IMG/VR virus record: IMGVR_UViG_3300031539_000009
Span: 1 to 64,000 of that record
Direction: 5' to 3' (one strand)
Origin: a virus
DNA length: 64,000 bases
Shown here: one piece after another, positions 1-64,000 of the stretch
Position numbering within the stretch: the stretch's first letter is position 1
Layout: each line of letters starts with the position of its first letter
Notes under the pieces: model-generated
Database searches by the model: none
What the model saw: only the letters and a program-made list of their open reading frames with translations
Told to the model about the DNA's origin: nothing
Program-made: the position numbers and the translations under genes

Positions 1-360
1 GTCGATGTCGCCCTGGTACAACTCGTTGCGGATGGCTTCACAGTAGTATGACATCAAATCCCAGAAGCCAACATCATACTTGCCCATGTCGGACAAATAC
101 TCCAGCCGGATTGTGTCGCCGTCCGACACCCGGACGTTGCGCCAGTCCTTGGGATCAAAGGTGTAAGCATAGCACACTCCGTGCCAACGTATGGGCTTGG
201 GAGCATCATTGAACGCCCTGGCCATATCATCGGCCACATCACAGTCCTTGGGGTCATCCTGCATCAATCCGGTCCCGGCCAGGCCAGTGGCTGAACAAAA
301 CTCATCGTTGTTCATATGCTCCGGGTTGATCACCTGTTCCGCTTTGATATAATCTGCCAT
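1..360 (-). CDS. Hypothetical protein, 3' end cut by window edge
   Basis: An open frame starts with ATG at 360 and runs off the left edge without a stop, giving at least 120 residues that begin MADYIKAEQV. A GGGGGAAGGAACA ribosome site lies just before the ATG. The sequence is acidic and rich in Trp and Tyr, and I recognise no family. It is the most distal gene of the leftward early group, 14 bases after a 41-codon gene. Function unknown. Confidence 0.7.
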   Translation of the reverse strand, partial: MADYIKAEQVINPEHMNNDEFCSATGLAGTGLMQDDPKDCDVADDMARAFNDAPKPIRWHGVCYAYTFDPKDWRNVRVSDGDTIRLEYLSDMGKYDVGFWDLMSYYCEAIRNELYQGDID

Positions 361-374
361 TGTTCCTTCCCCCT

Positions 375-500
375 TCACCCTGTAATCCAGACCCTGCGCA
401 TGGTGTACCTGCGCCCGTGCCTGTCTGTGTACTCGCCCTTGCTTGTGTAAAACTTCTTGAGCTTGTATGCCCGTCCGCACTGTGCTTTCAATAATGCCAT
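375..500 (-). CDS. Small basic hypothetical protein (41 aa)
   Basis: A 41-residue, strongly basic protein (MALLKAQCGRAYKLKKF...) begins at an ATG preceded by AAGGGGGATGAGAAG, a strong ribosome site. The frame stays open upstream, but that extension overlaps the neighbouring gene and has no ribosome site, so the short form is preferred. The many Lys and Arg residues could suit nucleic-acid binding. No family is recognised. Confidence 0.55.
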   Translation of the reverse strand: MALLKAQCGRAYKLKKFYTSKGEYTDRHGRRYTMRRVWITG

Positions 501-513
501 CTTCTCATCCCCC

Positions 514-744
514 TTAAAATATGATTTTGACCAGGTGGTTGGTGGGCTGGCCATCCCAATCGCATATCTGTCCAAACCACTCGGTACCATCGGACATGAA
601 ATGTCCCCCGGCCCGGTCGCTGAACCTGAACTCAACACAGCCACCTTCCCATATGCCGGTCTTGTTGTCCTCAGCCGCCTCACAAATTTTGCTCCATCCC
701 TTGGCCACTGCGTTCTTGCGGAATCGCTTGAGGTTGGTGAGCAT
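514..744 (-). CDS. Hypothetical protein (76 aa)
   Basis: This 76-residue protein starts MLTNLKRFRK after GGGGAAAAGGGCGACAGG. A basic N-terminus is followed by a Gly/Trp/Phe-rich stretch (IWEGGCVEFRFSDRAGGHF). It lies between two other early hypothetical genes in the same direction. No family recognised. Confidence 0.6.
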   Translation of the reverse strand: MLTNLKRFRKNAVAKGWSKICEAAEDNKTGIWEGGCVEFRFSDRAGGHFMSDGTEWFGQICDWDGQPTNHLVKIIF

Positions 745-765
745 CCTGTCGCCCTTTTCCCCGGT

Positions 766-795
766 TCACTCGATTTTTGTTTTTGTGTTGTTCAT
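766..795 (-). other. Possible 9-codon leader ORF
   Basis: ATG-AAC-AAC-ACA-AAA and onward gives MNNTKTKIE and a stop. It is preceded by AAGGGAGCAAGACG, a plausible ribosome site, and its stop lies 22 bases before the next start. It could be a leader peptide or simply chance in the 78-base gap between genes. Confidence 0.25.
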
Positions 796-822
796 CGTCT
801 TGCTCCCTTGTTCCTTCCGTCC

Positions 823-1797
823 TTAATTCCTGCCAAACTCGCTGGTCCAATCCCCGGCCTCATCCTCAAGCTGGCTCACGTGACTGATCAACTCGCTGTC
901 CAGTTTGTCCATTTCGCCCTTGATGTGCTCCATCTCGCTGTCCATGCTCTGCTCACCTTCCATCCCGGCCAGCTTTCCGTCCTTGATCCCTTCCCTGACC
1001 TTGTCCATCGCTTCCATCGCTGCTCTGAGGTGGCGTATGGCATTTTCCATCTCATCCCTGACCTCAGCCGCCTTGTACTTGTCCAGACCCATGTCCTGGT
1101 CTGCTTCCGTGGTGCCCTCTGTGGCTTCCGTTGTCTCGGTGGCCGCCTTGACGATGGACAAGCCCGCTTCCGATAACTCAATTTGCGTCCCGGCAACATC
1201 ATACCCGTTGGCATTGCCCAACTCGTGAACATAGATCATCCCTTTGGTCGCCAGCTGCCCCATGTATCCGGCCACCTGCTGCTTGGTGAACTCAGGGCAG
1301 AACCCAGCAACCTGGTCCCCAAAAGTGAACTCACCGCCGGTCTCATCCATGGCGCTGGCGTGGACCGCCTTGAGCACCTTGGCCTCATTCTCGTTGAGCT
1401 TGTCGCCGTCATAATCCGCTTCCTGCTCGGTGGCCGCTTCCGGTCCGGCCAGGATTCTGTCAGCCTGAGCATATCCAGCTTCAATCATTTCCTTGACGAC
1501 CGCTCTGGTGTCCTCTTCAGACCTGAGATTGTAAACCGATCTGAATGTGACAACGTCGTCCATATTTTCAGAATCCCGGCTGCAGGACGTTTCCACCAAC
1601 ATAACCAACTCCAATCCGGCCCGGTCCCAAATGATGTCGTATAAGTTGACCTGCTTGGTCCTGATCCGGTCTGTCTCGTTGCGCTTCACAAAATCGGCCC
1701 GCCTGTAGACCTTTCCGACCTCGGTGCCGTTGATCTGAAGTGAATACTCTTTGCGTGATCCCTGGTCCATCGTCTTTTTCCAAATCGCCTTTTTCAT
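823..1797 (-). CDS. Early protein with winged-helix-like core and coiled coil (324 aa)
   Basis: The frame is open further upstream through a repeated promoter element. The start MKKAIWKK at 1797 is chosen because it follows ATGGAGGAAACGAAA and lies downstream of the predicted transcription start. Residues about 1-110 form a mixed domain. About 130-200 (LNENEAKVLKAVHASAMDET, later GYMGQLATKGMIYV) looks like a winged helix. A Thr/Glu-rich linker follows, then a charged coiled coil near the C-terminus. Expression is probably early, from P1 copy A directly upstream. A DNA-binding role is inferred only from the helix pattern. Confidence 0.7.
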   Translation of the reverse strand: MKKAIWKKTMDQGSRKEYSLQINGTEVGKVYRRADFVKRNETDRIRTKQVNLYDIIWDRAGLELVMLVETSCSRDSENMDDVVTFRSVYNLRSEEDTRAVVKEMIEAGYAQADRILAGPEAATEQEADYDGDKLNENEAKVLKAVHASAMDETGGEFTFGDQVAGFCPEFTKQQVAGYMGQLATKGMIYVHELGNANGYDVAGTQIELSEAGLSIVKAATETTEATEGTTEADQDMGLDKYKAAEVRDEMENAIRHLRAAMEAMDKVREGIKDGKLAGMEGEQSMDSEMEHIKGEMDKLDSELISHVSQLEDEAGDWTSEFGRN

Positions 1798-1836
1798 TTT
1801 CGTTTCCTCCATTTGTGTTTTCTCGATCATAATACA

Positions 1837-1947
1837 AGTATAGCTGATCTTGAATGGAAAGGCAAGAAAAAAATCGCCCAAGATCCAAACTTTTTTTGTA
1901 AAGCCAATTAATTCAAGCAGTTAGAAGACAACTTTTTTTTGGTGTAG
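1837..1947 (-). promoter_or_regulatory. P1 repeat copy A: sigma70-type promoter with A/T tracts
   Basis: On the minus strand TTGCCT (1865-1860) and TATACT (1842-1837) are separated by exactly 17 bases. Upstream lie three A/T tracts: a T-run next to the -35 box, an A-run near 1891-1897, and CTACACCAAAAAAAAGT ending near 1931. Three other copies in the window keep the same spacing of 104 bases from the -10 box to the GGTGTAG (plus strand) block. The tracts resemble UP elements. It should drive the gene ending at 823. Confidence 0.85.
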
Positions 1948-2017
1948 CCCGACTTCTAAGATGTGCCAAAGGTAAAAAGGACCAAAATTGGCTTCCGGTG
2001 TGGATAGGTAGTGGGAT

Positions 2018-2044
2018 AAAAAATGGGCCGCTTTGTGGCGGCCC
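2018..2044 (-). terminator. Rho-independent terminator
   Basis: On the minus strand GGGCCGC, a 6-base loop and GCGGCCC are followed by ATTTTTTA. It lies 21 bases after the stop of the 79-aa gene and just upstream of P1 copy A, so it separates two transcription units. Confidence 0.85.
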
Positions 2045-2065
2045 CGGAGTGGATAGTTGATGGGA

Positions 2066-2305
2066 TTATGCGTTGTGGTCAAAAATCCCCAAACGCTTGA
2101 GACCTTCCGTGGTCAACGTCCCGGCCTCAGCAATGACGTGCTGGTCAACTTCCCCGATCTTGTGTGCCGATTCTGCCACGGCATCGGTGATTGTGGACTC
2201 GTACACATACTTGAGACCAGACAGCCCAGTTAGTGCCAGGGAAGCCAACCGCATTGCCCTTTTCCCCCGGACCTGAAACCCGGCCCTGATCTGCTCCACG
2301 CTCAT
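2066..2305 (-). CDS. Hypothetical protein (79 aa)
   Basis: This 79-residue, mainly helical protein begins MSVEQIRAGF and overlaps the previous gene by ATGA. It has a moderately hydrophobic centre (LASLALTGLSGL) that is short for a confident membrane segment. It is the last gene before a strong terminator. No family recognised. Confidence 0.6.
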   Translation of the reverse strand: MSVEQIRAGFQVRGKRAMRLASLALTGLSGLKYVYESTITDAVAESAHKIGEVDQHVIAEAGTLTTEGLKRLGIFDHNA

Positions 2306-2499
2306 CCCGCCGCCCCTTCCAAAAGCACGCTGATCTGCGCCGACACATATGCGCTGCTGCTATGGCTGTCTATGGTGACCCAATCCGCATTTGGACCGTC
2401 CTCAGCATAGAATGCGTACGTGAACGGACCGCCCAACCCCTTGCGCTCTGCGTGCTTTTTCGCCAACCGTCTGACCTTATTCTTCACCTTGGCGTCCAT
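2302..2499 (-). CDS. Small hypothetical protein (65 aa)
   Basis: The start MDAKVKNKVRRLAKKH at 2499 is chosen because AAAAGGGGAAGGGCG precedes it. A GTG start six codons upstream is possible but has a poorer site. The N-terminal third is very basic and helical; the rest is neutral (GPFTYAFYAEDGPNADW). It is translationally coupled to both neighbours. Function unknown. Confidence 0.6.
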   Translation of the reverse strand: MDAKVKNKVRRLAKKHAERKGLGGPFTYAFYAEDGPNADWVTIDSHSSSAYVSAQISVLLEGAAG

Positions 2500-2513
2500 C
2501 GCCCTTCCCCTTT

Positions 2514-3083
2514 TCACTCGCCACGGTTGGCGATATCAACCAGCTGCTTCCGGTATTTTTTGAGCATCTTGCGCAGAGATGCTTCCTGCTTCCGGCTGAA
2601 GCTGCGCCCCTTCCGGTGCCACTCGACCAGGCTGCCAGCAAACTCAGCGTCAAATGCGCTGAATCCGACCTTGTTGTGATCCTTGGTGGTGTGTTCCGCC
2701 CGCTCTGAATCAGTCTGCCTGGCCCACATCTTCAGGAGTGGCCGGTGAAGCAGCCGGACATCCATGGTGTCCATCATCTCGGTGATTTCCTGCTCGGTGT
2801 AGATTTTGCGCCCCTCTGCGGCTGCCTTATCTTCTGTGACCTTGAGGCTGGCTTTCCTTTCCGCCCGCTTGGTTGCCTTTTCCTCTTTGGCCCGGTCCCG
2901 GTCATTTTCCTCTGCCTTGAACCATCCACGCTCAAAGGCAGCCACTTCCGACTCATCCGTGTATGGATTTGCGTCCAGGCCCATCCCGGCCTTGTGAAAA
3001 TCCATCCCCTCATCGACTATGGCCATGAGATGTTCGTCTGTGGCCCCGGCCAGCTGATTTCTGATACTTGTTACATTTGCCAT
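2514..3083 (-). CDS. Protein with ribosome-modulation-factor-like segment (189 aa)
   Basis: Residues about 27-54 read GMDFHKAGMGLDANPY followed by AAFERGW. This is the G..A...G....NPY.......W/F..GW pattern of the small RMF-like family, which in bacteria binds and inactivates ribosomes. A highly charged helical middle (about 55-100) and a basic C-terminal helix follow. The match is one short motif read by eye, so an effect on host ribosomes is only an inference. The gene is preceded by GGAAGGGGGCAAGAAG and lies in the operon led by P1 copy B. Confidence 0.65.
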   Translation of the reverse strand: MANVTSIRNQLAGATDEHLMAIVDEGMDFHKAGMGLDANPYTDESEVAAFERGWFKAEENDRDRAKEEKATKRAERKASLKVTEDKAAAEGRKIYTEQEITEMMDTMDVRLLHRPLLKMWARQTDSERAEHTTKDHNKVGFSAFDAEFAGSLVEWHRKGRSFSRKQEASLRKMLKKYRKQLVDIANRGE

Positions 3084-3110
3084 CTTCTTGCCCCCTTCCT
3101 TGTCTCTGGA

Positions 3111-3422
3111 TTAAAACGCTGCCAGAATAGCATCCTCGGCATCCTTGCGACCCATAACAAATTTGACAACCTTGTCTGGGTTGGTAAGATCAACGTGTGT
3201 GTGAATCCGCTTCTGGCTGGTGGACGGCTTTCCAAACACCTTGTATCCGTCCTGACCGACTATGACTGCGAACTCACTGCCATCTTCACGCCCAAACATG
3301 TATCCGATAGTGCCCCTGCCGCCCCGTCCGCTGATGGTCTCTTGTGTGAGGCCCAGGTCTGTTGCGACCTCTTTGAGATTGTTGTGTCTGAACTTGATTA
3401 GGTTTTTGTCTGTCTTTTTCAT
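3111..3422 (-). CDS. Early hypothetical protein behind P1 copy B (103 aa)
   Basis: The start MKKTDKNLIKF at 3422 follows ATGGAGGATGCGAAA and is the first codon after the predicted transcription start, as for the 324-aa gene at 823. A short helical N-terminus with a Gly-rich turn (ISGRGGRGTIGYMFG) is followed by a beta-rich half. It heads a P1-driven early operon. No family recognised. Confidence 0.7.
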   Translation of the reverse strand: MKKTDKNLIKFRHNNLKEVATDLGLTQETISGRGGRGTIGYMFGREDGSEFAVIVGQDGYKVFGKPSTSQKRIHTHVDLTNPDKVVKFVMGRKDAEDAILAAF

Positions 3423-3461
3423 TTTCGCATCCTCCATTTGTGTTTTCTCGATCATAATACA

Positions 3462-3572
3462 AGTATAGCTGATCTTGAATGGAAAGGCAAGAAAAAAATC
3501 GCCCAAGATCCAAACTTTTTTTACAAGATCAATAAAAACAAATAGTTAGAAGTGAACTTTTTTTTGGTGTAG
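3462..3572 (-). promoter_or_regulatory. P1 repeat copy B: sigma70-type promoter
   Basis: TTGCCT (3490-3485), 17 bases, TATACT (3467-3462) on the minus strand, with the same upstream A/T tracts and the same 104-base spacing to GGTGTAG as copies A, C and D. Copies A and B are nearly identical over more than 150 bases, including the ribosome site and first codons. Drives the gene ending at 3111. Confidence 0.85.
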
Positions 3573-3667
3573 CCCGACTTTTAAGATGTGCCAAAGGTAA
3601 AAAGGACCAAAACGTGGGTTTTGCTGTGTAGTTGGTGGGGTTTGTATAGATGGTTGATATTACACAA

Positions 3668-3726
3668 GACGGGCACCTGAACGTGTTGCCGCCCCGTTGT
3701 GGGGTTTGTTCCGTCCGGTGCCCGTC
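3668..3726 (-). terminator. Long nested hairpin, probable terminator
   Basis: GACGGGCACC (3668-3677) pairs with GGTGCCCGTC (3717-3726), and inside it CCCC/GGGG (3692-3704) can form a second hairpin. On the minus strand only a weak TCTTGTGT follows, so termination may be partial. It lies between the zinc-ribbon gene at 3790 and P1 copy B. The remaining bases of this 367-base gap hold only the P1 element. Confidence 0.5.
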
Positions 3727-3789
3727 TTCATCACATGTTTTCAAATTGTTCCCGACCAGGCGGTGATCGACACCTGATGGCAACCTTGT

Positions 3790-3999
3790 TCAAGATTTTT
3801 TTCGCACGATCTTTTCCGGCTTGGTTGGCAACAGCGCATCGAATGGATGTTTGCACCTGTAGCACCGACCGTCTGGCCATTTCTCACAATTGTGAAAACC
3901 GCAATTCAAGCATTTCACATGCCCGTCTGAGTTGATCAAAGCTGATGGTCCACATTGCTGCCATTCCTCTTCAACCGCCGTGATTTTCTGCCTATCCAT
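3790..3999 (-). CDS. Small zinc-ribbon protein (69 aa)
   Basis: Two knuckles, CLNCGFHNC and CYRC, about 11 residues apart suggest one zinc-binding ribbon at residues 30-50. The tail is basic (KPEKIVRKKS). The start overlaps the end of the exonuclease gene by 8 bases and has no strong ribosome site, so translation is probably coupled. Binding of nucleic acid or protein is inferred only. Confidence 0.65.
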   Translation of the reverse strand: MDRQKITAVEEEWQQCGPSALINSDGHVKCLNCGFHNCEKWPDGRCYRCKHPFDALLPTKPEKIVRKKS

Positions 4000-4657
4000 G
4001 ATGGACTATCAGCGGATCAGTCAAAAACACCGGACCCGTCTTGGTCAACACAAATCCGTGTTCCTGAGCCCATCGGAATAAATCACGGGTCAAAACAACG
4101 TCTTGTATGTTGTAGTCAATGAGTTCAGCCCACCTTCCCTGTTGATACAGGACCGGAGCATGCGCACCGTCGCCGGACTTCCCCCGGCCCAAGGTCAACT
4201 CACAAATGCTGTCCAGCCCATATCCGCCGTGGGTGGAAGGATTGAAGCATGGCCCGCAATCCATATTCCGCCAAACCTCGATCAGCAAATCAAAATCCGT
4301 CTTCACCCCGTTGACACCGTCCGTCACGGCTGGCCATACGTCCACATTCACGTGCCCGTTGGCAGCTATAACCGGCCTGGGCAGTTTACTCACGCCAGTT
4401 GCGCCCAACAAGACCGGATAGTCAAACCGGATGTGATTGAATCCCACGACCAACGGCGCAGATGCAAGCAGCCGCAATAAGTCATCGATGTTGTGATCAT
4501 CGAATATCATTATGCGCCCTTCCCGGTTGCTCCAGGCCACGCCCGAACTCACGCCCATCAAATGGTGATCCTTCCATCCATTGGGCAACTCTTCAATCCG
4601 CTTCTTGATCTCCAAGTCAAACACAACATAGTCTGACTCATTCCTCCAATTGACCAT
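3992..4657 (-). CDS. DEDDy-type 3'-5' exonuclease
   Basis: Three exonuclease motifs of the RNase H fold can be seen in order: VVFDLEI (11-17, Exo I), GFNHIRFDYP (72-81, Exo II) and YNIQDVVLT near 180 (Exo III, YxxxD). At 221 residues it is a stand-alone exonuclease domain, as in predicted PolB-like exonucleases. Because the phage polymerase is of DnaE type and has no exonuclease domain of its own, this protein could provide proofreading; that is inference. Start ATG follows GGAGGTGAACAGAG. Confidence 0.8.
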   Translation of the reverse strand: MVNWRNESDYVVFDLEIKKRIEELPNGWKDHHLMGVSSGVAWSNREGRIMIFDDHNIDDLLRLLASAPLVVGFNHIRFDYPVLLGATGVSKLPRPVIAANGHVNVDVWPAVTDGVNGVKTDFDLLIEVWRNMDCGPCFNPSTHGGYGLDSICELTLGRGKSGDGAHAPVLYQQGRWAELIDYNIQDVVLTRDLFRWAQEHGFVLTKTGPVFLTDPLIVHHG

Positions 4658-5477
4658 CTCTGTTCACCTCCACCTTTTTCTTTTTGAGTGGTATCCTCTT
4701 GAAGCAATCCCATGTCCCCTTTTCCCGGACCGCTAACATTGGAAAGTCAGACACAACATAATCCTTGATCTTGGCCCCGGTGATGATCTCATCTCGCATC
4801 ACCCAACCATTTCGATTCCACGTGCGATCATTCTTTTTTGCCAGCCGGTCAATCCCATCATGAAATCCCTCATCGCCCGTCGCCCATCGGTGCATCCTGT
4901 AAGACGACAAGCGCACAAAAAATTCATGCCCAGGACCGCCCCGGCTGCCGTTGGACCATCCCGCATATCCGTTCAACGGCAAGATGTCTTCCAATTCTTT
5001 GACTATGCTCAATGGCATAGCCACAGCGGCCAGGGTGTGCTTGGTCAACGCCTGGATCAATTCATCGACTGTTTTGTGATTGGTTTCGATCTTTGTGAGG
5101 TCATGGATGAAGAACAAATACATCACTTCCGGTTGGGTGAACGGAAAATCACAATTTTGAAGGTTTTCATATTCATTGGTCTGCCCGGTGTCCACAATGA
5201 ACCCATAACGCTTGGACCCGCCCTTCACTTCAACCAACACGTCATGAATTTCGCCCCCGAACTGGTGAGCACCCCAAATCACAACGTCAGGGTACACCAA
5301 CCAACCGGCTGGCCTTTCACCGAACTCACCGACTAGGATGTGAGCTGCCAAGGCTTCATAAAACTGCCCAATCACCACTTTCACTTTCCCCTCATTCAGC
5401 GGTTGCTGGTCTGGTTCCAATTCCTTGAACAACCAATCCTGTCTCAAACTATCGTCCATCCACTCAGGTATTGGCAC
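4638..5477 (-). CDS. PD-(D/E)XK-like nuclease candidate
   Basis: A possible PD-(D/E)XK core is visible: GQFYEALAAHI (early Glu helix), YPDVVIWG, and DVLVEVKGGSK, which supplies the E-x-K. The rest has no recognised domain. I prefer the GTG start at 5477 because AAGAGGTTACAGG precedes it and it overlaps the upstream gene by 14 bases. ATG codons upstream or 6 codons downstream are alternatives. The neighbouring DEDDy exonuclease supports a nucleic-acid role. Confidence 0.6.
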   Translation of the reverse strand: MPIPEWMDDSLRQDWLFKELEPDQQPLNEGKVKVVIGQFYEALAAHILVGEFGERPAGWLVYPDVVIWGAHQFGGEIHDVLVEVKGGSKRYGFIVDTGQTNEYENLQNCDFPFTQPEVMYLFFIHDLTKIETNHKTVDELIQALTKHTLAAVAMPLSIVKELEDILPLNGYAGWSNGSRGGPGHEFFVRLSSYRMHRWATGDEGFHDGIDRLAKKNDRTWNRNGWVMRDEIITGAKIKDYVVSDFPMLAVREKGTWDCFKRIPLKKKKVEVNRDGQLEE

Positions 5478-5958
5478 CCTGTAACCTCTTGCGTATTTCA
5501 TCAAGTGTGTGGCCTGGAGTGTCCGGCCCCTCTTCATATCCAAACACCTGGACCACATTTCCGTGCTCGGTGACCTCCACCCAGCTTTTCCTTTCCTTCC
5601 GTCTATTCTGCGCCCTGATTTTGCTGATCTGCTCCATGAGACTGGTCCCGTCCTCCATGGCAATGTTAACAATCCGCCTCAGCTGCTCTTGCATTTCATC
5701 TTTGGCAATCCTTTCCGCTTCTGCCAACCCGCCCCTCCAGGCCCGGACATCGATCAAACAGCACAACGGTTCAAAGAACAAACCTGTGTTATCAACGCAT
5801 TGTCTGTGAACAGCAAATTTCAATCGCCGCCCGGATTGGACTGCTTGCAACAGCTGATTCTTGTCGTGAACCAAATCCTGATCAAAAGCCATCTTAATCG
5901 CCAAAAAATGGTAATCAAGGTTGACTTTTCTGTTACAATGTATGCAAATGCCACTCAC
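5464..5958 (-). CDS. Zinc-ribbon-like hypothetical protein (164 aa)
   Basis: The GTG at 5958 overlaps the stop of the previous gene and follows AAGGAAAATA, so it is taken as start. The N-terminus CIHCNRK with a later HRQC suggests a bound metal. A helical, charged middle (about 75-125) and a C-terminal segment follow. Function unknown. A longer frame exists but would overlap the preceding gene by over 80 bases. Confidence 0.6.
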   Translation of the reverse strand: MSGICIHCNRKVNLDYHFLAIKMAFDQDLVHDKNQLLQAVQSGRRLKFAVHRQCVDNTGLFFEPLCCLIDVRAWRGGLAEAERIAKDEMQEQLRRIVNIAMEDGTSLMEQISKIRAQNRRKERKSWVEVTEHGNVVQVFGYEEGPDTPGHTLDEIRKRLQGANT

Positions 5959-6146
5959 TATTTTCCTTGGTTCCTTTTCCTGGGCTTTTTCAACGGTTGT
6001 CCGATCTTGACCCACCTTGTTTTCCCGCACCTGACGCATTTCTGTTGGGCCATCGCCGCCCGCTTTCCGCTGGCAGGGTGGCTGTACACCGTCCTCCAGC
6101 TGTGCTCAAACACCCCGCATATCCACTCCATAAATCGCTTCCGCAT
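5958..6146 (-). CDS. Small basic zinc protein (62 aa)
   Basis: A CVRC knuckle near residue 37 and an upstream HSW/His pair may bind zinc. The C-terminus is very basic (PLKKPRKRNQGK). The start follows GGAGGTGCTATT. It heads the run of overlapping small genes that continues to 3790. Function unknown. Confidence 0.6.
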   Translation of the reverse strand: MRKRFMEWICGVFEHSWRTVYSHPASGKRAAMAQQKCVRCGKTRWVKIGQPLKKPRKRNQGK

Positions 6147-6208
6147 AATAGCACCTCCACTTTAATGGTTATGTTTGATTATTCAGGAAGCACGGAACAT
6201 CCGTTGAA

Positions 6209-6748
6209 TCATTCTTTGATAACACAAATCCTTACCAGGGCAGTCCCTTCCCCGACCATTCCAAATTCCTTGGCAGCCAGGGTGGACAAATCAATGATCC
6301 GTGGGCCACCTTCCGACCGCCTATGTATGAACGGCCCACGGTCATTTATCCTGACCACAATACACTCCCCGATATCAGGACCGCCCCGGCCATCGATGCG
6401 ACACACATCCACCATGGTGTTGAATGGCAACGTCTGGTGTGCCGCCGTCATCTGCTTCCCCCAGTATTTTTCTCCATTCGCTGTCCTGTTTCCATAATAG
6501 CCTGGCCCGTACCATGAAGCATATCCCTCTTCACACTCCTGCTCCATCTCCGGTGCCATATCGCTGGGAATCGGGTCAAATGTCGGCTCAGATTCCGGCT
6601 CTTGGATTGCTTCCACCTCCACTTCCGCTTCCGTCACAACCACTTCACCCACTTGCGGTTGCTCAATCACTTCCGATTCCTGGGTGGCGCACATCTCGCA
6701 ACCTATCAAGGTCACGACCGCAAGCAACACCAAAATTGTCTTTTTCAT
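6209..6748 (-). CDS. RlpA-like lipoprotein with double-psi beta-barrel
   Basis: The N-terminus MKKTILVLLAVVTLIGC is a signal peptide with a lipobox Cys. A Glu/Pro-rich linker follows, then the RlpA-type domain: GYASWYGPGYYGNRTANGE, LPFNTMV, VRINDRGPF and IIDLSTLAAKEFGM. RlpA proteins cleave or bind peptidoglycan glycan strands in the Gram-negative periplasm. The ATG overlaps the stop of the dCMP deaminase gene as ATGA. A phage lipoprotein of this type might remodel the wall or block superinfection; neither role can be read from sequence. Confidence 0.85.
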   Translation of the reverse strand: MKKTILVLLAVVTLIGCEMCATQESEVIEQPQVGEVVVTEAEVEVEAIQEPESEPTFDPIPSDMAPEMEQECEEGYASWYGPGYYGNRTANGEKYWGKQMTAAHQTLPFNTMVDVCRIDGRGGPDIGECIVVRINDRGPFIHRRSEGGPRIIDLSTLAAKEFGMVGEGTALVRICVIKE

Positions 6749-7251
6749 TTTGCTTTCCATTCCATCACCCTTTCAGTGGTTCCAACAGCCCCACCTTGCT
6801 TGTTGGTTTCCCACAACCAGTTGCTTTCCTGTGCTATCCTTGGCGCAAGCCCGTCTGGATACTCGTTGGCAAACACCACCAACGTCACACCAGAATTAAT
6901 AATCATTTTCATGCAAATAGCACACGGACTATGCGTGACATACATTGTCCCGCCCTTTATTGACACACCGTGTTCCGCCGCCTGTAATATCGCATTTTGC
7001 TCTGCGTGGATTCCCCGGCACAATTCAGCCCTTTCCCCGCTGGGCACCTTCATCCTTTCCCTGAGACAACCGACCTCTTCACAGTGCGGTGCGCCTTTCG
7101 GTGCGCCATTATATCCAGTTGAGATGATTTTCCTGCCATGGACAATCACAGCCCCAACCATTCGTCCAGGCCTGGTGCAAGTGCCTCTGCTCGACACATC
7201 CCTGGCGATGTCCATGAAATATTGCTCCCAATCCGGTCTTGTTCTGCTCAT
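6745..7251 (-). CDS. dCMP deaminase
   Basis: The zinc-dependent deaminase motifs HAEQNAIL (82-89) and PCAICMKM (109-116) are intact. The region GYNGAPKGAPHCEEVGC resembles the regulatory part of phage dCMP deaminases. The enzyme turns dCMP into dUMP, the substrate of thymidylate synthase, so it should feed the ThyX-like enzyme at 24589. Start ATG at 7251 follows GGGGGC; the open frame upstream overlaps the 54-aa gene and is not used. Confidence 0.9.
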   Translation of the reverse strand: MSRTRPDWEQYFMDIARDVSSRGTCTRPGRMVGAVIVHGRKIISTGYNGAPKGAPHCEEVGCLRERMKVPSGERAELCRGIHAEQNAILQAAEHGVSIKGGTMYVTHSPCAICMKMIINSGVTLVVFANEYPDGLAPRIAQESNWLWETNKQGGAVGTTERVMEWKAK

Positions 7252-7253
7252 GA

Positions 7254-7418
7254 TTATGCCCCCAACATCAAAAGACCGGCTGCGGCTGCGCAACCAATGC
7301 CAACACGCCAATCCTTCCAGAAAATGAAGACACCGATGATCATGAAGTATATCCCACCCAGTGACTTCGCCCAATGGGTCACCTCAGACAAATACATGCT
7401 GACTTCCCAACAGTCCAT
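7254..7418 (-). CDS. Small membrane protein (54 aa)
   Basis: ATG at 7418 shares its A with the previous stop (TGATG) and follows GGAAGGTGCGTG. The 54 residues hold two hydrophobic stretches, GGIYFMIIGVFIFW (21-34) and VGIGCAAAAGLLMLGA at the C-terminus, separated by KDWR. It sits next to another membrane protein. A holin or inner-membrane accessory role is possible but not shown. Confidence 0.65.
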   Translation of the reverse strand: MDCWEVSMYLSEVTHWAKSLGGIYFMIIGVFIFWKDWRVGIGCAAAAGLLMLGA

Positions 7419-7819
7419 CACGCACCTTCCGGCTCTTCATCTTCATCCGGGTTGTAATCCGCCCCAGAATCATTTTTTGCCAACGCAATGCTGGCCAGAC
7501 CGTTGGTCACTGCCGATATGGCCGGCACCATCACTCTGGCCCCCATGAACACGGTGATGATGGTGCCCCAAAGAGCCACCAATTGTTCCCCGTTCAAATA
7601 TGGTGTGTGGAATACTTGTATAACCCCGTCATCCCTGAGAACTTCCACCGGCCTTTGGACCACAGCCAAGCCATAGGTCAACCCCATCATCGCCGCTGTG
7701 ATCAAAACCTTGGCAGATATCAGCGTGAACACCAACTTCCAAAACCACGTCCTGATGTTGGTCCGCCAATCGCTGACGTTGATCTTTTCCTTTCCATTCC
7801 CATCAACAGTTGCGGTCAT
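7418..7819 (-). CDS. Membrane protein, two helices (133 aa)
   Basis: Two membrane segments are likely: about residues 27-55 (WKLVFTLISAKVLITAAMMG) and about 81-110 (VALWGTIITVFMGARVMVPA). The tail is acidic (NPDEDEEPEGA). The start follows GAAGGGGAAGCGAA. Coupling to the 54-aa membrane protein suggests they work together. A holin is possible, but the main lysis cassette lies 34 kb away, so I leave it unnamed. Confidence 0.65.
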   Translation of the reverse strand: MTATVDGNGKEKINVSDWRTNIRTWFWKLVFTLISAKVLITAAMMGLTYGLAVVQRPVEVLRDDGVIQVFHTPYLNGEQLVALWGTIITVFMGARVMVPAISAVTNGLASIALAKNDSGADYNPDEDEEPEGA

Positions 7820-8256
7820 TTCGCTTCCCCCTCTGCCTGCTCATCCTCTTTCATCAACGCCACAAAAATGAGCAAATAGTTGATCAGGTCGGCAATCCGC
7901 CCTTCCAATGGCTCGGACCTCACCCGCCTATCATTGAGCCACGTCTTCAACGCATCCTGGTGCTTGGCAAAGTACACGAACCAAACGTCATACTTGTCCA
8001 CGCCCCGGTCCTGAAGCACTCTGGCTATTTCCTTGAAGTTGGACAATGCGTCCGGCTCTTCACCCTTCCCCACGTTCCCGGCTGTGTAATCATGCCCCTT
8101 GGTATCCAACAAAGGCAGGCAATTTTCGCCAATGAATTGCTCAATGTCTTCCAGCCGCTTCTTGTCTGCGTCGGTGGTGAACCTGGACTGGAGCAGAGGC
8201 TTGATCTGCTCTTCCAAGAATTCCACAACCAACGACTGCCTTTCACTCGGTGTCAT
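7816..8256 (-). CDS. DUF1599/Nmad1-like protein (146 aa)
   Basis: The order KGHDYTAGN, DALSNFKEIARVL, DVWFVYFAKHQDALKTWL and RIADLINYLLIFVALM matches my memory of the small DUF1599 family, called nucleotide modification associated domain 1 in base-modification surveys. The Asp, Asn, Lys-His and final Asp-x-x-x-Tyr positions are present. Its biochemical activity is not known to me. Start ATG follows GGGGGAAGGAA. The link to modification fits the FAD/ThyX/PLP block but is weak by itself. Confidence 0.6.
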   Translation of the reverse strand: MTPSERQSLVVEFLEEQIKPLLQSRFTTDADKKRLEDIEQFIGENCLPLLDTKGHDYTAGNVGKGEEPDALSNFKEIARVLQDRGVDKYDVWFVYFAKHQDALKTWLNDRRVRSEPLEGRIADLINYLLIFVALMKEDEQAEGEAK

Positions 8257-8584
8257 TTCCTTCCCCCTTTCCTTTTTCGCCCCAACGACTCTCAGCCATA
8301 GCCTTGAATGCGCCGTCAAGATCAACGATGTATTGCCCAGCTGCCACCCTGGAAATTGCCTTCAGCGGCCTTATTGACCGCTTGGCGTATTCCACCACAT
8401 TCCTCCAACCAGCCACCGCCAGGTTTTCACCTTTCGGCATCGCCTTCAAAAACGCCCGGACCCTTCCATTAATCACCAGAACAGCATCATGGTGTTTCAT
8501 CCCCTTGCTGTTCACTTCCTGAACTCCCATCATCTTGTGCAATCTTCTGACGCTTGATCTGTTTCCTTTTTGATTGTCGCTCAT
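8243..8584 (-). CDS. Hypothetical protein (113 aa)
   Basis: Starting at MSDNQKGNRSS (8584, after AAGGATT) it overlaps the next gene upstream by 98 bases, which is long for this genome. An internal GTG or ATG near 8530-8500 may be the true start. The C-terminal half (GWRNVVEYAKRSIRPLKAI, YIVDLDGAFKAM) looks globular. No family recognised. Confidence 0.5.
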   Translation of the reverse strand: MSDNQKGNRSSVRRLHKMMGVQEVNSKGMKHHDAVLVINGRVRAFLKAMPKGENLAVAGWRNVVEYAKRSIRPLKAISRVAAGQYIVDLDGAFKAMAESRWGEKGKGEGNDTE

Positions 8585-8783
8585 AATCCTTGAACCCCTT
8601 TTTATCCACATACAACACAGCTTCAACATCTGCATCTTCAGCAGTCCGCAACAATGTATCTTCTGCGTGCTCCGCCGGGTCACCATTTATCACCTCAACG
8701 CTCATGCTTCCATCAACCTTTTGGATGACGCACCCATAAGCATCATTGATGTTAGTCTGCCACACTATCTGACGTTGAGGCAT
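8487..8783 (-). CDS. Hypothetical protein (98 aa)
   Basis: The start MPQRQIVWQTN at 8783 follows GGGGGACACG and overlaps the preceding stop by 32 bases. The N-terminal 50 residues are beta-like. The C-terminus is highly charged (ERQSKRKQIKRQKIAQDDG) and overlaps the next gene, so either the tail is a by-product of overlap or the next gene starts later. Function unknown. Confidence 0.5.
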   Translation of the reverse strand: MPQRQIVWQTNINDAYGCVIQKVDGSMSVEVINGDPAEHAEDTLLRTAEDADVEAVLYVDKKGFKDYERQSKRKQIKRQKIAQDDGSSGSEQQGDETP

Positions 8784-8946
8784 CGTGTCCCCCGCACACA
8801 ACGTGGTCTGGCGCTTCCGTCTTGTCTTTTTTCCAGACCATATTGAGATTATCATAGCAAGTGCGACAATCACTCCAACGAACCTTTTTGCCCTTTTTGG
8901 GGCAATCAATTTGTCCGTTGACCACACCTCTTTTATCCCCAATCAT
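8752..8946 (-). CDS. Small Cys-rich protein (64 aa)
   Basis: The ATG overlaps the previous stop (ATGA) and follows GGGAGTACACGCAA. CPKKGKKVRWSDCRTC gives three closely spaced Cys residues, with further Cys and His near the C-terminus (HVVCGGH), so a metal site is likely. Function unknown. Confidence 0.55.
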   Translation of the reverse strand: MIGDKRGVVNGQIDCPKKGKKVRWSDCRTCYDNLNMVWKKDKTEAPDHVVCGGHDASTSDSVAD

Positions 8947-9287
8947 TTGCGTGTACTCCCATTGCTCCAAAACACCTTGGCCCTCTTTTCACCCAATATC
9001 GCCTTGAGCTTGCTCCGGTGAAGCAACACAGGCAATTCCTTGGGCCACGCCGCCTTGACCCAGGAAGCATCTCCAAAATCGCTGTAATCAAAATTGATCT
9101 GATACACTTCCCTTGAAGTCAGTATCTGGTGGCCCTCCATCAATATAGCATAATCAACGTGCTTTTTCTTTTTGGGGTCAAGCATCGCCGCTGCCATGAA
9201 TGATTCAACCACCCGCCTATTCTTGTATGGCGATTTTTTAGGAATCACCCGGCCTGGTGGCCTTTGTCTTTTAATCTTCTTGCCCAT
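8943..9287 (-). CDS. Basic hypothetical protein (114 aa)
   Basis: The start MGKKIKRQRPP at 9287 follows GAGGACAGCG and overlaps the acidic tail of the previous gene. The first 30 residues are strongly basic. A later part (YAILMEGHQILTSREV, DYSDFGDASWVKAAW) looks globular. No family recognised. Confidence 0.55.
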   Translation of the reverse strand: MGKKIKRQRPPGRVIPKKSPYKNRRVVESFMAAAMLDPKKKKHVDYAILMEGHQILTSREVYQINFDYSDFGDASWVKAAWPKELPVLLHRSKLKAILGEKRAKVFWSNGSTRK

Positions 9288-9489
9288 CGCTGTCCTCACT
9301 GTCAGGGTCAGGGTGGCCTGGTTTCCCCATCACACTGCTGTTGATCACGTCCAGGATTCCTTGTCTGAAATAGCCCAAATTCCAAACCACGTTCTGCCCT
9401 TCCGTCTTGGTCATCTTTTCCGCCGCTTCCCGTCCGGCCTCATACCACTCACCTGATGCTGTTTTTTTCAATTCATCGAAGCCATCCAT
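9271..9489 (-). CDS. Acidic hypothetical protein (72 aa), first gene behind P2 copy 1
   Basis: This 72-residue protein begins MDGFDELKKTASGEW after AAAGGGGTGTCCA and ends in an acidic tail (DPDSEDSDGQED). It is the first gene downstream of P2 copy 1 and heads the chain of small overlapping genes that runs leftward. Function unknown. Confidence 0.6.
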   Translation of the reverse strand: MDGFDELKKTASGEWYEAGREAAEKMTKTEGQNVVWNLGYFRQGILDVINSSVMGKPGHPDPDSEDSDGQED

Positions 9490-9538
9490 TGGACACCCCT
9501 TTCATTGCTCATTTCCCTTCATTCTGTCTTGCACTCGT

Positions 9539-9599
9539 GTATTCAAACTTTTCAACCACTTATGCATTCACTTTCACATTCACTTTTTGCCCATTTTTG
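9539..9599 (-). promoter_or_regulatory. P2 repeat copy 1: candidate middle promoter
   Basis: A 61-base core (minus strand CAAAAATGGGCAAAAAGTGA ... AATGCATAAGTGGTTGAAAA ... ) shared with copies 2-4 at 12201, 27428 and 38106 with no length change. It lies 50 bases before the 72-aa gene. I cannot fit a sigma70 -10/-35 pair, so a phage-specific factor or activator is likely. Confidence 0.6.
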
Positions 9600-9620
9600 A
9601 ATGTTAAAGTTAATGCAGAA

Positions 9621-10541
9621 TCACTCCCCCAACGCCAACAAATCGCCCAACTTATTTGGGGATGAAAAAAAGTTGAATTTCCACTTATTCAAGATGGTCG
9701 CTTTGAACGCCTTGAAATTGCGGTCCCTGGGGAGCCAAGACAAGGTCACCTCATCCCTGAGCTTCACCAACAGCTTCGCCCGCTCCACAACATCTTGATT
9801 CCCCCGAACCAACCCCAAGTTGCGCTTGAGCTTGTGATCATCATTCTTGGGATCAATTGCGGCCACCAAGACATTGTCAACAGTCCCAAATTCTTGAATC
9901 AACTCCAATGCCCGCTTCTCACCGATTCCCCGGACCCCAGGCACGCCGTCGCTGTTGCAGCCGGTCAACGCTTTGATGTCCAAGAATTGCGCCGCCTCAA
10001 TTCCGAATTCCAGCCTGATCCGGTCTTCATCCCAAACATCTTCGCCCTTTTTCTTGGGTTGGACCAGGCGAACTCCTGGCCGAACTGCTTGAAGCAAATC
10101 AGCATCATTGGTATATATCACCACTTTGTTCCCGGCCTTGGACATTTTATTGGCCAGGGTGGCCATAACGTCATCCGCCTCATGCCTGTCGCAATATGCT
10201 TGGCGGACCCCCAACTGCCCCAACAACCGCTGCACTCTGCCCATCTGAATGCGAAGTGAATCAACCCAATATTCCATCTCGATGTCTGAGCTGTCTTTGA
10301 TCTTATACTCTGGATAGATATCACGCCTGAAATTCTGCGCCCTTTGGCACTCCCAACATATGATAGGAACACCGCCCCAATTCTTGTGAATGGCCGTGAG
10401 AACTCGCAAAAATCCATACACAGCACCAATTGCTATTTCTGCCCCGGTCTCATCGTCCACATAAGTCAGATCACGGAATGAATGACCAACTCTGAACAAC
10501 AGGTTTTTCCCGTCTATCAACAACAGGTCGCACTTCCCCAT
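9621..10541 (-). CDS. 5'-3' exonuclease / flap endonuclease
   Basis: This is a stand-alone version of the 5' nuclease domain of DNA polymerase I, 306 residues. Metal-site segments are LLIDGKNLLFR near the N-terminus, RHEADDVMATLA near 130 and YTNDADLLQ near 160. A helix-hairpin-helix (VRGIGEKRALELI) follows near 210. It should remove RNA primers or flaps for the DnaE replisome. The ATG shares its A with the stop of the NYN gene (TGATG). Confidence 0.9.
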   Translation of the reverse strand: MGKCDLLLIDGKNLLFRVGHSFRDLTYVDDETGAEIAIGAVYGFLRVLTAIHKNWGGVPIICWECQRAQNFRRDIYPEYKIKDSSDIEMEYWVDSLRIQMGRVQRLLGQLGVRQAYCDRHEADDVMATLANKMSKAGNKVVIYTNDADLLQAVRPGVRLVQPKKKGEDVWDEDRIRLEFGIEAAQFLDIKALTGCNSDGVPGVRGIGEKRALELIQEFGTVDNVLVAAIDPKNDDHKLKRNLGLVRGNQDVVERAKLLVKLRDEVTLSWLPRDRNFKAFKATILNKWKFNFFSSPNKLGDLLALGE

Positions 10542-11065
10542 CACGCCCCCCTTATGATCAACGATTCAGGAATGAAGCGCAAGCTGAATTCACTATTTGC
10601 GATCTTAGCCAGCCGTGCGGCCCATTCCATCCTCTGCTTGAACCCGCACAACTCAACCTGCTTTCCCTGCTCCAAGACCGCTTGAATCAACGGCAAGAAT
10701 GCGCTGTTGGACGCCACCAAACACAACACGTCCCATTGCGACTTTTCCTCAGATGCATCGATCACAATATTGGTATTCCAATTTGTTGTTGGCATCCCGT
10801 CAACGGCAACGCTGTCGCCCCGGCTGCGATTGTACTTGCTGTAGCAATCAATCCCCATTGCCGTCAACCTCTTTTCCAACGATTCTGACGCACGACCGTG
10901 ATGGTGAATTATGTACGCTTTGGCCACTGCCATGTCCCTTCCGTCAACCACTTCACTTATCAAGCCAGGATAGTCAATGCCAAACTTTCCGCCGCCGGAA
11001 TCCCTGACGATATCAGATGCGCCATACCACAAATTTTGAGCATCTATGTACAATCCAATATTCAC
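10541..11065 (-). CDS. NYN-domain protein with altered active site
   Basis: MNIGLYIDAQNLWYG and NWNTNIVIDA match the first acidic motifs of NYN (LabA-like PIN) RNases. The third motif, normally S-x-D-x-D-F-x-P-L, reads ASNSAFLPLI, so one or two acidic residues are lost. It may be a weak nuclease or a binding protein. It is coupled to the flap endonuclease and the RuvC-like gene, which suggests work on branched DNA or RNA. Confidence 0.8.
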   Translation of the reverse strand: MNIGLYIDAQNLWYGASDIVRDSGGGKFGIDYPGLISEVVDGRDMAVAKAYIIHHHGRASESLEKRLTAMGIDCYSKYNRSRGDSVAVDGMPTTNWNTNIVIDASEEKSQWDVLCLVASNSAFLPLIQAVLEQGKQVELCGFKQRMEWAARLAKIANSEFSLRFIPESLIIRGA

Positions 11066-11646
11066 TGTTTTTGCCTCTTGATCTTTGGTGTTTCAACCGG
11101 CCCTGAATACGGGAATTCATTTTGCATGAACCTGGCGATGAGCAAGGCATCAACCAGCCCCTCGTGCGGTTTTTTCGCCCGGTCACTTTTCCTCAAGTCC
11201 AGATTAGGATACAGCTGCCCCGCTGCCATCCTGGCCATCGCTTTGGAATCAGATTTTGGGATGCCTTTGAACATCATCCTCTGCCACTCTTGAGATCGGA
11301 ATGAAAAGAATGGAATTTCAAGGGCAACCAACATCCCCCTCCACAGACCATAATTGGAACAAAACGTGCAAGTGGCCACTGACGACTGTCCTGGCATTCC
11401 AAATGCGGCCTCAAGCCCGACCAGGATGTCACCATATGACTCTTTCATCCCGACCAACAGCCGCTTCATCTCAACTTCATCCGGCTGCCGCTTTCCGCCC
11501 TTCCCCTTTTTTCCCTTGGGCTTGAACTGAGGATTGATGACAGGAGCCACGTTGAGTTTGATCTGTCCTGATAAATCTATCGTGACCAACGCACCGTCCA
11601 GCCCTATATCCACCCCGGCCCAAGCATATGGGCTGATTATACTCAC
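11062..11646 (-). CDS. RuvC-like Holliday junction resolvase
   Basis: The RNase H-type resolvase pattern is visible: AGVDIGLDGAL (first Asp), VGLEAAFGMPG (Glu near 78) and HEGLVDALLIARF (C-terminal H...D-A). Length of 194 residues fits RuvC-type enzymes. Such enzymes cut four-way junctions made by recombination, which suits the neighbouring RecA, Mre11-Rad50 and flap nuclease genes. The start overlaps the previous stop. Confidence 0.8.
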   Translation of the reverse strand: MSIISPYAWAGVDIGLDGALVTIDLSGQIKLNVAPVINPQFKPKGKKGKGGKRQPDEVEMKRLLVGMKESYGDILVGLEAAFGMPGQSSVATCTFCSNYGLWRGMLVALEIPFFSFRSQEWQRMMFKGIPKSDSKAMARMAAGQLYPNLDLRKSDRAKKPHEGLVDALLIARFMQNEFPYSGPVETPKIKRQKQ

Positions 11647-11933
11647 CCCTGTACCCGAATCATCTCAGGGCTGAGATCACGCCAGAAATTGGCAGGATTG
11701 TGCTTCACCACCATTGGCGGACTGTTCAGCTGTGACTCCACCCGGAGCATGGCCACGATCTTGTCTTGATCATACTTCAGGACGTGGACCAAATCGTGCA
11801 AGTGTTTTTCCTGACTCATCGGAATCCGCTTGGCGGACCCGTCTTTCATCACGAACACGTGGGCCAAGGTATCCGACTTGCGGACCCTATGCCCGTCACA
11901 CACCACATCAACCGCTTCCAGATTCATTTTCAT
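11643..11933 (-). CDS. Hypothetical protein (96 aa)
   Basis: This 96-residue protein begins MKMNLEAVDVV after GGGGAAGCTA and overlaps both neighbours. The segment EKHLHDLVHVLKYDQDKIVAML is helical, the ends are beta-like. No family recognised. It lies in the resolvase-nuclease operon led by P2 copy 2. Confidence 0.6.
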   Translation of the reverse strand: MKMNLEAVDVVCDGHRVRKSDTLAHVFVMKDGSAKRIPMSQEKHLHDLVHVLKYDQDKIVAMLRVESQLNSPPMVVKHNPANFWRDLSPEMIRVQG

Positions 11934-12168
11934 TAGCTTCCCCTTTTTTCCATTCTATCCAACCCCAAACACAAGTGACGTTGAATATTGCATATGTCAA
12001 TGCGCCCTGATAGATTCCCGCCGCCCAACAGATGTACAACCAAGCTGCGTTGGCAACGAACCAAAACAAAAAACACCACCTGCTCTTTTTGATATTCAAG
12101 ATGACCCCGACCATCGTGATGGCAAACGTCGCCCACCTGAATAGCTCAGAATTTGCCATGTCATCCAT
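11908..12168 (-). CDS. Small membrane protein resembling part of PnuC
   Basis: Three hydrophobic helices are likely: WATFAITMVGVILNI, WCFLFWFVANAAWLYICW and GALTYAIFNVTCVWGWIEW. The Trp/Asn-rich pattern and ending G.Y.W are like the repeat unit of PnuC-type vitamin transporters and small SWEET-like proteins, seen in many phages. At 86 residues it would need to assemble as an oligomer. Start ATG at 12168 is placed 8 bases after AGGG; the ATG two codons earlier is too close. Confidence 0.6.
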   Translation of the reverse strand: MDDMANSELFRWATFAITMVGVILNIKKSRWCFLFWFVANAAWLYICWAAGIYQGALTYAIFNVTCVWGWIEWKKGEANENESGSG

Positions 12169-12200
12169 GCTCATTTCCCTGCATTCTATTTTGCATGTAT

Positions 12201-12261
12201 GAATTCAACCTTTTCAACCCCTTATGCATTAGCAACTGCACTCATTTTTTACGCATTTTTG
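12201..12261 (-). promoter_or_regulatory. P2 repeat copy 2
   Basis: The 61-base core reads CAAAAATGCGTAAAAAATGA ... AATGCATAAGGGGTTGAAAA ... GGTTGAATTC on the minus strand and ends 32 bases before the start codon of the membrane protein gene. Flanking bases (ATACATGCAAAATAGAATGC) are also shared with copy 3. Confidence 0.65.
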
Positions 12262-12288
12262 CCTGCAAAATGAATGCACAAATCACAG

Positions 12289-15200
12289 TCACTTGATCAT
12301 GGAATGTCCGCCGCTTTTGACCACCGTCAGGCTGTGATCAAACAACTCCACAATATCCGGGTCATGCGACACCACATAGATGGTTTCACGCATCCCTTTG
12401 ATTTGCCCTAACAAGTCCAGCACCCGGCTTTTTCCTACACGGTCCAGGCCATCCAGAACCTCATCCAAAAGCATGATATTGAAGCTGGTGAATTCCCGGC
12501 CCGCCAAGATGTCCATAAGTGCCAAACCAATGCTGAGTGATATCCGCCTCAATTGCCCGCCGGAAGGAATGACATCTGCCACGCCGTCCACATTGTATTC
12601 AATGCTGATTTTGTCCCGCTTGTCGCCGCTCTTCAACTCCGATTGTGTGGACATTTCCACCAGTATTGACCCATCAGACAATATGGACAAGTATTTATTC
12701 GACAAGCTGTTCACGGTCGGCATCACCACATCCAGAATATAACTGGGCAGACCTTGATTGCCAAATCCCTTCACCCAGAAGTCATAATGCTCAGCTTCAG
12801 ACTCAGCGTCAACCATCAACGCCCCGGCCTTGTGCTGCTGTCTCGTCAACTTGGCCAACTTGGACTTTGCTGCCGCAAGCATGTCGGTGAACTCGTTGGT
12901 CTCAGCTTCAACCGCCCGGATGTCTCGCACCTTCCCCTCAACCAACTTTTCATCCTGTTTAATCCGATCCAAGGCCTGTTTAATCCCGGACAACTCACGC
13001 TCCAGCCTGGGCAGGTCATCCAACATGTCCTGTATCTTCTGCTGCGACTCCCTGGCCTTGTCTCGTTTTTCAAGGGAAGCACGTGCACTTTTTTTCGCTT
13101 CCGTCGCCTCTGCCTCCATTTCCTCGATGCGCTTCTGGTGCTCCTGAACCTTCCCCTTCAACCCTTTGATGAACTTTTTTGTGTGGGTCCCATCTGATGG
13201 TGAGCCACACTCCGGGCATTCATCCCTTTCGGACACCCGCTTGATCTGCTCTTCAACATCAACAATGGCGTGCTTGCTGATTGAAATGGACGATGTCAGC
13301 CGGGCAACCTTCCCGCCCCAATCGGCAAATTCATCATCCCACTTCTGCGCCTCAACCTTGAACTCATCCCGCTTTCCTTTTTGACCCGTGATTTTGTCAA
13401 TTTGCCCCTCGCAAGATTCCAACGCCTCCATATTGCTTTTCCTGTCAGGAGTGCGTGCCTTGATCCGCTCAATATCACCCCGGATAACCTGGATGCGCTC
13501 TTGGCGGTTGGACTCAAAATTGTCCACTTTCCTTTTCAATGTATCTGTGTCCACTTCCCCCATCCGAACCTGCAACAGCTGAATCTTATTTGCAAGTGGA
13601 TTTATGATGTCTGCCTGCACCCTGTTACGCTCTTGCTTGGCAAACTCTTGGGCATAATCATAATCATCCAATCGCAACGCCGATTTGAGCACAGCTTTCC
13701 GGTCGGCATCGCTGGTATTGTGATCGGTGAATTTGGAGTGGTCGCCTTGGCCATACAGCACCGTGTTTCGGAAGGTCAGCATGTCCATCCCCAGCAGGTT
13801 GTTGATCCGCCCTTGGGTGTCCTTTATTGATCCGCCTGAGATGTCATCCCACTTTTTCCCGTCGCCTTGAGACAATGTGAGCTTGGTCCCCTTCCCCATA
13901 AACCTGGTCACCTTGTATTTGGTCTTATCCAGGCTGAATTCCAATGCCACCTTGGCCGATGTTATGGCCGGGTCACGGTTGACCACGTTGCTCCCCATCC
14001 CGTCCACGGTCTGCCCCCAAAGACACCAAGTCAGTGCTTTGAACAGGTTTGACTTTCCGGCCCCGTTGGAATCGGACCCGGTGCTGTCTCTGTTTTCCCC
14101 GGATATCAGAACCAAATCGTGCTTCCCGAACTGAAGCACGTTGTCCCCGCTTCCGAATGAGGCAAAGCCCTTTATGTTTATGGTGTCAAATCGCACCGCT
14201 CTGGCACGCTCTGACACTTTCATGCCTGCCTTTGTATCTCTGGATGCAATGCCACCTTCAAAACATTTCGTGCCAACCCTGATGAGCCTGACAGGGTCCA
14301 TTCCGGTCCCCTTCACCACCCCGGTGTCCTCGACATATGAACGCACCAGGTCTGATGCCGTCATACCACTCTTGATTTCGATTCTGTTCTGGTCTTGCTC
14401 TTTGGTCTCAACGTCAAGCTTGTGGGCCATCACGCCGTGCTCACGCAACTCCTGTGTCAGACCGTCTTTGTCCATCTGTCTGATCTGGTCCTTGTCGCCC
14501 ACGACTTTCACCCTGGTATATGCTCCACGGTGCTTGTAGTCGCCCAGGTTCATCGCCGGATTCCCCAAGTCAAGTTCAACGTCCAGAAACAATGGGCTGT
14601 TGTCCATCTGGTAGTGCTCGAAGTCAATCACGCCATTTTTGTCCACGTCCACGGTCATGTACCCACGCTTGGCGCTGTCCCCAAAAATCAACGGAAGCAT
14701 GGACCCTACATACACCACGTTGTCCCCGATGGTCTGTGGCTCATGAAAATGTCCTGAAAATACAGCATCCCACTGCTTCAAATATTTCGGGTCAATCCCG
14801 TCATCGCAAATCCACTTGCCAATCTTTCCGCCGATTATGGAGTGGTGCGCCAACAGGATATTCACCCGCCCCTCTGGCTTCATCGATGTGAGCCGCTGGA
14901 CGGTCTTTTCAGGGCTGGAATATGGCAAAGGATAGATGTGAACCGGAATTCCGCCGCCCCCCGTTATGTATGGAACAGAATCCCGCATCACCCGCAGATT
15001 GGGCCTCCAAAGCAGCTTGAGGATGTCCACGGAATAATGCCAGCCCGCTGAATCAAAGGCATCATGATTCCCCGGAAGGATGTGGAAAATGATGTGTGCG
15101 TACTTGGCAGACATTTCGGCCAGCTTCCCCAGAACGTACTTCATGGTGACCAAATCCACATTTTTCCTGTCAAATAAATCGCCCAGGAAAAAAATGTTTT

Positions 15201-15348
15201 CAACCCCCAATGTGTCGGCCACCACATACATATCTTCCAACAAGCTCACAGCAACGTCCAGCCGGTCCGTCAGCCCGTCCGGGTTGATCGGCTGTGCCAT
15301 TTGAAGTTGATTGCTTGCGTGCAAATCTGAACAAAGTATAAATTTCAT
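12289..15348 (-). CDS. Single-chain Mre11-Rad50 (SbcD-SbcC) fusion nuclease
   Basis: One 1019-residue frame carries both subunits. Residues 1 to about 380 are the SbcD/Mre11 phosphoesterase: CSDLHAS, LGDLFDRKN, LPGNHD, LAHHS and SGHFHEP. From about 390 it is SbcC/Rad50: Walker A SNGAGKS near 430, a coiled coil with zinc hook CPEC near 712, the second coil, signature SGGQLRRISLS near 932, Walker B IMLLDEVLDGLD near 960 and H-loop VVSHDPD. The normal pair processes DNA ends and hairpins. In T4 and bacteria the subunits are separate genes, so a fusion fixes their ratio at 1:1. It sits downstream of recA. Confidence 0.93.
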   Translation of the reverse strand: MKFILCSDLHASNQLQMAQPINPDGLTDRLDVAVSLLEDMYVVADTLGVENIFFLGDLFDRKNVDLVTMKYVLGKLAEMSAKYAHIIFHILPGNHDAFDSAGWHYSVDILKLLWRPNLRVMRDSVPYITGGGGIPVHIYPLPYSSPEKTVQRLTSMKPEGRVNILLAHHSIIGGKIGKWICDDGIDPKYLKQWDAVFSGHFHEPQTIGDNVVYVGSMLPLIFGDSAKRGYMTVDVDKNGVIDFEHYQMDNSPLFLDVELDLGNPAMNLGDYKHRGAYTRVKVVGDKDQIRQMDKDGLTQELREHGVMAHKLDVETKEQDQNRIEIKSGMTASDLVRSYVEDTGVVKGTGMDPVRLIRVGTKCFEGGIASRDTKAGMKVSERARAVRFDTINIKGFASFGSGDNVLQFGKHDLVLISGENRDSTGSDSNGAGKSNLFKALTWCLWGQTVDGMGSNVVNRDPAITSAKVALEFSLDKTKYKVTRFMGKGTKLTLSQGDGKKWDDISGGSIKDTQGRINNLLGMDMLTFRNTVLYGQGDHSKFTDHNTSDADRKAVLKSALRLDDYDYAQEFAKQERNRVQADIINPLANKIQLLQVRMGEVDTDTLKRKVDNFESNRQERIQVIRGDIERIKARTPDRKSNMEALESCEGQIDKITGQKGKRDEFKVEAQKWDDEFADWGGKVARLTSSISISKHAIVDVEEQIKRVSERDECPECGSPSDGTHTKKFIKGLKGKVQEHQKRIEEMEAEATEAKKSARASLEKRDKARESQQKIQDMLDDLPRLERELSGIKQALDRIKQDEKLVEGKVRDIRAVEAETNEFTDMLAAAKSKLAKLTRQQHKAGALMVDAESEAEHYDFWVKGFGNQGLPSYILDVVMPTVNSLSNKYLSILSDGSILVEMSTQSELKSGDKRDKISIEYNVDGVADVIPSGGQLRRISLSIGLALMDILAGREFTSFNIMLLDEVLDGLDRVGKSRVLDLLGQIKGMRETIYVVSHDPDIVELFDHSLTVVKSGGHSMIK

Positions 15349-15596
15349 CACATCACCGCCCTTTGATTATTCACAAATACCATCTTGTCCATCTCACCGG
15401 CTCTCACAGCCTTGAGCATGTCAATGGACCCCTTCAGGACCGCTGTGGTTTGCTCCGCCAACTGTGCCACGGTGGACCCTTTCGGAATCGGCCCAGACAT
15501 CACATAATTCACAGCCGCTATTATCATGGGCCTGAATGCTTCTTCAGGGTGGGTGGACCTAACCACCCCAATGACTGATAGCTTGGTCCGCTCCAT
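15348..15596 (-). CDS. Small hypothetical protein between recA and Mre11-Rad50 genes (82 aa)
   Basis: The start MERTKLSVIG at 15596 lies one base after the recA stop. The longer frame reading back into recA is not used. The sequence is helical (EEAFRPMIIAAVNYVMSG, VAQLAEQTTAVLKGSIDML). Its stop overlaps the start of the fusion gene by TGATG, so all three are translated together. A role in recombination is inferred from position only. Confidence 0.6.
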   Translation of the reverse strand: MERTKLSVIGVVRSTHPEEAFRPMIIAAVNYVMSGPIPKGSTVAQLAEQTTAVLKGSIDMLKAVRAGEMDKMVFVNNQRAVM

Positions 15597-15597
15597 G

Positions 15598-16644
15598 TTA
15601 CTTTGAAGTTGCCCGCTGCTTAATTTTTGCAAGCATGGCTGCGTGCAGCTTTGGATTTTCCTCGCACCACGCCCTGAATCCTTTTTCACCATTCCACTTC
15701 CCTTTTTCGCCCATGCTGAACCAGCTGCCGCTCTGTTGGATCATCCCGACCTTTTTGCCCAAATCCAAAGTGGCCTTGACATCATCCGTCCCCTTCCCGT
15801 ACAAAATCTGAAGCTCAACACGGGCAAACGGTGGCGCCACCTGGTTCTTGGCAATGTACGCTCCGATCTTGTTGCCGATGACTTTGGCATCAGCAGCTTC
15901 GCTTTCCTTGATCATCCCTTTTTTGTAAACCTCGATGATGGTGCTGGCATAAAATTTGGGAGCATTCCCGCACGCCGTCACCCGGTCATCTCCGAACTGG
16001 ACATTCATTTTCTGCCTGACCTGGCTGATAAACAAAAGAACAGTGTTGGACACGGCCACCAACGGAATGATCTTTTTCAGGGTCTGGCTCATCACGCCCG
16101 CCCCCGGCGCATAATGCTTCTGCTCATAATCCCCCTCAAGTTCAGCCTTGGTGGAAGATGCGTTCAAGGAATCAAACACGATGAGCAACGGAACATCTTT
16201 GGTCTTTTGGTGTATCTTCACAGCTGTTTCAATTACAGCCATGCATTTTTCCATATATGGCGGTTGCGATATGATGACCCGGTCGGTGTCCACTCCCAAC
16301 TTTTTCGCATATGCCAAGTCCAATTTGTGCTCCATGTCCATGTACAGGACTGCGCCGCCTTTCCTTTGCGCTTCAGCCGCCAGCTGGAGTGCTATGGTGG
16401 TCTTGCCGCCCGCTTCCGGCCCATAGATCATTGTCAATCGACCATATGGGACTCCCCAGACGCCAATGGCGTGGTCCAGCACGGGGTTGCCCGTTGATAG
16501 GACACCCCGCAGCTGGACCGATGGGCCACCGGCCCCGATGAGTTGAGCAGTTTCCTTTCCGTGATCCTTGATGATCCCTTCCAAGAGTGCTTCAACAGCA
16601 CCGGTGTTATTGGCGTCACCGTTTTGTTTTTGCCTGGTGACCAT
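15598..16644 (-). CDS. recA: RecA recombinase
   Basis: The RecA core is complete: Walker A GPEAGGKTT (75-83), MDMEHKLD, Walker B LLIVFDSLNA near 155, FISQVRQK and the loop-2 stretch KNQVAPPF. At 348 residues it has normal RecA length and looks bacterial rather than UvsX-like. It drives strand exchange with the phage ssDNA-binding protein encoded just upstream. The start ATG shares a base with the upstream stop (TAATG). Confidence 0.95.
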   Translation of the reverse strand: MVTRQKQNGDANNTGAVEALLEGIIKDHGKETAQLIGAGGPSVQLRGVLSTGNPVLDHAIGVWGVPYGRLTMIYGPEAGGKTTIALQLAAEAQRKGGAVLYMDMEHKLDLAYAKKLGVDTDRVIISQPPYMEKCMAVIETAVKIHQKTKDVPLLIVFDSLNASSTKAELEGDYEQKHYAPGAGVMSQTLKKIIPLVAVSNTVLLFISQVRQKMNVQFGDDRVTACGNAPKFYASTIIEVYKKGMIKESEAADAKVIGNKIGAYIAKNQVAPPFARVELQILYGKGTDDVKATLDLGKKVGMIQQSGSWFSMGEKGKWNGEKGFRAWCEENPKLHAAMLAKIKQRATSK

Positions 16645-17663
16645 TATTCCTTGGACCTTGAGGCCAATTCCTTTTCAAGCTCATCAAGCTCAGGGTCAAC
16701 ATCATCCGCTTCCGCAGCTTTCTGTCGCTTGGGTTTGACCTCTTTTTTGGGTTTGGCAGCTTCCGATCCGCCGCCGCACTTCACCTTGCAGGCATCGACC
16801 ACGCTGCATTTTTCGCACTCGTCAGACCCGGACTCATACATCAGCCCATAGCACTCCGGGTTGCCGTCGCCGGTATCAGCCGGTGCCGACTCTTCTGTGG
16901 CAATCCCGACCAACAACGCTTCCACCTCAGCCCTCGACACAAACGTGTTCTTGGCAGCAAAGGCGAACAGGTTGGACTCGTGATCCCACTCGGACCCCTT
17001 CATGATGAGGGCACGCTGCGGCTTGGTCGGCTTGTATGCCCGGTCCAATCCAATGTTGTACTTGGTCGTGATCCCGGTCCCCGTCCTGGTGAGTTTGACC
17101 AGCTGCGCATCGTCCATGTCGGTGATGTCGCCGTTGTCCTCGATGACCCCTGAAATGCCCTCATATACGGTCTTGCCGCATTCATAGGGCTGAAGCTTGT
17201 CAGGCTGGGCAGGGCTGTAATCATCGCCGGATTTTTTGCGTGCTTCAACTGCGATGACTTTCCACAGGTATCTGGATTGGAACCTCTTGTCCATGGCCTG
17301 ATCCTTGTCGGTGGCCCACAGGCCAGGATCATCTTTGCTGGTCCCGTCCAACGCTTCGCAGACCGGGCAACCGCCGCTCACGTCCACACCCGCTTCTTTG
17401 AGTGCTCTCAACATCGCCGGGTGCTTCAGGATGTGATTCCTGGCCAAATTAAGGCAACCAGCACCTTGCTTCCCTGTCGGTCCAAGACCATAATGGACAC
17501 CGACATCCAGAAAGTTGAAGCCATCGGTCAACTCGTGCTCATCCATCCCGGCCTGGGGTGGCGCCAGATACAGCCTGGTGTCCCCCTCATCCGGCACAAA
17601 GCCACGACCGCCCCCGGCCTTTTCCTGACGATATTTTTTCATCTTTCCTACATTCAAACCCAT
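16644..17663 (-). CDS. Single-stranded DNA-binding protein (gp32-like)
   Basis: The 339 residues have a basic N-terminus (KMKKYRQEKAGGGRGF), a core with Cys residues (CPVCEAL, CEKCSVVDACKVKCG) that could bind zinc, and a Lys-rich then acidic tail (DDVDPELDELEKELASRSKE). Acidic tails are typical of phage SSBs. The position directly before recA supports the call. I see no strict consensus motif, so the assignment rests on layout. Start follows GGAGGTGACAAG. Confidence 0.7.
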   Translation of the reverse strand: MGLNVGKMKKYRQEKAGGGRGFVPDEGDTRLYLAPPQAGMDEHELTDGFNFLDVGVHYGLGPTGKQGAGCLNLARNHILKHPAMLRALKEAGVDVSGGCPVCEALDGTSKDDPGLWATDKDQAMDKRFQSRYLWKVIAVEARKKSGDDYSPAQPDKLQPYECGKTVYEGISGVIEDNGDITDMDDAQLVKLTRTGTGITTKYNIGLDRAYKPTKPQRALIMKGSEWDHESNLFAFAAKNTFVSRAEVEALLVGIATEESAPADTGDGNPECYGLMYESGSDECEKCSVVDACKVKCGGGSEAAKPKKEVKPKRQKAAEADDVDPELDELEKELASRSKE

Positions 17664-17687
17664 CTTGTCACCTCCATTCCTTTCCTG

Positions 17688-18149
17688 TTAGACTTTTTGT
17701 TTGGTTTTGACAGGTGCCTTGGTGTTAAGACCTGTGGCCCCCATCTCTTCACGCATCAATGCCCCGCTGGACTGAAGCACGCTCACCTTGGCCCGGAATC
17801 CGTTATACACAGACCAAAGTGACTCGGCATTCCCCTTGGCCTCTGATATCTTTTCAGTGAATGTTTGATATTCCGGCCTTGCCTCAACAATGGCCTTGGT
17901 TTTCCATTCTGCCAACTTGGGGTCAGCGGCCAATATTTCCTGTCTGATCTTGGCTTTCCAGCCGGTGAATTCAGCATCCAGCTTTGCTACCAAAGCATTG
18001 GCCCCCGCCGCCTGTGAGCCATAATAGCCAATTTGCACCGCCACTTTTTTCATGTCCTGGTTGAGATCGGTGATCATCAACGCTTCCGTGACATCTTGTT
18101 CTTGCCACCCGCTTGGGGTGACCACGTTCACCTTCACCTCATATTTCAT
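17688..18149 (-). CDS. Helical hypothetical protein (153 aa)
   Basis: After a beta-like start (MKYEVKVNVVTPSGWQEQDV) the protein is mostly long helices with coiled-coil character (about 45-130). The tail is basic (KAPVKTKQKV). It lies between HU and the ssDNA-binding protein in the same operon, so a role in DNA transactions is likely but unproven. The start overlaps the HU stop by 11 bases. Confidence 0.6.
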   Translation of the reverse strand: MKYEVKVNVVTPSGWQEQDVTEALMITDLNQDMKKVAVQIGYYGSQAAGANALVAKLDAEFTGWKAKIRQEILAADPKLAEWKTKAIVEARPEYQTFTEKISEAKGNAESLWSVYNGFRAKVSVLQSSGALMREEMGATGLNTKAPVKTKQKV

Positions 18150-18399
18150 CCTTTGCCACCCTTTCCTTGAGCTTTCCGTGCGCTCTGAAAATAATCGTGC
18201 GATATGGTTTGCACTGTACTTTTTCGCCGGTCATCGGGTTGAGCGCCACTCGCTGCTTGACCGACTTGATTCTGAAAGTGCCGAACCCCATCACCTTCAC
18301 CTCACCGCCGTTGTCACAAATTTCGACGATGGCATCAAATACTTTATCCACATCCTGCAAGCTCAACCCGCTTTTTTCTGCCACAGCCGCCCTTGACAT
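18139..18399 (-). CDS. HU/IHF-family DNA-binding protein
   Basis: The 86-residue protein follows the HU/IHF layout: an N-terminal helix pair (AAVAEKSGLSLQDVDKVFDA), GGEVKVMGFGTFRIK, and the DNA-clasping arm with LNPMTGEKVQCKP (family R-x-P-x-T/M-G). It bends DNA and may help replication or packaging. Start follows GGAGGTATAAGAA. It is transcribed after the polymerase gene. Confidence 0.92.
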   Translation of the reverse strand: MSRAAVAEKSGLSLQDVDKVFDAIVEICDNGGEVKVMGFGTFRIKSVKQRVALNPMTGEKVQCKPYRTIIFRAHGKLKERVAKDEI

Positions 18400-18452
18400 T
18401 TCTTATACCTCCATATGCTTATTTATTCCCCCTTTCGCCCCATTCCAATGAC

Positions 18453-21400
18453 TTAAAAAGCCCGCCCGACATGGACCACGGCCTGTACGATATATGACTG
18501 TTTGTACTTGTCGCTTTTTTGTTTCTCAACTTGCATTATCACAATATCACCAGTGGTCAACTTATCTTGATTTGGCTCATACAAATCGTTGAAGCAGAGC
18601 AACGAACCTACTGCGCCGCCGCCCGGACCCGTCAAGGTCAGAAAAGCCATCATGCCATTCTTGGCCTCATGCCGCTTGCAATCGGTCACCATTCCATATA
18701 TCAACGCCTCAGCCCCGTGTGCTGTTTTGGCCAGCCGCTTGAACGGATTTGCCTTGACCAGTTTTTCACCTTTTTCCTTCCATTCCTCCACCAGCTGATC
18801 CCTTTCAGACGGTCCCAAATGTATGGCATCCCTGGCTTCCCTTTCCCCTTCCGACACCATCAAATCAACAGCAATGCGACTGTAACGCTCCAATGGGTCC
18901 TCAAAAAAGTACATCTCATATGGATTCAGGCCTGACCGCTCTGGCTTTCCTTCCGCCGTCGCCGTCGCAATCTTGTTCTCAACATCGTCCAGATCAGCCA
19001 TGAACTGTACACGCATCGTCTTGGACTTAGCAAACAACGACACCTTCATGGCCACGCACGTCCCGATTCCCTTTTCAATAATGGGCCTGAACTCATCGAA
19101 CTTATCAATGTCCAGCTTAATCCTCCAATGGACATGCGTCTCATCCTGGACGTTGAAATTGCTGTACCTCTTTTTCCAACCAATCCGGTCCTTTTCCGCC
19201 TGATCCGGCTCTGTGGTGTGGAAGTCACCGACCTGGTTGAAGCGGACATCGATGATTTGCCCTCTGATGAACGCATCGCCACCATCCCAAGGCAATTGAT
19301 CCAATGGGCTGAATTTGATGTGCGGACCGAACTGATCCAACAGGTCATCGTACAACTCAACCGGATGCTTGTCCATTGGAAGCGGGCACACATCTATCGA
19401 CATGCGCACCAGCATCTCTGGTGTGAAATCTTCTTCACTGGCCGACTGGGCCAGCACCTTATCAACGCTGTCATATTCGTGTTTGTCGCAGTACTTCAGA
19501 AGTGTCTCGACATTCTCCAAAAAAAACTTGACGTTGGGAATCAAACCGGTGAACGCCCCGGCCTTGACTAACATCTCAACGGACCGCTTGTTCACATATG
19601 ACTTTCCCACCCGCTTCCTGAAATTGCCGAATGAGGTGAACTCGCCATCCTTGTCCCGCTCCAACTCAATTTTTTCGATTCCCTTATTGGTCACCCACTT
19701 GATCTTATTCAAAGCAAATATGATCCGGCTCTTGCTATCTATCCTGAAGTGTTTGTTGCTGTGATTAATGTGGGGTTTGATAATCTCCACCCCCAGCCTT
19801 TCCGCTTCCTGTATAGTCCTGGCCGCTGTTTCTGAATCAGGCTCATGCTTGAGTAAAGCCCACATGAATTCCACAGGATAGTACACTTTGAGCCACATCT
19901 CCCAATAAGCAATGGCCGCATATGCGACTGCGTGCGATTTGTTAAAGCCATATGAACCAAAGAATACAATGGAGTCAAACAGCTTCGCCGCCTTTCCCTT
20001 TTCCATCCCGATCTTGGCCGCCCCCTCCATGAATCGGTCCTTTTCCTTGGTTATGACTTCCACGCCCGCCTTTTTGGCAATATCCTTCCTGAGTGAGTCA
20101 GCCGTTCCAGGCTCATATCCGCCGATCTGCTTAAAAATCTGAATGACCTGCTCCTGGTACACGATGACGCCATATGTCGGCCCGGTAATGGCATCATATG
20201 CTGGGTGTATTTTTTCCCACTTCGCCCCGTTTTTGCGCTCCACATACTTGGTCGCCAGACCGGACCTTGCTGTGCCCGGCCTGTTCAACGCATTCATGGC
20301 GGCCACGTCCTCAAATGAGTCAAATGTAATCGCTTCAGCCAGGTTGAACATCGATGTCGTGTCATACTGGAATATCCCAGCAAACTGTCTGTCTGTGAAC
20401 GATTTGAACACCTTGTCATCGTCCATCGGCATCCCTTCCAGATCAATTTCCTTCCCGTGTCGCCGCTTAATTTCACCCAGACAGTCCCCGACCACGGACA
20501 GGTTGCGCAACCCCAAAACATCCAACTTGAGCAACCCAAAATCTGTGCACCCCCAAAAATCCACTGCTGTACAGGGTGTGACCGCCTTGTCTGTTTTCTG
20601 TACCTCCATCGGAACAATGGTGGACAGTTTCCTGGGTCCAATCACAACCCCGGCTGCGTGGACCCCTTTCTGGCGTGCCTGTCCTTCCAAAGACATCACC
20701 AGTGGCAATATTTCAGGGTGTCTGGCGTTAAACTCCTGGCACACCTTAAACTCTTTGAATGAATCCTGAACGGTCTGGCTGGCCCGCTCATCGCCGGATG
20801 ACCTCTCAACAATGCTGTTGGTGACCTGCGCCACCTCATTCATGTGTATTTTATGGACCCTGGAGACATCCCTCAGACATTGCTTCCCTTTCAATGTTCC
20901 CACGGTCCCGATCAATGAAGTGTTTTCCGCCCCATACCTATCAATCAAATAATCAATGACTTCTTGGCGCCGAACGTCCTCAAAATCCATATCAATATCA
21001 GGCATGTCTATCCGGCCCGGACTCATGAACCTTTCAAACAACAATTCATGCTCCACCGGGTCAACCGATGTGATGCCCAACAAGAATGACACCAAACATC
21101 CCGCCGCCGAACCACGACCAGGACCAACTACCATTTCCTGTTTCCGCACCCACTTGTAAAGATCATGGACAATCAGGAAATATCGCTCAAACTTGCTTCC
21201 CAAAATTGCCCTCATTTCCATTGACACCCGCTCTGAATATATCCTGATGGCATCCTCATAGCTGATGTGACGATTCCTGGCCAGTCGCCTGGCACGCTCT
21301 GGCACGTTGCGCCACGCCCAGCCATCCTTACACAACTGAAATATGTATTGCTTTTCCGTCAATCCGGCTGGCACCTCAACGTCCGGCAGAATACAGGCGA

Positions 21401-22346
21401 ACTTGTCCAGCTTTAAGTCCACATTACAACGCTCAGATAGTTGGACGGAATTGTCCATCATCTCGAACATGTCACCCTTTTCTATCCACGGGTGATATCT
21501 GCGGACTGCCCCCATCATTTCCTTGGGAGTGCGAAACCAAAAATCATGGGTGTCAAATTTGAAACGATTGGGGTCATCTAAGGTCTGTTTGAATTGAAGG
21601 CACATCAGGACTTCTTGCTGCAACCAATCATCCGGCCTGAGATAATGAACATCATTGGTCAGGATGGGCTTGAACCCGAACTGCTTGGCCATTTTCAAGA
21701 TATACTGATTGGACTCATCCTGGCCATCTATTTCGTTGGGCATCACCTCGCCATACACTCGATCAGGCCCAAAAATATCCAACAACTTTTTCAGGTGCCT
21801 GGCCGCTTTCCGGTGATCGCCCTCCAGGAATGGCTTGCTGAGTATTCCGCCAACGCACGCCGTCCCGACCATTATGCCCTCTTGATGCTTTTCCAAAACT
21901 TCCCAATCAACTCTGGGCCTATTGCGATACAAGCCAGTGAGCCAACCTTCCGATGTCAGCTGGAATAGATTGCTCAATCCTGTTTCGTTCATGGCCCAAG
22001 CGCACAAATGCCATGTCTCGCTGATTCCCAATTCCCTTTCCCTGTCCTTCACCCACTTGCGCCGCTGCCCTGAAGGAATGTCTTGCGCCAACGCTTTTTC
22101 CTCTTCAGGCAACGCTGTCTTGCGCCGGTCGCCGGTGACATACAGTTCACAACCATAAACCGGCTTCACGCCCGCCCCTTTGGCTGCCTTGTGGAACCTG
22201 TAAACACCACGCATTGATCCGTGGTCGGTCATCGCCACCCTTTCGTGACCAGCTTCTTTGGCCCGCTCCATAAGATCGGTGACCCGGCCCACACCGTCTA
22301 ACAGGCTGAACTCGGTGTGTAGGTGGGCATGGAAGTGATATGGCAT
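18453..22346 (-). CDS. dnaE: DNA polymerase III alpha subunit (DnaE type)
   Basis: A 1297-residue family C polymerase. The N-terminal PHP domain keeps metal residues (HAHLHTEFSLLDG, AMTDHGS, YGCELYV, VHYLRPDD). The polymerase core has GPGRGSAAG near 410, MPDIDMDFED near 445 and KLDVLGL near 607, giving the three catalytic Asp. The fingers and helix-hairpin-helix follow, and an OB fold lies at about 1215-1290 (EALIYGMVTDCKRHEA). There is no exonuclease domain. Large contractile-tailed phages usually carry family A or B enzymes, so this is unusual. Start follows GAGGTAAAAA. Confidence 0.95.
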   Translation of the reverse strand: MPYHFHAHLHTEFSLLDGVGRVTDLMERAKEAGHERVAMTDHGSMRGVYRFHKAAKGAGVKPVYGCELYVTGDRRKTALPEEEKALAQDIPSGQRRKWVKDRERELGISETWHLCAWAMNETGLSNLFQLTSEGWLTGLYRNRPRVDWEVLEKHQEGIMVGTACVGGILSKPFLEGDHRKAARHLKKLLDIFGPDRVYGEVMPNEIDGQDESNQYILKMAKQFGFKPILTNDVHYLRPDDWLQQEVLMCLQFKQTLDDPNRFKFDTHDFWFRTPKEMMGAVRRYHPWIEKGDMFEMMDNSVQLSERCNVDLKLDKFACILPDVEVPAGLTEKQYIFQLCKDGWAWRNVPERARRLARNRHISYEDAIRIYSERVSMEMRAILGSKFERYFLIVHDLYKWVRKQEMVVGPGRGSAAGCLVSFLLGITSVDPVEHELLFERFMSPGRIDMPDIDMDFEDVRRQEVIDYLIDRYGAENTSLIGTVGTLKGKQCLRDVSRVHKIHMNEVAQVTNSIVERSSGDERASQTVQDSFKEFKVCQEFNARHPEILPLVMSLEGQARQKGVHAAGVVIGPRKLSTIVPMEVQKTDKAVTPCTAVDFWGCTDFGLLKLDVLGLRNLSVVGDCLGEIKRRHGKEIDLEGMPMDDDKVFKSFTDRQFAGIFQYDTTSMFNLAEAITFDSFEDVAAMNALNRPGTARSGLATKYVERKNGAKWEKIHPAYDAITGPTYGVIVYQEQVIQIFKQIGGYEPGTADSLRKDIAKKAGVEVITKEKDRFMEGAAKIGMEKGKAAKLFDSIVFFGSYGFNKSHAVAYAAIAYWEMWLKVYYPVEFMWALLKHEPDSETAARTIQEAERLGVEIIKPHINHSNKHFRIDSKSRIIFALNKIKWVTNKGIEKIELERDKDGEFTSFGNFRKRVGKSYVNKRSVEMLVKAGAFTGLIPNVKFFLENVETLLKYCDKHEYDSVDKVLAQSASEEDFTPEMLVRMSIDVCPLPMDKHPVELYDDLLDQFGPHIKFSPLDQLPWDGGDAFIRGQIIDVRFNQVGDFHTTEPDQAEKDRIGWKKRYSNFNVQDETHVHWRIKLDIDKFDEFRPIIEKGIGTCVAMKVSLFAKSKTMRVQFMADLDDVENKIATATAEGKPERSGLNPYEMYFFEDPLERYSRIAVDLMVSEGEREARDAIHLGPSERDQLVEEWKEKGEKLVKANPFKRLAKTAHGAEALIYGMVTDCKRHEAKNGMMAFLTLTGPGGGAVGSLLCFNDLYEPNQDKLTTGDIVIMQVEKQKSDKYKQSYIVQAVVHVGRAF

Positions 22347-22349
22347 TTT

Positions 22350-22832
22350 TTACCTCTCATCATTGGGCAATCTCGGAAAGTATTTCAAAACGTCCTTGAA
22401 CGCTTTCAGACTATGGCCAAACAACTTAACTGATTGCCCCAGTTTCTGGGCTGCTTGGACGTCAAATGGGGTGAACAACGCATCCCTGATTTCAGTGTCC
22501 GTGAACCCATTTTCTGCATGTTTGTTTATATGGAATCCGATGACCTCTTTCAACTCAGCTGGATACGCACCATGAAGAATGTATATCAAATAGTTGATCC
22601 CCTCAGCCGTCCTGGCCAGGCGTGATACCAGCTTCCCCTTGTGCGGACCGAACTTCAACCTGGCATCCGGCAGACCGCCATCGTGCGGCAGAATAACTGT
22701 GTGCTGGTCGTGAAGATCAGCCTCAACCTGCGTTGCTTCCTGTTCCGCTTCCGTCTCAATCGTGGGCGCAATTCCATCCTGGGAATTCCCGCCCCTTTGA
22801 AACATTTCCCTGATTTTGTCTTTTGTGCTCAT
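22350..22832 (-). CDS. Protein with ExoX-C/DUF3820-like segment (160 aa)
   Basis: The start MSTKDKIREMF at 22832 follows AAGAGGTTCATTG; a TTG start six codons earlier lacks spacing to its ribosome site. After an acidic N-terminus the segment LKFGPHKGKLVSRLARTAEG then NYLIYIL resembles the F-G-x-H-K-G-K motif found at the C-terminus of exonuclease X and in DUF3820 proteins. No catalytic exonuclease residues are seen. It is transcribed directly before dnaE, so a polymerase-linked role is possible. Confidence 0.6.
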   Translation of the reverse strand: MSTKDKIREMFQRGGNSQDGIAPTIETEAEQEATQVEADLHDQHTVILPHDGGLPDARLKFGPHKGKLVSRLARTAEGINYLIYILHGAYPAELKEVIGFHINKHAENGFTDTEIRDALFTPFDVQAAQKLGQSVKLFGHSLKAFKDVLKYFPRLPNDER

Positions 22833-23391
22833 CAATGAACCTCTTGGCAACCTCCAAAGTCACTGTTGGCCCATACCCGCTGGTGTCAATGCTCAACTTT
22901 GGAATTCGATTAACCATGCCACATGTCCGATCTAATTGGGTGGCCACATGCCACCAATCTTTTTCATCCTCCAACGGGAATTTTTCATGCTTGCAACGCT
23001 TCTTTGAATCCTCATAGCAACAGCCCAAATACAAGTACACGACCGGACCGCCGCCCTGCAAAAGACTTTCCTGCCAAACATCCATCCACGACTTTATCCG
23101 TGGATCATTTTCATCAAATTCACCGTACAACGAACCATAAGCAATCGCTGAGGGCAAGGACCGATCCAAAATCACATTCCTTCCAACCTGCCCCAGCACC
23201 TCTGCCACGAGAACATCCTCAATGTAACTATTCACAGGAATGCCAATTTGGCGCATCCCTTCCACAATCTCGTTGAAATTCCGTCCGGCCCGCCGGAATG
23301 ATCGGAACACAGGCCAACGTGTCCGCCTTTCCAGCTGCTCGCAAAGACTTGTCTTGCCCGATCCATTGATGCCCTCAGCAATTACTATCAT
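22756..23391 (-). CDS. P-loop (deoxy)nucleotide kinase, dTMP kinase-like
   Basis: The N-terminus MIVIAEGINGSGKTSLCEQL holds the P-loop. The later VILDRSLPSA matches the D-R-S motif of thymidylate and deoxynucleoside kinases. A lid-like region rich in Lys and Glu follows (SKKRCKHEKFPLEDEKDW). It probably phosphorylates dTMP or a modified dUMP made by the neighbouring ThyX-like enzyme. Its 3' end overlaps the next gene by 77 bases. Confidence 0.8.
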   Translation of the reverse strand: MIVIAEGINGSGKTSLCEQLERRTRWPVFRSFRRAGRNFNEIVEGMRQIGIPVNSYIEDVLVAEVLGQVGRNVILDRSLPSAIAYGSLYGEFDENDPRIKSWMDVWQESLLQGGGPVVYLYLGCCYEDSKKRCKHEKFPLEDEKDWWHVATQLDRTCGMVNRIPKLSIDTSGYGPTVTLEVAKRFIDEHKRQNQGNVSKGREFPGWNCAHD

Positions 23392-23404
23392 GGCCGCTTC
23401 CCCC

Positions 23405-24592
23405 TTATTTCAGGAAGCTGTTGTGGGTGTCCAGGATTGCTTTCAGGCCATCCTGCAACTCCAACGGTGATATGTTGAGCGGTGGGGTGATCTTGATCTG
23501 TCCCTTTGGTCTGAACGTGGCGATGAGCAGACCGAACTCCCTGGCCCGCTCTGCGAACTGATAACCATCATATCCAAAGCTGTCGAACCTTGGCAAAATT
23601 CCCCAGTGGACTCCCACGCCATCGATGGTCTCAATCCAATCCTGGGCTGTGAAAAAATCCTCCATGATTTTGCTTGTGTCTCGAATGTGCTGCAGCCCGC
23701 CGTCCTCAAGCCAATCCAATAAAATCAAATTGGCCTCACAAACAAACGGACCGCCGCCGAATGTGGTGTAATGCGTCCTGGGCGCCAACGTCCCGGAACA
23801 CTTGGGAGTGGCCAAACAAGCTGACATCGGATAACCCAACGCAATTCCTTTTCCCAAGGTCAAAACATCAGGTTGAATCCCAAAATATTCCCCGGCTGTG
23901 TACGTCCCGGTCCTGCCCATCCCCACCTGGACCTCATCGAATATGAGCAAGATGTCATGGGTGTCGCAGAATTCACGGACCTCTTTCAACAGCCCTTCCC
24001 GATGCAGACGAACCTCATTGTTGCCCGATATGGGCGACATGAAAATGGCAGCCACGTCACCAGGCACCAGGTCGCTCAATTCCTTGAAGAATGTGAACCC
24101 GGTTGGCATCGGTCCAAATCCTTCTTTGTGATATGGTGAATCCCTGGAATCCGTCGCCGCCAAAGACCAACCGGTGCGACCTGCAAACTGCCCCTCAATC
24201 GAAGCAATTATGCACTTGTCATTCCCTTTGTCGTGCTGATATTTGCGGGCCAGCTTGATGGCTGTCTCGTTGGCTTCCGTCCCGGAATTAGCAAAAAACA
24301 CCTTGTCCATTCCCGTGACTCGGCACAACCTTTCTGCGCACTCCCATCTGGTAGGGTGCGGCAGCATGTCTGCCAGCTGGTGCGGCTTTCCGGCTTCAAG
24401 GAAATTGGTCAGCCGATTTATGACCATCTGATTGCCATACCCCAACGATATTGTCCCGACATCAGCGCACATGTCAATGAATTCATGGCCATCCTCTGTG
24501 TATAGTTTGGCCCCTTCCCCGCCACCGATCACCAATGGCAACCGATTTATGGTGGGCATCAGGTGCCCGTCCATTTGCCTTTCATCCATCAT
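23405..24592 (-). CDS. Class III PLP-dependent aminotransferase
   Basis: All fold-type I class III marks are present: FFANSGTEANETAIKLAR (about 100-117), IFDEVQVGMGRTG (Asp 219) and TLGKGIALGYPMS with the PLP-binding Lys near 248. At 395 residues the length suits ArgD, ornithine and glutamate-semialdehyde enzymes. Such enzymes normally move amino groups in amino-acid or polyamine metabolism, which is odd in a phage. Start MMDERQ overlaps the ThyX stop (ATGA). It may act on a free amine or on a modified nucleotide. Confidence 0.88.
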   Translation of the reverse strand: MMDERQMDGHLMPTINRLPLVIGGGEGAKLYTEDGHEFIDMCADVGTISLGYGNQMVINRLTNFLEAGKPHQLADMLPHPTRWECAERLCRVTGMDKVFFANSGTEANETAIKLARKYQHDKGNDKCIIASIEGQFAGRTGWSLAATDSRDSPYHKEGFGPMPTGFTFFKELSDLVPGDVAAIFMSPISGNNEVRLHREGLLKEVREFCDTHDILLIFDEVQVGMGRTGTYTAGEYFGIQPDVLTLGKGIALGYPMSACLATPKCSGTLAPRTHYTTFGGGPFVCEANLILLDWLEDGGLQHIRDTSKIMEDFFTAQDWIETIDGVGVHWGILPRFDSFGYDGYQFAERAREFGLLIATFRPKGQIKITPPLNISPLELQDGLKAILDTHNSFLK

Positions 24593-25536
24593 CTCACTTT
24601 CACCCCCGTCCAAGGATCACGCCCCCAATATTCACGATATTCACCCACACGCTGCTTGCCCATGGGGTTGTAATCCCGCTCCACTTCAGCCGGATCAAGA
24701 CCGGCCACCAATTTGGCGTACATCGGGCAAACTGGCAAAGCATCCTCACCCGTCACACGCCTTTCATTTTCGTGCTCGAATTTGCAGCCGCCGAACTCTT
24801 CATTGCAGATGCACGGTGGCGTGGCCATTTCTGAGAATATCGGGTGAACCTTGGTGGCGCACTCTTTGATCATCCCCCGGATAACCGGCCCCCACAACCC
24901 CAGCTGAAGTATCCAACACGACCTTTTGCCCACGATATGGAGCATGCTGTTGACGTTCATCGTCCAACTGATCCGGTGCTGCGCCCCCAACGGAATCAGG
25001 TCACGGGCATCTTCCATAGGCACGCCCGCTTCCACCAGCCTGTTGTACATATCCTGAATCCTCTTCATGGTGTCGCCATATTCACGATACAGGTCAGGCC
25101 TGGTCTTGCCTAACTGGCGGATGGTGTTGGCCTTGCGATACATTCCCTGGTCTGCGAACGTCCCCATGTTCTGAATCCGCATCGACTGGCTCCAATAGCT
25201 GGAACTGACCAAATCAGGAATGAGGTCAACTCCGATGCGGTCATCATGCTTGTGCCCGACTCGGTGACGGACCGCTTGCTCACGCCAACTGACGCTCACG
25301 CCCTCCATCATGAAGTTGAAATAAATGGACTCACTGACCGGAATGTTCTGGGCCACGACCTTCCTGAACAATTCCAGCAACCCATCGTCACCCATGGGGT
25401 CATCCGGGTCACGCTTCCCGGCCTTCACTTCATCCACCGTCAACAGCGGATTTTCAGACTTGCTTGCCCACCAGATTATGTACAGTGTCTCCAGCGGGTC
25501 ATTTGTGTTACTGATCAATCTCACCCTTGGTTCCAT
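24589..25536 (-). CDS. Divergent ThyX-like flavin-dependent thymidylate synthase
   Basis: The core WREQAVRHR (84-92) matches the ThyX R-H-R motif, and ARDLIPLGAQHRISWTMNVN followed by a helix matches the second half. Yet the usual Ser 7 residues after R-H-R is absent: VGHKHDD is followed by Arg, and a Ser cluster (SSSYWSQSMR) comes about 12 residues late. The H-x-S...E-H region reads PVSESIYFNF. A C-terminal extension has CIC...C...C. It may methylate dUMP or make a related C5-substituted dUMP. Start follows GGAGGTATCAAA. Confidence 0.8.
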   Translation of the reverse strand: MEPRVRLISNTNDPLETLYIIWWASKSENPLLTVDEVKAGKRDPDDPMGDDGLLELFRKVVAQNIPVSESIYFNFMMEGVSVSWREQAVRHRVGHKHDDRIGVDLIPDLVSSSYWSQSMRIQNMGTFADQGMYRKANTIRQLGKTRPDLYREYGDTMKRIQDMYNRLVEAGVPMEDARDLIPLGAQHRISWTMNVNSMLHIVGKRSCWILQLGLWGPVIRGMIKECATKVHPIFSEMATPPCICNEEFGGCKFEHENERRVTGEDALPVCPMYAKLVAGLDPAEVERDYNPMGKQRVGEYREYWGRDPWTGVKVR

Positions 25537-25557
25537 TTTGATACCTCCATTTGATTA

Positions 25558-26451
25558 TTACAGGCCAAGCCTGTTCAAGACTTCGCCCCAGTTTGTGACC
25601 GGCTCCAAACAATCGTGCGGTGCTAAATTGTCTGAAATCGGACTCTTGAAATACAACACCTTTATTCCGTCCCCGGCCAAGTCCAACGCATGCTTTGGGT
25701 CATCCTCGATGAATCCCACGACCTTAGCAGGGTGGATGTTTTCCCAGACTGCCCCGGACTTGTCCCTGGACCACAGCACCTGATCCGGCTTGATCCCATG
25801 TTTGTCCAACCAGAAGTGGGTGTCTGTGGCAATCCTGCGCACTTTCCAATATGGCCTGGCCGTTATCACCACCAACTTGTTTCCTGCCTCTTTGATGGCT
25901 CGGAGTGCTCCAACCGCCCCGTCAATCAGCCCTGTTTCTCTGAATCGCCCCTCTTGATAAAATGCCATCACAGCCACTTCCCGATCTGCCTGGGACAACT
26001 CTTTGTATCCTTTTCCGGCCCGTCCCAAACAAAACATGTCAAATTGGGCAAAAAAATCGGCCACCACTCCATCCAGGTCAGTGACCACAACCGGTGTCGA
26101 TTCCTTCAACTCCATCAATTCAGCTTGCCAACGCTGATCGACCAGGTTTGACTTCTCAAAAAATGCCATCAAGAATTGCTTGTGGGTGATCCCTATGGCC
26201 TGGGCAATCGCCATGGTGTATTTGAACACGTCTGCGCACTGGTCCAAGGCATTCCCATCGATGTCCGGGCACGCCTTCAATTGATGGTGTTTCGGTATCA
26301 ATTCCCGCTTCAATTCAGTGACCTCTTCAAACAGGCCCAAAAGCAGGTCGGATAGCAGCCTGTGCCGCTCTGCTTCCGTCATGGAATCCGGGTTGATCCC
26401 TAACTTTTTTTGTTGCTCCGCTTGCCTTGCCCAAACTTTACCAAATTCCAT
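25558..26451 (-). CDS. MazG-like NTP pyrophosphatase fused to HAD 5'-nucleotidase
   Basis: The start MEFGKVWARQ at 26451 follows GGAAGGTGGTGTG. The first half has an all-alpha NTP pyrophosphatase pattern: LLLGLFEEVTELKREL then DQCADVFKYTM. The second half is a HAD phosphatase: VVVTDLDGVVADFF (motif I), LVVITARP (II) and GFIEDDP (IV), as in 5'(3')-deoxyribonucleotidases. The fusion could remove an unwanted dNTP in two steps, for example dUTP or dTTP to the nucleoside. That would favour use of a modified nucleotide. Confidence 0.82.
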   Translation of the reverse strand: MEFGKVWARQAEQQKKLGINPDSMTEAERHRLLSDLLLGLFEEVTELKRELIPKHHQLKACPDIDGNALDQCADVFKYTMAIAQAIGITHKQFLMAFFEKSNLVDQRWQAELMELKESTPVVVTDLDGVVADFFAQFDMFCLGRAGKGYKELSQADREVAVMAFYQEGRFRETGLIDGAVGALRAIKEAGNKLVVITARPYWKVRRIATDTHFWLDKHGIKPDQVLWSRDKSGAVWENIHPAKVVGFIEDDPKHALDLAGDGIKVLYFKSPISDNLAPHDCLEPVTNWGEVLNRLGL

Positions 26452-27394
26452 CACACCACCTTCCGACCTTTTCTGCCACAACGTCTGTTGTTTCCCTTGA
26501 GTCCCAAGCAGCATATCTGCCAATGGGAATCACGCCTTCAGGATATTCCAGCCCCTCATCGCAACCGATGATATGACCCTTGATCCTTCCCTGTTTACTT
26601 ATTCTCATTCCAATGCCAAGGACATGAATCACATCTTTGGCAACCGCTTCCGACTGGTCACTGTCGTCAACCCCATGAGGTTGTGGCACTTCAGCCCAAA
26701 ACGATCTTTGTTGCAAGTTGTAGCTGATCCTGGACACCACTTTCTGCGCTGGTGTGTAAATGTAATCCGGCCCGGCCCACTTCTGATTCCCATTCCACGT
26801 CACCTCATACAAGGCAATATTCCCGTTGCGCAGATCAGGAAAGTCAAGACCGCCGATGGCGGCAAAAACGCTGGCGTGAGCCGATGTAAATAACATGTCA
26901 TAATTGAAATTGCCAGATTTTGTTTTTATGGCATGCTCTGTGTGATCGACTTCCACAACCATGTCGGTACACAACCTGACCCCTTCAAGTGCTGCCTTGC
27001 TCAATTCTGATGGATTTATAACCATAGACTTGGAATGGTCTTTGCCAGGATCATTCATACACTTGGCAGTCCAGCCATCTAATGTCCCCCTGGTCTTGGC
27101 ATAGTGCATCCGTTGAATCTTCTCAGCACGGTCCCGGACCCGGCCCATCATTTCTGGATATGGCAATATTTTCCCGGCCCAATATATTCCGCCGTGAATT
27201 TCCTTGAAATCAACATTGACTCCGTGATGGCACAAAGTTGCCAGGAAGTGCCTGGACCAATGAAAGTATTTCAGCCCGCCTTTGAAAAAATCGCCGGTGT
27301 CAGGACCGATGGCCGTGACCTGGTGTCCGAACCTCTTCAAAACCAATGATGCCACCTGGCCACTCACACCCGTCCCGATTATTACGCAATTCAT
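26438..27394 (-). CDS. FAD-dependent oxidoreductase or lyase
   Basis: The N-terminus MNCVIIGTGVSGQVASLVLK is a Rossmann dinucleotide-binding motif. The C-terminal EGVIPIGRYAAWDS is the second FAD contact usual in this fold. The middle has no recognised substrate domain. At 318 residues it is compact. It is first in the operon behind P2 copy 3, followed by MazG-HAD, ThyX-like, PLP and kinase genes. A flavin enzyme beside a PLP enzyme recalls pathways for hypermodified thymidine, but the substrate is unknown. Confidence 0.8.
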   Translation of the reverse strand: MNCVIIGTGVSGQVASLVLKRFGHQVTAIGPDTGDFFKGGLKYFHWSRHFLATLCHHGVNVDFKEIHGGIYWAGKILPYPEMMGRVRDRAEKIQRMHYAKTRGTLDGWTAKCMNDPGKDHSKSMVINPSELSKAALEGVRLCTDMVVEVDHTEHAIKTKSGNFNYDMLFTSAHASVFAAIGGLDFPDLRNGNIALYEVTWNGNQKWAGPDYIYTPAQKVVSRISYNLQQRSFWAEVPQPHGVDDSDQSEAVAKDVIHVLGIGMRISKQGRIKGHIIGCDEGLEYPEGVIPIGRYAAWDSRETTDVVAEKVGRWCDGIW

Positions 27395-27427
27395 GTGTGC
27401 TTTCCTTGCATTCTATTTTGCATGTAT

Positions 27428-27488
27428 GAATTCAACCTTTTCAAACCCTTATGCACTAACAACTGCATTCATTTTTTGCGCATTTTTG
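27428..27488 (-). promoter_or_regulatory. P2 repeat copy 3
   Basis: The 61-base core is nearly identical to copy 2 (CAAAAATGCGCAAAAAATGA ... GTGCATAAGGGTTTGAAAA) and lies 33 bases before the FAD gene. TGCA-centred words recur across it and its flanks (AATGCATTC, GAATGCAG, CATGCAAAA, GAATGCA), resembling an array of binding sites. Confidence 0.65.
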
Positions 27489-27519
27489 AATGCATTCCTT
27501 ACTGCAAAAACGTGTGTGT

Positions 27520-27561
27520 AAAAAGGGCCAGCACCCTGGTGTTGATCCTGGATGCTGGCCC
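27520..27561 (-). terminator. Rho-independent terminator
   Basis: On the minus strand GGGCCAGCA, a 19-base loop and TGCTGGCCC are followed by TTTTT. It lies 26 bases after the stop of the gene at 27588 and just upstream of P2 copy 3, so it separates the sigma-factor/CobT unit from the FAD operon. Confidence 0.85.
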
Positions 27562-27587
27562 TTGTCATCATTCACAGGTTGTCCAGC

Positions 27588-28643
27588 TTACTTTTTGCCC
27601 TTTTTCTTGGCCGCCGGTTTGGCCGCCGGTTTGGCCGCCGGTTTGGCCGCCGGTTTGGCTTCCGCTTTGGCCGCCGGTTTGGCTTTGGCCGCCGGTTTGG
27701 CTTTGGCCGCCGGTTTGGCCGCCGCCTTTTTCACCGGTGGTGTCGGTGAATCGACCATGCTGATGTCGATGGATTTGGCCTTGACCATAGCAGCGATGTC
27801 GTTGGCCAGCTTTTCCTCATCCTTGGCCTCCAGGTCAATGACAGCGTGGGTGAACCAGCCATCCTTCCATTCCTTCTGGTTCCATGACTTCTTGGGCTGC
27901 CCGGCAACCTGAACGTCCATCTTGTCCATCCTGGTTTTGGGCCTGAAAGCGCAAATGGTCCGGTCCCTTCCCTTGGGCGTTTTGAAGTACAGGCTGCAAT
28001 ACCCGGAAGGCAGCAAACGATCATGCAAATACAGCTGCCCCGCCTCAGCCTCATCCTTGGACGGTTTGACCTCGGTGCCCATCGAATTGGCAATGATTCC
28101 GGCCATGGCATGAATCCTGGGCATCATCACTTCCATCCGCTCTTGTCGCACGTTTTTCTTGGGTGGCTCAGGTTCAGCTTCCCCGGCCTCATCGCCGTCG
28201 CCGGAATCCTCGGTGGCCTCATCGCCGTCGCCGGAATCCTCGGCATCACCTTCCCCGGCCTCATCGCCGTCGCCGGAATCCTCGGTGGCCTCATCGGTGG
28301 CACCCTCTGCTGCCTCAGTTTCCTCAGTGGTGTCCTCGGTGGCATCCGATTCCTCGGTGGCATCCGTGGCATCCTCGGTGTCTTCTTCAACGCTTTCCGG
28401 CTCATCCTCGGTGGTGCCTTCCAGAATTGCCTTGCCCTTTTTCACGACCTCAGACAAATCCTGCTCGCCTACCCAATCGGGCAGCTGCGCATCAGACACG
28501 CCATCGGACAGGGCCACCGCTTTGACGGCCATGCAGTTGTCACGGAATCCGCACGGCTTTTCATCGGTCGCCGGATTGCCATCACATTCGTCACCAACCT
28601 CATGCATCCCTGCGCAAGCTGGCACTTTTTTCTCATCACTCAT
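27588..28643 (-). CDS. Cys-rich, acidic-linker, AKPA-repeat protein (351 aa)
   Basis: Three parts are clear. Residues 1-40 hold four Cys (CAGMHEVGDECDG, CGFRDNC). About 70-165 is an acidic Thr/Glu/Asp repeat built on EDSGDGDEA units. About 170-300 is globular (YCSLYFKTPKGRDRTICAF, DGWFTHAVIDLEAKDEE). The tail is a run of AAKPAAK units ending KKKGKK, like histone H1 tails. The basic tail suggests DNA or RNA binding. Start follows GGAGGTGACAAG. No named family recognised. Confidence 0.75.
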   Translation of the reverse strand: MSDEKKVPACAGMHEVGDECDGNPATDEKPCGFRDNCMAVKAVALSDGVSDAQLPDWVGEQDLSEVVKKGKAILEGTTEDEPESVEEDTEDATDATEESDATEDTTEETEAAEGATDEATEDSGDGDEAGEGDAEDSGDGDEATEDSGDGDEAGEAEPEPPKKNVRQERMEVMMPRIHAMAGIIANSMGTEVKPSKDEAEAGQLYLHDRLLPSGYCSLYFKTPKGRDRTICAFRPKTRMDKMDVQVAGQPKKSWNQKEWKDGWFTHAVIDLEAKDEEKLANDIAAMVKAKSIDISMVDSPTPPVKKAAAKPAAKAKPAAKAKPAAKAEAKPAAKPAAKPAAKPAAKKKGKK

Positions 28644-28712
28644 CTTGTCACCTCCATAGTTTTTTTTCGGTCTGTTGTTCCTGTTACACTTGTTTTTTGT
28701 GTTCCTGTACCC

Positions 28713-29411
28713 TTATTTGTTAAGCTGGATCACATCGTTGACCACCCCCCTGATTTTTATCAAAGACCAATTCACCTGATTCACAGTTAGCCCAAGCAAA
28801 TTGGCTATTTCGACATTGCTGGTAAAATCCGGGTCAGGCGGTGTCACCTTGGCCATGAACACTTTACCTTCCCAGCCCCCAAGCCTGTAAAGCACTTGCA
28901 ATCTGAGCAGGGCTGTGATTTGATCTTCTTTGCTCCACTCATATGCCTGATCCGGGTTTGGCGTGGCATTCTCAATATACTCGCACAACACAGGGTCATC
29001 CAACATAGAACAATATGAACCTCTTGACCCCCTGACGTCACTTGTGGTGTCCGCCTTTTCAAGAATCACCTGCTCATTGTATGATGGAAGCTGCGGCCAC
29101 GCCTTGTATTCCCACTCGCCGCTTTCATCATTTTGAAGCCATCCGTGTAACATCCGCTTTTGGGCCATTTCCTTCCCCAGCACTCCCTGGAGATGTCTCC
29201 AAATCACATTCCACGTGTACGTGGACACCTGGGACTTTTCCGCATCATACCTGCTGAGCGACTTCCATGCCGCAATCAGTCCCTCTTGTACCAAATCTTC
29301 AAAACCCAATATGGCTCCGACTCCACGATGATTCCATGCGTGTTTCCTTGCGCCCCGTCTTATGACCCTGTAATGCTCTTCAAACAACGCATCTGCTTCC
29401 ACTTTTGCCAT
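28713..29411 (-). CDS. Sigma70-family RNA polymerase sigma factor
   Basis: The start MAKVEADALF at 29411 lies 8 bases after GGAGG. Region 2 is visible at about 36-80 (GFEDLVQEGLIAAW, RYDAEKSQVSTYTWNVIWRH), which binds the core enzyme and the -10 element. A region-4-like HTH ends the protein (SNVEIANLLGLTVNQVNWSL). At 232 residues it is the size of alternative or phage sigma factors. It may direct host polymerase to the P2 elements or to late genes; neither is shown. Confidence 0.88.
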   Translation of the reverse strand: MAKVEADALFEEHYRVIRRGARKHAWNHRGVGAILGFEDLVQEGLIAAWKSLSRYDAEKSQVSTYTWNVIWRHLQGVLGKEMAQKRMLHGWLQNDESGEWEYKAWPQLPSYNEQVILEKADTTSDVRGSRGSYCSMLDDPVLCEYIENATPNPDQAYEWSKEDQITALLRLQVLYRLGGWEGKVFMAKVTPPDPDFTSNVEIANLLGLTVNQVNWSLIKIRGVVNDVIQLNK

Positions 29412-29430
29412 ATTCATTTCCTCCATTTGA

Positions 29431-30132
29431 TTATTTGTTATTTTGGTGGCCGCTGGCGTAATTGTCGGCAGCTTCCCGTATTTTTGCAAACATGGAATCT
29501 GTTATGGTCGGCCAGTGCTTCCCGGCCGCAACTCTCAAACTTCCGATGTCAACAAACTCGCCACGCTTCTGGGCCATTTGGCATTCCTTTACCATCTCCC
29601 CAAACACCTTAGATGGTCGGTGCGCTTGGCAAGCAAAATAGAATTCGCACAACCCAGAATCGCACCCCGGACCGCCGCCCACGTCAGATGCTTCCTGTGA
29701 GAACTCGCCAAAACACTTTGGCTTCATGTCTTGATCCTTGACGTGTTCCGCCCACCCCAAAGCAGCCTGGAACACCTTGGTGATGTCTGGTGAATCCTTG
29801 AACATATCCGCCTTGTCCACCAGCCACATTAGATAGTCAGGCCGGTGAAGGGCCAACCACTTCACGGTCGCAAATTGATGCTTCCCAAACTTGAATTCCA
29901 TGTCGTGAATCGACACCGTTTGGGCCTGGACATTCACATCAGTTTTTCCACCTTCCCGGAATTTGAATTTGCGCTTCCACCTGACCAATGTCGTCTGGGC
30001 GACAACACCGATGATTACACCGGTCAAAACTGCCATCGTGGCAGACATGGTCCCCTCAAATATTCCTTCCCGGACCTTTCCGCCCGCTTCTTGCTGTTGT
30101 AGCATTTTCCTGATGTCATCTATTGAAGGCAT
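29431..30132 (-). CDS. Membrane-anchored protein with ExoX-C-like segment (233 aa)
   Basis: A membrane segment at about 28-48 (TMSATMAVLTGVIIGVVAQT) is followed by Lys/Arg residues. Then comes MEFKFGKHQFATVKWLAL with PDYLMWLV, like the F-G-K-H motif of exonuclease X C-termini and DUF3820. The C-terminal half has a Cys group (CFGEF...GCDSGLCEFYFAC) that may bind metal. It recalls the 160-aa protein at 22350. Start follows GAGGGGGAATTGAT. Confidence 0.65.
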   Translation of the reverse strand: MPSIDDIRKMLQQQEAGGKVREGIFEGTMSATMAVLTGVIIGVVAQTTLVRWKRKFKFREGGKTDVNVQAQTVSIHDMEFKFGKHQFATVKWLALHRPDYLMWLVDKADMFKDSPDITKVFQAALGWAEHVKDQDMKPKCFGEFSQEASDVGGGPGCDSGLCEFYFACQAHRPSKVFGEMVKECQMAQKRGEFVDIGSLRVAAGKHWPTITDSMFAKIREAADNYASGHQNNK

Positions 30133-30133
30133 A

Positions 30134-30568
30134 TCAATTCCCCCTCTGGAATTTGGTCCTCACATCTTCTAAGCTGCCAGTGACCATTTTGTCCTCAACA
30201 ACCTTTTCCAGTGCTCCAACACCCCAACCAACAGCCCCGTCCTTTTCCCAGGCCTGTTGAAATGAAACAACCATGTCCCGGTGCCACCCAATTCCATGCT
30301 CGCCGTTGGGCCTGATCTTCATGAATAACTCGGTGGCCCTCTGAACGTCAGACCCTTCCCCGATGGCGTGTATTTGCCACTCCCAATCCGGGTGATTCTT
30401 GAATACCCAATCCTGCCAAGCACGCACATCGTCTTTTGCCTCTTTCAGCCCGCAACCGTACATTTGCTTGTAAATCTTGATTGCCACAATCGTTTGTTTT
30501 CTAAGTGCTTCAAACTTCCAACCTGTAGCATCCGCCAGCCTTGTTATCTTGTCTGCTTCTTGAAACAT
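30134..30568 (-). CDS. Protein with ribosomal L7/L12-like helix motif (144 aa)
   Basis: Residues 27-45, IVAIKIYKQMYGCGLKEAK, closely follow the helical hairpin of the ribosomal protein bL12 C-terminal domain (VIK.VRE.TGLGLKEAK), the part that contacts translation GTPases. The remainder is not recognised. It might mimic L12 to affect host translation, or only share the fold. Start follows GAGGGGACAAGGAA. Confidence 0.65.
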   Translation of the reverse strand: MFQEADKITRLADATGWKFEALRKQTIVAIKIYKQMYGCGLKEAKDDVRAWQDWVFKNHPDWEWQIHAIGEGSDVQRATELFMKIRPNGEHGIGWHRDMVVSFQQAWEKDGAVGWGVGALEKVVEDKMVTGSLEDVRTKFQRGN

Positions 30569-30597
30569 TTCCTTGTCCCCTCTTGTGTGTTTCTTTA

Positions 30598-32634
30598 TTA
30601 GGCCATGAGGTATTTTATGATCATCTTGAAAAGCTTGGCCGGAAGATCACCCACGCTGTTGACCACGTCCCAGTCAGGGTAAAAATTCCGCACGTGATCG
30701 GTCTGAATTCCCAGCCCATAAACCTCGATGCCCGCATCAGATATTTCCTTGACCACGTCCCTGGTGGCCTGATACTGCTTGTAATTGTCCCCAATGCTGA
30801 CGTTGGGCTTTCCGTCGCTGAGGACTATCATGATCTTGCGGTGCTGGGGTTGAGCCGCCAGCCGCTTTGCCGTGTGCATGATCGCTTCTGAATCAACGTT
30901 GCAGCCGTTGGTGTCCATCATCGCAATCCTGGTCTTCACAGTGGCATTGAACTTTTCCCCGAACGCCTTGTGGGTGTAGTGGGTGATCCCAACAAATCTG
31001 TTGTAATATTTCATTTCCTCTTTGGGCTCATCCCACGCACTATATCCGGCCCGATAAGTGTGATGTCCGCAAATCTCGAAAGGAATGTTCAGGCCATTCA
31101 ACGCTTCCGCAATCGCTATCATCCCGACCTTGGCGTGTCCAATCCTGTTATCACGACCGCTCATGGACCCGCTCTGGTCAACCAGGATGCTCACGGCCAC
31201 GTCCAACTTCTGTCCTGGCATCGTCTTGGTGAACACTCTTTTGTTTCCGGTCTTGGTGCTGTAAAGTGTGGAAGGATCAATTTGACCATTTTCCTGGTCG
31301 CCCACCCGGACCGCCTGAGCCTTGACCTTGAGCAGCGTGGTGAGTCTGGCCTTGAGTGCTCCGGTGGCCTTTCCCGCTTCCGTTTTGAGTCTGCTGTAGT
31401 GGTCCAGGGCTGCGCTGTCTGATGAGGTGTGGGTGCGAACGTCCCACTTGTCCCGGTCCAAAACCTTGGGTGAGGGGATGTGATCGTTGCTGCGCTTGGC
31501 CAACTCCATCGCCTTGGTCTTCAGTTCATCTTTGATCTTCTGCTTGAGATCGGTCTCAGTGGGCTTGGGCTGCTCTTTTTCCGCTTGCTCCAAGATGTCC
31601 AGTGCTTCCTGAGTGGCCTGGGGCATCCCATTCCCGCTGGCACCGCTCTCATCGCTGTTGGGATTTGAGGTGAAATCTTCATCGGTCCCCTTCCCCTTGC
31701 CGCTTCCGTCCTGGTCGCCGCCCATATCATCGCCATCGTGCTCTGCGGACAATCCGGCATCAACACCCTGGTCGCCGTCCTGCTCCTGCTCGGTGTCCTG
31801 CTCGGTGTCCTGGTCGCCGTCCTGGTCGCCGTCCTGGTCCTGGTCGCCGTCCTGGTCCGCTTCCCCTTTGCCGTCCTGGTCCTGGTCGCCGTCCTGGTCC
31901 TGGTCGCCGTCCTGGTCCTGGTCGCCGTCCTGGCCTTGTTCGTCTTGCTCGGTGTTTCCCTGTTCCTTGTCGCCCTGCTCCTGGTCGCCGCTTCCCTGAT
32001 TCTGCCCCAACTCATCCTTGGCATCACTCAGTCTGCCCAAGATGTCAGTGACCAGCTGGTCAACGTCCGCCGGTGCCTCAACGGTTTTGGCCCGCTCTAT
32101 TTCCGGCTGAATTTTGTCCAAGATCAGGTTGTATGACTCAGGAAGCCAGGAAGTGGATCTGCCGGTGGCCCGGAAGGAAAGCCCAATGGCGATGATGTAG
32201 TTGGGGTTGGCCTGTCCTGGATTGGCGCTTAATTCTTTGACCAAATCGCTGGTGAGCCTATCATTCATGGTGTCCAGGTTGGTGGCCACTCCCGGATAAC
32301 GTGCGCTGAGGCTGCGCTCTATTCTGGTGTCCTCGATGGCGTTGAAAAACACTTTGTATTTGGGGGTGGCCGCTCTCATGTAGTCTAATGGGGTGCGCTG
32401 TCCCTGGGCTTTCCAAATTTCCTCTTGCTCGATGTGGCCCCACTCGTGATCCAACAGACCTTCCATGACCGCCTGATCCGCCCCTTTGAACTTGTCTGCG
32501 TTGGCAGGAAGGTAGATGGTGGCCCCGTCAGTGGCGCAATTCAGCGTCTGGGTGTTGACGTGGACCGTGGCCCGCTTGCTGAACGTCCGGGCGATTTTTT
32601 CCCACTTGCTTTCCATGGTTCTTTTTGCTTTCAT
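30598..32634 (-). CDS. CobT-like VWA-domain protein
   Basis: The start MKAKRTMESKW at 32634 follows AAGGGGACACGAAA and lies after the P1 -10 box. Near residue 65 is HEWGHIEQE, an HExxH zinc-peptidase-like motif. The middle (about 230-330) is a simple QDGDQD acidic repeat, as in cobaltochelatase CobT. From about 470 is a VWA domain with MIDAS motif LVDQSGSMSG and a later LSDGKPN. With a CobS-like ATPase next door this is a MoxR-VWA pair; in phages its role is unknown, and cobalamin synthesis is unlikely. Confidence 0.88.
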   Translation of the reverse strand: MKAKRTMESKWEKIARTFSKRATVHVNTQTLNCATDGATIYLPANADKFKGADQAVMEGLLDHEWGHIEQEEIWKAQGQRTPLDYMRAATPKYKVFFNAIEDTRIERSLSARYPGVATNLDTMNDRLTSDLVKELSANPGQANPNYIIAIGLSFRATGRSTSWLPESYNLILDKIQPEIERAKTVEAPADVDQLVTDILGRLSDAKDELGQNQGSGDQEQGDKEQGNTEQDEQGQDGDQDQDGDQDQDGDQDQDGKGEADQDGDQDQDGDQDGDQDTEQDTEQEQDGDQGVDAGLSAEHDGDDMGGDQDGSGKGKGTDEDFTSNPNSDESGASGNGMPQATQEALDILEQAEKEQPKPTETDLKQKIKDELKTKAMELAKRSNDHIPSPKVLDRDKWDVRTHTSSDSAALDHYSRLKTEAGKATGALKARLTTLLKVKAQAVRVGDQENGQIDPSTLYSTKTGNKRVFTKTMPGQKLDVAVSILVDQSGSMSGRDNRIGHAKVGMIAIAEALNGLNIPFEICGHHTYRAGYSAWDEPKEEMKYYNRFVGITHYTHKAFGEKFNATVKTRIAMMDTNGCNVDSEAIMHTAKRLAAQPQHRKIMIVLSDGKPNVSIGDNYKQYQATRDVVKEISDAGIEVYGLGIQTDHVRNFYPDWDVVNSVGDLPAKLFKMIIKYLMA

Positions 32635-32674
32635 TTTCGTGTCCCCTTTTGTGTTTTTTCCGGCCATGTTTAAT

Positions 32675-32785
32675 ATCATAGCTGATCTTGAATGAAAAGG
32701 CAAGAAAAAAAACACCCAAGGTCCAAACTTTTTTTACAATATCCATAAATCCAACAAGTTACAAGACAACTTTTTTTTGGTGTAG
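32675..32785 (-). promoter_or_regulatory. P1 repeat copy C: sigma70-type promoter
   Basis: TTGCCT (32703-32698), 17 bases, TATGAT (32680-32675) on the minus strand. A-tracts and CTACACCAAAAAAAAGT are conserved with the same 104-base spacing. The 257-base gap between CobS- and CobT-like genes holds only this element and a short GGGTGC/GCACCC hairpin across the CobS stop. Confidence 0.85.
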
Positions 32786-32891
32786 CCCGGTCTTTTAATA
32801 GGCCAAAACGTCGAAAGGACCAAAAACCACTTAACTTGTTGATTTTACTTAACATTTTCAATTCCCCATAAAATCAAGGACTTAGGGTGCT

Positions 32892-34070
32892 TTAGCACCC
32901 CATGATCCTCTGGATAACTCCATCCACGAACATCGCATCATCCTTGGACATCCGGTCCAAGATGGTGATCCTGGCGGCCAGGCGGATGTTGTTCAGCTTG
33001 ATAGCTTTCCCGGCCCACTCGATCAGTCTGCGGGTTGAGCAGGTGCAATAACACTGCTCTTGTTCAAATGCTCCCCGAATGGCCTGGGCAACTTCAACCA
33101 TCTTCTGGGCCATGCTATGATCGGCCCCGGTCTTGGACTTGACAATTTTGATCTCAATGGACTTTTCAACATAATCGGCCTTGAGGACCACTCCGAACCT
33201 GTCCAGATATGCTTCATTGAGGACGTTGGTGCCGGTGTACAGGCCGGTGTCGTCGCCCCTTCCGATGGTGTTTGCGGTGGCCACAACCCGGAAATTGGGG
33301 TGTGGTTCTATGACTTCACCGTTGTTCCCGGTGAGAGTGAGCTTGCCGCCACGCTCCAGGACCGCCTGAAGGACAAAAAGGATATGGGGTTGAGCAGCGT
33401 CCATCTCGTCAAGCAACAGCCAATATCCTTTGCGCATCGCTTCCGGCAGCACGCCATCCTTCCAGACCACAACGCTGTTTCCATTCTCATCCACGTCCAA
33501 CACTTTTTCGCCGGTGAAATCAGCTGCCCGGATGTCGCCGTTGAGATTGACTCTGCGGACCGGCTGGTTGAGAATGCTGGCCAACTCCAGGAAAGCAGCC
33601 GACTTGCCGCAGCCCGTGGGTCCATGAACCAGCGTGTTGTCGCCCTCTTCAATTCCAACCGCCAAGACCGTGAAAACATCCATGTCAAGCTGATAATTTT
33701 CATCGTGGTCCGGGATGTATTTTTTGTCCGCTTCTGTTACATCCTTTCTGACGTACAGGCTGGCCGGTCCGATCTGAAGTGGTGCGTCTGGGTTGAATCC
33801 GTTGTGATCGCCGTTGGCGCCGTCCTGAACTTCTGGCTGCTGAATAAGGTCGGTGGCGACCTTGGTGCGCTTGACACCCTTTTGGGCCTGGCTGACCCGC
33901 TGGCTTGCGTATTCTGATATGGTTGGTTCACCCGGATGCCTGAGGTTGTACTCGGCAACGTCGATTCCGTGGGCTGATTTAAGATGTACGCTGAGTTGGT
34001 GGTAATAACGTCCGCACTCTTTGCACTCAATTTTCACATTACCATTCTTGTCGATTTGTTTGAAGCTCAT
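32892..34070 (-). CDS. CobS-like MoxR-family AAA+ ATPase with zinc finger
   Basis: The start MSFKQIDKNG at 34070 follows GGGAAGCGAA. An N-terminal finger reads CKECGRYYHQLSVHLKSAH (C-x2-C...H-x4-H), resembling Ros/MucR fingers. The AAA+ core has Walker A GPTGCGKS near 150, Walker B LLLDEMDAA near 223, and ANTIGRGDDTGLYTG typical of CobS/MoxR. These ATPases work with VWA partners to remodel proteins or insert metal. The partner is the next gene downstream, with its own P1 copy. The finger suggests targeting to DNA. Confidence 0.88.
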   Translation of the reverse strand: MSFKQIDKNGNVKIECKECGRYYHQLSVHLKSAHGIDVAEYNLRHPGEPTISEYASQRVSQAQKGVKRTKVATDLIQQPEVQDGANGDHNGFNPDAPLQIGPASLYVRKDVTEADKKYIPDHDENYQLDMDVFTVLAVGIEEGDNTLVHGPTGCGKSAAFLELASILNQPVRRVNLNGDIRAADFTGEKVLDVDENGNSVVVWKDGVLPEAMRKGYWLLLDEMDAAQPHILFVLQAVLERGGKLTLTGNNGEVIEPHPNFRVVATANTIGRGDDTGLYTGTNVLNEAYLDRFGVVLKADYVEKSIEIKIVKSKTGADHSMAQKMVEVAQAIRGAFEQEQCYCTCSTRRLIEWAGKAIKLNNIRLAARITILDRMSKDDAMFVDGVIQRIMGC

Positions 34071-34119
34071 TTCGCTTCCCACTTTTGATTTGTATTTGGT
34101 TTTTTCGACCATGTATACA

Positions 34120-34230
34120 AGTATAGCTGATCTTGAATGGAAAGGCAAGAAAAAAATCGCCCAAGGACCAAACTTTTTTTACAAGATCCATAAAAACAAT
34201 CATTTACTGGGCAACTTTTTTTTGGTGTAG
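34120..34230 (-). promoter_or_regulatory. P1 repeat copy D: sigma70-type promoter
   Basis: TTGCCT (34148-34143), 17 bases, TATACT (34125-34120) on the minus strand, with the same tract layout as copies A-C. Homology with copy A continues to about 34300. It drives the CobS-like gene. Confidence 0.85.
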
Positions 34231-34428
34231 ACCGGCTTTTCAAAAAGGCAAAAGGTAAAAAGGGCCAAAATTGGCTTCCGGTGTGGATAGGTAGTGGGGT
34301 TTGTTTTTTGTGTCTAAACAGAATATTGCCGAATGGCTTGAAATTAAATACTTTTTTGTGAAAATTTGGTGTCATTATCACCGATTCCTTTTGATTATTG
34401 TCGGCCCGATTATGCGGACCAATTTTAC

Positions 34429-34457
34429 ATTATAACCTAAAATCAGCGACAAGGCAA
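34429..34457 (-). promoter_or_regulatory. Strong sigma70 promoter, not part of P1
   Basis: TTGCCT (34457-34452), 17 bases, TATAAT (34434-34429) on the minus strand. The -10 box is perfect consensus, but the P1 A/T tracts and flanks are absent. It lies immediately after the primase terminator. Together with P1 copy D it forms tandem promoters before the CobS-like gene. The stretch 34300-34428 holds no convincing gene. Confidence 0.75.
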
Positions 34458-34458
34458 G

Positions 34459-34486
34459 GAAAAAATTACACCTCACAATGAAGTGT
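34459..34486 (-). terminator. Rho-independent terminator after the primase gene
   Basis: On the minus strand ACACTTCA, loop TTG and TGAGGTGT (one G-T pair) are followed by AATTTTTTCC. The T-run abuts the -35 box of the next promoter, a very compact unit boundary. Confidence 0.75.
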
Positions 34487-34506
34487 GGAAGGAATGTGGC
34501 CTGATG

Positions 34507-35499
34507 CTACAAATTTTTTAAGGTGTCGGTGATATAATCCAACTCAGCCGTCGCCGCCGGACGTGATTTCAACATGCATGCCTGTGCCTCTTTGCGACTC
34601 AAATCAGCCGGGTCACGGCCAGCCGGAAGCTCAATCAACTCAATCTCGAATAACGCCCCCAATGCTTTCGACACCTCCAACGATTTTTTATATGCGTCAT
34701 CGTCCAACATGATCCTGACCTTTTCAATCCTGCTATCCAGAAGCAATGCCAATTGCCCGTCGCCCAAGGACTTCCCAAACAGCGCAATGGCATCAATTCC
34801 TGCCTGCCACAACTTCATAACGTCAAATGCGCCCTCGACCAAGGTGATCATATCACTCTCACGACAATGGTCATAATTGAATAGCAAGTGGCTGAAGGAC
34901 GCATCCGGTGGATTGAGATATTTTTTGTTAGATGTCCCGGTGACATCTCTGGCAATAAAAGATCGGACCCCAGCGCAATGTACAGGTACAATCACACGCC
35001 CACCATAGCGTCCACCCTGGCACAACCCTAGTTTGAACCTCATCGCCGTCTTGACTTCAATTCCCCGGTCTTTGAGATAGATTGGCATGGCCGCCTTCAT
35101 GGTCCGCTTATTGAATATGGGCTTGTATTGTTTCGGAAGGTCATGGCTGATAATCTCAGGATCAGGAATCACTCGGACCGCTGCGGTGTCAATCGCCCGT
35201 TTCAGGGCATCCAGGTCAGTGTCGGTCCCAAAAATCCTGACCCGCTCCCTGACAATGCGCATCGCCGTCGCCCGGTCGCACGCCTCCACAGCCATAATGA
35301 ATTGTAGCCCGTTGCACCCCCAATCGCACTTCCAGCACTTCCCCCTCTGCTTGGCCACGCTGAAATCAAAGTGCTCCTGGTCCCCGCAATTGGGGCAATC
35401 CACGTTGAATTCCTTGTCGCTGGACATGTGCTTTCGATTGTTGACCGGGATGTTCCGCTCAATGTAATCTTCAAAGTCAAATCGAATTCTCAACGCCAT
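34507..35499 (-). CDS. DNA primase (DnaG-like)
   Basis: The zinc finger CPNCGDQEHFDF ... KCWKC (about 32-60) and the TOPRIM domain (TLVEGAFDVMKLWQAG and IMLDDDAYKK) are intact. At 330 residues it lacks the long C-terminal helicase-binding domain of bacterial DnaG. It makes RNA primers for the DnaE polymerase with the DnaB-like helicase encoded upstream. Start MALRIRF follows GCGAGGAC; an in-frame GTG 8 codons earlier is possible. Confidence 0.9.
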   Translation of the reverse strand: MALRIRFDFEDYIERNIPVNNRKHMSSDKEFNVDCPNCGDQEHFDFSVAKQRGKCWKCDWGCNGLQFIMAVEACDRATAMRIVRERVRIFGTDTDLDALKRAIDTAAVRVIPDPEIISHDLPKQYKPIFNKRTMKAAMPIYLKDRGIEVKTAMRFKLGLCQGGRYGGRVIVPVHCAGVRSFIARDVTGTSNKKYLNPPDASFSHLLFNYDHCRESDMITLVEGAFDVMKLWQAGIDAIALFGKSLGDGQLALLLDSRIEKVRIMLDDDAYKKSLEVSKALGALFEIELIELPAGRDPADLSRKEAQACMLKSRPAATAELDYITDTLKNL

Positions 35500-35650
35500 G
35501 TCCTCGCATGTATTTCGCCGCACATGTTGGCACGTTGTAAAATCCCATTACCTAACACACGCTGCATACGTCGATGCATGCAAATTTCCGCTGTTTCTGT
35601 CTGCAAAAACGTATGCATGTTTTGAGCATTTACCCGTGCATGTTGGCATG
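35500..35650 (-). promoter_or_regulatory. Intergenic region with repeated GCCAACATG words
   Basis: The 151 bases between the helicase and primase genes hold no gene. Near-identical words CATGCCAACATGCACGG and CGTGCCAACATGTGCGG stand at its two ends, with ATGCA words between them (GCATACGTTTTTGCAG, GCATGCATCGACGTATGCA). It does not match the P2 core. It could be a promoter, an operator or a replication signal. Confidence 0.4.
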
Positions 35651-37015
35651 TCATATTTTCTTTTCCTCTTGCTTTTGGAATTTGGATTTTTCCAACTCGT
35701 CAATCTCGATGAAAGTGCAAGTGGAATATCTGGCCTGCATCTTGAGCCACGTCCTGGGCACTTCGCCGTCCCTGTTCTTGGCCAGGACCATCGCCAACTC
35801 TGGGTATGGGGTGATGTCCCGCATTTGAAGTGTACAACCCATGGTCACGGCTACATCTGATATCCTGGCCTTGTCATATGATTCCGCCACAGATTCCGCA
35901 TACCAAATGATTTTGTTCTTGTATTCCTTGGGTGCGTGCGTGCTCGACCAAACACCACAATCGCACTCTTCAGCCAGCCCCTTCATATCCCAATAGGCCA
36001 TCGTGTGCGTGACCCTGTAATTTTCCGCCCGCCGGGTTGGGACAAGATGGTCACCACTATCAACCACCACCAGGTCAGTCGGAATTCCGACCGCCAACCG
36101 ATCTTTTATCATCCCCCGGATAATGTTCACATCACACTTTTGGACAGGGACACTGGCCACGTGTAGCTTGTCCTTGAGAATCCTCTTTGGCATCCTCTGT
36201 ATCCGGTCCTTTGACCGCTCTATTCTGATCAACTCACCACGGTCAAAATCGTGTGTTTTGAACTTGCGTGAATCTATCTGCGTGAGCTTGGCATCCAGCT
36301 TTGATTCGATCTGATCACGCCTCATCTCCAATGCCACATACAACACGTGGCTTCCCCGGACCGCCGCCCCATATGCAAATTGCACCAACATCGATGATTT
36401 ACCAATGCTGGTCACTCCAATCAAAATTCCAAGTTCACCCGGTGCCAATCCGCCGTCCAGGTGGTTGTCCAGGTATCTGACTGATGATGGAACACGACTG
36501 GTGACCCCGGCCTTGGCTTGTGCCCGCCTGATTGCCTGCCTTTCGTCCAACCGGCTGAACCAATCCTCACGATTGGCCTCAGCTGCGGCCTGGAGTGCCG
36601 CCCCTTCCCTGTACGTGTTCCAAGCATCTTCAACCTTCCCCTGCTTCAACAATTCTGCGGCATCGCTCATCGCCGTCTTCATGTGTTGGTGCTTAATGAA
36701 TCTGTTCAACTCCTCCATCGATGTGTTAGCCATATTCTGCGTTGAGTCGAACAGCTCAATATTTGTATCCATATACGGTTGTGACTTGGACCGCTCTGGG
36801 AATTCCGCCTTGATTAGCCTGATTGCTTTTTTCCTGGGCATCAACTCATGGTGCGTCACATACTGCGACACGATTTGCTTCCAAATCCAATCCAACTGCT
36901 TGTTGCTGAATTGGTATTCCTTCAGGGCTGCGACCGCCCTTTGCAAATATCGGATGTCCTTCAAACTTGTGGCAATAATCTGCTTCTCATATTCAACATC
37001 TATCTGCTGGGCCAT
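35651..37015 (-). CDS. Replicative DNA helicase (DnaB-like)
   Basis: A superfamily 4 RecA-like core is visible from about residue 165: LDGGLAPGELGILIGVTSIG with Walker A GVTSIGKSS, then LYVALEMRRDQ (motif 1a), DLVVVDSGDHL (Walker B) and VWSSTHAPKE. The N-terminal 150 residues are helical as in DnaB. It unwinds the fork 5' to 3' as a hexamer. The start shares a base with the stop of the loader gene (TAATG). Confidence 0.9.
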   Translation of the reverse strand: MAQQIDVEYEKQIIATSLKDIRYLQRAVAALKEYQFSNKQLDWIWKQIVSQYVTHHELMPRKKAIRLIKAEFPERSKSQPYMDTNIELFDSTQNMANTSMEELNRFIKHQHMKTAMSDAAELLKQGKVEDAWNTYREGAALQAAAEANREDWFSRLDERQAIRRAQAKAGVTSRVPSSVRYLDNHLDGGLAPGELGILIGVTSIGKSSMLVQFAYGAAVRGSHVLYVALEMRRDQIESKLDAKLTQIDSRKFKTHDFDRGELIRIERSKDRIQRMPKRILKDKLHVASVPVQKCDVNIIRGMIKDRLAVGIPTDLVVVDSGDHLVPTRRAENYRVTHTMAYWDMKGLAEECDCGVWSSTHAPKEYKNKIIWYAESVAESYDKARISDVAVTMGCTLQMRDITPYPELAMVLAKNRDGEVPRTWLKMQARYSTCTFIEIDELEKSKFQKQEEKKI

Positions 37016-37782
37016 TATTCCCCCTCCAACATTGTCGCCCAGGTGGATTGCGTCTTGGGCCTGAAACCTTCCGACATGAACGTCAAATGCTTCACCCTCT
37101 GCGTCAGGAGTGAGGCCAATGGCTTTCCATACTTTTCTTGAACTCCGGCAATGTCCATCTGGCTTATACACACAAAAGGCAGCCCGTTGGCTATTCTGGC
37201 CCGGAGCAATGTGTCCAGCTGGCTCCTAACATGGCCGCCGTCCTTGCCGGATTCCTTGCCCATCTCGTCAATTATCAGCACATCAATTTGCTCGATGTAT
37301 TCCAACTCCAAGATGGCATCTTTTTTAGCTTCCCCGCCGGACGTGACGACCTCCAGCCACCACCCGGATAGATTTTCAAGCACAACATAAAATGAACTCA
37401 TGCCTTGCTCGATGGCCGACACAGCCACGTAACACCCCGCCGTTGTTTTACCTGCGTCAACATTTCCAGACAGGAACATGTTCAAGCCGTTGTCTCTGGC
37501 ACGATCCAGGTGATTCACATACCTCTGGACAGCGTTGACGCTCATCTTGTTTCTCGTGCCAGAAAAATCAAATTTCAACACATCCCAATATTCATAAGGA
37601 ATCCCGGCCCGGATCATCTGGTGAATCCTGTTCCATTTCTTCACGCAGTCACATTCGCTTCCCTTGGGCGTGGCCTCTTTGAGATCACCAACGATCACCC
37701 CGGACCCGCCACAAATATGGCACCCTCCAACCATCTTGGCTCGGATGGCATATGACTTCGCATCTAATTTGTCAAAAATCAT
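37015..37782 (-). CDS. DnaC-like helicase loader ATPase
   Basis: An N-terminal Cys group (CHICGGSG ... CDC) probably binds zinc. An AAA+ core follows with Walker A SGNVDAGKTTAG near 105, Walker B VLIIDEMGKES near 170 and FVCISQMDI as sensor region. Length of 255 residues and position before the helicase gene match DnaC/DnaI loaders. Start ATG overlaps the previous stop (ATGA). Confidence 0.88.
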   Translation of the reverse strand: MIFDKLDAKSYAIRAKMVGGCHICGGSGVIVGDLKEATPKGSECDCVKKWNRIHQMIRAGIPYEYWDVLKFDFSGTRNKMSVNAVQRYVNHLDRARDNGLNMFLSGNVDAGKTTAGCYVAVSAIEQGMSSFYVVLENLSGWWLEVVTSGGEAKKDAILELEYIEQIDVLIIDEMGKESGKDGGHVRSQLDTLLRARIANGLPFVCISQMDIAGVQEKYGKPLASLLTQRVKHLTFMSEGFRPKTQSTWATMLEGE

Positions 37783-38078
37783 TCCTGATCCCGCCGTCCA
37801 AAATGGATAACTTCATGCCCGCCCTTCCCGTCAGGCACAACCAACCCGGCTGGGGTGGACGGATAACGCTTGGCCAGCTTTTCCGCTTCCCGCTCTTTCA
37901 TCCGGTCATACACAATTGATATCGGCCAAATGAGGACCACGATCACGATCACGATCACTTTTGATGCCATGCTGGTCCGGTCCCAACCGTCACTTTTGCG
38001 CATGTAATTAACACCCACGATTCCGAACCTAACACCCACAAGAAAATATCCCAAAATCAACCAAGCATACCATGCCAT
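37779..38078 (-). CDS. Small membrane protein (99 aa), first gene behind P2 copy 4
   Basis: Two hydrophobic stretches, MAWYAWLILGYFLVGVRFGI and KVIVIVIVVLIWPISIVY, are followed by a charged tail (DRMKEREAEKLAKRY). The start at 38078 follows GGAGGTGTGTAAAA; the longer frame reads into P2. It might anchor replication proteins to the membrane, but this is only positional inference. Confidence 0.7.
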   Translation of the reverse strand: MAWYAWLILGYFLVGVRFGIVGVNYMRKSDGWDRTSMASKVIVIVIVVLIWPISIVYDRMKEREAEKLAKRYPSTPAGLVVPDGKGGHEVIHFGRRDQE

Positions 38079-38105
38079 TTTTACACACCTCCAAATTGCA
38101 TCGAT

Positions 38106-38166
38106 GAATTCAAACTTTTCAGTCACTTATGCATACGCAACTGCACTCATTTTTTGTCCATTTTTG
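38106..38166 (-). promoter_or_regulatory. P2 repeat copy 4
   Basis: The 61-base core (CAAAAATGGACAAAAAATGA ... ATGCATAAGTGACTGAAAA ... TTTGAATTC) ends 28 bases before the start of the membrane protein gene and leads the loader/helicase operon. The ribosome site follows within 15 bases, so transcription must start inside or just after the core. Confidence 0.65.
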
Positions 38167-38187
38167 AATGTGATAACGTATGCACAA

Positions 38188-39369
38188 TCACATGTCCGGG
38201 CAACCATGTGCCATGGCATGTTTGACCGCAGCTTCAAGGTCAGGCTCGCAATCCGCCTCAATCCCGATCTTGCGCTGTCTTGCTATTGACTCCACAAACT
38301 TGATCTGGTCCCCGTCCAGGTCAAATCCGCCCTTTTTCAAAATGTCAGGCAATGCCGGATTTTTCAGGCCGGTCCTGAAGGCATCGCCAACTTTCGATGA
38401 CCCATCGCCCTTCCCTCTTTTCCTGAGTTGAAATTTCTGAATGTTCCCTTCCCGCAACAACCAATCCACTGGCGGAAATTCAACAGGCGACTTGTCCCAA
38501 TCCTGCAAATTGTTATAGGTCCAGGTGATGTACTCAACGAACTTGATATCATACTCATTACAGATCACGTACAACTGGGCAAATTGCTTGTAGGATTTTT
38601 CCCCCACAAAGAATTTTTTGCCACCCAACAACATTTCCCTGGCCTTTTTGTAAATGTTGGCATACATGCTTCCGACTTGTTTTTCAGCACTGGTCCTGAT
38701 TCCTTTGTCCGTTGACTTCAGCCGGACCAACCATGGTGTTTTCAAATCCAGCTTCTTTGGCTTTCCCGCCGTCTTGGGTTTTTCAGGCACGACCTCCAGC
38801 GGATCATGAAGCACTTTTGATCTTGTTGGAATGCGCTGCCCTTCCCCTGCTTTAGCTGGGGAAGGTATTATGTCTTCAGAAGATTTTGTTTTAATATTAA
38901 TACTTACGGCACCACTTTTTTGTGTCGTAACTGGTTGTTTTTTATGAGGTTTGGGTGGGTCCATTGGCATTTTTTGTGGTTCTTTCACTCTTTTAACTGG
39001 TTGTTTTTCAATAGGTTTTTTGTCACCACTCCCGCTCTTTATGTGGTCGCCTTTGGAATCTTTAATTTTTGCGTATGCCAATGTGGTGGTCGGCTGGAAT
39101 CCTGATTGGGATAGATCGGCCCCGCTTTTGGTGTCCTTGAACACCCCTTTTTCAGTCATGGATTTGACTATCTTGAGCGCATCGGCTTTTGTGGCACCTG
39201 TAAGATATTTTGACGCCTCCATGAGTGTAGCTTCCCCGTTGGACTTAATCTTACACAACACCATTAATAACTGGAACTCATGTGGGTCCAGAACCTCCAG
39301 CAACCTTGGCGTGTCTTTGGCCAACACATCCATGTTGAAATTGGATAGATCAAATTGTATTCCGGCCAT
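38188..39369 (-). CDS. Possible replication initiator with winged helix (393 aa)
   Basis: Residues about 22-80 (LDPHEFQLLMVLCKIKSNGE, EASKYLTGATKADALKIVKS) look like a winged helix. A long Lys/Pro/Ser-rich linker follows (about 100-200). The C-terminal part (YKQFAQLYVICNEYDIKFVE, VDWLLREGNIQKFQLRKRGK) resembles DnaD-like or plasmid replication protein ends, though I find no signature. Its place between the UvsW-like helicase and the loader/helicase genes supports a replication role. Start ATG lies 2 bases after the previous stop region. Confidence 0.6.
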   Translation of the reverse strand: MAGIQFDLSNFNMDVLAKDTPRLLEVLDPHEFQLLMVLCKIKSNGEATLMEASKYLTGATKADALKIVKSMTEKGVFKDTKSGADLSQSGFQPTTTLAYAKIKDSKGDHIKSGSGDKKPIEKQPVKRVKEPQKMPMDPPKPHKKQPVTTQKSGAVSINIKTKSSEDIIPSPAKAGEGQRIPTRSKVLHDPLEVVPEKPKTAGKPKKLDLKTPWLVRLKSTDKGIRTSAEKQVGSMYANIYKKAREMLLGGKKFFVGEKSYKQFAQLYVICNEYDIKFVEYITWTYNNLQDWDKSPVEFPPVDWLLREGNIQKFQLRKRGKGDGSSKVGDAFRTGLKNPALPDILKKGGFDLDGDQIKFVESIARQRKIGIEADCEPDLEAAVKHAMAHGCPDM

Positions 39370-39371
39370 CC

Positions 39372-40811
39372 TTATAATCCCCCCTTGATGGCCGTCGCCG
39401 GATCAAACTTGGTGTAATCCTTAACCACACCCACCCTGAACGCCTTTTCTGCTCTGTAGGTCTTCAGGCGGGCAGCAGCTTGCTTGGCCATGTATCGGTT
39501 GTGGAAGTCAGCAAATTCAATCACAAGTGCTCCGGCTTTCCCCGGACACGGCGTCAGATTCCTCAAACGCTGTAGAGTGGATATGTCATCCGTGCCCCCT
39601 TCAGCGTTGATGACCACTTCGCACTCCGGTATGTCAACCGCTTCCCCGAACACAGTGCCAACCATTATCATGGTCTCACCGGCCCGGAATCGTGAAATGA
39701 TCTGTTGTCTATTCTTTGAGCTGACACTTCCATATATCATCTCGCACTTCATGTGCTTCGCCAACGTCTTCATGTGTTTGACTTGCGTCGTTTGTACCAA
39801 CGTCCTCAGCCCGGACTCAGCGCACTTTTGCGCTATTCTGATCACAGCTGAATTCCTGGCCTTATTCTCAACCACGGCTTTTTTGTACACGCCCGTCGCC
39901 CACTTCCCTTTGATTTGCTCCGCTCCAGCGTCCACAAAGAATATATGTGGACGGACCAAGTGACCGGCCAACATCAGGTCATCCATGAAAATCTCATATC
40001 CAATTGGACCCGTCGCCGCCCTGAGCCATATGGCCCCTTTGCTGTTTTCTTTTTCTGGGTTTACATCCACAGTCGCTGACAGGCCAATTTTGTAGTATGA
40101 TTCAAATCCACTAACTATCTGGCGCCAACGGTCCGCAGATTTCATATGGTGCACCTCATCGATGAAGGTGATGCCCATCTCGTTGGTGATTTCGCTCAAC
40201 TGTTTCGGACTCATCCGCATCAACGATTGAAGTGTGGCAACGGTCACATCTCCAGGGTCACACAACCCGTCGCCAATCGCCCCTATTTTCACGCCCAACA
40301 AGACGTTTTGGAACAAGGCAACAGTTTGCTTGAATAAAAGATCGGAATTCACCAGGAATATGGATTTGGTTTTCAACTTGTGGATAGCATAGGCAGCAGT
40401 CATTGTTTTCCCGGACCGAACAGGCATTTTGATCATAGCCTTTCCAGTTTGTAAGCCACGATCACAGAACATCGCCCGGACCGCCCCCAACTGATAATCT
40501 CGCAGCTCAGGACCGCCCCATTCAATATTCAGATTCCGGCTTGGATATTGTCGCCGGTCCAGGTATTCAGGCGTGAGATTGTGCTCTTGTATCACACCTT
40601 CAAGAATGGAAAAGACACCGGCGGGCAAGGTATAACCCAGCCGCCGGTTGTGCTTGAGCAATCTAATTTTGCCATCCCACTTCCCCTCTTTGAATGCGGG
40701 CGCAAAATAATATCCGCTCACATAATAGCTCATCACGTCATCCAACTCACGTATGAAGTTGGCATCAAATCCGGTGAGAACTATATTATTGTTATTGATG
40801 AATATTTTCAC
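39372..40811 (-). CDS. Superfamily 2 DNA helicase (UvsW-like)
   Basis: The 479-residue protein has an N-terminal domain like T4 UvsW (about 1-90), then helicase motifs: LRDYQLGAV (Q-like), MPVRSGKTMTAAYA (I), TFIDEVHHMKS (II, DEVH), GLSATVD (III), MIMVGTVFGEAVDIPECEVV (V) and LQRLRNLTPCPG (VI). UvsW remodels branched DNA and removes R-loops, helping the switch in replication mode. This is the first gene leftward after the lysis module. Confidence 0.88.
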   Translation of the reverse strand: MKIFINNNNIVLTGFDANFIRELDDVMSYYVSGYYFAPAFKEGKWDGKIRLLKHNRRLGYTLPAGVFSILEGVIQEHNLTPEYLDRRQYPSRNLNIEWGGPELRDYQLGAVRAMFCDRGLQTGKAMIKMPVRSGKTMTAAYAIHKLKTKSIFLVNSDLLFKQTVALFQNVLLGVKIGAIGDGLCDPGDVTVATLQSLMRMSPKQLSEITNEMGITFIDEVHHMKSADRWRQIVSGFESYYKIGLSATVDVNPEKENSKGAIWLRAATGPIGYEIFMDDLMLAGHLVRPHIFFVDAGAEQIKGKWATGVYKKAVVENKARNSAVIRIAQKCAESGLRTLVQTTQVKHMKTLAKHMKCEMIYGSVSSKNRQQIISRFRAGETMIMVGTVFGEAVDIPECEVVINAEGGTDDISTLQRLRNLTPCPGKAGALVIEFADFHNRYMAKQAAARLKTYRAEKAFRVGVVKDYTKFDPATAIKGGL

Positions 40812-40836
40812 ATAACACTCCCTGTAGTCTTATTTG

Positions 40837-40866
40837 GCGGCCACCGATTAAACGGTGACTGGCCGC
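40837..40866 (-). terminator. Hairpin between lysis and replication regions, weak terminator
   Basis: GCGGCCA (40837-40843) pairs with TGGCCGC (40860-40866), with an inner CCG/CGG and a bulge. No T-run follows on the minus strand, so it may slow rather than stop transcription. It overlaps the stop codon of the 70-aa gene. Confidence 0.45.
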
Positions 40867-41078
40867 TATTCTTTGACAGACTTAGCAGGGAGTGATATGT
40901 CACCGTCCATGGCCATCTGGCGCATCACTTTGATTTTAGAGTGCAACTCAATTACAGAATTTGTCAACACTTCTTTGCAACTGGCGTTGTCCTTCCCTTC
41001 CGTTTCGCACTCTATTTTTTCCAGCTTATCGCCCTTGTCGTGCCCATTCCCTTTTTCCCTTTTCTTGAACAATTTCAT
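40866..41078 (-). CDS. Small charged hypothetical protein (70 aa)
   Basis: The start MKLFKKREKG at 41078 follows GGAAGGAATTGTACAA. The N-terminus is basic and two Cys lie in the middle. It closes the late operon before a hairpin. Function unknown. Confidence 0.55.
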   Translation of the reverse strand: MKLFKKREKGNGHDKGDKLEKIECETEGKDNASCKEVLTNSVIELHSKIKVMRQMAMDGDISLPAKSVKE

Positions 41079-41106
41079 TTGTACAATTCCTTCCACCCTT
41101 GATTTA

Positions 41107-41310
41107 TCATTTGCTCAATTGGATGATCAGGTCAATAGTCTTTTTCAATTCATCAACAGCAGGGATGACTTGTTGGTATGCTTTCGTGCAGTCATCTTTC
41201 GCTTTTGTGTACTGGCGGAACATGTAAACAAGCCCGATTGTTTCCATGATTATCACACCAACCGCCAAGTTATTAATCAACAAATCTGATATGAATTTCC
41301 ACGTGTCCAA
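41107..41310 (-). CDS. Small membrane/coiled-coil protein in lysis module (67 aa)
   Basis: A TTG start at 41310 is supported by GGGGGTGATAAG at good spacing. One membrane helix (LAVGVIIMETIGLVYMF) is followed by a helical, charged tail. It is adjacent to the spanin-like and endolysin genes. It could be a holin with one membrane span or an accessory; sequence does not decide. Confidence 0.6.
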   Translation of the reverse strand: MDTWKFISDLLINNLAVGVIIMETIGLVYMFRQYTKAKDDCTKAYQQVIPAVDELKKTIDLIIQLSK

Positions 41311-41344
41311 CTTATCACCCCCGCTATTCTTGGCTGATCTTTTG

Positions 41345-41782
41345 TCAGTCTAACTCCCCTGCCAACTTTACTGCTCCTGCCGTGACGATTATTCCCATGC
41401 CCAATCCGATCCACCTGTTGGTTTCAGGTCGGTCAATCCATCTCGGATTTGCCAGGGTGGCGGCCAACTCGTCACGCTCACGTTGGCATTCCCTGAGTTG
41501 CAAGAGCAAGGCTGTTTGGGTCTGTTCTAATTCCTGGGTGAGCATCTCATTCCTCAGCCTTTCCCGCTCCAACTCAACTTCCAATTGTAAATACTCGGTG
41601 AAGACATCTTCAGACACCAGGATTCCGCTGAAAGGTGCTGGTGTTCCTTCCATGATGGCCAGGATGCGTCCGGTGGTGATTTTGGTGCCATCGCCCTCAT
41701 CCGCATGAATCCCCATGGGCATGGACGACAAAAGCAGCAGGGCTGCCACTAGAATTGCGATTTGGCTGGTAAACCGTCTCAT
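41345..41782 (-). CDS. Spanin-like protein: signal peptide, coiled coil, C-terminal membrane helix
   Basis: An N-terminal signal sequence (MRRFTSQIAILVAALLLLSS) ends near residue 27. A periplasmic coiled coil spans about 60-105 (YLQLEVELERERLRNEM, QRERDELAATL), and a C-terminal hydrophobic stretch follows (WIGLGMGIIVTAGAVKLAG). There is no lipobox. This layout suits a protein joining membranes during lysis, but it is not a textbook Rz or Rz1. Start overlaps the previous stop (ATGA). Confidence 0.6.
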   Translation of the reverse strand: MRRFTSQIAILVAALLLLSSMPMGIHADEGDGTKITTGRILAIMEGTPAPFSGILVSEDVFTEYLQLEVELERERLRNEMLTQELEQTQTALLLQLRECQRERDELAATLANPRWIDRPETNRWIGLGMGIIVTAGAVKLAGELD

Positions 41783-42174
41783 GTTCCGTCCCCTTCCCTG
41801 TTTTTCCGCCGGTCCCGGAAAGCTTGGCCCAACTCCGCAAGTGAGTTCAGGCGTGTTTCTTCATCGTGGATTTTTTCGGCCTGGTCGATCTTTTCTTCAT
41901 CCTGGTCCAGCTTATCCATCTCAGGCTTGTGTTCCGCTTCCACCTTGTCGTGGATGTCTTTCACGGCCTTTTTGGCCTTTTTCACATGATTGGTCCGTTT
42001 GGGCGGAACATTTTGTGCCGGTCCGTCAGGCTCATCGGTGGCTTCATGGTACAGGATTGCCCCGATTATGGCCGATATCACAGCCACAGGAACATATTTG
42101 TTTTTCCAACACCACGCCCCGGCCACCTGAATGCCTTCCCATATCTTCTTGAGAACCAACATCACGGTAACCAT
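41779..42174 (-). CDS. Spanin-like inner-membrane coiled-coil protein (131 aa)
   Basis: One N-terminal membrane helix (VPVAVISAIIGAILY, about 28-42) is followed by a highly charged coiled coil (about 60-125: KKAKKAVKDIHDKVEAEHK). This is the architecture of i-spanins. It lies directly after the endolysin gene and overlaps the next gene. The function is inferred from context. Confidence 0.6.
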   Translation of the reverse strand: MVTVMLVLKKIWEGIQVAGAWCWKNKYVPVAVISAIIGAILYHEATDEPDGPAQNVPPKRTNHVKKAKKAVKDIHDKVEAEHKPEMDKLDQDEEKIDQAEKIHDEETRLNSLAELGQAFRDRRKNREGDGT

Positions 42175-42177
42175 GAT

Positions 42178-43008
42178 TCACCTCGTGCCCATTCCGGCAA
42201 CCGCCGCCGCCGAAACAATCCGCCGCTCCACCTTTTCAGGTTGCTCGTCAGCCGGATAAAAGTTGATGAATCCCTTGAGTGAATGTTGGCTCATTTTACG
42301 CTTTCCCAGTTTGACCCGGTTGCCGCAGTTGCCCTCATCTGTGTTGAACTCGGTGCCATCTTCTGACACGCTGACCACAAATCCGGTGTGTCCCTTTCCG
42401 TTGGGCTTTCCGTCCTTGCCTTCATACAACATGATGAAGATGTCGCCGGGCAGTGGCGTGTAATCCTCTTTGTCCCTCCACCAGCCATTTTCTTTGGCTA
42501 TTTTGTGAAGATTCCGGCAAGCCGCTTCCCTTTCCTTTTTGAATGGCTTCATCCCTGTAGCCTTGTAGATGACCCAACACACGAACATGGCGCACCAGGC
42601 AGCTTTCCAACCGCCCGTGATTTCGTCCACGCCGTCGCCGCCATTGGACCCGTCTGGAATTTCACGGGTGTTGTTGGCATGATACTCCAGGGCCAAATCC
42701 AGGATGGTGGACCGGACCACGGTGGTGCCCATCGGTATAACTGCGCTGATTCCAGATTTTTGTGGTGCTCCGTGTGGATTCATCAAGGCCCACCACGTCT
42801 TTTCACCCACTTCGCCGTCCGGCTTCAACGGCTCTTTGTTCTTGTCGATGTGGCCGCCCTGAAATTCTTGAACGGCTGCTTCAGTCAGCCCACCAAAATC
42901 GCCGTCAACCTTACAGTCAGGGCAATCATAGTACCCATTTTGCTTGAGCAAATTCTGAAGGTGTGAAACCTCTGGGCCTTGGTCGCCCAGCTTCAATGTT
43001 TGCGCCAT
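42178..43008 (-). CDS. Endolysin: PG-binding domain plus CHAP domain
   Basis: Residues 1 to about 80 form a PGRP_1-type peptidoglycan-binding domain (VSHLQNLLKQNGYYDC, DGDFGGLTEAAVQEFQ). From about 110 a CHAP-like domain follows, with catalytic Cys in KAAWCAMFVCW and His in GKGHTGFVVSV, and PLPGDIFIML between. CHAP enzymes cut peptidoglycan peptides or amide bonds. There is no signal peptide, so release needs a holin. Start MAQTLKLGDQ at 43008 sits after GGGGGAATAAAGCA. Confidence 0.88.
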   Translation of the reverse strand: MAQTLKLGDQGPEVSHLQNLLKQNGYYDCPDCKVDGDFGGLTEAAVQEFQGGHIDKNKEPLKPDGEVGEKTWWALMNPHGAPQKSGISAVIPMGTTVVRSTILDLALEYHANNTREIPDGSNGGDGVDEITGGWKAAWCAMFVCWVIYKATGMKPFKKEREAACRNLHKIAKENGWWRDKEDYTPLPGDIFIMLYEGKDGKPNGKGHTGFVVSVSEDGTEFNTDEGNCGNRVKLGKRKMSQHSLKGFINFYPADEQPEKVERRIVSAAAVAGMGTR

Positions 43009-43012
43009 TGCT

Positions 43013-43366
43013 TTATTCCCCCTTTTCACCGGGCATTTCGCTTGGGTTTGCCACCGTTTTCAATTCCACGGGTTGGGCCGGACCGCCTTCAGATGCGTGC
43101 TTTGATCCGAACAAGTTGACCAACTCGGATAACTCCTGGGCACGACCAATCAATGATTGGGCATCAGCTTTCATCTTCTTCAGCTCATTTTCGGCACGTT
43201 GGATGTTTCCGCCCGCTTCCTGGACTTGCCTCATTACAACTTCATGCTTCTCCAGGAGCAACTTGACCGTCGGGTCATCTACCTTCCCGGCCTTGATGTT
43301 GTTGACATACTCGTTGATGTCCAACACTTTCCCTGTTTCCTTCACTGTTTCTTTTCTGTCGCTCAT
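43013..43366 (-). CDS. Coiled-coil hypothetical protein (117 aa)
   Basis: Helical from about 30 to 90 (LLLEKHEVVMRQVQEAGG, RAENELKKMKADAQSL) with Pro/Glu-rich ends. Start follows GGAGGTGAAAAG. It lies between the tail fibre and endolysin genes, where fibre assembly chaperones or small structural proteins are common. Function not known. Confidence 0.6.
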   Translation of the reverse strand: MSDRKETVKETGKVLDINEYVNNIKAGKVDDPTVKLLLEKHEVVMRQVQEAGGNIQRAENELKKMKADAQSLIGRAQELSELVNLFGSKHASEGGPAQPVELKTVANPSEMPGEKGE

Positions 43367-43417
43367 CTTTTCACCTCCAAATTATTTTGCGATTGTTTAT
43401 TTATTTGGGATTCAACC

Positions 43418-46400
43418 TTAAACCGTTGGCGCATAATTTGTATATTGTATCAAGTGCGCCACACCTCTCAAGACAAAGTTGGAAGCAACTTCAAAAGCTG
43501 CCGCCCCATAAATTTCAAGGCGATACAACTGGCCAATGTTGGAATGGGAAGGTATGCTGCCCCAAGATCCAAAAATCCAGGTGTTACTCGTGTAAGGGCA
43601 GTACACATTCCCGCTATCATACAGCACTGTCGAACCAGCTGACGTCCCATTTTTCAGAATCCACCTCAAATATTTGGAGCCACCAGCTGACCAATATCCA
43701 TACGCATACGGCCTGAAATTTGCAAAGAATGAGGAATCAGCCTGAAGCATGATAACCGCAACATGATATGCGTTTGTAGGACTTCCGTTGGGGACTGTGA
43801 CCCTGTATTGGAATGGATACCTTCCATTGGGGTCAATCACAACAGCATCATTCCCTAATTCTGAATTGACAATTTCACCATGCTTTGTGTACACGGTTGG
43901 CGGAAGTACAGATTGGTTGTCCACATAATTTTTTGTAGCCAAGTCTTGCGAATAAACCGGGTCAAGGAATCCTTGGCACTTGGTCACGCCGCCTCCATTG
44001 AGGTGCATGTTGGTGAAGTTGTAATATAGGGCCAACTGTGGCGTGTCATCGTACAACTCAAACTGATTCCCTGTGAATACAACACGTGCCCAGTTGCCAC
44101 TTGGGGTGTCGTGGAATGTCATCATGGGTTGATCGCCATAAAAATCCCATTCCAACCCCGGTGCCCCGGCAACCAACGGATCAGTGAATTGTGAAGCATC
44201 AATTCCAAATCTGGCCGAACCTGATTGGAATATTCTCCACCCATTGATCCCGTTTGTAGGACTGTCCAAATATGATTCCAAGGACAGTGCACCGCCTTTG
44301 GTTCCATAAATGGCCGTGTCATACCACGTGGCGCTGATTCCTGATTCCGCCCCGCCTGGGAATCCGGTTGCGATTTGCATTGTTGAATTTCCGCTCGGTG
44401 TGCTTGTGTACCACCCATTATTCCCCAAAGTTGATCCAGTGATATGGATGAGAATTTGTCTTGAAGGGCTGTTTGGGAATGAGTCATAATAATCACTCCA
44501 ATCATCCCCTGATACGATGTTGATGTTGTTGAAGACTCCTGTGGTCAAATTCACAGTCACAGGGTGAGCTTCACGATTGAAAGCAACTGCCCCAGCATCC
44601 ACGATGATTTCACGCCCCAAACCGGCCCCGCCAGCATCATAGTTGAAGTCAAGCGAACCTGATGAAAGTGTTTCGTTGAGCATTCCGATCAAGGTGGTGG
44701 CCGAACCATTGTATGTATTGTCCACTGCCGCCGGTCCTGAAAGTGGAAGCGGACTTGGACCAACCAAATTGAAATCGTCAAACGATAATGCGCCACTAAG
44801 GGCACTTAATGTCCCCCCGCCTGCACCATCCATGTAGATGTTGTCACTTGTCGTGATACGGTCGCTGGCCGTGATGCGCCTGGACACCTGCAAATCCGCT
44901 TCGCCCGCCCCTGCGTTGCCAAACCTCCAAGTCACATTCCCTGCGTTATCGCCCTGAAAATCGAATATTGTGGCTGATGTTCTCGACATGGTGAATATGT
45001 CAGGCGAAAATGTACCAAATTGTAATCCTTCGCCGCCATCAGCAATCTCCAGCCCACCGGTCATTCTCAAAATGTCGCCTGTGATGATCAAACGACCTAT
45101 TCCTGGATTCTTTTGGAATTGATAATACACATCGTTGGCACCGTTCGTTGTGTGGCTGAAAACCGCATTGGTTACCCCAGCTGACATTTCAAGCTTTTCC
45201 CCGCTTCCAAACAAATCATGTATCCTGAACAAACCGTTGTACAGAGACAAGCCACCGTCGATTCCGCCGGTGACCGTGACCCGGTCCGCTGCGTCATCCC
45301 CCAGATATGAATTGCCGGCCACATATAAGTCTTGTCCAACGTGAACATCCTTGTCAAAATCAGCCCGGAGCACGTGGCCATAGAATCGGTCCACGGTGTT
45401 GTCATCGCCCGCCGTCAAGTCACCTTCAACGGTCAAATCACCCTCGATGATCGTGGACTCCATGATGTACTCGGTGCCCTGGACATACAGGTCTTGAAAT
45501 TGCGCATTTCCATCGCCGTCGATCCAAGCCCGGACCGCCGCCAAGTCATCCTTGATCTCAACCTTGTGATTGGCTTTATCCGCCGCATCAAATGCCTGGA
45601 TGTTTAACTGTAGACCGGATTGAATATTGAAGTCCACGGTGTCCGGGTGGATGTCGGAGTGGCGGCCATAATCTGTGGAATCATGAGGATAATGTTCCAC
45701 GTCCATTATTGTTTGCAATGCGTGATCCAGATTAGGCAGCCCGTCGCCATCGAAGTGTGGCGTTGTGTACATGTCTTGGTAGATAGTCCACAGGTCATTT
45801 ATTCCGACACCAGGGGTGGACAAATAGATGTTTTGCCCGGTGATGTCAAACACCGTGGGAGTGGTCCCGGCCCCGGACCCGGTGACGGTCCCCAGAAAGG
45901 TGTAGTCAGGGTCAGTTGAAAGATCGGTGTTGCGTTTGACCGTTGGACCCTCGGTGTAACCAATGTAATCAGTCTCGTCAACCGATGGCGTTATTTGCCC
46001 CATGTACGTTGAGACCACATAGTTGTTGGAACCATCCCACTGAACAACCAGGTCTTCATAAGCTGCCGCCAAGCTGACAGGCTCTTTCAACTTGATCCTG
46101 CAAATGCGCCCGCTATGATTCACGCCCGCTTCCAGAATGGTATCAAGCACGATCTTGAGTTGGTCTGATCCCAGGTCAGCAACGCTATCAGGGTCACCGG
46201 ATTCCCCCACAGATTGGCGCCAAGTGTCAGCCTCCACCCTTCCGTTGCGGACGTTCAACTGCATTTGATCTGGAATTTCCAAGAATTTCAACCCAATGTA
46301 ATATGGGATTGCGGACTCATTCTCAAATGGCACCTGCTCGAACACCCCAACGTCGCCGGAATCCGCTGCCAGCTTCCTGGTGCCACCGTCCATCACCATT

Positions 46401-46609
46401 ACCACGTTGAAAGGCAGGGTGATATCGAATGAATCATTGCCGGATGCCCCCAACGGAATAGCAGCCCCCAAGCAACCCTGTCCAGGGAATATGCTGGCGT
46501 ACAGGCTGTCCATCCCCGCCGTGAGGAATCCCAGGAAGTTCACTCTCATCTGCGTGTCTGGTATGAACTTCTTGTTGTAAATCCCAATTTTTTCGCTTCC
46601 GTAATCCAT
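43418..46609 (-). CDS. Tail fibre protein (1063 aa)
   Basis: The start MDYGSEKIGIYNKKF follows GGAGGGTGATAAC. The protein is long, rich in Gly, Asn and Thr, and has repeated beta-strand units (IIEGDLTVEGDLTAGDDN, VHVGQDLYVAGNSYLGDD) as in trimeric fibres. The C-terminal 180 residues differ (PPTVYTKHGEIVNSELGN onward, beta-rich) and may hold the receptor-binding tip. It is transcribed after the gpI-like gene. No chaperone/peptidase tail is seen. It probably decides host range. Confidence 0.82.
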   Translation of the reverse strand: MDYGSEKIGIYNKKFIPDTQMRVNFLGFLTAGMDSLYASIFPGQGCLGAAIPLGASGNDSFDITLPFNVVMVMDGGTRKLAADSGDVGVFEQVPFENESAIPYYIGLKFLEIPDQMQLNVRNGRVEADTWRQSVGESGDPDSVADLGSDQLKIVLDTILEAGVNHSGRICRIKLKEPVSLAAAYEDLVVQWDGSNNYVVSTYMGQITPSVDETDYIGYTEGPTVKRNTDLSTDPDYTFLGTVTGSGAGTTPTVFDITGQNIYLSTPGVGINDLWTIYQDMYTTPHFDGDGLPNLDHALQTIMDVEHYPHDSTDYGRHSDIHPDTVDFNIQSGLQLNIQAFDAADKANHKVEIKDDLAAVRAWIDGDGNAQFQDLYVQGTEYIMESTIIEGDLTVEGDLTAGDDNTVDRFYGHVLRADFDKDVHVGQDLYVAGNSYLGDDAADRVTVTGGIDGGLSLYNGLFRIHDLFGSGEKLEMSAGVTNAVFSHTTNGANDVYYQFQKNPGIGRLIITGDILRMTGGLEIADGGEGLQFGTFSPDIFTMSRTSATIFDFQGDNAGNVTWRFGNAGAGEADLQVSRRITASDRITTSDNIYMDGAGGGTLSALSGALSFDDFNLVGPSPLPLSGPAAVDNTYNGSATTLIGMLNETLSSGSLDFNYDAGGAGLGREIIVDAGAVAFNREAHPVTVNLTTGVFNNINIVSGDDWSDYYDSFPNSPSRQILIHITGSTLGNNGWYTSTPSGNSTMQIATGFPGGAESGISATWYDTAIYGTKGGALSLESYLDSPTNGINGWRIFQSGSARFGIDASQFTDPLVAGAPGLEWDFYGDQPMMTFHDTPSGNWARVVFTGNQFELYDDTPQLALYYNFTNMHLNGGGVTKCQGFLDPVYSQDLATKNYVDNQSVLPPTVYTKHGEIVNSELGNDAVVIDPNGRYPFQYRVTVPNGSPTNAYHVAVIMLQADSSFFANFRPYAYGYWSAGGSKYLRWILKNGTSAGSTVLYDSGNVYCPYTSNTWIFGSWGSIPSHSNIGQLYRLEIYGAAAFEVASNFVLRGVAHLIQYTNYAPTV

Positions 46610-46613
46610 GTTA

Positions 46614-47756
46614 TCACCCTCCAGGTTCAACAGTTTTTATATCCAACGGCAGTTGAAATAAATCAACAATATCAAACTCAGCCGTGGCCCCCGGAAATGA
46701 CAAGGTGGCCATTCCTACACTGCCCACTATTTCGGCTGGTGGGGTGTAAGTGAACACCAGATTCCCGTCCATGTAGAATTTGACCACACCGCTTGACCCT
46801 TCCCAACAATTCTCAACCTTCCAACCATACCACGTCCCGACCGTCATGTCAATCGGACCGCTGGCCAACACTGGCCCAATAGTCGGTGCTGTGTATTTTT
46901 TAAGATTGGCAACTTGGTTGATCACGTCCAGTTCAATCAGGTATGATTCATCCACCCCGTCATACCCAAATGCCAACATCATTCCGCCCCCGGCTGTTAA
47001 CCTTCCGACCCAGCTGGCAACATAGTTGGTCCAATCGTATGAGTTGGGCGTTTCAGCGGCCACTCCGGCATCTTCTGACAAGACCATCATCCCATCAACA
47101 ATCTCGGAAGTGCCCCCCAAAATGTCCCATTGATAAATGTTGCTGAATCCTGTTGTGAAATCATCGATGAAATCTTCATATATGATGCGGAATCGCTCTG
47201 AAGATGGCCTGTTCAAAACAATCAGGCTTTCCACCAAAAATCTGTTGAGCTGCCCTTCATCCATTATTCTAATTTCTGTGGCGAACTCATCCAATTCAGC
47301 GTCATCCAAAGCAGACATGAGATATGGCGTGAACCTTCCCGGCTCTATTGTGAAGCCATCTTCACCTAATACCCACCTGAGATCAAACCATGTGTTGATG
47401 ATCACGGTCCGCCCTGTAAGGAATCGGACCATGTTCTCAATTCCGGCCTCCAAATATCGCTGCTTCCACATCCGTACAGCAGAGCCAATGAGCTTGCGTT
47501 GATCTTCTGTGCTTAACTCATTGGTGATGTATGCCAATTCCTTGGTGAATCCGACCTGCCACAGCAGGTGCTCCACGACCTGATCAGGTGTGAGCCTGTA
47601 ATCTGTGATGAGCCGGAATCCGCTGATGTCATCCAATATCCGATTGAATACAAGTTGCGGACCTTGAAGGAATCGCTCAAGGAAATTGGTGTTGACGTCT
47701 TGTCGCCTGAGCGACTCAATCAACATAAGGAACATTTTATATGGATTTTCTGCCAT
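46614..47756 (-). CDS. P2 gpI-like baseplate protein with LamG-like C-terminus
   Basis: The N-terminal 190 residues (VEHLLWQVGFTKELAYITNE, RKLIGSAVRMWKQRYLEAGI, MVRFLTGRTVIINTWFDLRW) match the P2 tail protein I family, which links the baseplate to fibres. From about 200 a beta-sandwich like concanavalin/LamG follows (YVASWVGRLTAGGGMMLAFG, TVGTWYGWKVENCWEG, VKFYMDGNLVFTY). The added domain may bind sugar. Position between gpJ-like and fibre genes is as in P2-type tails. Confidence 0.82.
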   Translation of the reverse strand: MAENPYKMFLMLIESLRRQDVNTNFLERFLQGPQLVFNRILDDISGFRLITDYRLTPDQVVEHLLWQVGFTKELAYITNELSTEDQRKLIGSAVRMWKQRYLEAGIENMVRFLTGRTVIINTWFDLRWVLGEDGFTIEPGRFTPYLMSALDDAELDEFATEIRIMDEGQLNRFLVESLIVLNRPSSERFRIIYEDFIDDFTTGFSNIYQWDILGGTSEIVDGMMVLSEDAGVAAETPNSYDWTNYVASWVGRLTAGGGMMLAFGYDGVDESYLIELDVINQVANLKKYTAPTIGPVLASGPIDMTVGTWYGWKVENCWEGSSGVVKFYMDGNLVFTYTPPAEIVGSVGMATLSFPGATAEFDIVDLFQLPLDIKTVEPGG

Positions 47757-47757
47757 T

Positions 47758-49899
47758 TTACGGCTCCACCACCAACGTGATTAACCCACCATTTGTCAGC
47801 GGCAACTCCCTGGTGGCCAAGGTGATATCGGTTGCCGGTGTATTCAACACCACCTTCCGAACTCCATCCACCTTGAATATTTCCGATATGATGCGTGACC
47901 TTGGGACTTCGCCGCCAAAATCCCACTCCCATGTCACACCGTCGTTTTTCAACGCTTCCGGGTGAAGCAGACCAATGAGCAGATTTTCAATCTGTGTGGC
48001 ATTCCCGCCATAAACAACAGCATCCACACTGATGTATCTGGGTTGATAATCTGTAACAACCAACTCGTGGTTTATCACCAACACCCCCTTGATCCCAGAC
48101 ACCTCATTTCCGTTGAAGTAATCACTCAACTCATTCTTTGAACTCTCAGGGATGGACGCACCGCCGGTCCCAACGCAAACCAGCTCAAACGTCTTGGGCC
48201 CCATTGACTCTTCAATCCCCAAAGCCCTGGTGACGACCTTGGACCCAAATGTGTCAATGAATTCTGTCGCCAGCACCTCGCAATCATCAGGGCTGACAGC
48301 CCGATTCCTGGTGCGCAGGGATGCTGGGCCAACAATTTTGAGCCTTTCCCGGTCCTGCTCGGTGTTCCCCTCTTTTGCGTTCCAACCGGTGGCCGGTCTG
48401 GGGTTGTAAACTTGCCCCAAAAATGCAACGCCCGATGAGTTGATGACGATGGTCCTGGCGCCAACATTGCCATCTTTATCGGCCCCAATCCTGTATGTTG
48501 TGCTGATGTCTTCGCCAAGTGGCGGAATCCGACCATTCACACCGTTGCCAAATATCAGAATTGGGTTTTCACCTTCCGGCCTGATTAATGAAAAATCCTT
48601 GCTGGCAGGAGTGCTGCTCAAAAAGTTGTCCACATATCCCCAAACCTGTGTCCCGACTGTGACTGTGGCAGAACCTTCAATGATGTCCTTGTTCCCAAGC
48701 TGGTACTGTTGGTTGGGTTGGCCATCGGAAGTGGCCAATGGGCTGATTGATATGGTTTCGCCTTGTACCGATTCCAAGCTGGCAAAGTGCCTTGCGTCCG
48801 TGATGCTACACAAGGACAATTGCGGCCCGGTCGGTGCCCCACCTACTGCCACCACCCTGTATCTGATAAAGTGCCCGTTGAACTCGTTGACGCTTCCCTT
48901 GACCCATTTTTGAGTCAGCGTTTGCGGAAGTGAAAATGCCACAATCCCGGTCTGCGTAAAATCGTTGACGGAATCAGTGTTGACTTCCAGCGGATTCCAT
49001 TCTGATCCCACGGCATATTCATTTGGATCGGTATCAGGAGTGGACTGCCCTAGCAACCCGGTGACGCAATAGTTTTTGGACCCGTCCCACTGGCTGTACA
49101 CTTCTTCATATGCGGTGCTTTGAAGGTGCGTGACCCTGACTAAACTTCCGGCCCGGTTGACTTCCCCCAGCAATGTGGTCAAATCAAATTCCAGATTGGA
49201 TCCAAGGTTGGTCACCTCGTTTGGCGCAGCATCTTTGAGGTCGCCATCATAATATTCCCATGTACCGACAATGTCTGCTGCCGGTGTCACAACTGTTAGC
49301 GCAACTTGATCGAACATGACGCTGGAGTGGCCAAAATACACCATATCATTTTGAACTGGCGTCCCGGCCCATGGTTGCCAATTTGTTCCGGCATTGGCTT
49401 GGGTTGTGAAATCTGCATACACTCCGACTTCATCCCCAAATGCCGCCCCCAAAACATTGTTTGGTTCTATGGTGTAGGTGGATTTGGTTTCAAAAAAGAT
49501 CGTGCCCAAGCCCGGCAATAATTGGGTTGAAAATAGCGTCCCCGCCGGAATTAAGTCAATGGCTGTGGTGAATATCTTGGTGATTTCGACCAGGATGTCA
49601 GCCGCCGATGGCGTGGAATCCCTGATTGTGTAGTCAATCAGGGCCAACAGATTCCGCAACCCTTCCCTGGTCCGGCTTGTGGGCAACATCGACTCCAGTG
49701 CGGCCGCATCCAAATTGACGTTACACAAGTGCCCCGTCAAAGCAAACGCCCGCTCCAGCTGCATGTACGGCTCTTCAGGGTCTTCATTGGTTATTTCAGG
49801 GACATTCACCCGCCCGTACTGGCGCAACGCCTGCAATATTTGCGGATAGTAAAACCCACTGAAATCAAAATCCGGCAGCTGTATTGATTCTTGCGTCAT
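47758..49899 (-). CDS. Baseplate J-like protein
   Basis: At 713 residues it is longer than P2 gpJ. The N-terminus (YMQLERAFALTGHLCNVNLD, ESMLPTSRTREGLRNLLALI) and the later VSPDDCEVLATEFIDTFGSK and GLLHPEALKNDGVTWEW, ending with EIFKVDGVRKVVLNTP, match baseplate J/gp6 family layout. An inserted beta-rich region about 150-350 is extra. It forms the baseplate wedge. The next gene downstream is gpI-like, as expected. Confidence 0.88.
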   Translation of the reverse strand: MTQESIQLPDFDFSGFYYPQILQALRQYGRVNVPEITNEDPEEPYMQLERAFALTGHLCNVNLDAAALESMLPTSRTREGLRNLLALIDYTIRDSTPSAADILVEITKIFTTAIDLIPAGTLFSTQLLPGLGTIFFETKSTYTIEPNNVLGAAFGDEVGVYADFTTQANAGTNWQPWAGTPVQNDMVYFGHSSVMFDQVALTVVTPAADIVGTWEYYDGDLKDAAPNEVTNLGSNLEFDLTTLLGEVNRAGSLVRVTHLQSTAYEEVYSQWDGSKNYCVTGLLGQSTPDTDPNEYAVGSEWNPLEVNTDSVNDFTQTGIVAFSLPQTLTQKWVKGSVNEFNGHFIRYRVVAVGGAPTGPQLSLCSITDARHFASLESVQGETISISPLATSDGQPNQQYQLGNKDIIEGSATVTVGTQVWGYVDNFLSSTPASKDFSLIRPEGENPILIFGNGVNGRIPPLGEDISTTYRIGADKDGNVGARTIVINSSGVAFLGQVYNPRPATGWNAKEGNTEQDRERLKIVGPASLRTRNRAVSPDDCEVLATEFIDTFGSKVVTRALGIEESMGPKTFELVCVGTGGASIPESSKNELSDYFNGNEVSGIKGVLVINHELVVTDYQPRYISVDAVVYGGNATQIENLLIGLLHPEALKNDGVTWEWDFGGEVPRSRIISEIFKVDGVRKVVLNTPATDITLATRELPLTNGGLITLVVEP

Positions 49900-50300
49900 T
49901 TTATTTCACCCCTCACAATTCCTACATTTCCAGCACTGAATTTCAGCCCGAACTCCCCCGGAATCATTGTTTCAAGATTGATGTATGAAACCGTGGCCTG
50001 CATCTCCATGGTCCCTTCATCCATCTTCATATTCAGCCCATTATCATCCAAGGCAGCCCGGTTGTCCGCTTCCAACCTTTTGAATACATTTTCAACGGCC
50101 AATTGTATGGTTGCCATGGTCTTGGCATTGCCGTCGCCAAAGATCATTTCTTCATTGATCCCTAATTTTTGAAAAGGATTCCGGCTGCTTCCTGGAGACA
50201 ATGCCATCATAACTATTTTGGCCAGGTCATCGTCACCGCTTACCAAAGCAGCACCGCCCGCTTCATCCACGCCCACAGGCACTTTTAATCCGGTTGCCAT
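49896..50300 (-). CDS. Baseplate wedge protein, gp25/GPW-like
   Basis: The 134-residue protein has the gp25 features: NPFQKLGINEEMIFGD, TIQLAVENVFKRLEADNRA and a beta ending (QATVSYINLETMIPGEFG). gp25 proteins join the sheath to the baseplate wedge. The start at 50300 shares a base with the previous stop (TAATG); an ATG three codons earlier is disfavoured. Position before gpJ fits. Confidence 0.78.
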   Translation of the reverse strand: MATGLKVPVGVDEAGGAALVSGDDDLAKIVMMALSPGSSRNPFQKLGINEEMIFGDGNAKTMATIQLAVENVFKRLEADNRAALDDNGLNMKMDEGTMEMQATVSYINLETMIPGEFGLKFSAGNVGIVRGEIK

Positions 50301-51418
50301 TATGACCATTCCTCCAAATCGGCCTGTTGTCCTTCCAGGTATTCAATGTTGGTATCAAAGAATGAGATGCTGGCCGTTGCACCGTCAAGCATCGTGTAGC
50401 TTCCCTGGCTCCTGTTCACTAGATTCCCCAGCCACCTGTATCGCCTGTCATATATTCCATCATCTGCCGTATCAACTGCCATCGCAATCTGGGACATCCT
50501 TGAAGACAAAAATGTCTCCCTGGTCTCCATTGCCGTCACCAACTGTGCGTATGTGGAATATGACGTGTACACGCCGGTTGTGGTTACGATCTGCGCACTT
50601 GCCGTCGCAATATCGGAATCCACGCCAGCATATGAGATGTCGTCTTTGTTGGAATCCAACGCAGCTTTCTGATTATTCAACGCTGTGGTAAGCAACCCCA
50701 ACGTGGCAGCCAAATTGGCAGTTTGCCCCGCCACCGTGTCTATGATCCCGGCCCCGGCCCCGATCTGATCATTGGCGGCACAGAAAGCAACCATTGCGCC
50801 GTTGAGAGTGTATGGACCGGTGCCGCCCACGCTGTCTATTCTAAACACAGCATATTTCCCGGTGATGGTAGTGATCACTGCCCTGGCTCCTGGCGCAAAC
50901 CCGGACCCCGCAACGGTGATTGAAGTTGTTCCTGGCCCCACAACATTCCCTGTAACACTTGATCCGCTTCCGCTTTGCCCGTCCCTCAGTGCCTTGGCTA
51001 TTTCATAACAGACAGGATGTAAGCAACCCTCCACGTGCTTCAAGGTGTCGCCTGGGTCCTCATCCGTGATTCCTTTCAATTGATCAATGTACTTGGGATT
51101 CAACTTGGTATATCCAGCTGGATACAACCTGGAATCCGGCTTGAAATCCCTGGCATCTACCAAATCGGCATCTGTAACCGGCTCCACAATGAAATGCCCA
51201 TCTATCCACTTCAACTCTGTTTCATATTTAGATGCAACATCATCATGGTACCAACCCCAAAATGCCTCATGAAGACTGACCAACTCTGTGAGATTCAGGA
51301 TTTGGTCTTGGACAGCCACTTTCCCGTCCTCATAGGTTTGGATGGCACCTGGGATATCGGTATCAACCTGCTGATTCAGCGTGGTTACTTGCGCCGGTGT
51401 TAAATCTGGCCCTGGCAT
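50300..51418 (-). CDS. Baseplate-region structural protein with IPT-like domain (372 aa)
   Basis: The N-terminal 140 residues are helical (LNLTELVSLHEAFWGWYHDD). About 150-215 is a Gly/Thr-rich beta domain similar to IPT/TIG folds (TTSITVAGSGFAPGARAVIT). The C-terminal 150 residues are again helical (NLAATLGLLTTALNNQKAAL). It lies between spike and gp25-like genes, so it is probably a baseplate part. Not a family I recognise. Confidence 0.6.
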   Translation of the reverse strand: MPGPDLTPAQVTTLNQQVDTDIPGAIQTYEDGKVAVQDQILNLTELVSLHEAFWGWYHDDVASKYETELKWIDGHFIVEPVTDADLVDARDFKPDSRLYPAGYTKLNPKYIDQLKGITDEDPGDTLKHVEGCLHPVCYEIAKALRDGQSGSGSSVTGNVVGPGTTSITVAGSGFAPGARAVITTITGKYAVFRIDSVGGTGPYTLNGAMVAFCAANDQIGAGAGIIDTVAGQTANLAATLGLLTTALNNQKAALDSNKDDISYAGVDSDIATASAQIVTTTGVYTSYSTYAQLVTAMETRETFLSSRMSQIAMAVDTADDGIYDRRYRWLGNLVNRSQGSYTMLDGATASISFFDTNIEYLEGQQADLEEWS

Positions 51419-51419
51419 A

Positions 51420-52073
51420 TTATTTCACCTTCACCGTTGGGCTTGACCAATCCCCGGCCCCGGCAAACCCCGGTGGTTGTGGTACTGGCGGCCCGGTCGG
51501 TGCCCCTTCGCTGGACACCATGTGGTAGTGTTGTCCCAGCATCGAAAATTGTACATTCAATTGAGAGTACAGCGTTTGTGCGTATGGAACATTGTACGCT
51601 GCCCCTTCCCCGATGTTTATGTTTGCCCCTTCCACGGTCAAATCGCCCGTGGTCGTGATGTTGACTTTTCCATTTTCCATCGTGATCACATTCTTGCTCG
51701 CATCCTGAATTGTGATTTTCTTTTCTCCATCGTCCAGGATCACCAGGTGGCCGGATGGTGTTTTGATTCCCCGCTTTTTTGGGTATCCGGCTTTGAGTTC
51801 ATCGGGCACACCCGACTCGTCATTGTAGACACCGCCCTTGTAGCGTGGAATTGCCTCATCATCCTCATCGTCCAATTCCACATCCACGGTGGTCCCAACA
51901 TCGGGAATGGCCAAGACTCCGAACCCACCAGTGCTGGTCCAGTTGCTCGGCTCTGCCCATATCGGGAATTCCACCTCAGAATCTAACAGGGTGTCACTCT
52001 TCACTTTGATCCTTCCTCTTTGTTCTGGATCATTATTATTTGTGACAACTCCTGTATGTATTTTCAGCGCCAT
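51420..52073 (-). CDS. Baseplate spike protein, gpV/gp5-like
   Basis: The N-terminal OB fold (MALKIHTGVVTNNNDPEQRG, RIKVKSDTLLDSEVEFPIWA, FGVLAIPDVGTTVDVELDD) is typical of gpV/gp5/VgrG spikes. It is followed by GHLVILDDGEKKITIQDAS and a repeating beta stretch (GKVNITTTGDLTVEGANIN) that should form the triangular needle. It pierces the outer membrane. Start follows GGGGGACTAACC. Confidence 0.85.
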   Translation of the reverse strand: MALKIHTGVVTNNNDPEQRGRIKVKSDTLLDSEVEFPIWAEPSNWTSTGGFGVLAIPDVGTTVDVELDDEDDEAIPRYKGGVYNDESGVPDELKAGYPKKRGIKTPSGHLVILDDGEKKITIQDASKNVITMENGKVNITTTGDLTVEGANINIGEGAAYNVPYAQTLYSQLNVQFSMLGQHYHMVSSEGAPTGPPVPQPPGFAGAGDWSSPTVKVK

Positions 52074-52075
52074 GG

Positions 52076-52150
52076 TTAGTCCCCCAGCCCTGGCCTGTTG
52101 CGTTGATCTCGTGCCACCTGCGGCACCCTCGTGGTGTTTTTATTCGTCAT
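52076..52150 (-). CDS. Possible 24-aa basic peptide between hub and spike genes
   Basis: ATG at 52150 overlaps the hub stop (ATGA) and lies 8 bases after GGAAGGT. The frame encodes MTNKNTTRVPQVARDQRNRP plus four residues and stops 2 bases before the spike ATG. Filling the gap exactly, with coupling on one side, it may be real, but length makes this uncertain. Confidence 0.4.
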   Translation of the reverse strand: MTNKNTTRVPQVARDQRNRPGLGD

Positions 52151-53367
52151 GATGACAACACCTTCCTGCAATCGAATTCAGTTGTGTATCCGTCGCCGCC
52201 TATCGTGTGCCTGACAATGTCAAACAGATATTCCCCCGACAACCTGGTGCCAATCCCTTTTATGATGTGACTTTCCTTTGCCTTGATAACCTCTGACCCA
52301 AGGATTTTTCCCTTGCCAGTGACCATGTTGTTCCCGGCATTCTCGAATTCCGCCTCAGCAAACTTTTTCACAGCATCCAAGGTAGTCAGCTGGGTTGACA
52401 CCGTCCGCTTCAATGGACCAAATGACGTGTACCTGATCACGGAAGCACTCGACATCTCATCTTGAATCAAAAGATCGTCAGCGGACAACCCCGGAAGCAC
52501 CTTCACATCCAACCCCTTGTCGGTCTTTTCTACTGAATGCCTGATCACTTTGTTTGTTTTGCGGTCCCAAGACACAACCTCCAACGATGTGAGAGCATCG
52601 CCGGAAGCGAACTGAGGCGCAAAACTCAACAGGGTTGAGTCATCACCCTGGTTGTACTCGAAAATGAATTGGTCACCTGCGTTTGGCCGCCTGGGGTGAA
52701 AATGCGCCACAAATGATTGAAGGTCTTGGTCATATATGATGTAAAAATCATATCCAGTCAGATTGCTAATCCGCCTGATGAAGTCCATCGGTGTTTTTCC
52801 CTTGGCCATGGCAGCACTCTGATTCCCGGAAGTGGGGTCAATGTCTGTCTGAATAGGCACGCCGATCTTGGCAGACAGCCACTGAACGATGCGCTCAACC
52901 ATGGTCGAATAAGGAACACCGCTGAACGTCCTGTATTGCTTGTCCTTTTCCTCCATCTCAGCTGACAACTCTGTTTCCAACCCAAACGCCTTGATTTTGA
53001 GAGTGGGTTTGCCATTTTCCGGGAAGCTGGGAAGCCATTTTTGAATCCTACACCGTTGCATAAACAACAGGTCATTTCCATATCCCATGAACAGGTCCAA
53101 ATAATTCCCTTCAGCAAATAGCTTGCTATCAAGAACAGGGCCATATTCACGACCGCCCGCCGCCCCCGGATCAGCCTCAAGATCAGGGGACATAATCACA
53201 TCGAATTCGATCATGTCTGCGATGTATGAATTGTCCTCATAGACCACTCTTTCAACCAGGCTGGTGATATCTTCTTGCAAGTCTGCGCCATTGGTCGTGA
53301 TCTTATATGCTGGCGTCAATTCCGCATATTCCGGCTTTTCTTGAAATCTTGTTATTTTTTTGGCCAT
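52147..53367 (-). CDS. Baseplate hub protein, gpD/gp27-like
   Basis: The 406-residue protein has the late-control D layout: early strands with EDITSLVERVVYEDNSYIAD, then ERIVQWLSAKIGVPIQTDID, TPMDFIRRISNLTGYDFYII and a second beta domain. gpD proteins form the trimeric hub that holds the spike encoded next. The upstream LysM gene completes the usual X-D-V order. Start follows a weak AGAAGTGATTAA. Confidence 0.83.
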   Translation of the reverse strand: MAKKITRFQEKPEYAELTPAYKITTNGADLQEDITSLVERVVYEDNSYIADMIEFDVIMSPDLEADPGAAGGREYGPVLDSKLFAEGNYLDLFMGYGNDLLFMQRCRIQKWLPSFPENGKPTLKIKAFGLETELSAEMEEKDKQYRTFSGVPYSTMVERIVQWLSAKIGVPIQTDIDPTSGNQSAAMAKGKTPMDFIRRISNLTGYDFYIIYDQDLQSFVAHFHPRRPNAGDQFIFEYNQGDDSTLLSFAPQFASGDALTSLEVVSWDRKTNKVIRHSVEKTDKGLDVKVLPGLSADDLLIQDEMSSASVIRYTSFGPLKRTVSTQLTTLDAVKKFAEAEFENAGNNMVTGKGKILGSEVIKAKESHIIKGIGTRLSGEYLFDIVRHTIGGDGYTTEFDCRKVLSS

Positions 53368-53371
53368 TTAA

Positions 53372-54190
53372 TCACTTCTTGTATATGTAAGTATTGATTT
53401 GACCGGCTCTCAATTCGTGGATTTGTGCCATCGCCGCTTTGGCAATAGAATCATCCTGGAACATGTAATAATCCGGCTCAATCTTTTTCCGCATCTTGCT
53501 GTGGGTGATCGGCAGAACTTTCACAGACACCCCCACACTTAATTCAGGGACATCCGGCTGAATTTTCCTGAGATTCACGCCCTTGATAGCGTTGCCATAC
53601 ATCTGGGCAGCCACAGACTCATATATGTCCCCCTCTTTTGCCAACTTGTAGATGGTGCTTGGCTCCGGTGTCGATGTATCCGTCACCTTCAGGCCATATG
53701 GTTCATACCTGATCAGCGTGATCTTAAACATACAACCACGCACTGTCCCGTCGTGCCGGAAGGAATCGAACACAATGCTGCCTATCTCGGACACAAAGCA
53801 GCGAATGACCATGAATCCCTGGCCCATGCTGAACTCGCATATCGGTGGCCGCTTCAAGTTGCGATCCCGCTTGGTCAGCTTGATTAGTGTCTTCAACTTT
53901 GGTGCCACTTGGTCCAGGAAATTTCTGGCATACAGCCGTCCCGTGAAGGACACCACATCAGATTCCCCGGACAGCCACTGGGCAATGGGATATTGCCGGC
54001 CCAAGGTCTGCGTCATAGCATAATTTCCACCGGCACTCATCTTCAGGCCAATTGGCTCAAATTGCGCTTCAAATTCGATGTCCAACTCAGGAGCACGGAT
54101 TGACCACAAGACGTTGGGGCCAAACAACAGGCCCATCAATGTGGTCGGAAGATTCCCAATCGCACTGCCTATTCCTGCCAGGTCAACCAT
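53372..54190 (-). CDS. LysM-containing tube/hub connector protein
   Basis: The first 180 residues are like the contractile-injection-system tube-associated proteins (IEFEAQFEPIGLKMSAGG, IAQWLSGESDVVSFTGRLYA). A LysM-like segment follows (TIYKLAKEGDIYESVAAQMY, ELSVGVSVKVLPI), as in gp53/Afp7/gpX-type proteins. It should join the tail tube to the hub. The start overlaps the tape-measure stop. Confidence 0.78.
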   Translation of the reverse strand: MVDLAGIGSAIGNLPTTLMGLLFGPNVLWSIRAPELDIEFEAQFEPIGLKMSAGGNYAMTQTLGRQYPIAQWLSGESDVVSFTGRLYARNFLDQVAPKLKTLIKLTKRDRNLKRPPICEFSMGQGFMVIRCFVSEIGSIVFDSFRHDGTVRGCMFKITLIRYEPYGLKVTDTSTPEPSTIYKLAKEGDIYESVAAQMYGNAIKGVNLRKIQPDVPELSVGVSVKVLPITHSKMRKKIEPDYYMFQDDSIAKAAMAQIHELRAGQINTYIYKK

Positions 54191-56940
54191 TACACTGCTC
54201 CCATTTGATTCATCGAACGCTTATGAACAGGTGTCATGGACCTTCCTGCCCTTTCATTGTGCTCCACCTGGGCCTGGCCCACCGCAATTAGCAACTCACG
54301 CCCGTCCACATACAATTTTGAGTTGACAGTAATCGGACCGCCGCCCCCGGCTGATGGCGCTTGTTCTGCCATCCTGGCCCCGGCCCCGGACCCGTGAGCC
54401 GCAGACTGCCTTTCAATGCTTAGACCGCCAGCCCTGGCTGTGGCCGCCGTCATGTCAGGGAATTCACCTGATGGCGATGAGCTTGGGCTGCCAACCGTGG
54501 CTGATCCGGTGCCTGGACCTGCGCCCGGCCCGATTCCCACTTTGCCAAGTATGCTCAGCGCACCTTGGACAATTGAACTATCGGCCAACCTCTTGAACGC
54601 ATTGATGGCACCGTCTATGGCTCTGTTGATCGGTCCTGTTATCTTGGCGACAATTCCGTTGAATACTGCCCCGACTGCGCTCACCGCAGAAGTGGCCGCC
54701 GATCTCAACTTGGACACAAGCCAATTGGCTGCTGATGTCACCGCCGCCACAATGACATCCTTGATCGCCGTGAAAGCTGTCGTGAACGCTGATATCAACC
54801 AAGACATCAATGCCATATTGGAAGATATCACAAATGAAGCCATCTTTTTGAATGTATCAATTGGACTTAAAATTGCGCCGGCAACAGCCTTCATCACCGT
54901 CCACCACATCTCCAAATACCAGATGATGGCCTTCACCGCCGGTTCAAGCATGGTAACCATGAATGCAGTCAAGAAAACAGCCGCATCTAGCACTGAAATC
55001 AAGGCCATTGCTGCAATTCCGACATACTCACCAAACGTCTGCCAGAATGATTGCTGCCCTGCCGTTTCAGCTGCCATCAGCCCGAACTCCTGAAGCACGC
55101 CCTTGACCGATTCCCAAAGCAGCTGTAACGACATCTTGAGGCTGTCAATGGCCGGGCTGATTCCGCCCCACATGGACATGAACCCCTGGGCAAACGCTTC
55201 CGCAGATTGCTTAATCCAGCCCCAGGCCCGGACCGCAAATTCAGCAAATGACTCATTTTCCTTTTTGAAGGCAATCACCGCCGCTGCCGCCAAGCCAATC
55301 ACGATGATGACCGGCCAAAAAGCTGCCGATGCGATGGTTGCTATGCCCGATATGATGGCCCCCAATCCGCCCAGGCCCATCCCAAGCATAACTATTCCGC
55401 CCAACAGAGGCAACAAAGCTGCTGACGCTACTGCTACATATGTGGCCCACTTTGCGAACGTCTGGATGAAATTTCCTTCCATCCCGCCTAACCACTTTAT
55501 GATTGGCGCAATGAACTCGTTTTTGATCCTGGATGCCACGGCAATTACATTGTCGATTCCCTCTTTGATTCCGGTTGCCACGGCTTTGATTGGCCCCGGT
55601 ATTTTTTCCCAGGCTTTCAACATGTCCTTGCTGACGTTCTTGCTATCCATATTCAGGAATTGAAGCGCCACAGCGATGTCGCCCACGAACGCTGTGATGC
55701 TCGTTGTCATAGATGTCATTCCCGGAACAAACCGGCCCGCTGTCTCCAGCGCAAATCCTTCCATGGCTGAACCCAGCAACGTGAATGCGCCTTTCAGGGT
55801 GGACAATCTTCTTTGTGCCATTATCGCCGCCGCCCCGATCATTTCACCGTTTTCATCCATCATCGCAGATGACTTCTGAAGTGATGACATCAACTCGTTG
55901 GTGGACCGCTTCCCGGCTGCATCCAGAGCAGTGTATGCTCCCTGGCCTCTGATTCCAAAAATTTCCTGAACCAAGGCTGCTTTTTCGGTGACTGATGTTA
56001 GGCTATTTAATTTCCCAGCAACTGAGTTGATAATATCAGGCAATGGTTTCAACTTTCCGTCCGCTGTTTCCATCACCTGGCTGAATCCCTTTTTTCCGCC
56101 AAACATCTTCAGGACCGCTTTTGACGGCTTGGACAATTTCAACATCATGTTTCGCAGCGATGTTCCGCCCATGCTGGCCTTCAAACCTGCGTTGGCAAGC
56201 ATGCCCAGTGCTGCGGATGTTTCCTCAATGGATATTCCCATCTGCCTGGCAGTTGGCGCAACATATTTGAACGCTTCGCCTAACATTGACACATTGGTGT
56301 TAGATCGTGCCGATGTCAAGGCCAAGACATCCACTACATGGCCAGATGCCGCCATTGCCACCCCAGCAGCTTCCCAACTTTTGGCCAAATCAGACCCGGC
56401 TGGCGCCAACTCGCCTGTCAGACGGTTGGCAACATCGCTGGCCTTGATTCCCATCGACTTCATGATGTTGGCAGTGATATCCGCCGCCTCAGCCAATCCC
56501 ATGGAATCTGCTGCCGCCATATTCAAAACGGCTGGCAACGTGGAGATGATCTGCTCTGTGCTAAAACCGGCCCGCCCCAGGAACTCCATCGCCTCACCCG
56601 CTTGGGTGGCTGAGAACGCTGTGGTGGCACCTAGTCTTTTGGCAGTCATCTCCATCGCTGCCATATCATCCGCCGTCGCCAAAGTGACGGACCCCACATT
56701 TGCCATGGCTTGCTCAAAGTTCATCGCCTTGGACATCCCCCAAGCAAACCCGGCAGACAGTGGGGCTGTGGCCATTGTCAACCTTCCGATTCCGTTGGTG
56801 ATGGAAGACATGCCAGTGCGCATCTTGTTCATAGTTTGCCCCATGCTCTGGAACGCACGATTCACCCGCCCGATTCCAGTGACAGCACGTGAGCCATCGA
56901 ACATTAATTTGACGCCCAGCCCAACTTGATCCATCGCCAT
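54190..56940 (-). CDS. Tail tape measure protein
   Basis: The 916 residues have a TP901-type N-terminal domain (FEQAMANVGSVTLATADDMA, EMEMTAKRLGATTAFS-like order, MAAADSMGLAEAADITANIM). Hydrophobic segments follow in the middle (LLPLLGGIVMLGMGLGGLG, AAFWPVIIVIGLAAAAVIAF), then helical repeats. The tape measure sets tail length; at roughly 1.5 Angstrom per residue it predicts a tail of about 130-140 nm. Start follows GAGGTAAGTTGAA. Long antisense frames here are shadows. Confidence 0.92.
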   Translation of the reverse strand: MAMDQVGLGVKLMFDGSRAVTGIGRVNRAFQSMGQTMNKMRTGMSSITNGIGRLTMATAPLSAGFAWGMSKAMNFEQAMANVGSVTLATADDMAAMEMTAKRLGATTAFSATQAGEAMEFLGRAGFSTEQIISTLPAVLNMAAADSMGLAEAADITANIMKSMGIKASDVANRLTGELAPAGSDLAKSWEAAGVAMAASGHVVDVLALTSARSNTNVSMLGEAFKYVAPTARQMGISIEETSAALGMLANAGLKASMGGTSLRNMMLKLSKPSKAVLKMFGGKKGFSQVMETADGKLKPLPDIINSVAGKLNSLTSVTEKAALVQEIFGIRGQGAYTALDAAGKRSTNELMSSLQKSSAMMDENGEMIGAAAIMAQRRLSTLKGAFTLLGSAMEGFALETAGRFVPGMTSMTTSITAFVGDIAVALQFLNMDSKNVSKDMLKAWEKIPGPIKAVATGIKEGIDNVIAVASRIKNEFIAPIIKWLGGMEGNFIQTFAKWATYVAVASAALLPLLGGIVMLGMGLGGLGAIISGIATIASAAFWPVIIVIGLAAAAVIAFKKENESFAEFAVRAWGWIKQSAEAFAQGFMSMWGGISPAIDSLKMSLQLLWESVKGVLQEFGLMAAETAGQQSFWQTFGEYVGIAAMALISVLDAAVFLTAFMVTMLEPAVKAIIWYLEMWWTVMKAVAGAILSPIDTFKKMASFVISSNMALMSWLISAFTTAFTAIKDVIVAAVTSAANWLVSKLRSAATSAVSAVGAVFNGIVAKITGPINRAIDGAINAFKRLADSSIVQGALSILGKVGIGPGAGPGTGSATVGSPSSSPSGEFPDMTAATARAGGLSIERQSAAHGSGAGARMAEQAPSAGGGGPITVNSKLYVDGRELLIAVGQAQVEHNERAGRSMTPVHKRSMNQMGAV

Positions 56941-56946
56941 TTCAAC

Positions 56947-57150
56947 TTACCTCTTGCCCGTTTTTCCTGTCTTATCCTTTATGGCCTTCACTTCTCTATC
57001 CAGCTGCGTGTTGGTCCGTTCCAACATCCACAGCCGGTCCTTGACCGGAAGCACCAAAAGTGACTCCCAAGTCAGCCCCGGAACATGATACATTAGCAGA
57101 AAGCATTGTTCCAGAACCTGATGCCAGGGCTGAATTTCCATCAGGTTCAT
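56947..57150 (-). CDS. Tail assembly chaperone, frameshift extension (67 aa)
   Basis: The 67 codons before the tape measure read MNLMEIQPWHQVLEQCFLLM and end in a basic tail. The ATG overlaps the stop of the preceding gene (ATGA), but the same frame is also entered from a T-TTT-TTC slip site 3 bases upstream. It is therefore likely the T part of a G-GT chaperone pair, giving a fused product of 327 residues. Whether the free 67-aa form is also made is not clear. Confidence 0.7.
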   Translation of the reverse strand: MNLMEIQPWHQVLEQCFLLMYHVPGLTWESLLVLPVKDRLWMLERTNTQLDREVKAIKDKTGKTGKR

Positions 57151-57929
57151 GAGAAAAAACTATCATATTCCCACCTTAATATGGCCTGGAAGTTGACACC
57201 GCACCGCTCACACTTTCCCTCCACCGCCATAAGCGGACCAGCATTGTGCTCTTCAACCTCTGCCATCAAAAAGTTGATGTCACGCTTGGTCATTCCTGCC
57301 AAGGAATCTTCTGTGAGCGCCAAAGGATTCTGGTCCAGCCCCTTAATGGCCATGATGGCACTGATGAAATACTGCTCGGCCAGGTCGCCAGCATTCTTTG
57401 CGTCCTCAGCCTTGAGTGACTCGATGGCGGCCCACTTGGTCGGCTGGATGACCAGATTTTTCCGAACCTTCCCGCTCAACTCAAATCCGTCCTGAAGCTT
57501 CACGTTGCGGGTCAATTCATCTTTTGACTCTTTGACCCGGACAGACAGCGTTTCAAGATCAGCCTTGAACTTGATGTTGTTCCGGCAACTGCCGCACACG
57601 ATGGGCATTGACAGGTCTTTTCCCAACGCCACATATCGCAGGTAAATGTACATGTACAGCACGTCGGACATCGCCATCTGGTTGATGGCGAGCAATCGGT
57701 GAGGCTCAGGTTTTTCCCCGAACTTTTCCCCGGCCAACACAGAAATCATGTTTGCCAAGATGATGGAAGTGAATTGGCCCTGGTTCAAGTCATCGGTCCG
57801 CTTTCCGCCAATGATTTTTTCCTGGGCCATCGTCCATGACTTGCAATCGAAGTCACGGACAAGCTCATCGCCCTTGAGAATGCCGATGGGTAGCACCGGC
57901 CCTTGTTCTTTCAATGTAACCGTCTTCAT
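57147..57929 (-). CDS. Tail assembly chaperone (G-like) with zinc ribbon
   Basis: Placed directly before the tape measure, where tail chaperones sit. The 260 residues include two knuckles, CGSC near 113 and CERC near 241, that may bind one zinc, and a helical centre (PTKWAAIESLKAEDAKNAGD, AEQYFISAIMAI). The frame ends AGT-TTT-TTC-TCA-TGA, so a -1 slip would extend it. Similar phage proteins are sometimes labelled baseplate hub gp26-like, an alternative. Start follows GGAGGTGCTCAAAA. Confidence 0.72.
   Translation of the reverse strand: MKTVTLKEQGPVLPIGILKGDELVRDFDCKSWTMAQEKIIGGKRTDDLNQGQFTSIILANMISVLAGEKFGEKPEPHRLLAINQMAMSDVLYMYIYLRYVALGKDLSMPIVCGSCRNNIKFKADLETLSVRVKESKDELTRNVKLQDGFELSGKVRKNLVIQPTKWAAIESLKAEDAKNAGDLAEQYFISAIMAIKGLDQNPLALTEDSLAGMTKRDINFLMAEVEEHNAGPLMAVEGKCERCGVNFQAILRWEYDSFFS
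57153..57159 (-). promoter_or_regulatory. Candidate -1 ribosomal frameshift site T-TTT-TTC
   Basis: In the zero frame the codons are AGT TTT TTC TCA TGA. The heptamer T TTT TTC fits X-XXY-YYZ exactly. After a -1 slip reading continues CTC ATG AAC CTG into the 67-codon frame. I did not find an obvious strong downstream hairpin by eye. Confidence 0.65.
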
Positions 57930-57992
57930 TTTTGAGCACCTCCAAATAGCTCTGCTTTGTGAGGTTGATCCTCATCTCAACTGTCGATCAAA

Positions 57993-58430
57993 TTAGATCG
58001 GCAGCACGTCATCCGCTGAGAACGTCCACTCAACCTGAGCAGCCTCACCCTCATTCTCCATCGCCAAGTCAGGCAAAGCCCGCTTGGTTGGGAATACACC
58101 CGTCAAGGTGTATGATCTGAGAGTGCGACCGGTCAAGGACTTGTGGAGCAAAGTGCCGATTTTTTTGTACAATGGGCTGACAGGGTCTTGCGACTCCTGA
58201 AACCATATCTCCAAACCGGCTTGTTCGACCAGGTGGTGCATCATCGTTTTTGCGGTGAATTCCACAGGCTTGGTGTGCCCGCCTGGTGCTTTGGTGCGGT
58301 CAGGAAGGTCAACCACCTCCAACTCTTCTTCAATCCCGCTGATCTCAGTGAATCGGATGGTTGGCATTCCAAGTATGATCAGCTCATACTTATTGACCGG
58401 CATGTGGTCTTGCTGGATTGTCCCTTTCAT
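57993..58430 (-). CDS. Tail tube protein (gp19/Hcp-like)
   Basis: The 145-residue protein has the gp19-type tube fold: an N-terminal strand with GMPTIRFTEISGIEEELEVV, then FTAKTMMHHLVEQAGLEIWF, and TLTGVFPTKRALPDLAMENE ending EWTFSADDVLPI. It stacks as hexamers inside the sheath. It lies between the sheath and chaperone genes in the normal order. Confidence 0.88.
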   Translation of the reverse strand: MKGTIQQDHMPVNKYELIILGMPTIRFTEISGIEEELEVVDLPDRTKAPGGHTKPVEFTAKTMMHHLVEQAGLEIWFQESQDPVSPLYKKIGTLLHKSLTGRTLRSYTLTGVFPTKRALPDLAMENEGEAAQVEWTFSADDVLPI

Positions 58431-58444
58431 TTCTCATGCCCCCC

Positions 58445-60766
58445 TTATACCACAGCTTCAAAGATTCCGGCCTTGCTGACGGTAATGATGAACCGCTCAA
58501 CAGTGTCGGCAAGCCTGAGTGTGATTTCGGCCAGAAGATCGCCCGCCGCTGCGGTGGCATCGGTGTTGATCTCGTCATCCAGCTTGATGTCGCATGCGTC
58601 CTGAAAGTTGTCCCCTCTGAGCGCACCCTTGGTCCACTCCGGCAGGTAAAATCCCCGCATGGCGGAAAGGGCTGTCTGCTGAATGTCTGAATTGTTGATG
58701 GCGTACACCACCCAATCGAATTCTTCACGCATGACATTCTCATAGTAGGACATCTGTTCACGCTGATGTTTCCACCGCCACGCCGGGTCAGCGGCAATGG
58801 TGCGGTCACCCCAGATGATACAGTTGCCCTCTTTGAACTTGATGATCTGGATTCCATGCGGGTTGAGGAATTCCTCATCCAGTATCTTTTCCCCAGTGGG
58901 CAACTTCAAGACTTTGGGCAGATTGACATCCGTGCCCGCAGCCGCTTTGTGATAGCCATTCCAGTTTTTGGCCGTGAGTGCTTCCCTTCCGTGAATCGCC
59001 CCCGTCAACGGTATCAACTTGAGGCCAGCCGCTTCCGGGTTGTCAATGTAGCCATAGCTGGGGAATGCCGTCACGCCCATGTCGTTGCGTCCAATGGTGT
59101 CGTTGATGAATTCTTCAGCCGCAGACTCATCGATGATGGTTGGGTCAATTTCGACTCTGAACTGATAGTTTTTGGCGCTGGCATATTCCAGCCCCGCCTT
59201 TTGAACCGCTGCGGCATACACGCCAGGCACGGCCAACTTGACCAGCCCCTGGTTTTTGCCGAACAGGCTGTTGATCGGAGATGACTCAACATCGAACACA
59301 TCGGTGTAATCCGTGTTGTCCACATTTGCCAGCCCGTCATAGCCTCCAGCCAATCCTTGGGGTTGTTCCACAATGAAAGGATCACCCGCCGTCGCATCCA
59401 GGGTCATGTCGTTGCCCGGTCCCACCGTGATGGTGTCGTGGGTGTTGGAGATGACCTTGAAAACGATTCTGCGCTTGGCAGTATTTGGGGTGAGGAATCC
59501 ACCCGCCAATTCATCTGACTTGAACGGCTGGCAGTACACAGAGATGACATCAGCCAACGCAAAGTTGTCGGTGCCGGCCGCAACCGTGAGGCTGGGCAAC
59601 CAATCATATCCGGGCACATACGCAACGCCAGTAGTGGCATCGGGCAACGTCACGTTCAGCTGTCCCGGTCCGATTGGTGTTGCGACCACAGACCAGACTT
59701 CAGCCCCCGGAGTGGTGGCATCAGTGCAAGTCAATGTCAAGATGCACGGCTGGACATCGGCTCCATACAGGAATGTTCCCGCATTGCCTTTGTCCGGTGT
59801 GGTCCCGTCAGACGGTCCCTTGGCGTGGATGATTTCAGACTTGAGCGTGGTCGCTGTAAGGCCCAAGGCAACGCTGACATTGTAAAAATTGGCCGGTCTG
59901 ATCTCAGGCGACACAGCACCCGTCCAAAGATCGGTCACCACGATGTCGGAATTGCCTTGGTCATCGTTGATCACGTTCACAAAATAGTTGGATGCGGCCG
60001 GATCAGAGGACATATTGTCATAGGTCAGCCGCAATTCCCCGTCCACGTACACGTACATGCCCCACTCGGTGGTCGGATTGGAAATGCCATCCTTGATCAA
60101 AACCACGGTTTGCGTGGTGGCCAGATTGCTCAAGACCACTCTGATCTCAGTTGACGCCCCCGCTGCGGCCACATAGTCGGCCAGCATCGTGCTGTCATTG
60201 GACACGGTCAACGTGACCGACCCGGCCACCGTGGCCGTGTTGCCCACGATTTTGTAGGACTTCCCCGGAACATCGGCAATCTGAAGCACGCCGTCTTTGA
60301 GTTCATTCTCTTTGACGTCATCAGCTGCAATGTCCACGGTTGTTTCTGCCAGGTTGGAAAGGTCGCTCAACACCACCTGTTTCCTTCCGGCCCACCTTCC
60401 ACCGTTGGCGGCCTCCACCTTCACCACTGGGGTGTAGGGATGCCGTCTGGCGGCCAAGATCAACTCGCCAGGCACTTCAGACCCGTCCGTGACCCTGACC
60501 ATAAATAATGCCCCGGCCCCTTGCCCTGCGTCAAAAAAATCCTGAGCGCAATCGGGCAACAGGGATTCCGGTATCAAGCCCCCGGTCTTTTTTACCAGCG
60601 ACTTTTTAGTTGGGCAGTATATCAACTCCCCAACGGCCCCTTTCTGCATGATTCCGGTGTAGCATGTCACGCCCAGAGCAGCCGGTTCAATCGGCTTTTC
60701 TGATGGACGCTCAATGACTGTGACACCGGCCCCAAGAGTAGGGCCAAACCGTCTCTGTTCAGCCAT
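58445..60766 (-). CDS. Tail sheath protein
   Basis: The 773-residue protein has the sheath marks: an N-terminal GVTVIERPSEKPIEPAALGV strand, and the C-terminal half with YGYIDNPEAAGLKLIPLTGA, REALTAKNWNGYHKAAAG, CIIWGDRTIA and AMRGFYLPEWTKGALRGDNF. A large inserted region at about 150-470 is beta-rich and is probably exposed on the surface. It contracts to drive the tube. Start lies 10 bases after AAAAAGGGGGTTG. Confidence 0.92.
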   Translation of the reverse strand: MAEQRRFGPTLGAGVTVIERPSEKPIEPAALGVTCYTGIMQKGAVGELIYCPTKKSLVKKTGGLIPESLLPDCAQDFFDAGQGAGALFMVRVTDGSEVPGELILAARRHPYTPVVKVEAANGGRWAGRKQVVLSDLSNLAETTVDIAADDVKENELKDGVLQIADVPGKSYKIVGNTATVAGSVTLTVSNDSTMLADYVAAAGASTEIRVVLSNLATTQTVVLIKDGISNPTTEWGMYVYVDGELRLTYDNMSSDPAASNYFVNVINDDQGNSDIVVTDLWTGAVSPEIRPANFYNVSVALGLTATTLKSEIIHAKGPSDGTTPDKGNAGTFLYGADVQPCILTLTCTDATTPGAEVWSVVATPIGPGQLNVTLPDATTGVAYVPGYDWLPSLTVAAGTDNFALADVISVYCQPFKSDELAGGFLTPNTAKRRIVFKVISNTHDTITVGPGNDMTLDATAGDPFIVEQPQGLAGGYDGLANVDNTDYTDVFDVESSPINSLFGKNQGLVKLAVPGVYAAAVQKAGLEYASAKNYQFRVEIDPTIIDESAAEEFINDTIGRNDMGVTAFPSYGYIDNPEAAGLKLIPLTGAIHGREALTAKNWNGYHKAAAGTDVNLPKVLKLPTGEKILDEEFLNPHGIQIIKFKEGNCIIWGDRTIAADPAWRWKHQREQMSYYENVMREEFDWVVYAINNSDIQQTALSAMRGFYLPEWTKGALRGDNFQDACDIKLDDEINTDATAAAGDLLAEITLRLADTVERFIITVSKAGIFEAVV

Positions 60767-60796
60767 GGTTTTTCAACCCCCTTTTTAGATTTTCCA

Positions 60797-61993
60797 TCAC
60801 TCCGCAACCTTTGCCGTCACCCTGAAGTCATTGATTATGAACTTGTCTTCAGCAGGTGTTGTCAATATCGGCACATATCTTACCTCAATTGGTATGATCA
60901 CTTGCTTGTAATCACCCAAATTTGGCCTGTTATTCGTTTCCACAGCAGGCATTACTACCAGGGTGTATTCTTCATCCAGCCCAACAGACCGGAACACGCC
61001 CAGGCCTTGTAAAAAATCTTCCATTGCCTGCCTCATCCTCTGCTGGTCAACTCCCAACTCGGATATTCCTAACAAATTGAATGTGAACGTCTCAACCATG
61101 CTGTCGCTGAATTCAATGGCCGTGGTCCCGTCCCCACTCGTCACGCTTTCCTTTCCTTGCGGTGTCATCCTGCTGCCTGTGTCATATCCTACCAGAACCA
61201 ATGCTGGCAATTTTTCCAACTGCAAAAAATCCTGATGGTATGTATAGATGACTTCCAGCTTGTATTTCAGCTTCACCCGGACTTTCGTGCCAGACACGAC
61301 CGCTTCTGTCAAGTTGATATTGATTCCGTCAAAGGAATCGAACAGGCTGCCAAATACGCCATCGACCAGGACTGCCTCAACCCCGACTACATCCAGGCCC
61401 ACTCCCAGCGCAGATATGGCAATCTCGTTGGCAGTAGCCTCCATTTCATAGATAACATCTGCCGTCGGATTGATCCCGGACTCCAGGACTGGAATGAGAC
61501 TCCTGAAAATCAGGTCTTCATATACCGCAATGTCGCACAACATCGCAAATCTCAACTCCAACAGTTGCGGTGTAACAGCCCGGTCCTCAGTGTACAGGTT
61601 GCTCACGACTTGCAAACGCTGATTGAGCCAAGCTGATATGTGTTCCCTGACTTCAGCTTCCGTGTTCCAATCCAGATCATCATCCAGCACCTCAACCCAA
61701 GCAAACCCATCCCACCAGTAATCAGTCGCCCCGTCCGATATTCTGTGTCTGATGTACGTCCCTTCCGGTTTGATAGACACTTCTTGGAACGCACCCAACC
61801 ACTGAATAAGTGACGTTGGGTTGGTCACCCAAGACCTGACAGTCATTGTGAGATCAAGAGGATACCAGCCATCAGACTGTGCCTTGAGTTGAATCCACCC
61901 TTTGGGATTGAGCCTGATCTGGCTGGGATCACTCAAGATTATATTTGGTCTGGCTTGCTCGTTGTATGAGAAGCATTTCAGCACCCTCTTCAT
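60797..61993 (-). CDS. Neck or tail-terminator candidate (398 aa)
   Basis: The start MKRVLKCFSYNEQ at 61993 overlaps the previous stop (ATGA). The first 130 residues (WVTNPTSLIQWLGAFQEV, HRISDGATDYWWDGFAWVEV) look like a virion attachment domain, and the C-terminal half (LKYKLEVIYTYHQDFLQLEK, VDQQRMRQAMEDFLQGLG) resembles tail terminators in helix/strand order. It lies between a gp10-like gene and the sheath, the place for a tail terminator. Not a clear family match. Confidence 0.6.
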   Translation of the reverse strand: MKRVLKCFSYNEQARPNIILSDPSQIRLNPKGWIQLKAQSDGWYPLDLTMTVRSWVTNPTSLIQWLGAFQEVSIKPEGTYIRHRISDGATDYWWDGFAWVEVLDDDLDWNTEAEVREHISAWLNQRLQVVSNLYTEDRAVTPQLLELRFAMLCDIAVYEDLIFRSLIPVLESGINPTADVIYEMEATANEIAISALGVGLDVVGVEAVLVDGVFGSLFDSFDGININLTEAVVSGTKVRVKLKYKLEVIYTYHQDFLQLEKLPALVLVGYDTGSRMTPQGKESVTSGDGTTAIEFSDSMVETFTFNLLGISELGVDQQRMRQAMEDFLQGLGVFRSVGLDEEYTLVVMPAVETNNRPNLGDYKQVIIPIEVRYVPILTTPAEDKFIINDFRVTAKVAE

Positions 61994-62559
61994 CTCGCAA
62001 TTTCCCTCATGGTCATCTGCATCGCCATCTTCCAACGGTTTTGCAGGTCTTTGGATACACTTCCTGTGTATGCCAATTTAATAAATGGCCTTGGCGGAAT
62101 TACAATCACCGTGGTAGAATCCAACAATGGTTTTATCACGCCGCCCGTTTCATGAGCCAAATATCTGAAATATGCCCTCATCCGATCTGTCACCTGGATG
62201 CTGGCACCTTCATGTAGTGTGACGCCAATGTCGTACTGCTCCGAACCTTTTATGATTCCTGCGAACGCTTCCCGCCAACTAACAACCCTGGTGTTGACGT
62301 TCATCCACAAGCTGCCTTCATCCACCAACGGCTTATCACTTGACTTCCCTGAACCCTTGTGGTGCATTTGTGACAACCCTGTTATTCCAGGATTCACACC
62401 GCCCTTAATGGTGGCTTGAATTTCCTTTTGAACCACCAACGCATTTTGGCGTGTAGCCCGACCAACATTGCGCTCCATGTTGGCCTTGAACTTGGCCGGA
62501 TTCAACCCGGCCTGCAATGCTTTCCATGGTCCTGTCAGTCTGATGAATTCCGCCATCAT
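61990..62559 (-). CDS. Neck/tail completion protein, gpS/HK97 gp10-like
   Basis: The helical basic start (FKANMERNVGRATRQNALVV), then WREAFAGIIKGSEQYDIGV and a C-terminal IPPRPFIKLAYTGSVSKDL match the Mu/P2 gpS and HK97 gp10 family of head-tail completion proteins. The P-R-P-F turn is typical. It is coupled to both neighbours in the connector group. Confidence 0.72.
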   Translation of the reverse strand: MMAEFIRLTGPWKALQAGLNPAKFKANMERNVGRATRQNALVVQKEIQATIKGGVNPGITGLSQMHHKGSGKSSDKPLVDEGSLWMNVNTRVVSWREAFAGIIKGSEQYDIGVTLHEGASIQVTDRMRAYFRYLAHETGGVIKPLLDSTTVIVIPPRPFIKLAYTGSVSKDLQNRWKMAMQMTMREIAR

Positions 62560-62951
62560 GCCGCCTCTGGCTTGTCGCCAAAATACGCTTTCAACAACCC
62601 GGCCCCGTTTTGATCAGGATAGTGCCCCATTGGCGCAAATCCTCTGATGTAAGTGTCTTGAACACTCATGAACCCGATCTTCACCACCCGGTCCTGCCGG
62701 TTGATACTGATCCCTGCCTCCAACAACTCCGACACGCTGAAAAGCAAATAGCCACGTGCGTAATAACCAACGCCCGCTTCCCTGGCCTTGGGATCATCCA
62801 TATTGAACCATTTGACCTGCGCATCAACCGTGATTCGTTTCGTCTTGGTTTGACGAACAGGCTCACGTGCCTCTTCATCCCAGGCAGTGGCCTCTGGATC
62901 AACCTGGTCTATCACCACGGATATCGGGTGTATAAGATTTGGTCTGGCCAT
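62556..62951 (-). CDS. Head-tail connector region protein (131 aa)
   Basis: Beta-rich protein (RITVDAQVKWFNMDD, YARGYLLFSVSELLEAGISI, DRVVKIGFMSVQ) similar in size and position to head-closure or stopper proteins. Start follows GAGGAACAA and overlaps the previous gene by 40 bases. No specific family recognised. Confidence 0.6.
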   Translation of the reverse strand: MARPNLIHPISVVIDQVDPEATAWDEEAREPVRQTKTKRITVDAQVKWFNMDDPKAREAGVGYYARGYLLFSVSELLEAGISINRQDRVVKIGFMSVQDTYIRGFAPMGHYPDQNGAGLLKAYFGDKPEAA

Positions 62952-63634
62952 TTGTTCCTCGGTGCCCCTATGAGCAATGGACTCCTGTAGCGTCCAAGAA
63001 TCCTGTCCACATCCTGATCCCCGGTGGAATCAGGCCTGTTGAATGACGACCCTGCCGCTGTGGCATATGTTATTGAGTGGCCGTCTGTTATTTCCTGCTT
63101 GATTGGCCCGGCTGCATTGCTTCCCCCGGTCCCGCCAAATCCATCGGCAGCTGTGTTGGCCACCAGTCTGTACATCGCCTTGATGATTGGAACTGGTGTG
63201 GATCCATCCGGCTCTATGTATCCGAACCTGCCAATGAATTTTTGCTGGTATCCTTTCAAAAATAAACCAGCACTGGTACCAACAAAAATATTCCGCCGTT
63301 GCCGCTTGAGTTCAACTCTGGGGTTGCGTCGATCATCCGGCCAAGAAATGGAATTGTGAACAATGTAATTCTCAACCGGCTGTGGAATCTCATCCTCATT
63401 CAAATACATTTCGTTGATCTCGATTATGGGCACGCCAAAAAACATCACTGCGCTGTCAGCCCCGTCGATCACAATCTCAAGCATCCTGGCGTTGAACCAT
63501 TGCCTGGTGACCAACTCCACAGTTGCCTGCGCATCCAATATCACCAACCAAGCCGCATCTTCATCGACTTTGTCCCGATTCAAAACCCCAGCATCATACA
63601 ACTCTTCTGGGGTCACATACGCATATTCCCTCAT
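62912..63634 (-). CDS. Head-tail adaptor-like protein (240 aa)
   Basis: The N-terminal helices (YVTPEELYDAGVLNRDKVDE, LVILDAQATVELVTRQWF) followed by strands (VIDGADSAVMFFGVPIIEIN) resemble gp6/gp15-type adaptors that sit under the portal. The rest is a Gly-rich stretch (AADGFGGTGGSNAAGPI) and a tail GRYRSPLLIGA. Start overlaps the previous stop and follows GGTGGGATC. Confidence 0.65.
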   Translation of the reverse strand: MREYAYVTPEELYDAGVLNRDKVDEDAAWLVILDAQATVELVTRQWFNARMLEIVIDGADSAVMFFGVPIIEINEMYLNEDEIPQPVENYIVHNSISWPDDRRNPRVELKRQRRNIFVGTSAGLFLKGYQQKFIGRFGYIEPDGSTPVPIIKAMYRLVANTAADGFGGTGGSNAAGPIKQEITDGHSITYATAAGSSFNRPDSTGDQDVDRILGRYRSPLLIGAPRNKWPDQILYTRYPW

Positions 63635-64000
63635 GATCCCACCGCCTTTTTCGCTTCCCCAAATCCCGGAATATCACCGATGCTGGACAACGACTGTGGC
63701 TTGGCATCAGGGCTGTACCTTGGTTTCCCAACCTTAGCCACATCAACCCTGGCCATGTTATTGGTATAGTACACCAACAAGGTTATGCGAATATCATCTG
63801 CTTGGCAGGATATGTATTCACCAATCCGCTTCCCTTTGTATTTCCCGGAATCCCCCACGACCATCTTGGCCCCAAAACGGATTGCCTTGAACTTCTTGGG
63901 AATTGGAAAAGTGTGCATGACCTTTCGATGGTGTATGGCCATCCCTGATATATGGGCTGCCTGCTCTTTCAAATACGCTTCACACGCTTGAATTCCGCCG
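63631..64000 (-). CDS. Hypothetical head-region protein, 5' end cut by window edge
   Basis: The frame is open to the right edge, so the true start lies outside. At least 122 residues are visible, with a basic middle (KKFKAIRFGAKMVVGDSG) and strands (DDIRITLLVYYTNNMARVDV). It precedes the adaptor-like gene, so it probably belongs to the head or connector group. No family recognised. Confidence 0.6.
   Translation of the reverse strand, partial: GGIQACEAYLKEQAAHISGMAIHHRKVMHTFPIPKKFKAIRFGAKMVVGDSGKYKGKRIGEYISCQADDIRITLLVYYTNNMARVDVAKVGKPRYSPDAKPQSLSSIGDIPGFGEAKKAVGS

Follow-up and report, generated by a model that had tools for sequence, protein, structure and literature searches.

Mre11 (SbcD) and Rad50 (SbcC) ordinarily form an M2R2 complex. 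The roles of gp46/47 and UvsX in phage T4 have been summarised (PMC3175470), and the E. coli SbcCD complex adopts differing configurations in its ATP-bound state and in the cutting state bound to a DNA end (PMC7260605). Yoshida et al. (2011) described proteins in which the two subunits are fused, encoded by Mimivirus, Bacillus phage 0305phi8-36, plasmids, bacteria, and eukaryotes, and suggested a recurrent origin (PMC3175470). In the Thermotoga maritima complex, the Mre11 and Rad50 ends to be joined lie about 28 Angstrom apart, and a linker of 9-12 residues was estimated to be sufficient for the ordinary Mre11-Rad50 contact (PMC3175470). Among open-licence papers, we found no later survey of phage Mre11/Rad50 fusions.

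The window considered here is a stretch of 64,000 nucleotides from an 82 kb IMG/VR virus record (IMGVR_UViG_3300031539_000009). Genes for tail sheath, tape measure, and baseplate proteins indicate a contractile-tailed phage. On the minus strand, a single frame of 1019 residues without internal stop encodes SbcD/Mre11 in its N-terminal third and SbcC/Rad50 in the remainder, as judged from Pfam, PHROG, and NCBIfam matches (Table 1). The frame begins with ATG at 15348, which overlaps the TGA stop of the preceding 114-aa ORF (TGATG), and ends with the stop at 12289-12291; an additional in-frame GTG lies at 15351. We read the product as a phage Mre11-Rad50 fusion protein that acts as an M2R2 dimer in end processing for recombination-dependent replication, and that derives from an overlapping sbcD-sbcC gene pair (probability roughly 0.88).

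Table 1. Features of the fusion gene and its neighbours (window coordinates)
Feature	Position	Strand	Evidence
5'-3' exonuclease	9621..10544	-	Pfam PF02739 1.9e-27, PF01367 2.2e-17
Holliday junction resolvase (RuvC-like)	11062..11646	-	phrog_1770 9.3e-17
Mre11-Rad50 (SbcD-SbcC) fusion gene, 1019 aa	12289..15348	-	frame; Pfam and PHROG matches
SbcC/Rad50 ATPase with coiled coil, residues 384-1019	12292..14199	-	phrog_77, AAA_23
ABC signature PSGGQ, residues 928-932 (S929-G-G-Q932)	12553..12567	-	sequence, motif columns
Zinc hook CPEC, C711-P-E-C714	13207..13218	-	sequence, motif columns, AlphaFold2 model
Walker A DSNGAGKS, residues 426-433	14050..14073	-	sequence, motif columns
Inter-domain linker, residues ~375-383 (~9 residues)	14200..14226	-	last Mre11 helix to first Rad50 strand, model
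Predicted Rad50-binding helix-loop-helix, residues 331-374	14227..14358	-	AlphaFold2 model; tails of split relatives
SbcD/Mre11 nuclease and capping region, residues 1-342	14323..15348	-	phrog_100, Pfam Metallophos, motif columns
114-aa ORF, directly upstream; 57% in L002	15348..15692	-	frame, comparison with L002
RecA/UvsX-type recombinase	15598..16644	-	Pfam RecA 2.8e-67, phrog_97
gp32-like single-strand DNA binding protein	16644..17663	-	phrog_1192 1.2e-13; Pfam gp32 9.2e-06, slightly below cut-off
HU-like DNA-binding protein	18139..18399	-	Pfam PF00216 1.5e-16
DNA polymerase III alpha-type polymerase	18453..22346	-	phrog_405 4.6e-289

An earlier note on this DNA had proposed one polypeptide containing SbcD/Mre11 followed by SbcC/Rad50, which the uninterrupted frame and the family matches bear out. 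The novelty that it implied fell away: such fusions have been known since 2011, and the window protein joins them as another example. Moreover, a search of predicted viral structures returned full-length counterparts from many giant viruses (Tupanvirus, Catovirus, Harvfovirus, Yasminevirus, Tetraselmis virus) and from Tenacibaculum phages. What is added here is the setting: the syntenic relatives are mostly split, several with overlapping genes, and the fused form is scattered among them.

Both halves are identified by profile searches. Pfam places Metallophos at residues 1-204 (2.5e-11) and AAA_23 at residues 390-596 (1.1e-16). Phage SbcD (phrog_100) matches residues 1-342 (3e-42) and phage SbcC (phrog_77) residues 379-1017 (6.8e-94), and with these matches the assignment of each half holds. 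The NCBIfam scores fall below the thresholds for canonical bacterial proteins, both for SbcD (TIGR00619, 24.7 bits against a cut-off of 77.65) and for SbcC (TIGR00618, 84.9 bits against 478.5). The full motif sets claimed previously, including CPEC and SGGQ, were all located. In the Mre11 half, the motifs D8-x-H10, G56-D57, G93-N94-H95-D96, H168, and G199-H200-x-H202 supply all seven nuclease metal ligands (D8, H10, D57, N94, H168, H200, and H202). The Rad50 half has its complete set: Walker A, Q-loop (Q534), zinc hook CxxC, signature, Walker B (D962-E963), D-loop (D969), and H-loop (H995). Catalytic columns are kept across the aligned relatives with two exceptions: H10, which is Gln in the fused relative L008, and Q534, whose column also contains stray nuclease-half rows. 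In L008 (5962-9087), Mre11 motif I reads DWQ rather than DLH, and this exchange of a metal-binding His for Gln may alter its nuclease.

The protein was modelled with AlphaFold2 on a 69-row alignment (A5; IMG/VR loci, rows trimmed), giving a mean pLDDT of 87, compared with 51 for a three-sequence input; the pTM of 0.55 means that the arrangement of the Mre11 and Rad50 parts with respect to each other is unreliable, and the capping/linker region 260-330 is poorly modelled. The model contains a complete Mre11 phosphoesterase, followed by helices at residues 331-342 and 352-374 and by the first Rad50 strand at residue 384; the zinc hook is flanked on either side by a predicted coiled-coil arm about 140 residues long. 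Fold searches against the PDB matched Mre11-Rad50 structures, among them E. coli SbcCD (7yzp). Residues 331-374 are the counterpart of the C-terminal tail in split SbcD proteins. The modelled protein has both the capping/helix-loop-helix region and the 9-12 residue linker of known fusions. The linker region (pLDDT about 69-86) lies at about residues 375-383, not at 380-395 as had been placed earlier. Because its modelled length approximates the published estimate, the usual contact within one chain is permitted and a new geometry is not implied. The forced dimer geometry of the earlier note is not supported: the fusion joins ends that already lie near each other in the T. maritima complex. Its argument from a fixed subunit ratio is likewise weak, because the ordinary complex already has that composition.

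The same fusion occurs in an independent contig, L002 (IMGVR_UViG_3300035158_000284), where the protein again has 1019 residues and is 76% identical without a single gap. A DNA pattern search with the junction sequence matched L002 alone. Between the two genes, dN is 0.16 and dS 1.0 overall; for residues 345-395 the values are 0.15 and 0.47. The fused gene is under purifying selection, and coding constraint is continuous across the junction. At the junction, composition is coding-like, no intergenic remnant is visible, the SbcD tail helix runs straight into the first Rad50 strand, and the remaining two frames contain several stops. The fusion is real at this locus.

The strongest of the alternatives, itself improbable, is that translation also begins internally, at GTG378, so that free Rad50 is made alongside the fusion and the two would form a mixed complex. 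This codon lies where the two domains meet and is kept in L002, and AAGG stands in the Shine-Dalgarno window of both genes. However, valine is encoded most often by GTG here, Shine-Dalgarno-like letters also accompany six other in-frame starts that are conserved, and the nearby ATG376 is replaced by ACA in L002. Nor is synonymous conservation at the junction exceptional. An RNA element or internal gene had been considered there from an apparently low dS at residues 370-390, and was rejected when permutation placed the strongest windows elsewhere (p 0.11).

The fusion gene lies in a recombination/replication cassette. Upstream, along the direction of the genes, come Pol III alpha, HU, a 153-aa protein, the gp32-like SSB, RecA, and the 114-aa ORF; downstream follow an 88-aa protein, a 96-aa ORF, the RuvC-like resolvase, a NYN protein, and the 5'-3' exonuclease. 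Gene order in L002 is as in the window, and the order Pol III alpha, p153, SSB, RecA, SbcD, SbcC is common to the distant phages L008, L091, L092, L094, and L095. This setting bears on a second and very improbable alternative, in which the protein is no recombination nuclease but an SMC-like defence component such as Lamassu LmuB. The PADLOC LmuB model does match the Rad50 half (2.5e-24), but the phage SbcC family scores far more strongly, the N-terminal half is SbcD and not a Lamassu effector, and a cassette position kept in relatives suits a phage Mre11-Rad50 protein; membership in Lamassu was set aside.

Several other genes were noted in passing. The 88-aa protein directly after the fusion (11908-12174, minus strand) matches the NMN transporter family PF04973 over about 40% of the family model. 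The window also encodes, on the minus strand, a 705-aa protein matching phage CobT-like cobaltochelatase families (30598-32715) and an aminotransferase-like protein (23405-24613), which L002 has too. Intein-like inserts that start with Cys and end with His-Asn occur at the Walker A site of RecA in L011 (3310-5661) and L014 (4109-5995), where they are long, and in Pol III alpha of L095 (3-4862).

Least probable of all, an assembly or sequencing error that joined two genes into one frame has an apparent precedent in a 1009-aa fusion of Listeria phage LMTA-57, but would have to recur identically in two assemblies and would not account for the coding-like, directly continuous junction; since L002 carries the same fusion independently and without an indel, a sequencing slip between the halves is ruled out. 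The LMTA-57 gene (L003; KJ591605.1, 59521-62550) is annotated as a single recombination exonuclease, and its product is the top match in the viral structure library. Comparison with the 97% identical List-36 finds one A missing at the junction; what is read through there corresponds to intergenic DNA in that phage. The LMTA-57 fusion thus probably reflects two genes run together by the loss of a single base, and is unsafe to count unchecked.

The genuine fusion of the window has mostly split relatives. Among the best 80 SbcC relatives of one viral scan, a sample (some duplicating earlier loci) and not a frequency, 77 encode SbcD and SbcC as separate frames, L221 and L229 are fused, and one is unassigned. 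Scans of the genome collection gave zero fused relatives with query A1, and with query A3 only distant or separate SbcD and SbcC. In six split relatives (L091, L092, L094, L162, L166, and L209), the sbcD stop overlaps the sbcC start in TGATG or ATGA fashion. Split SbcD proteins end in a matching helix, and split SbcC proteins begin a few residues before the first strand; the fusion therefore retains both ends almost whole. In L095, the nearest split relative of the fused L008, two small ORFs lie between SbcD and SbcC (about 9128-9640).

A quick tree of 54 rows, built from phage and viral-contig sequences only, sets the window protein and L002 apart from L008, which adjoins the split L095. An AU test on this tree rejected a single clade of fused members (p about 1e-6), for a group chosen after the sequences had been seen. 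With L221 and L229 added, the fused or split label requires four changes, at least three of them forced by starred branches, in a count blind to gain versus loss. The fused members are scattered in these trees, which suggests that fusion has probably recurred; the ambiguity of gain and loss, several long branches, the post hoc choice of group, and the single contigs behind L008, L221, and L229 make repeated fusion likely rather than proven. We lean toward the broader proposal that, in one phage lineage with a conserved gene order, SbcD and SbcC have become fused on several independent occasions, starting from overlapping genes whose translation was coupled.

These results suggest a model for the fusion protein. 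It most likely originated when the reading frame shifted slightly where the stop and start of an sbcD-sbcC pair overlap. Two chains would dimerise through their ABC heads, Mre11 nuclease domains, and zinc hook into an ordinary M2R2 complex, in which each Mre11 helix-loop-helix would bind the coiled-coil base of Rad50 in the same chain. The dimer would bind DNA ends, with ATP hydrolysis by Rad50 driving trimming and opening, and the processed ends would then allow the gp32-like SSB and RecA to begin strand invasion and recombination-dependent replication. Such a role in end resection and tethering, like that of T4 gp46/47, is likely; we infer it from gene context and by analogy with gp46/47, gp32, and UvsX. 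Catalysis, dimer geometry, and the exact fusion event are likewise presumed.

The value of the locus is comparative. Closely syntenic phages carry the pair in split form, several with overlapping ends, which makes the transition from operon to fusion accessible to study. If fusion has indeed occurred repeatedly and independently, these phages offer a natural series for the effect of covalent linkage on Mre11-Rad50. In addition, a one-chain complex of this length, whose coiled coil is short, lends itself well to structural work on Mre11-Rad50, because the ratio and pairing of the subunits are set by the single chain.

How does the window protein compare with known systems? Like Mimivirus R555, the Bacillus phage 0305phi8-36 protein, and the C. 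kluyveri and Deferribacter plasmid proteins, it places an N-terminal Mre11 and a C-terminal Rad50 in one chain; it further shares with them a short linker, a viral or plasmid setting, and a scattered, apparently recurrent origin. It is smaller than R555 (1019 versus 1351 aa) and has all of its ligands, whereas two conserved active-site residues are replaced in R555 as described (PMC3175470). The capping/helix-loop-helix part, reported as absent from the Bacillus phage protein (PMC3175470), is present here. Bacterial SbcCD is alike in fold and motifs, but the window protein is fused and scores under the NCBIfam cut-offs. The likeness to T4 gp47/gp46 and phage SbcD/SbcC (PHROG 100/77) extends to domains, motifs, the short coiled coil, and adjacent recombinase and SSB genes; the difference is that T4, as the earlier note rightly had it, and most of the relatives examined use two genes where the window phage uses one.

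Follow-up and report, generated by a model that had tools for sequence, protein, structure and literature searches.

A conserved operon next to the DNA polymerase gene of an uncultivated phage probably makes an altered thymidine before its incorporation into DNA, as judged from the sequence. We propose, with a probability of about 0.55, that the operon encodes a free-nucleotide pathway to a C5-changed, probably amine-bearing thymidine analogue that the phage's own polymerase could use. The family evidence for this pathway is good, and we infer all of its chemical steps from families and residues. The initial annotation, which had read the genes as a possible route to a modified thymidine, is partly supported as a whole.

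Operon layout and protein families

The operon consists of five ORFs, all on the minus strand at 22756-27394 of the window (the whole stretch of 64,000 nucleotides that was analyzed), at the positions originally assigned to them. These and the relevant neighboring features are as follows:

27391-27488, minus strand: predicted promoter-like unit preceding the operon (copy 3 of a repeat that has four copies)
26438-27394, minus strand: FAD-type oxidoreductase (flavoprotein), predicted fold nearest UDP-galactopyranose mutase (UGM), with family alignments
25558-26451, minus strand: fusion of a MazG-like NTP pyrophosphohydrolase (weak half) and an NT5C-type 5'(3')-deoxyribonucleotidase (MazG-HAD)
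24589-25536, minus strand: variant ThyX with Thy1 fold, inserted loop 93-110, Ile121 at the Tyr91 position and a Cys-rich C-terminal tail
23405-24589, minus strand: class III PLP aminotransferase, ArgD-like; start taken as ATG 24589, TTG 24613 also possible
22756-23391, minus strand: dTMP-kinase-like P-loop kinase, from family scan and motifs common to six relatives
22350-22832, minus strand: small conserved protein (orf22350) in the kinase/PolIII interval, no family above cut-off
18453-22346, minus strand: DNA polymerase III alpha-type gene, adjoining the operon downstream, named by eye
6745-7374, minus strand: dCMP deaminase (PF00383, 3.3e-26), a possible source of dUMP, outside the operon

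With the chosen starts, the gaps are −14 nt between the FAD and MazG-HAD genes, 21 nt from there to ThyX, −1 nt to the aminotransferase, 13 nt to the kinase, −77 nt to orf22350 and 3 nt from orf22350 to PolIII alpha. A 122-nt repeat occurs in four copies in the window, with 66-75% identity to the reference copy. The copy at 27367-27488 lies directly upstream of the FAD gene and reaches slightly into it; the remaining copies are near 9478, 12140 and 38045. The ORF positions, tight gaps and this repeat copy confirm the arrangement described initially, namely five coupled genes behind "P2 copy 3".

The aminotransferase matches PF00202 (8e-67, 226 bits vs a cut-off of 30.5) and falls under the NCBI argD cut-off (267 vs 410 bits). 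Residues D218, K247 and T276, which we take to be the PLP residues, are invariant in 16/16 aminotransferases. Its substrate could alternatively be a small amine donor or a sugar, which would count against a pathway acting on C5 of a free nucleotide. Two groups of matches were set aside. The 66 GenBank "phage" records all have less than 60% identity (24-34% among the 40 listed), and several carry chromosomal gene names (astC, bioA). Of the 41 aminotransferase loci, 15 (L088-L097, L100-L104) showed none of the other module families in the region retrieved and were treated as unrelated aminotransferases.

In the fusion, the C-terminal half matches NT5C (PF06941, 1.4e-7), and the MazG half is weakly supported by profile matches to PDB 2q73 (5e-4) and 5ie9 (3e-3). 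The kinase matches PHROG 761 (3e-19) and stays under the cut-offs of Pfam TMPK (PF02223, 25.2 vs 27) and of the curated dTMP kinase model (TIGR00041, 30.9 vs 83.25); its motifs (E/D)GxNxxGK and DRxxxSxxxY are common to the six relatives.

In the family scan, the flavoprotein yielded nothing beyond a weak match to a Rossmann family that stayed under the cut-off. The top fold matches of its predicted model are UDP-galactopyranose mutases (Z 26.1, 317 aligned, rmsd 3.1). Structures of PPO and of amine oxidases follow with Z 18-22, in lists from which the absence of a family does not exclude it. The nearest fold is that of a mutase, not of an alcohol oxidase. The top matches would suit a sugar or amino-sugar nucleotide pathway, in which the UGM-like flavoprotein, the aminotransferase and an accessory epimerase would together build a nucleotide sugar for the decoration of DNA or the virion. 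An NAD-dependent epimerase is indeed encoded between ThyX and the aminotransferase in L006, although at this locus only among those inspected. We consider such a pathway very improbable, since amine oxidases and PPO share the flavoprotein fold, no glycosyltransferase or sugar nucleotidyltransferase was found among the 30 Pfam-scanned window proteins (of 73 picked ORFs), and the kinase, MazG-HAD and ThyX would be left unexplained.

The variant ThyX and the proposed pathway

The window ThyX matches PF02511 (4.5e-19, 69.4 bits vs a gathering score of 24.8) and lies below the NCBI thyX equivalog cut-off (TIGR02170, 56 bits vs 87.9). Its predicted model aligns to ThyX structures with Z up to 14.6 (203 aligned, rmsd 2.9). 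The catalytic Tyr91, located after the SxR motif, is replaced by I, V or L in 25/25 variant ThyX proteins (22 identified by pattern; L021, L049 and L060 by inspection of the alignment). The equivalents of Ser88, Arg90, Arg147 and Arg174 are kept: S118, R120, R178 and R205 are invariant in alignment A7, with a correspondence to PDB chain numbering that assumes a 12-residue tag. Alignment and model together indicate that the variant keeps the ThyX fold and most of the catalytic residues, without Tyr91. In T. maritima ThyX, Tyr91 is called strictly conserved and is proposed to be the general acid (PMC8316439).

We propose the following sequence of steps. The dCMP deaminase would supply dUMP, and the variant ThyX would transfer the folate methylene, via its flavin, to C5 of dUMP. 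Lacking Tyr91, the enzyme may stop short of dTMP and release a dUMP functionalised at C5, in the simplest case 5-hydroxymethyl-dUMP. The C5 side chain could then be oxidised to an aldehyde by the UGM-like flavoprotein, and the class III aminotransferase would convert this aldehyde to an amine; the simplest product would be 5-aminomethyl-dUMP. The TMPK-like kinase would phosphorylate the modified product, and MazG-NT5C may degrade a competitor of this product, for example dTTP, as far as the nucleoside.

The loss of Tyr91 in every variant, with the other catalytic residues kept, argues for C5 modification on the free nucleotide, as does the acid trapping of ThyX intermediates, which yields hydroxymethyl-dUMP. 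Additional support comes from the module phage G007, which carries an extra, ordinary Tyr-bearing ThyX, and from other phages in which the variant ThyX is paired with a radical SAM protein, a YfbR-like nucleotidase and, in some cases, another ThyX. Conversely, a second ThyX is present in just 1/21 complete module records, the other 20/21 showing one. The mutase-like fold of the flavoprotein and a weak sequence link to phage SP-15 also weigh against the proposal.

Conservation of the five genes

All five families recur in 23 further IMG/VR contigs, representing about 19 phages; most of the related records are partial. PolIII lies downstream of the set in 21/23 contigs. The gene order within the block is variable, with the aminotransferase before ThyX in 7/23, and the five still stay together, which supports the free-nucleotide pathway. 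Each gene is under purifying selection (dN/dS 0.11-0.27, vs a 27-kb relative). This selection and the recurrence in 23 contigs point to more than a chance association, and the five are core genes of a single phage lineage. Because synteny in this lineage extends to the surrounding region, the joint conservation partly reflects plain descent, which limits its value as support. No description of the gene set was found among the open-licence PMC papers listed in the literature searches.

Two loci, L085 and L087, have a short-chain dehydrogenase (SDR) in place of the variant ThyX, next to a weak but detectable flavoprotein (5e-5 and 6e-6), MazG-HAD, the aminotransferase and the kinase. L087 has no ThyX in its 18-kb record. 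The other genes can therefore do without the variant ThyX, a further point against the proposed pathway.

These data also bear on a simpler explanation, that ThyX and the kinase serve ordinary dTTP supply, with MazG-HAD recycling nucleotides of the host and with the aminotransferase and flavoprotein working in its amino-acid or polyamine metabolism. A dTTP route would need no more than ThyX, kinase and dCMP deaminase, the aminotransferase is ArgD-like, and the single ThyX of most complete module records is as expected. We nevertheless regard this explanation as unlikely. Apart from the uniform replacement of Tyr91 and the additional ThyX of G007, none of 595 pattern stretches could be confirmed as a bacterial relative of the flavoprotein in one genome-collection scan, an outcome that also favors the free-nucleotide pathway. 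Furthermore, 13/14 flavoprotein loci contain the whole set, the remaining one being cut by the contig end, and the block is still maintained where flavoprotein identities are 16-29%. The initial suggestion of a role other than dTTP supply alone, in making a C5-modified and possibly amine-bearing thymidine, fits best, given the Tyr91 loss, the second ThyX in one module phage, the radical SAM or second ThyX neighbors elsewhere and the persistent flavoprotein/aminotransferase partnership; the modified base itself is something we infer.

In a more specific version, which we hold only tentatively, the lineage may make an aminoalkyl-uracil, such as 5-aminomethyl-dU, wholly as a free nucleotide, using a half-way ThyX, the flavoprotein and aminotransferase, a dedicated kinase, and a MazG-nucleotidase that removes the normal competitor. 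If so, thymine could be altered by a third means, in addition to ThyA-type hydroxymethylation of dUMP and further decoration in DNA. Its exchangeable cores would be ThyX with radical SAM, ThyX with flavoprotein/aminotransferase, and SDR with flavoprotein/aminotransferase. A route of this kind, acting on nucleotides and based on a ThyX with altered catalysis, would represent a new chemical logic and offer enzymologists five expressible proteins, and some phage "ThyX" annotations might denote something other than a thymidylate synthase.

Comparison with known modification systems

Pathways that hypermodify thymidine within DNA are known to include PLP and flavin enzymes, whose presence here would be compatible with a post-replicative route. 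In such a route, 5-hydroxymethyl-dU would first enter DNA and then be phosphorylated and substituted there, and DNA would be the substrate of the PLP and FAD enzymes. In phages M6, ViI and phi W-14, hypermodification of thymidine reportedly begins with 5-hydroxymethyl-dU and is completed inside DNA (PMC6449724).

M6, which contains 5-(2-aminoethyl)dU, resembles the present system in having a thymidylate-synthase-type enzyme, a nucleotidase and a PLP enzyme with the phage polymerase close by; its YfbR-like nucleotidase adjoins the annotated thymidylate synthase, near the DNA polymerase gene. Despite this resemblance, we judge a post-replicative route improbable. The 5-hmdU DNA kinase (HMUDK, PF18723) and the amino acid:DNA transferase (ADDT, PF18724) were each found in 0/14 partial module records, with M6 as positive control (1.4e-57 and 2.3e-48). 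ThyA (PF00303), the synthase type of M6 (5.5e-20), was found in 0/20 partial records (0/13 and 0/7), which cover the module and its SDR variant. In addition, the M6 PLP enzyme beside ADDT is a PALP, a different Pfam family from the class III aminotransferase. The initial remark that no DNA kinase was recognized therefore holds for the records searched; the parallel with the established in-DNA pathway via 5-hydroxymethyl-dU is not supported by them.

Two other systems share parts of the logic of the free-nucleotide pathway. The Z-cluster of cyanophage S-2L (2-aminoadenine) uses a MazG-like pyrophosphohydrolase in nucleotide-level base replacement and removes the competing dNTP, which lends support to our proposal; it differs in acting on a purine through PurZ/DatZ/MazZ, with no modifying enzyme in common. 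In aminoglycoside biosynthesis, a dehydrogenase and then an aminotransferase (KanQ/KanB) aminate C6', the same oxidise-then-aminate order that we envisage, except that the substrate is a sugar. AprQ, which acts at the same C6' position, is FAD-dependent; the KanQ/KanB-type dehydrogenase belongs to a different family from the window flavoprotein.

Phage SP-15, which contains 5-(4,5-dihydroxypentyl)uracil, has two ThyX genes, and its base is reported to be made before DNA synthesis. If the proposed pathway is correct, such SP-15-like building of a uracil alkyl chain ahead of DNA synthesis, a long open question, would become testable. A divergent, long ThyX is common to SP-15, Listeria phage LIS04 and the window, and an SDR precedes gp130 in SP-15, just as one takes the ThyX place in L085 and L087. 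Neither the flavoprotein nor the aminotransferase matched any of the SP-15 ORFs searched. SP-15 gp130 is only remotely similar to the window ThyX and was not accepted as a demonstrated direct homologue, with a pairwise E of only 7e-4 and no hit from the profile over SP-15 ORFs. LIS04 is an SP-15-like phage, and the alignment of its LIS04_124 extends over the length of the protein at 29%. Among GenBank phages, the match listed first for the window ThyX is that of LIS04 (25.8% over 87%), and SP-15 gp10 matches the kinase (1.3e-9).

The five-gene operon and its conservation

The five-gene set (flavoprotein, MazG-like/5'-deoxyribonucleotidase fusion, variant ThyX, class III aminotransferase and dTMP-kinase-like protein) was delimited by gene picking and family evidence:

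22756-27394, minus strand, five-gene operon

The intergenic gaps within it are -14, 21, -1 and 13 nt. The initial annotation had put a "P2 copy 3" ahead of these genes, and this placement is correct because one unit of a 122-nt repeat sits immediately upstream of the first gene, encoding the flavoprotein. The window, bases 1-64000 of an IMG/VR virus record totalling 82,156 bases, holds four copies of this repeat (66-75% identity to the reference copy), and no tRNA was found in it. All its family-assignable genes lie on the minus strand, to which gene picking was confined. On the 3' side, the kinase gene is followed by a small protein and a gene that visual inspection suggests to be PolIII alpha. 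A phage-encoded sigma-70-like factor (region 2, PF04542) lies at 28713-29489, two genes 5' of the operon, and could recognise the repeated promoter-like units. A 199-nt repeat, also in four copies (1789-1987, 3414-3612, 32627-32825 and 34072-34270; 71-92% identity to the reference), is perhaps a second promoter-like unit before genes. The interval 30598-34148 carries an AAA (MoxR/CbbQ-like) ATPase paired with a CobT-like vWA protein, present in many loci of the lineage.

When IMG/VR was scanned twice, each time with one protein as query, 1 and 7 loci were recovered, and tblastn revealed the whole set near PolIII in every one. Profile scans of IMG/VR returned 14 loci for the flavoprotein, 31 for ThyX and 41 for the aminotransferase. 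The full set is present in 13 of the 14 flavoprotein loci, the other (L020) ending at a contig edge. It is found in 18 of the 31 ThyX loci; of the others, L044 is truncated and 12 lack the set, several of these 12 on short contigs ending near ThyX. Of the 41 aminotransferase loci, the full set is present in 23; L085 and L087 keep everything except the ThyX variant, L086 is truncated, and 15 have a distant aminotransferase alone. L058 is counted as complete on a flavoprotein detected solely with the second profile. The five-gene set is real and conserved. All five genes occur in 23 contigs besides the window; four contig pairs look like one phage in two assemblies, and the contigs therefore represent about 19 phages. 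A PolIII match lies 3' of the module in 21 of the 23, and the remaining two (L046 and L047, one phage twice) end at most about 1.3 kb past the kinase, without such a match.

Gene order within the block varies, the aminotransferase preceding ThyX in 7 of 23 contigs. Part of the cohesion is explained by descent, since the neighbouring region (AAA, vWA, sigma, PolIII, RecA) is syntenic in the relatives as well. Accessory genes include an epimerase in the L006 module and a Rossmann-type protein resembling methyltransferases, identified visually in L009, L022, L023 and L037, and farther upstream in L058; two of these five copies were family-scanned, with no family above cut-off. At L049:5087-7912, the kinase is flanked by two different aminotransferase copies. 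PolIII alpha measures about 1,570-1,590 aa in L004, L007 and L009 vs 1,297 in the window; an in-frame insertion, probably an intein, interrupts the tblastn alignment near residue 790-797.

Predicted properties of the five proteins

The flavoprotein had no family above threshold in family scans and no match among 50,697 GenBank phage records. The L002 copy is 65% identical to that of the window, and the 14 other aligned sequences are 16-29% identical to it. In a fold search with its predicted model (pLDDT 85.9), the top 17 rows were UDP-galactopyranose mutases (UGM; Z 24-26, 310-317 residues, rmsd 3.0-3.4), followed by PPO and PF1083 (Z about 22), bacterial UGM (about 20) and amine oxidases (about 18). 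Foldseek ranked PF1083, renalase and nicotine/amino-acid oxidases highest. Because UGM leads one ranking and these enzymes the other, the protein is, by predicted fold, a UGM/amine-oxidase-type flavoenzyme; the enzyme closest to it in fold acts on a pyrimidine nucleotide sugar.

The window ThyX has a Thy1 domain over the Pfam cut-off and under the NCBI thyX cut-off. Its AlphaFold model (mean pLDDT 85.3) matches ThyX structures with Z up to 14.6. Residues 93-110 form an inserted loop of low model confidence, missing in the ThyX of L060 and LIS04. By alignment, T. maritima Ser88, Arg90, Arg147 and Arg174 correspond to S118, R120, R178 and R205, all invariant in 25/25 variant sequences. The residue aligned with T. 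maritima Tyr91 is Ile, Val or Leu in all 25; LIS04, which is outside these 25, has Thr there. The C-terminal tail of the variant carries conserved PPC...C...PPC cysteines.

The aminotransferase is class III and ArgD-like, yet scores far under the ArgD cut-off; K247, D218 and T276 are invariant among 16 aligned sequences. In the fusion protein, the C-terminal half belongs to the 5'(3')-deoxyribonucleotidase family (profile vs PDB, 1.6e-6) and the N-terminal half gives weak profile matches to MazG-like pyrophosphohydrolases (5e-4 to 3e-3). The kinase is akin to dTMP and deoxynucleoside kinases and contains a DRxxxSxxxY motif, which we take to be TMPK-like.

A putative free-nucleotide pathway

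Genes of the known in-DNA routes were sought with Pseudomonas phage M6 as positive control, which matched in each case. ThyA was found in 0/13 and 0/7 records, and amino acid:DNA transferase in 0/14. The initial annotation had recognised no 5-hydroxymethyluridine DNA kinase, and the search agreed, with the kinase in 0/14 records (an earlier search, in which the control did not match, gave 0/8). These absences are provisional because the records are partial.

We propose that the operon encodes a free-nucleotide pathway, acting before DNA synthesis, to a thymidine analogue with a changed C5 side chain for use by the phage polymerase, and give this full proposal a probability of roughly 0.55. The broader claim that the module serves a modified pyrimidine nucleotide is quite probable; that the product is exactly 5-aminomethyl-dU is unlikely. 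Precedents are described for C6' amination of aminoglycosides by a dehydrogenase and an aminotransferase (PMC5461906); for the S-2L Z-cluster, with its MazG-like enzyme and removal of a nucleotide (PMC8342488); and for both phi W-14, which has a dTTPase and a hydroxymethyl-dUMP synthase, and SP-15, where DHPU is formed ahead of DNA synthesis (PMC5977210). An early-stopping ThyX is chemically reasonable because ThyX reaction intermediates are acid-trapped as hydroxymethyl-dUMP (PMC4913046), and we infer that the window variant itself stops early. No description of the set was found among the open-licence PMC papers listed by the literature searches. Our best inference is that it represents a novel version of phage thymidine modification, with putative chemistry.

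The ThyX variant beyond the module, and exceptions

In phages with a PolA-like polymerase (recognised by eye), the ThyX variant adjoins a radical SAM gene. A radical SAM protein with SPASM is Pfam-confirmed in L050 and L057, profile matches occur beside the variant in the records of L050, L052, L057 and L061, and the gene was recognised by eye in L053 and L056. The L060 record has radical SAM matches, but distant from ThyX. A YfbR-like nucleotidase and a nucleoside deoxyribosyltransferase are Pfam-confirmed in L057 and seen by eye in other loci; a second, divergent ThyX occurs in L052, L057, L059 and L061. L050, L052, L053, L056, L057 and L061 form a separate phage group, whose gene pairing looks like another thymidine-modification cluster. 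Across 14 module records, radical SAM was matched in G032 alone, remote from the module. A second ThyX occurs in 1/21 complete module records; in this phage (G007) it has the ordinary STRY motif and adjoins an apparent dCMP deaminase.

Two loci keep the rest of the module with a short-chain dehydrogenase (SDR) in the ThyX position:

L085:6325-6978, short-chain dehydrogenase in ThyX place
L087:5355-6134, short-chain dehydrogenase in ThyX place

Their flavoprotein matches are weak (5e-5 and 6e-6, respectively). L085 has a short ThyX 3' of PolIII in which Phe follows the SxR motif, and L087 has an extra 280-aa protein (6150-6992), acyltransferase-like by eye. In SP-15, gp129, immediately upstream of the gp130 ThyX, is likewise an SDR; its pairwise similarity to the L085 SDR is weak (6e-7), as expected between any two SDRs. 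SP-15 gp114 (L013:12784-13521) is annotated as 7-cyano-7-deazaguanine synthase, in a phage that also has modified uracil.
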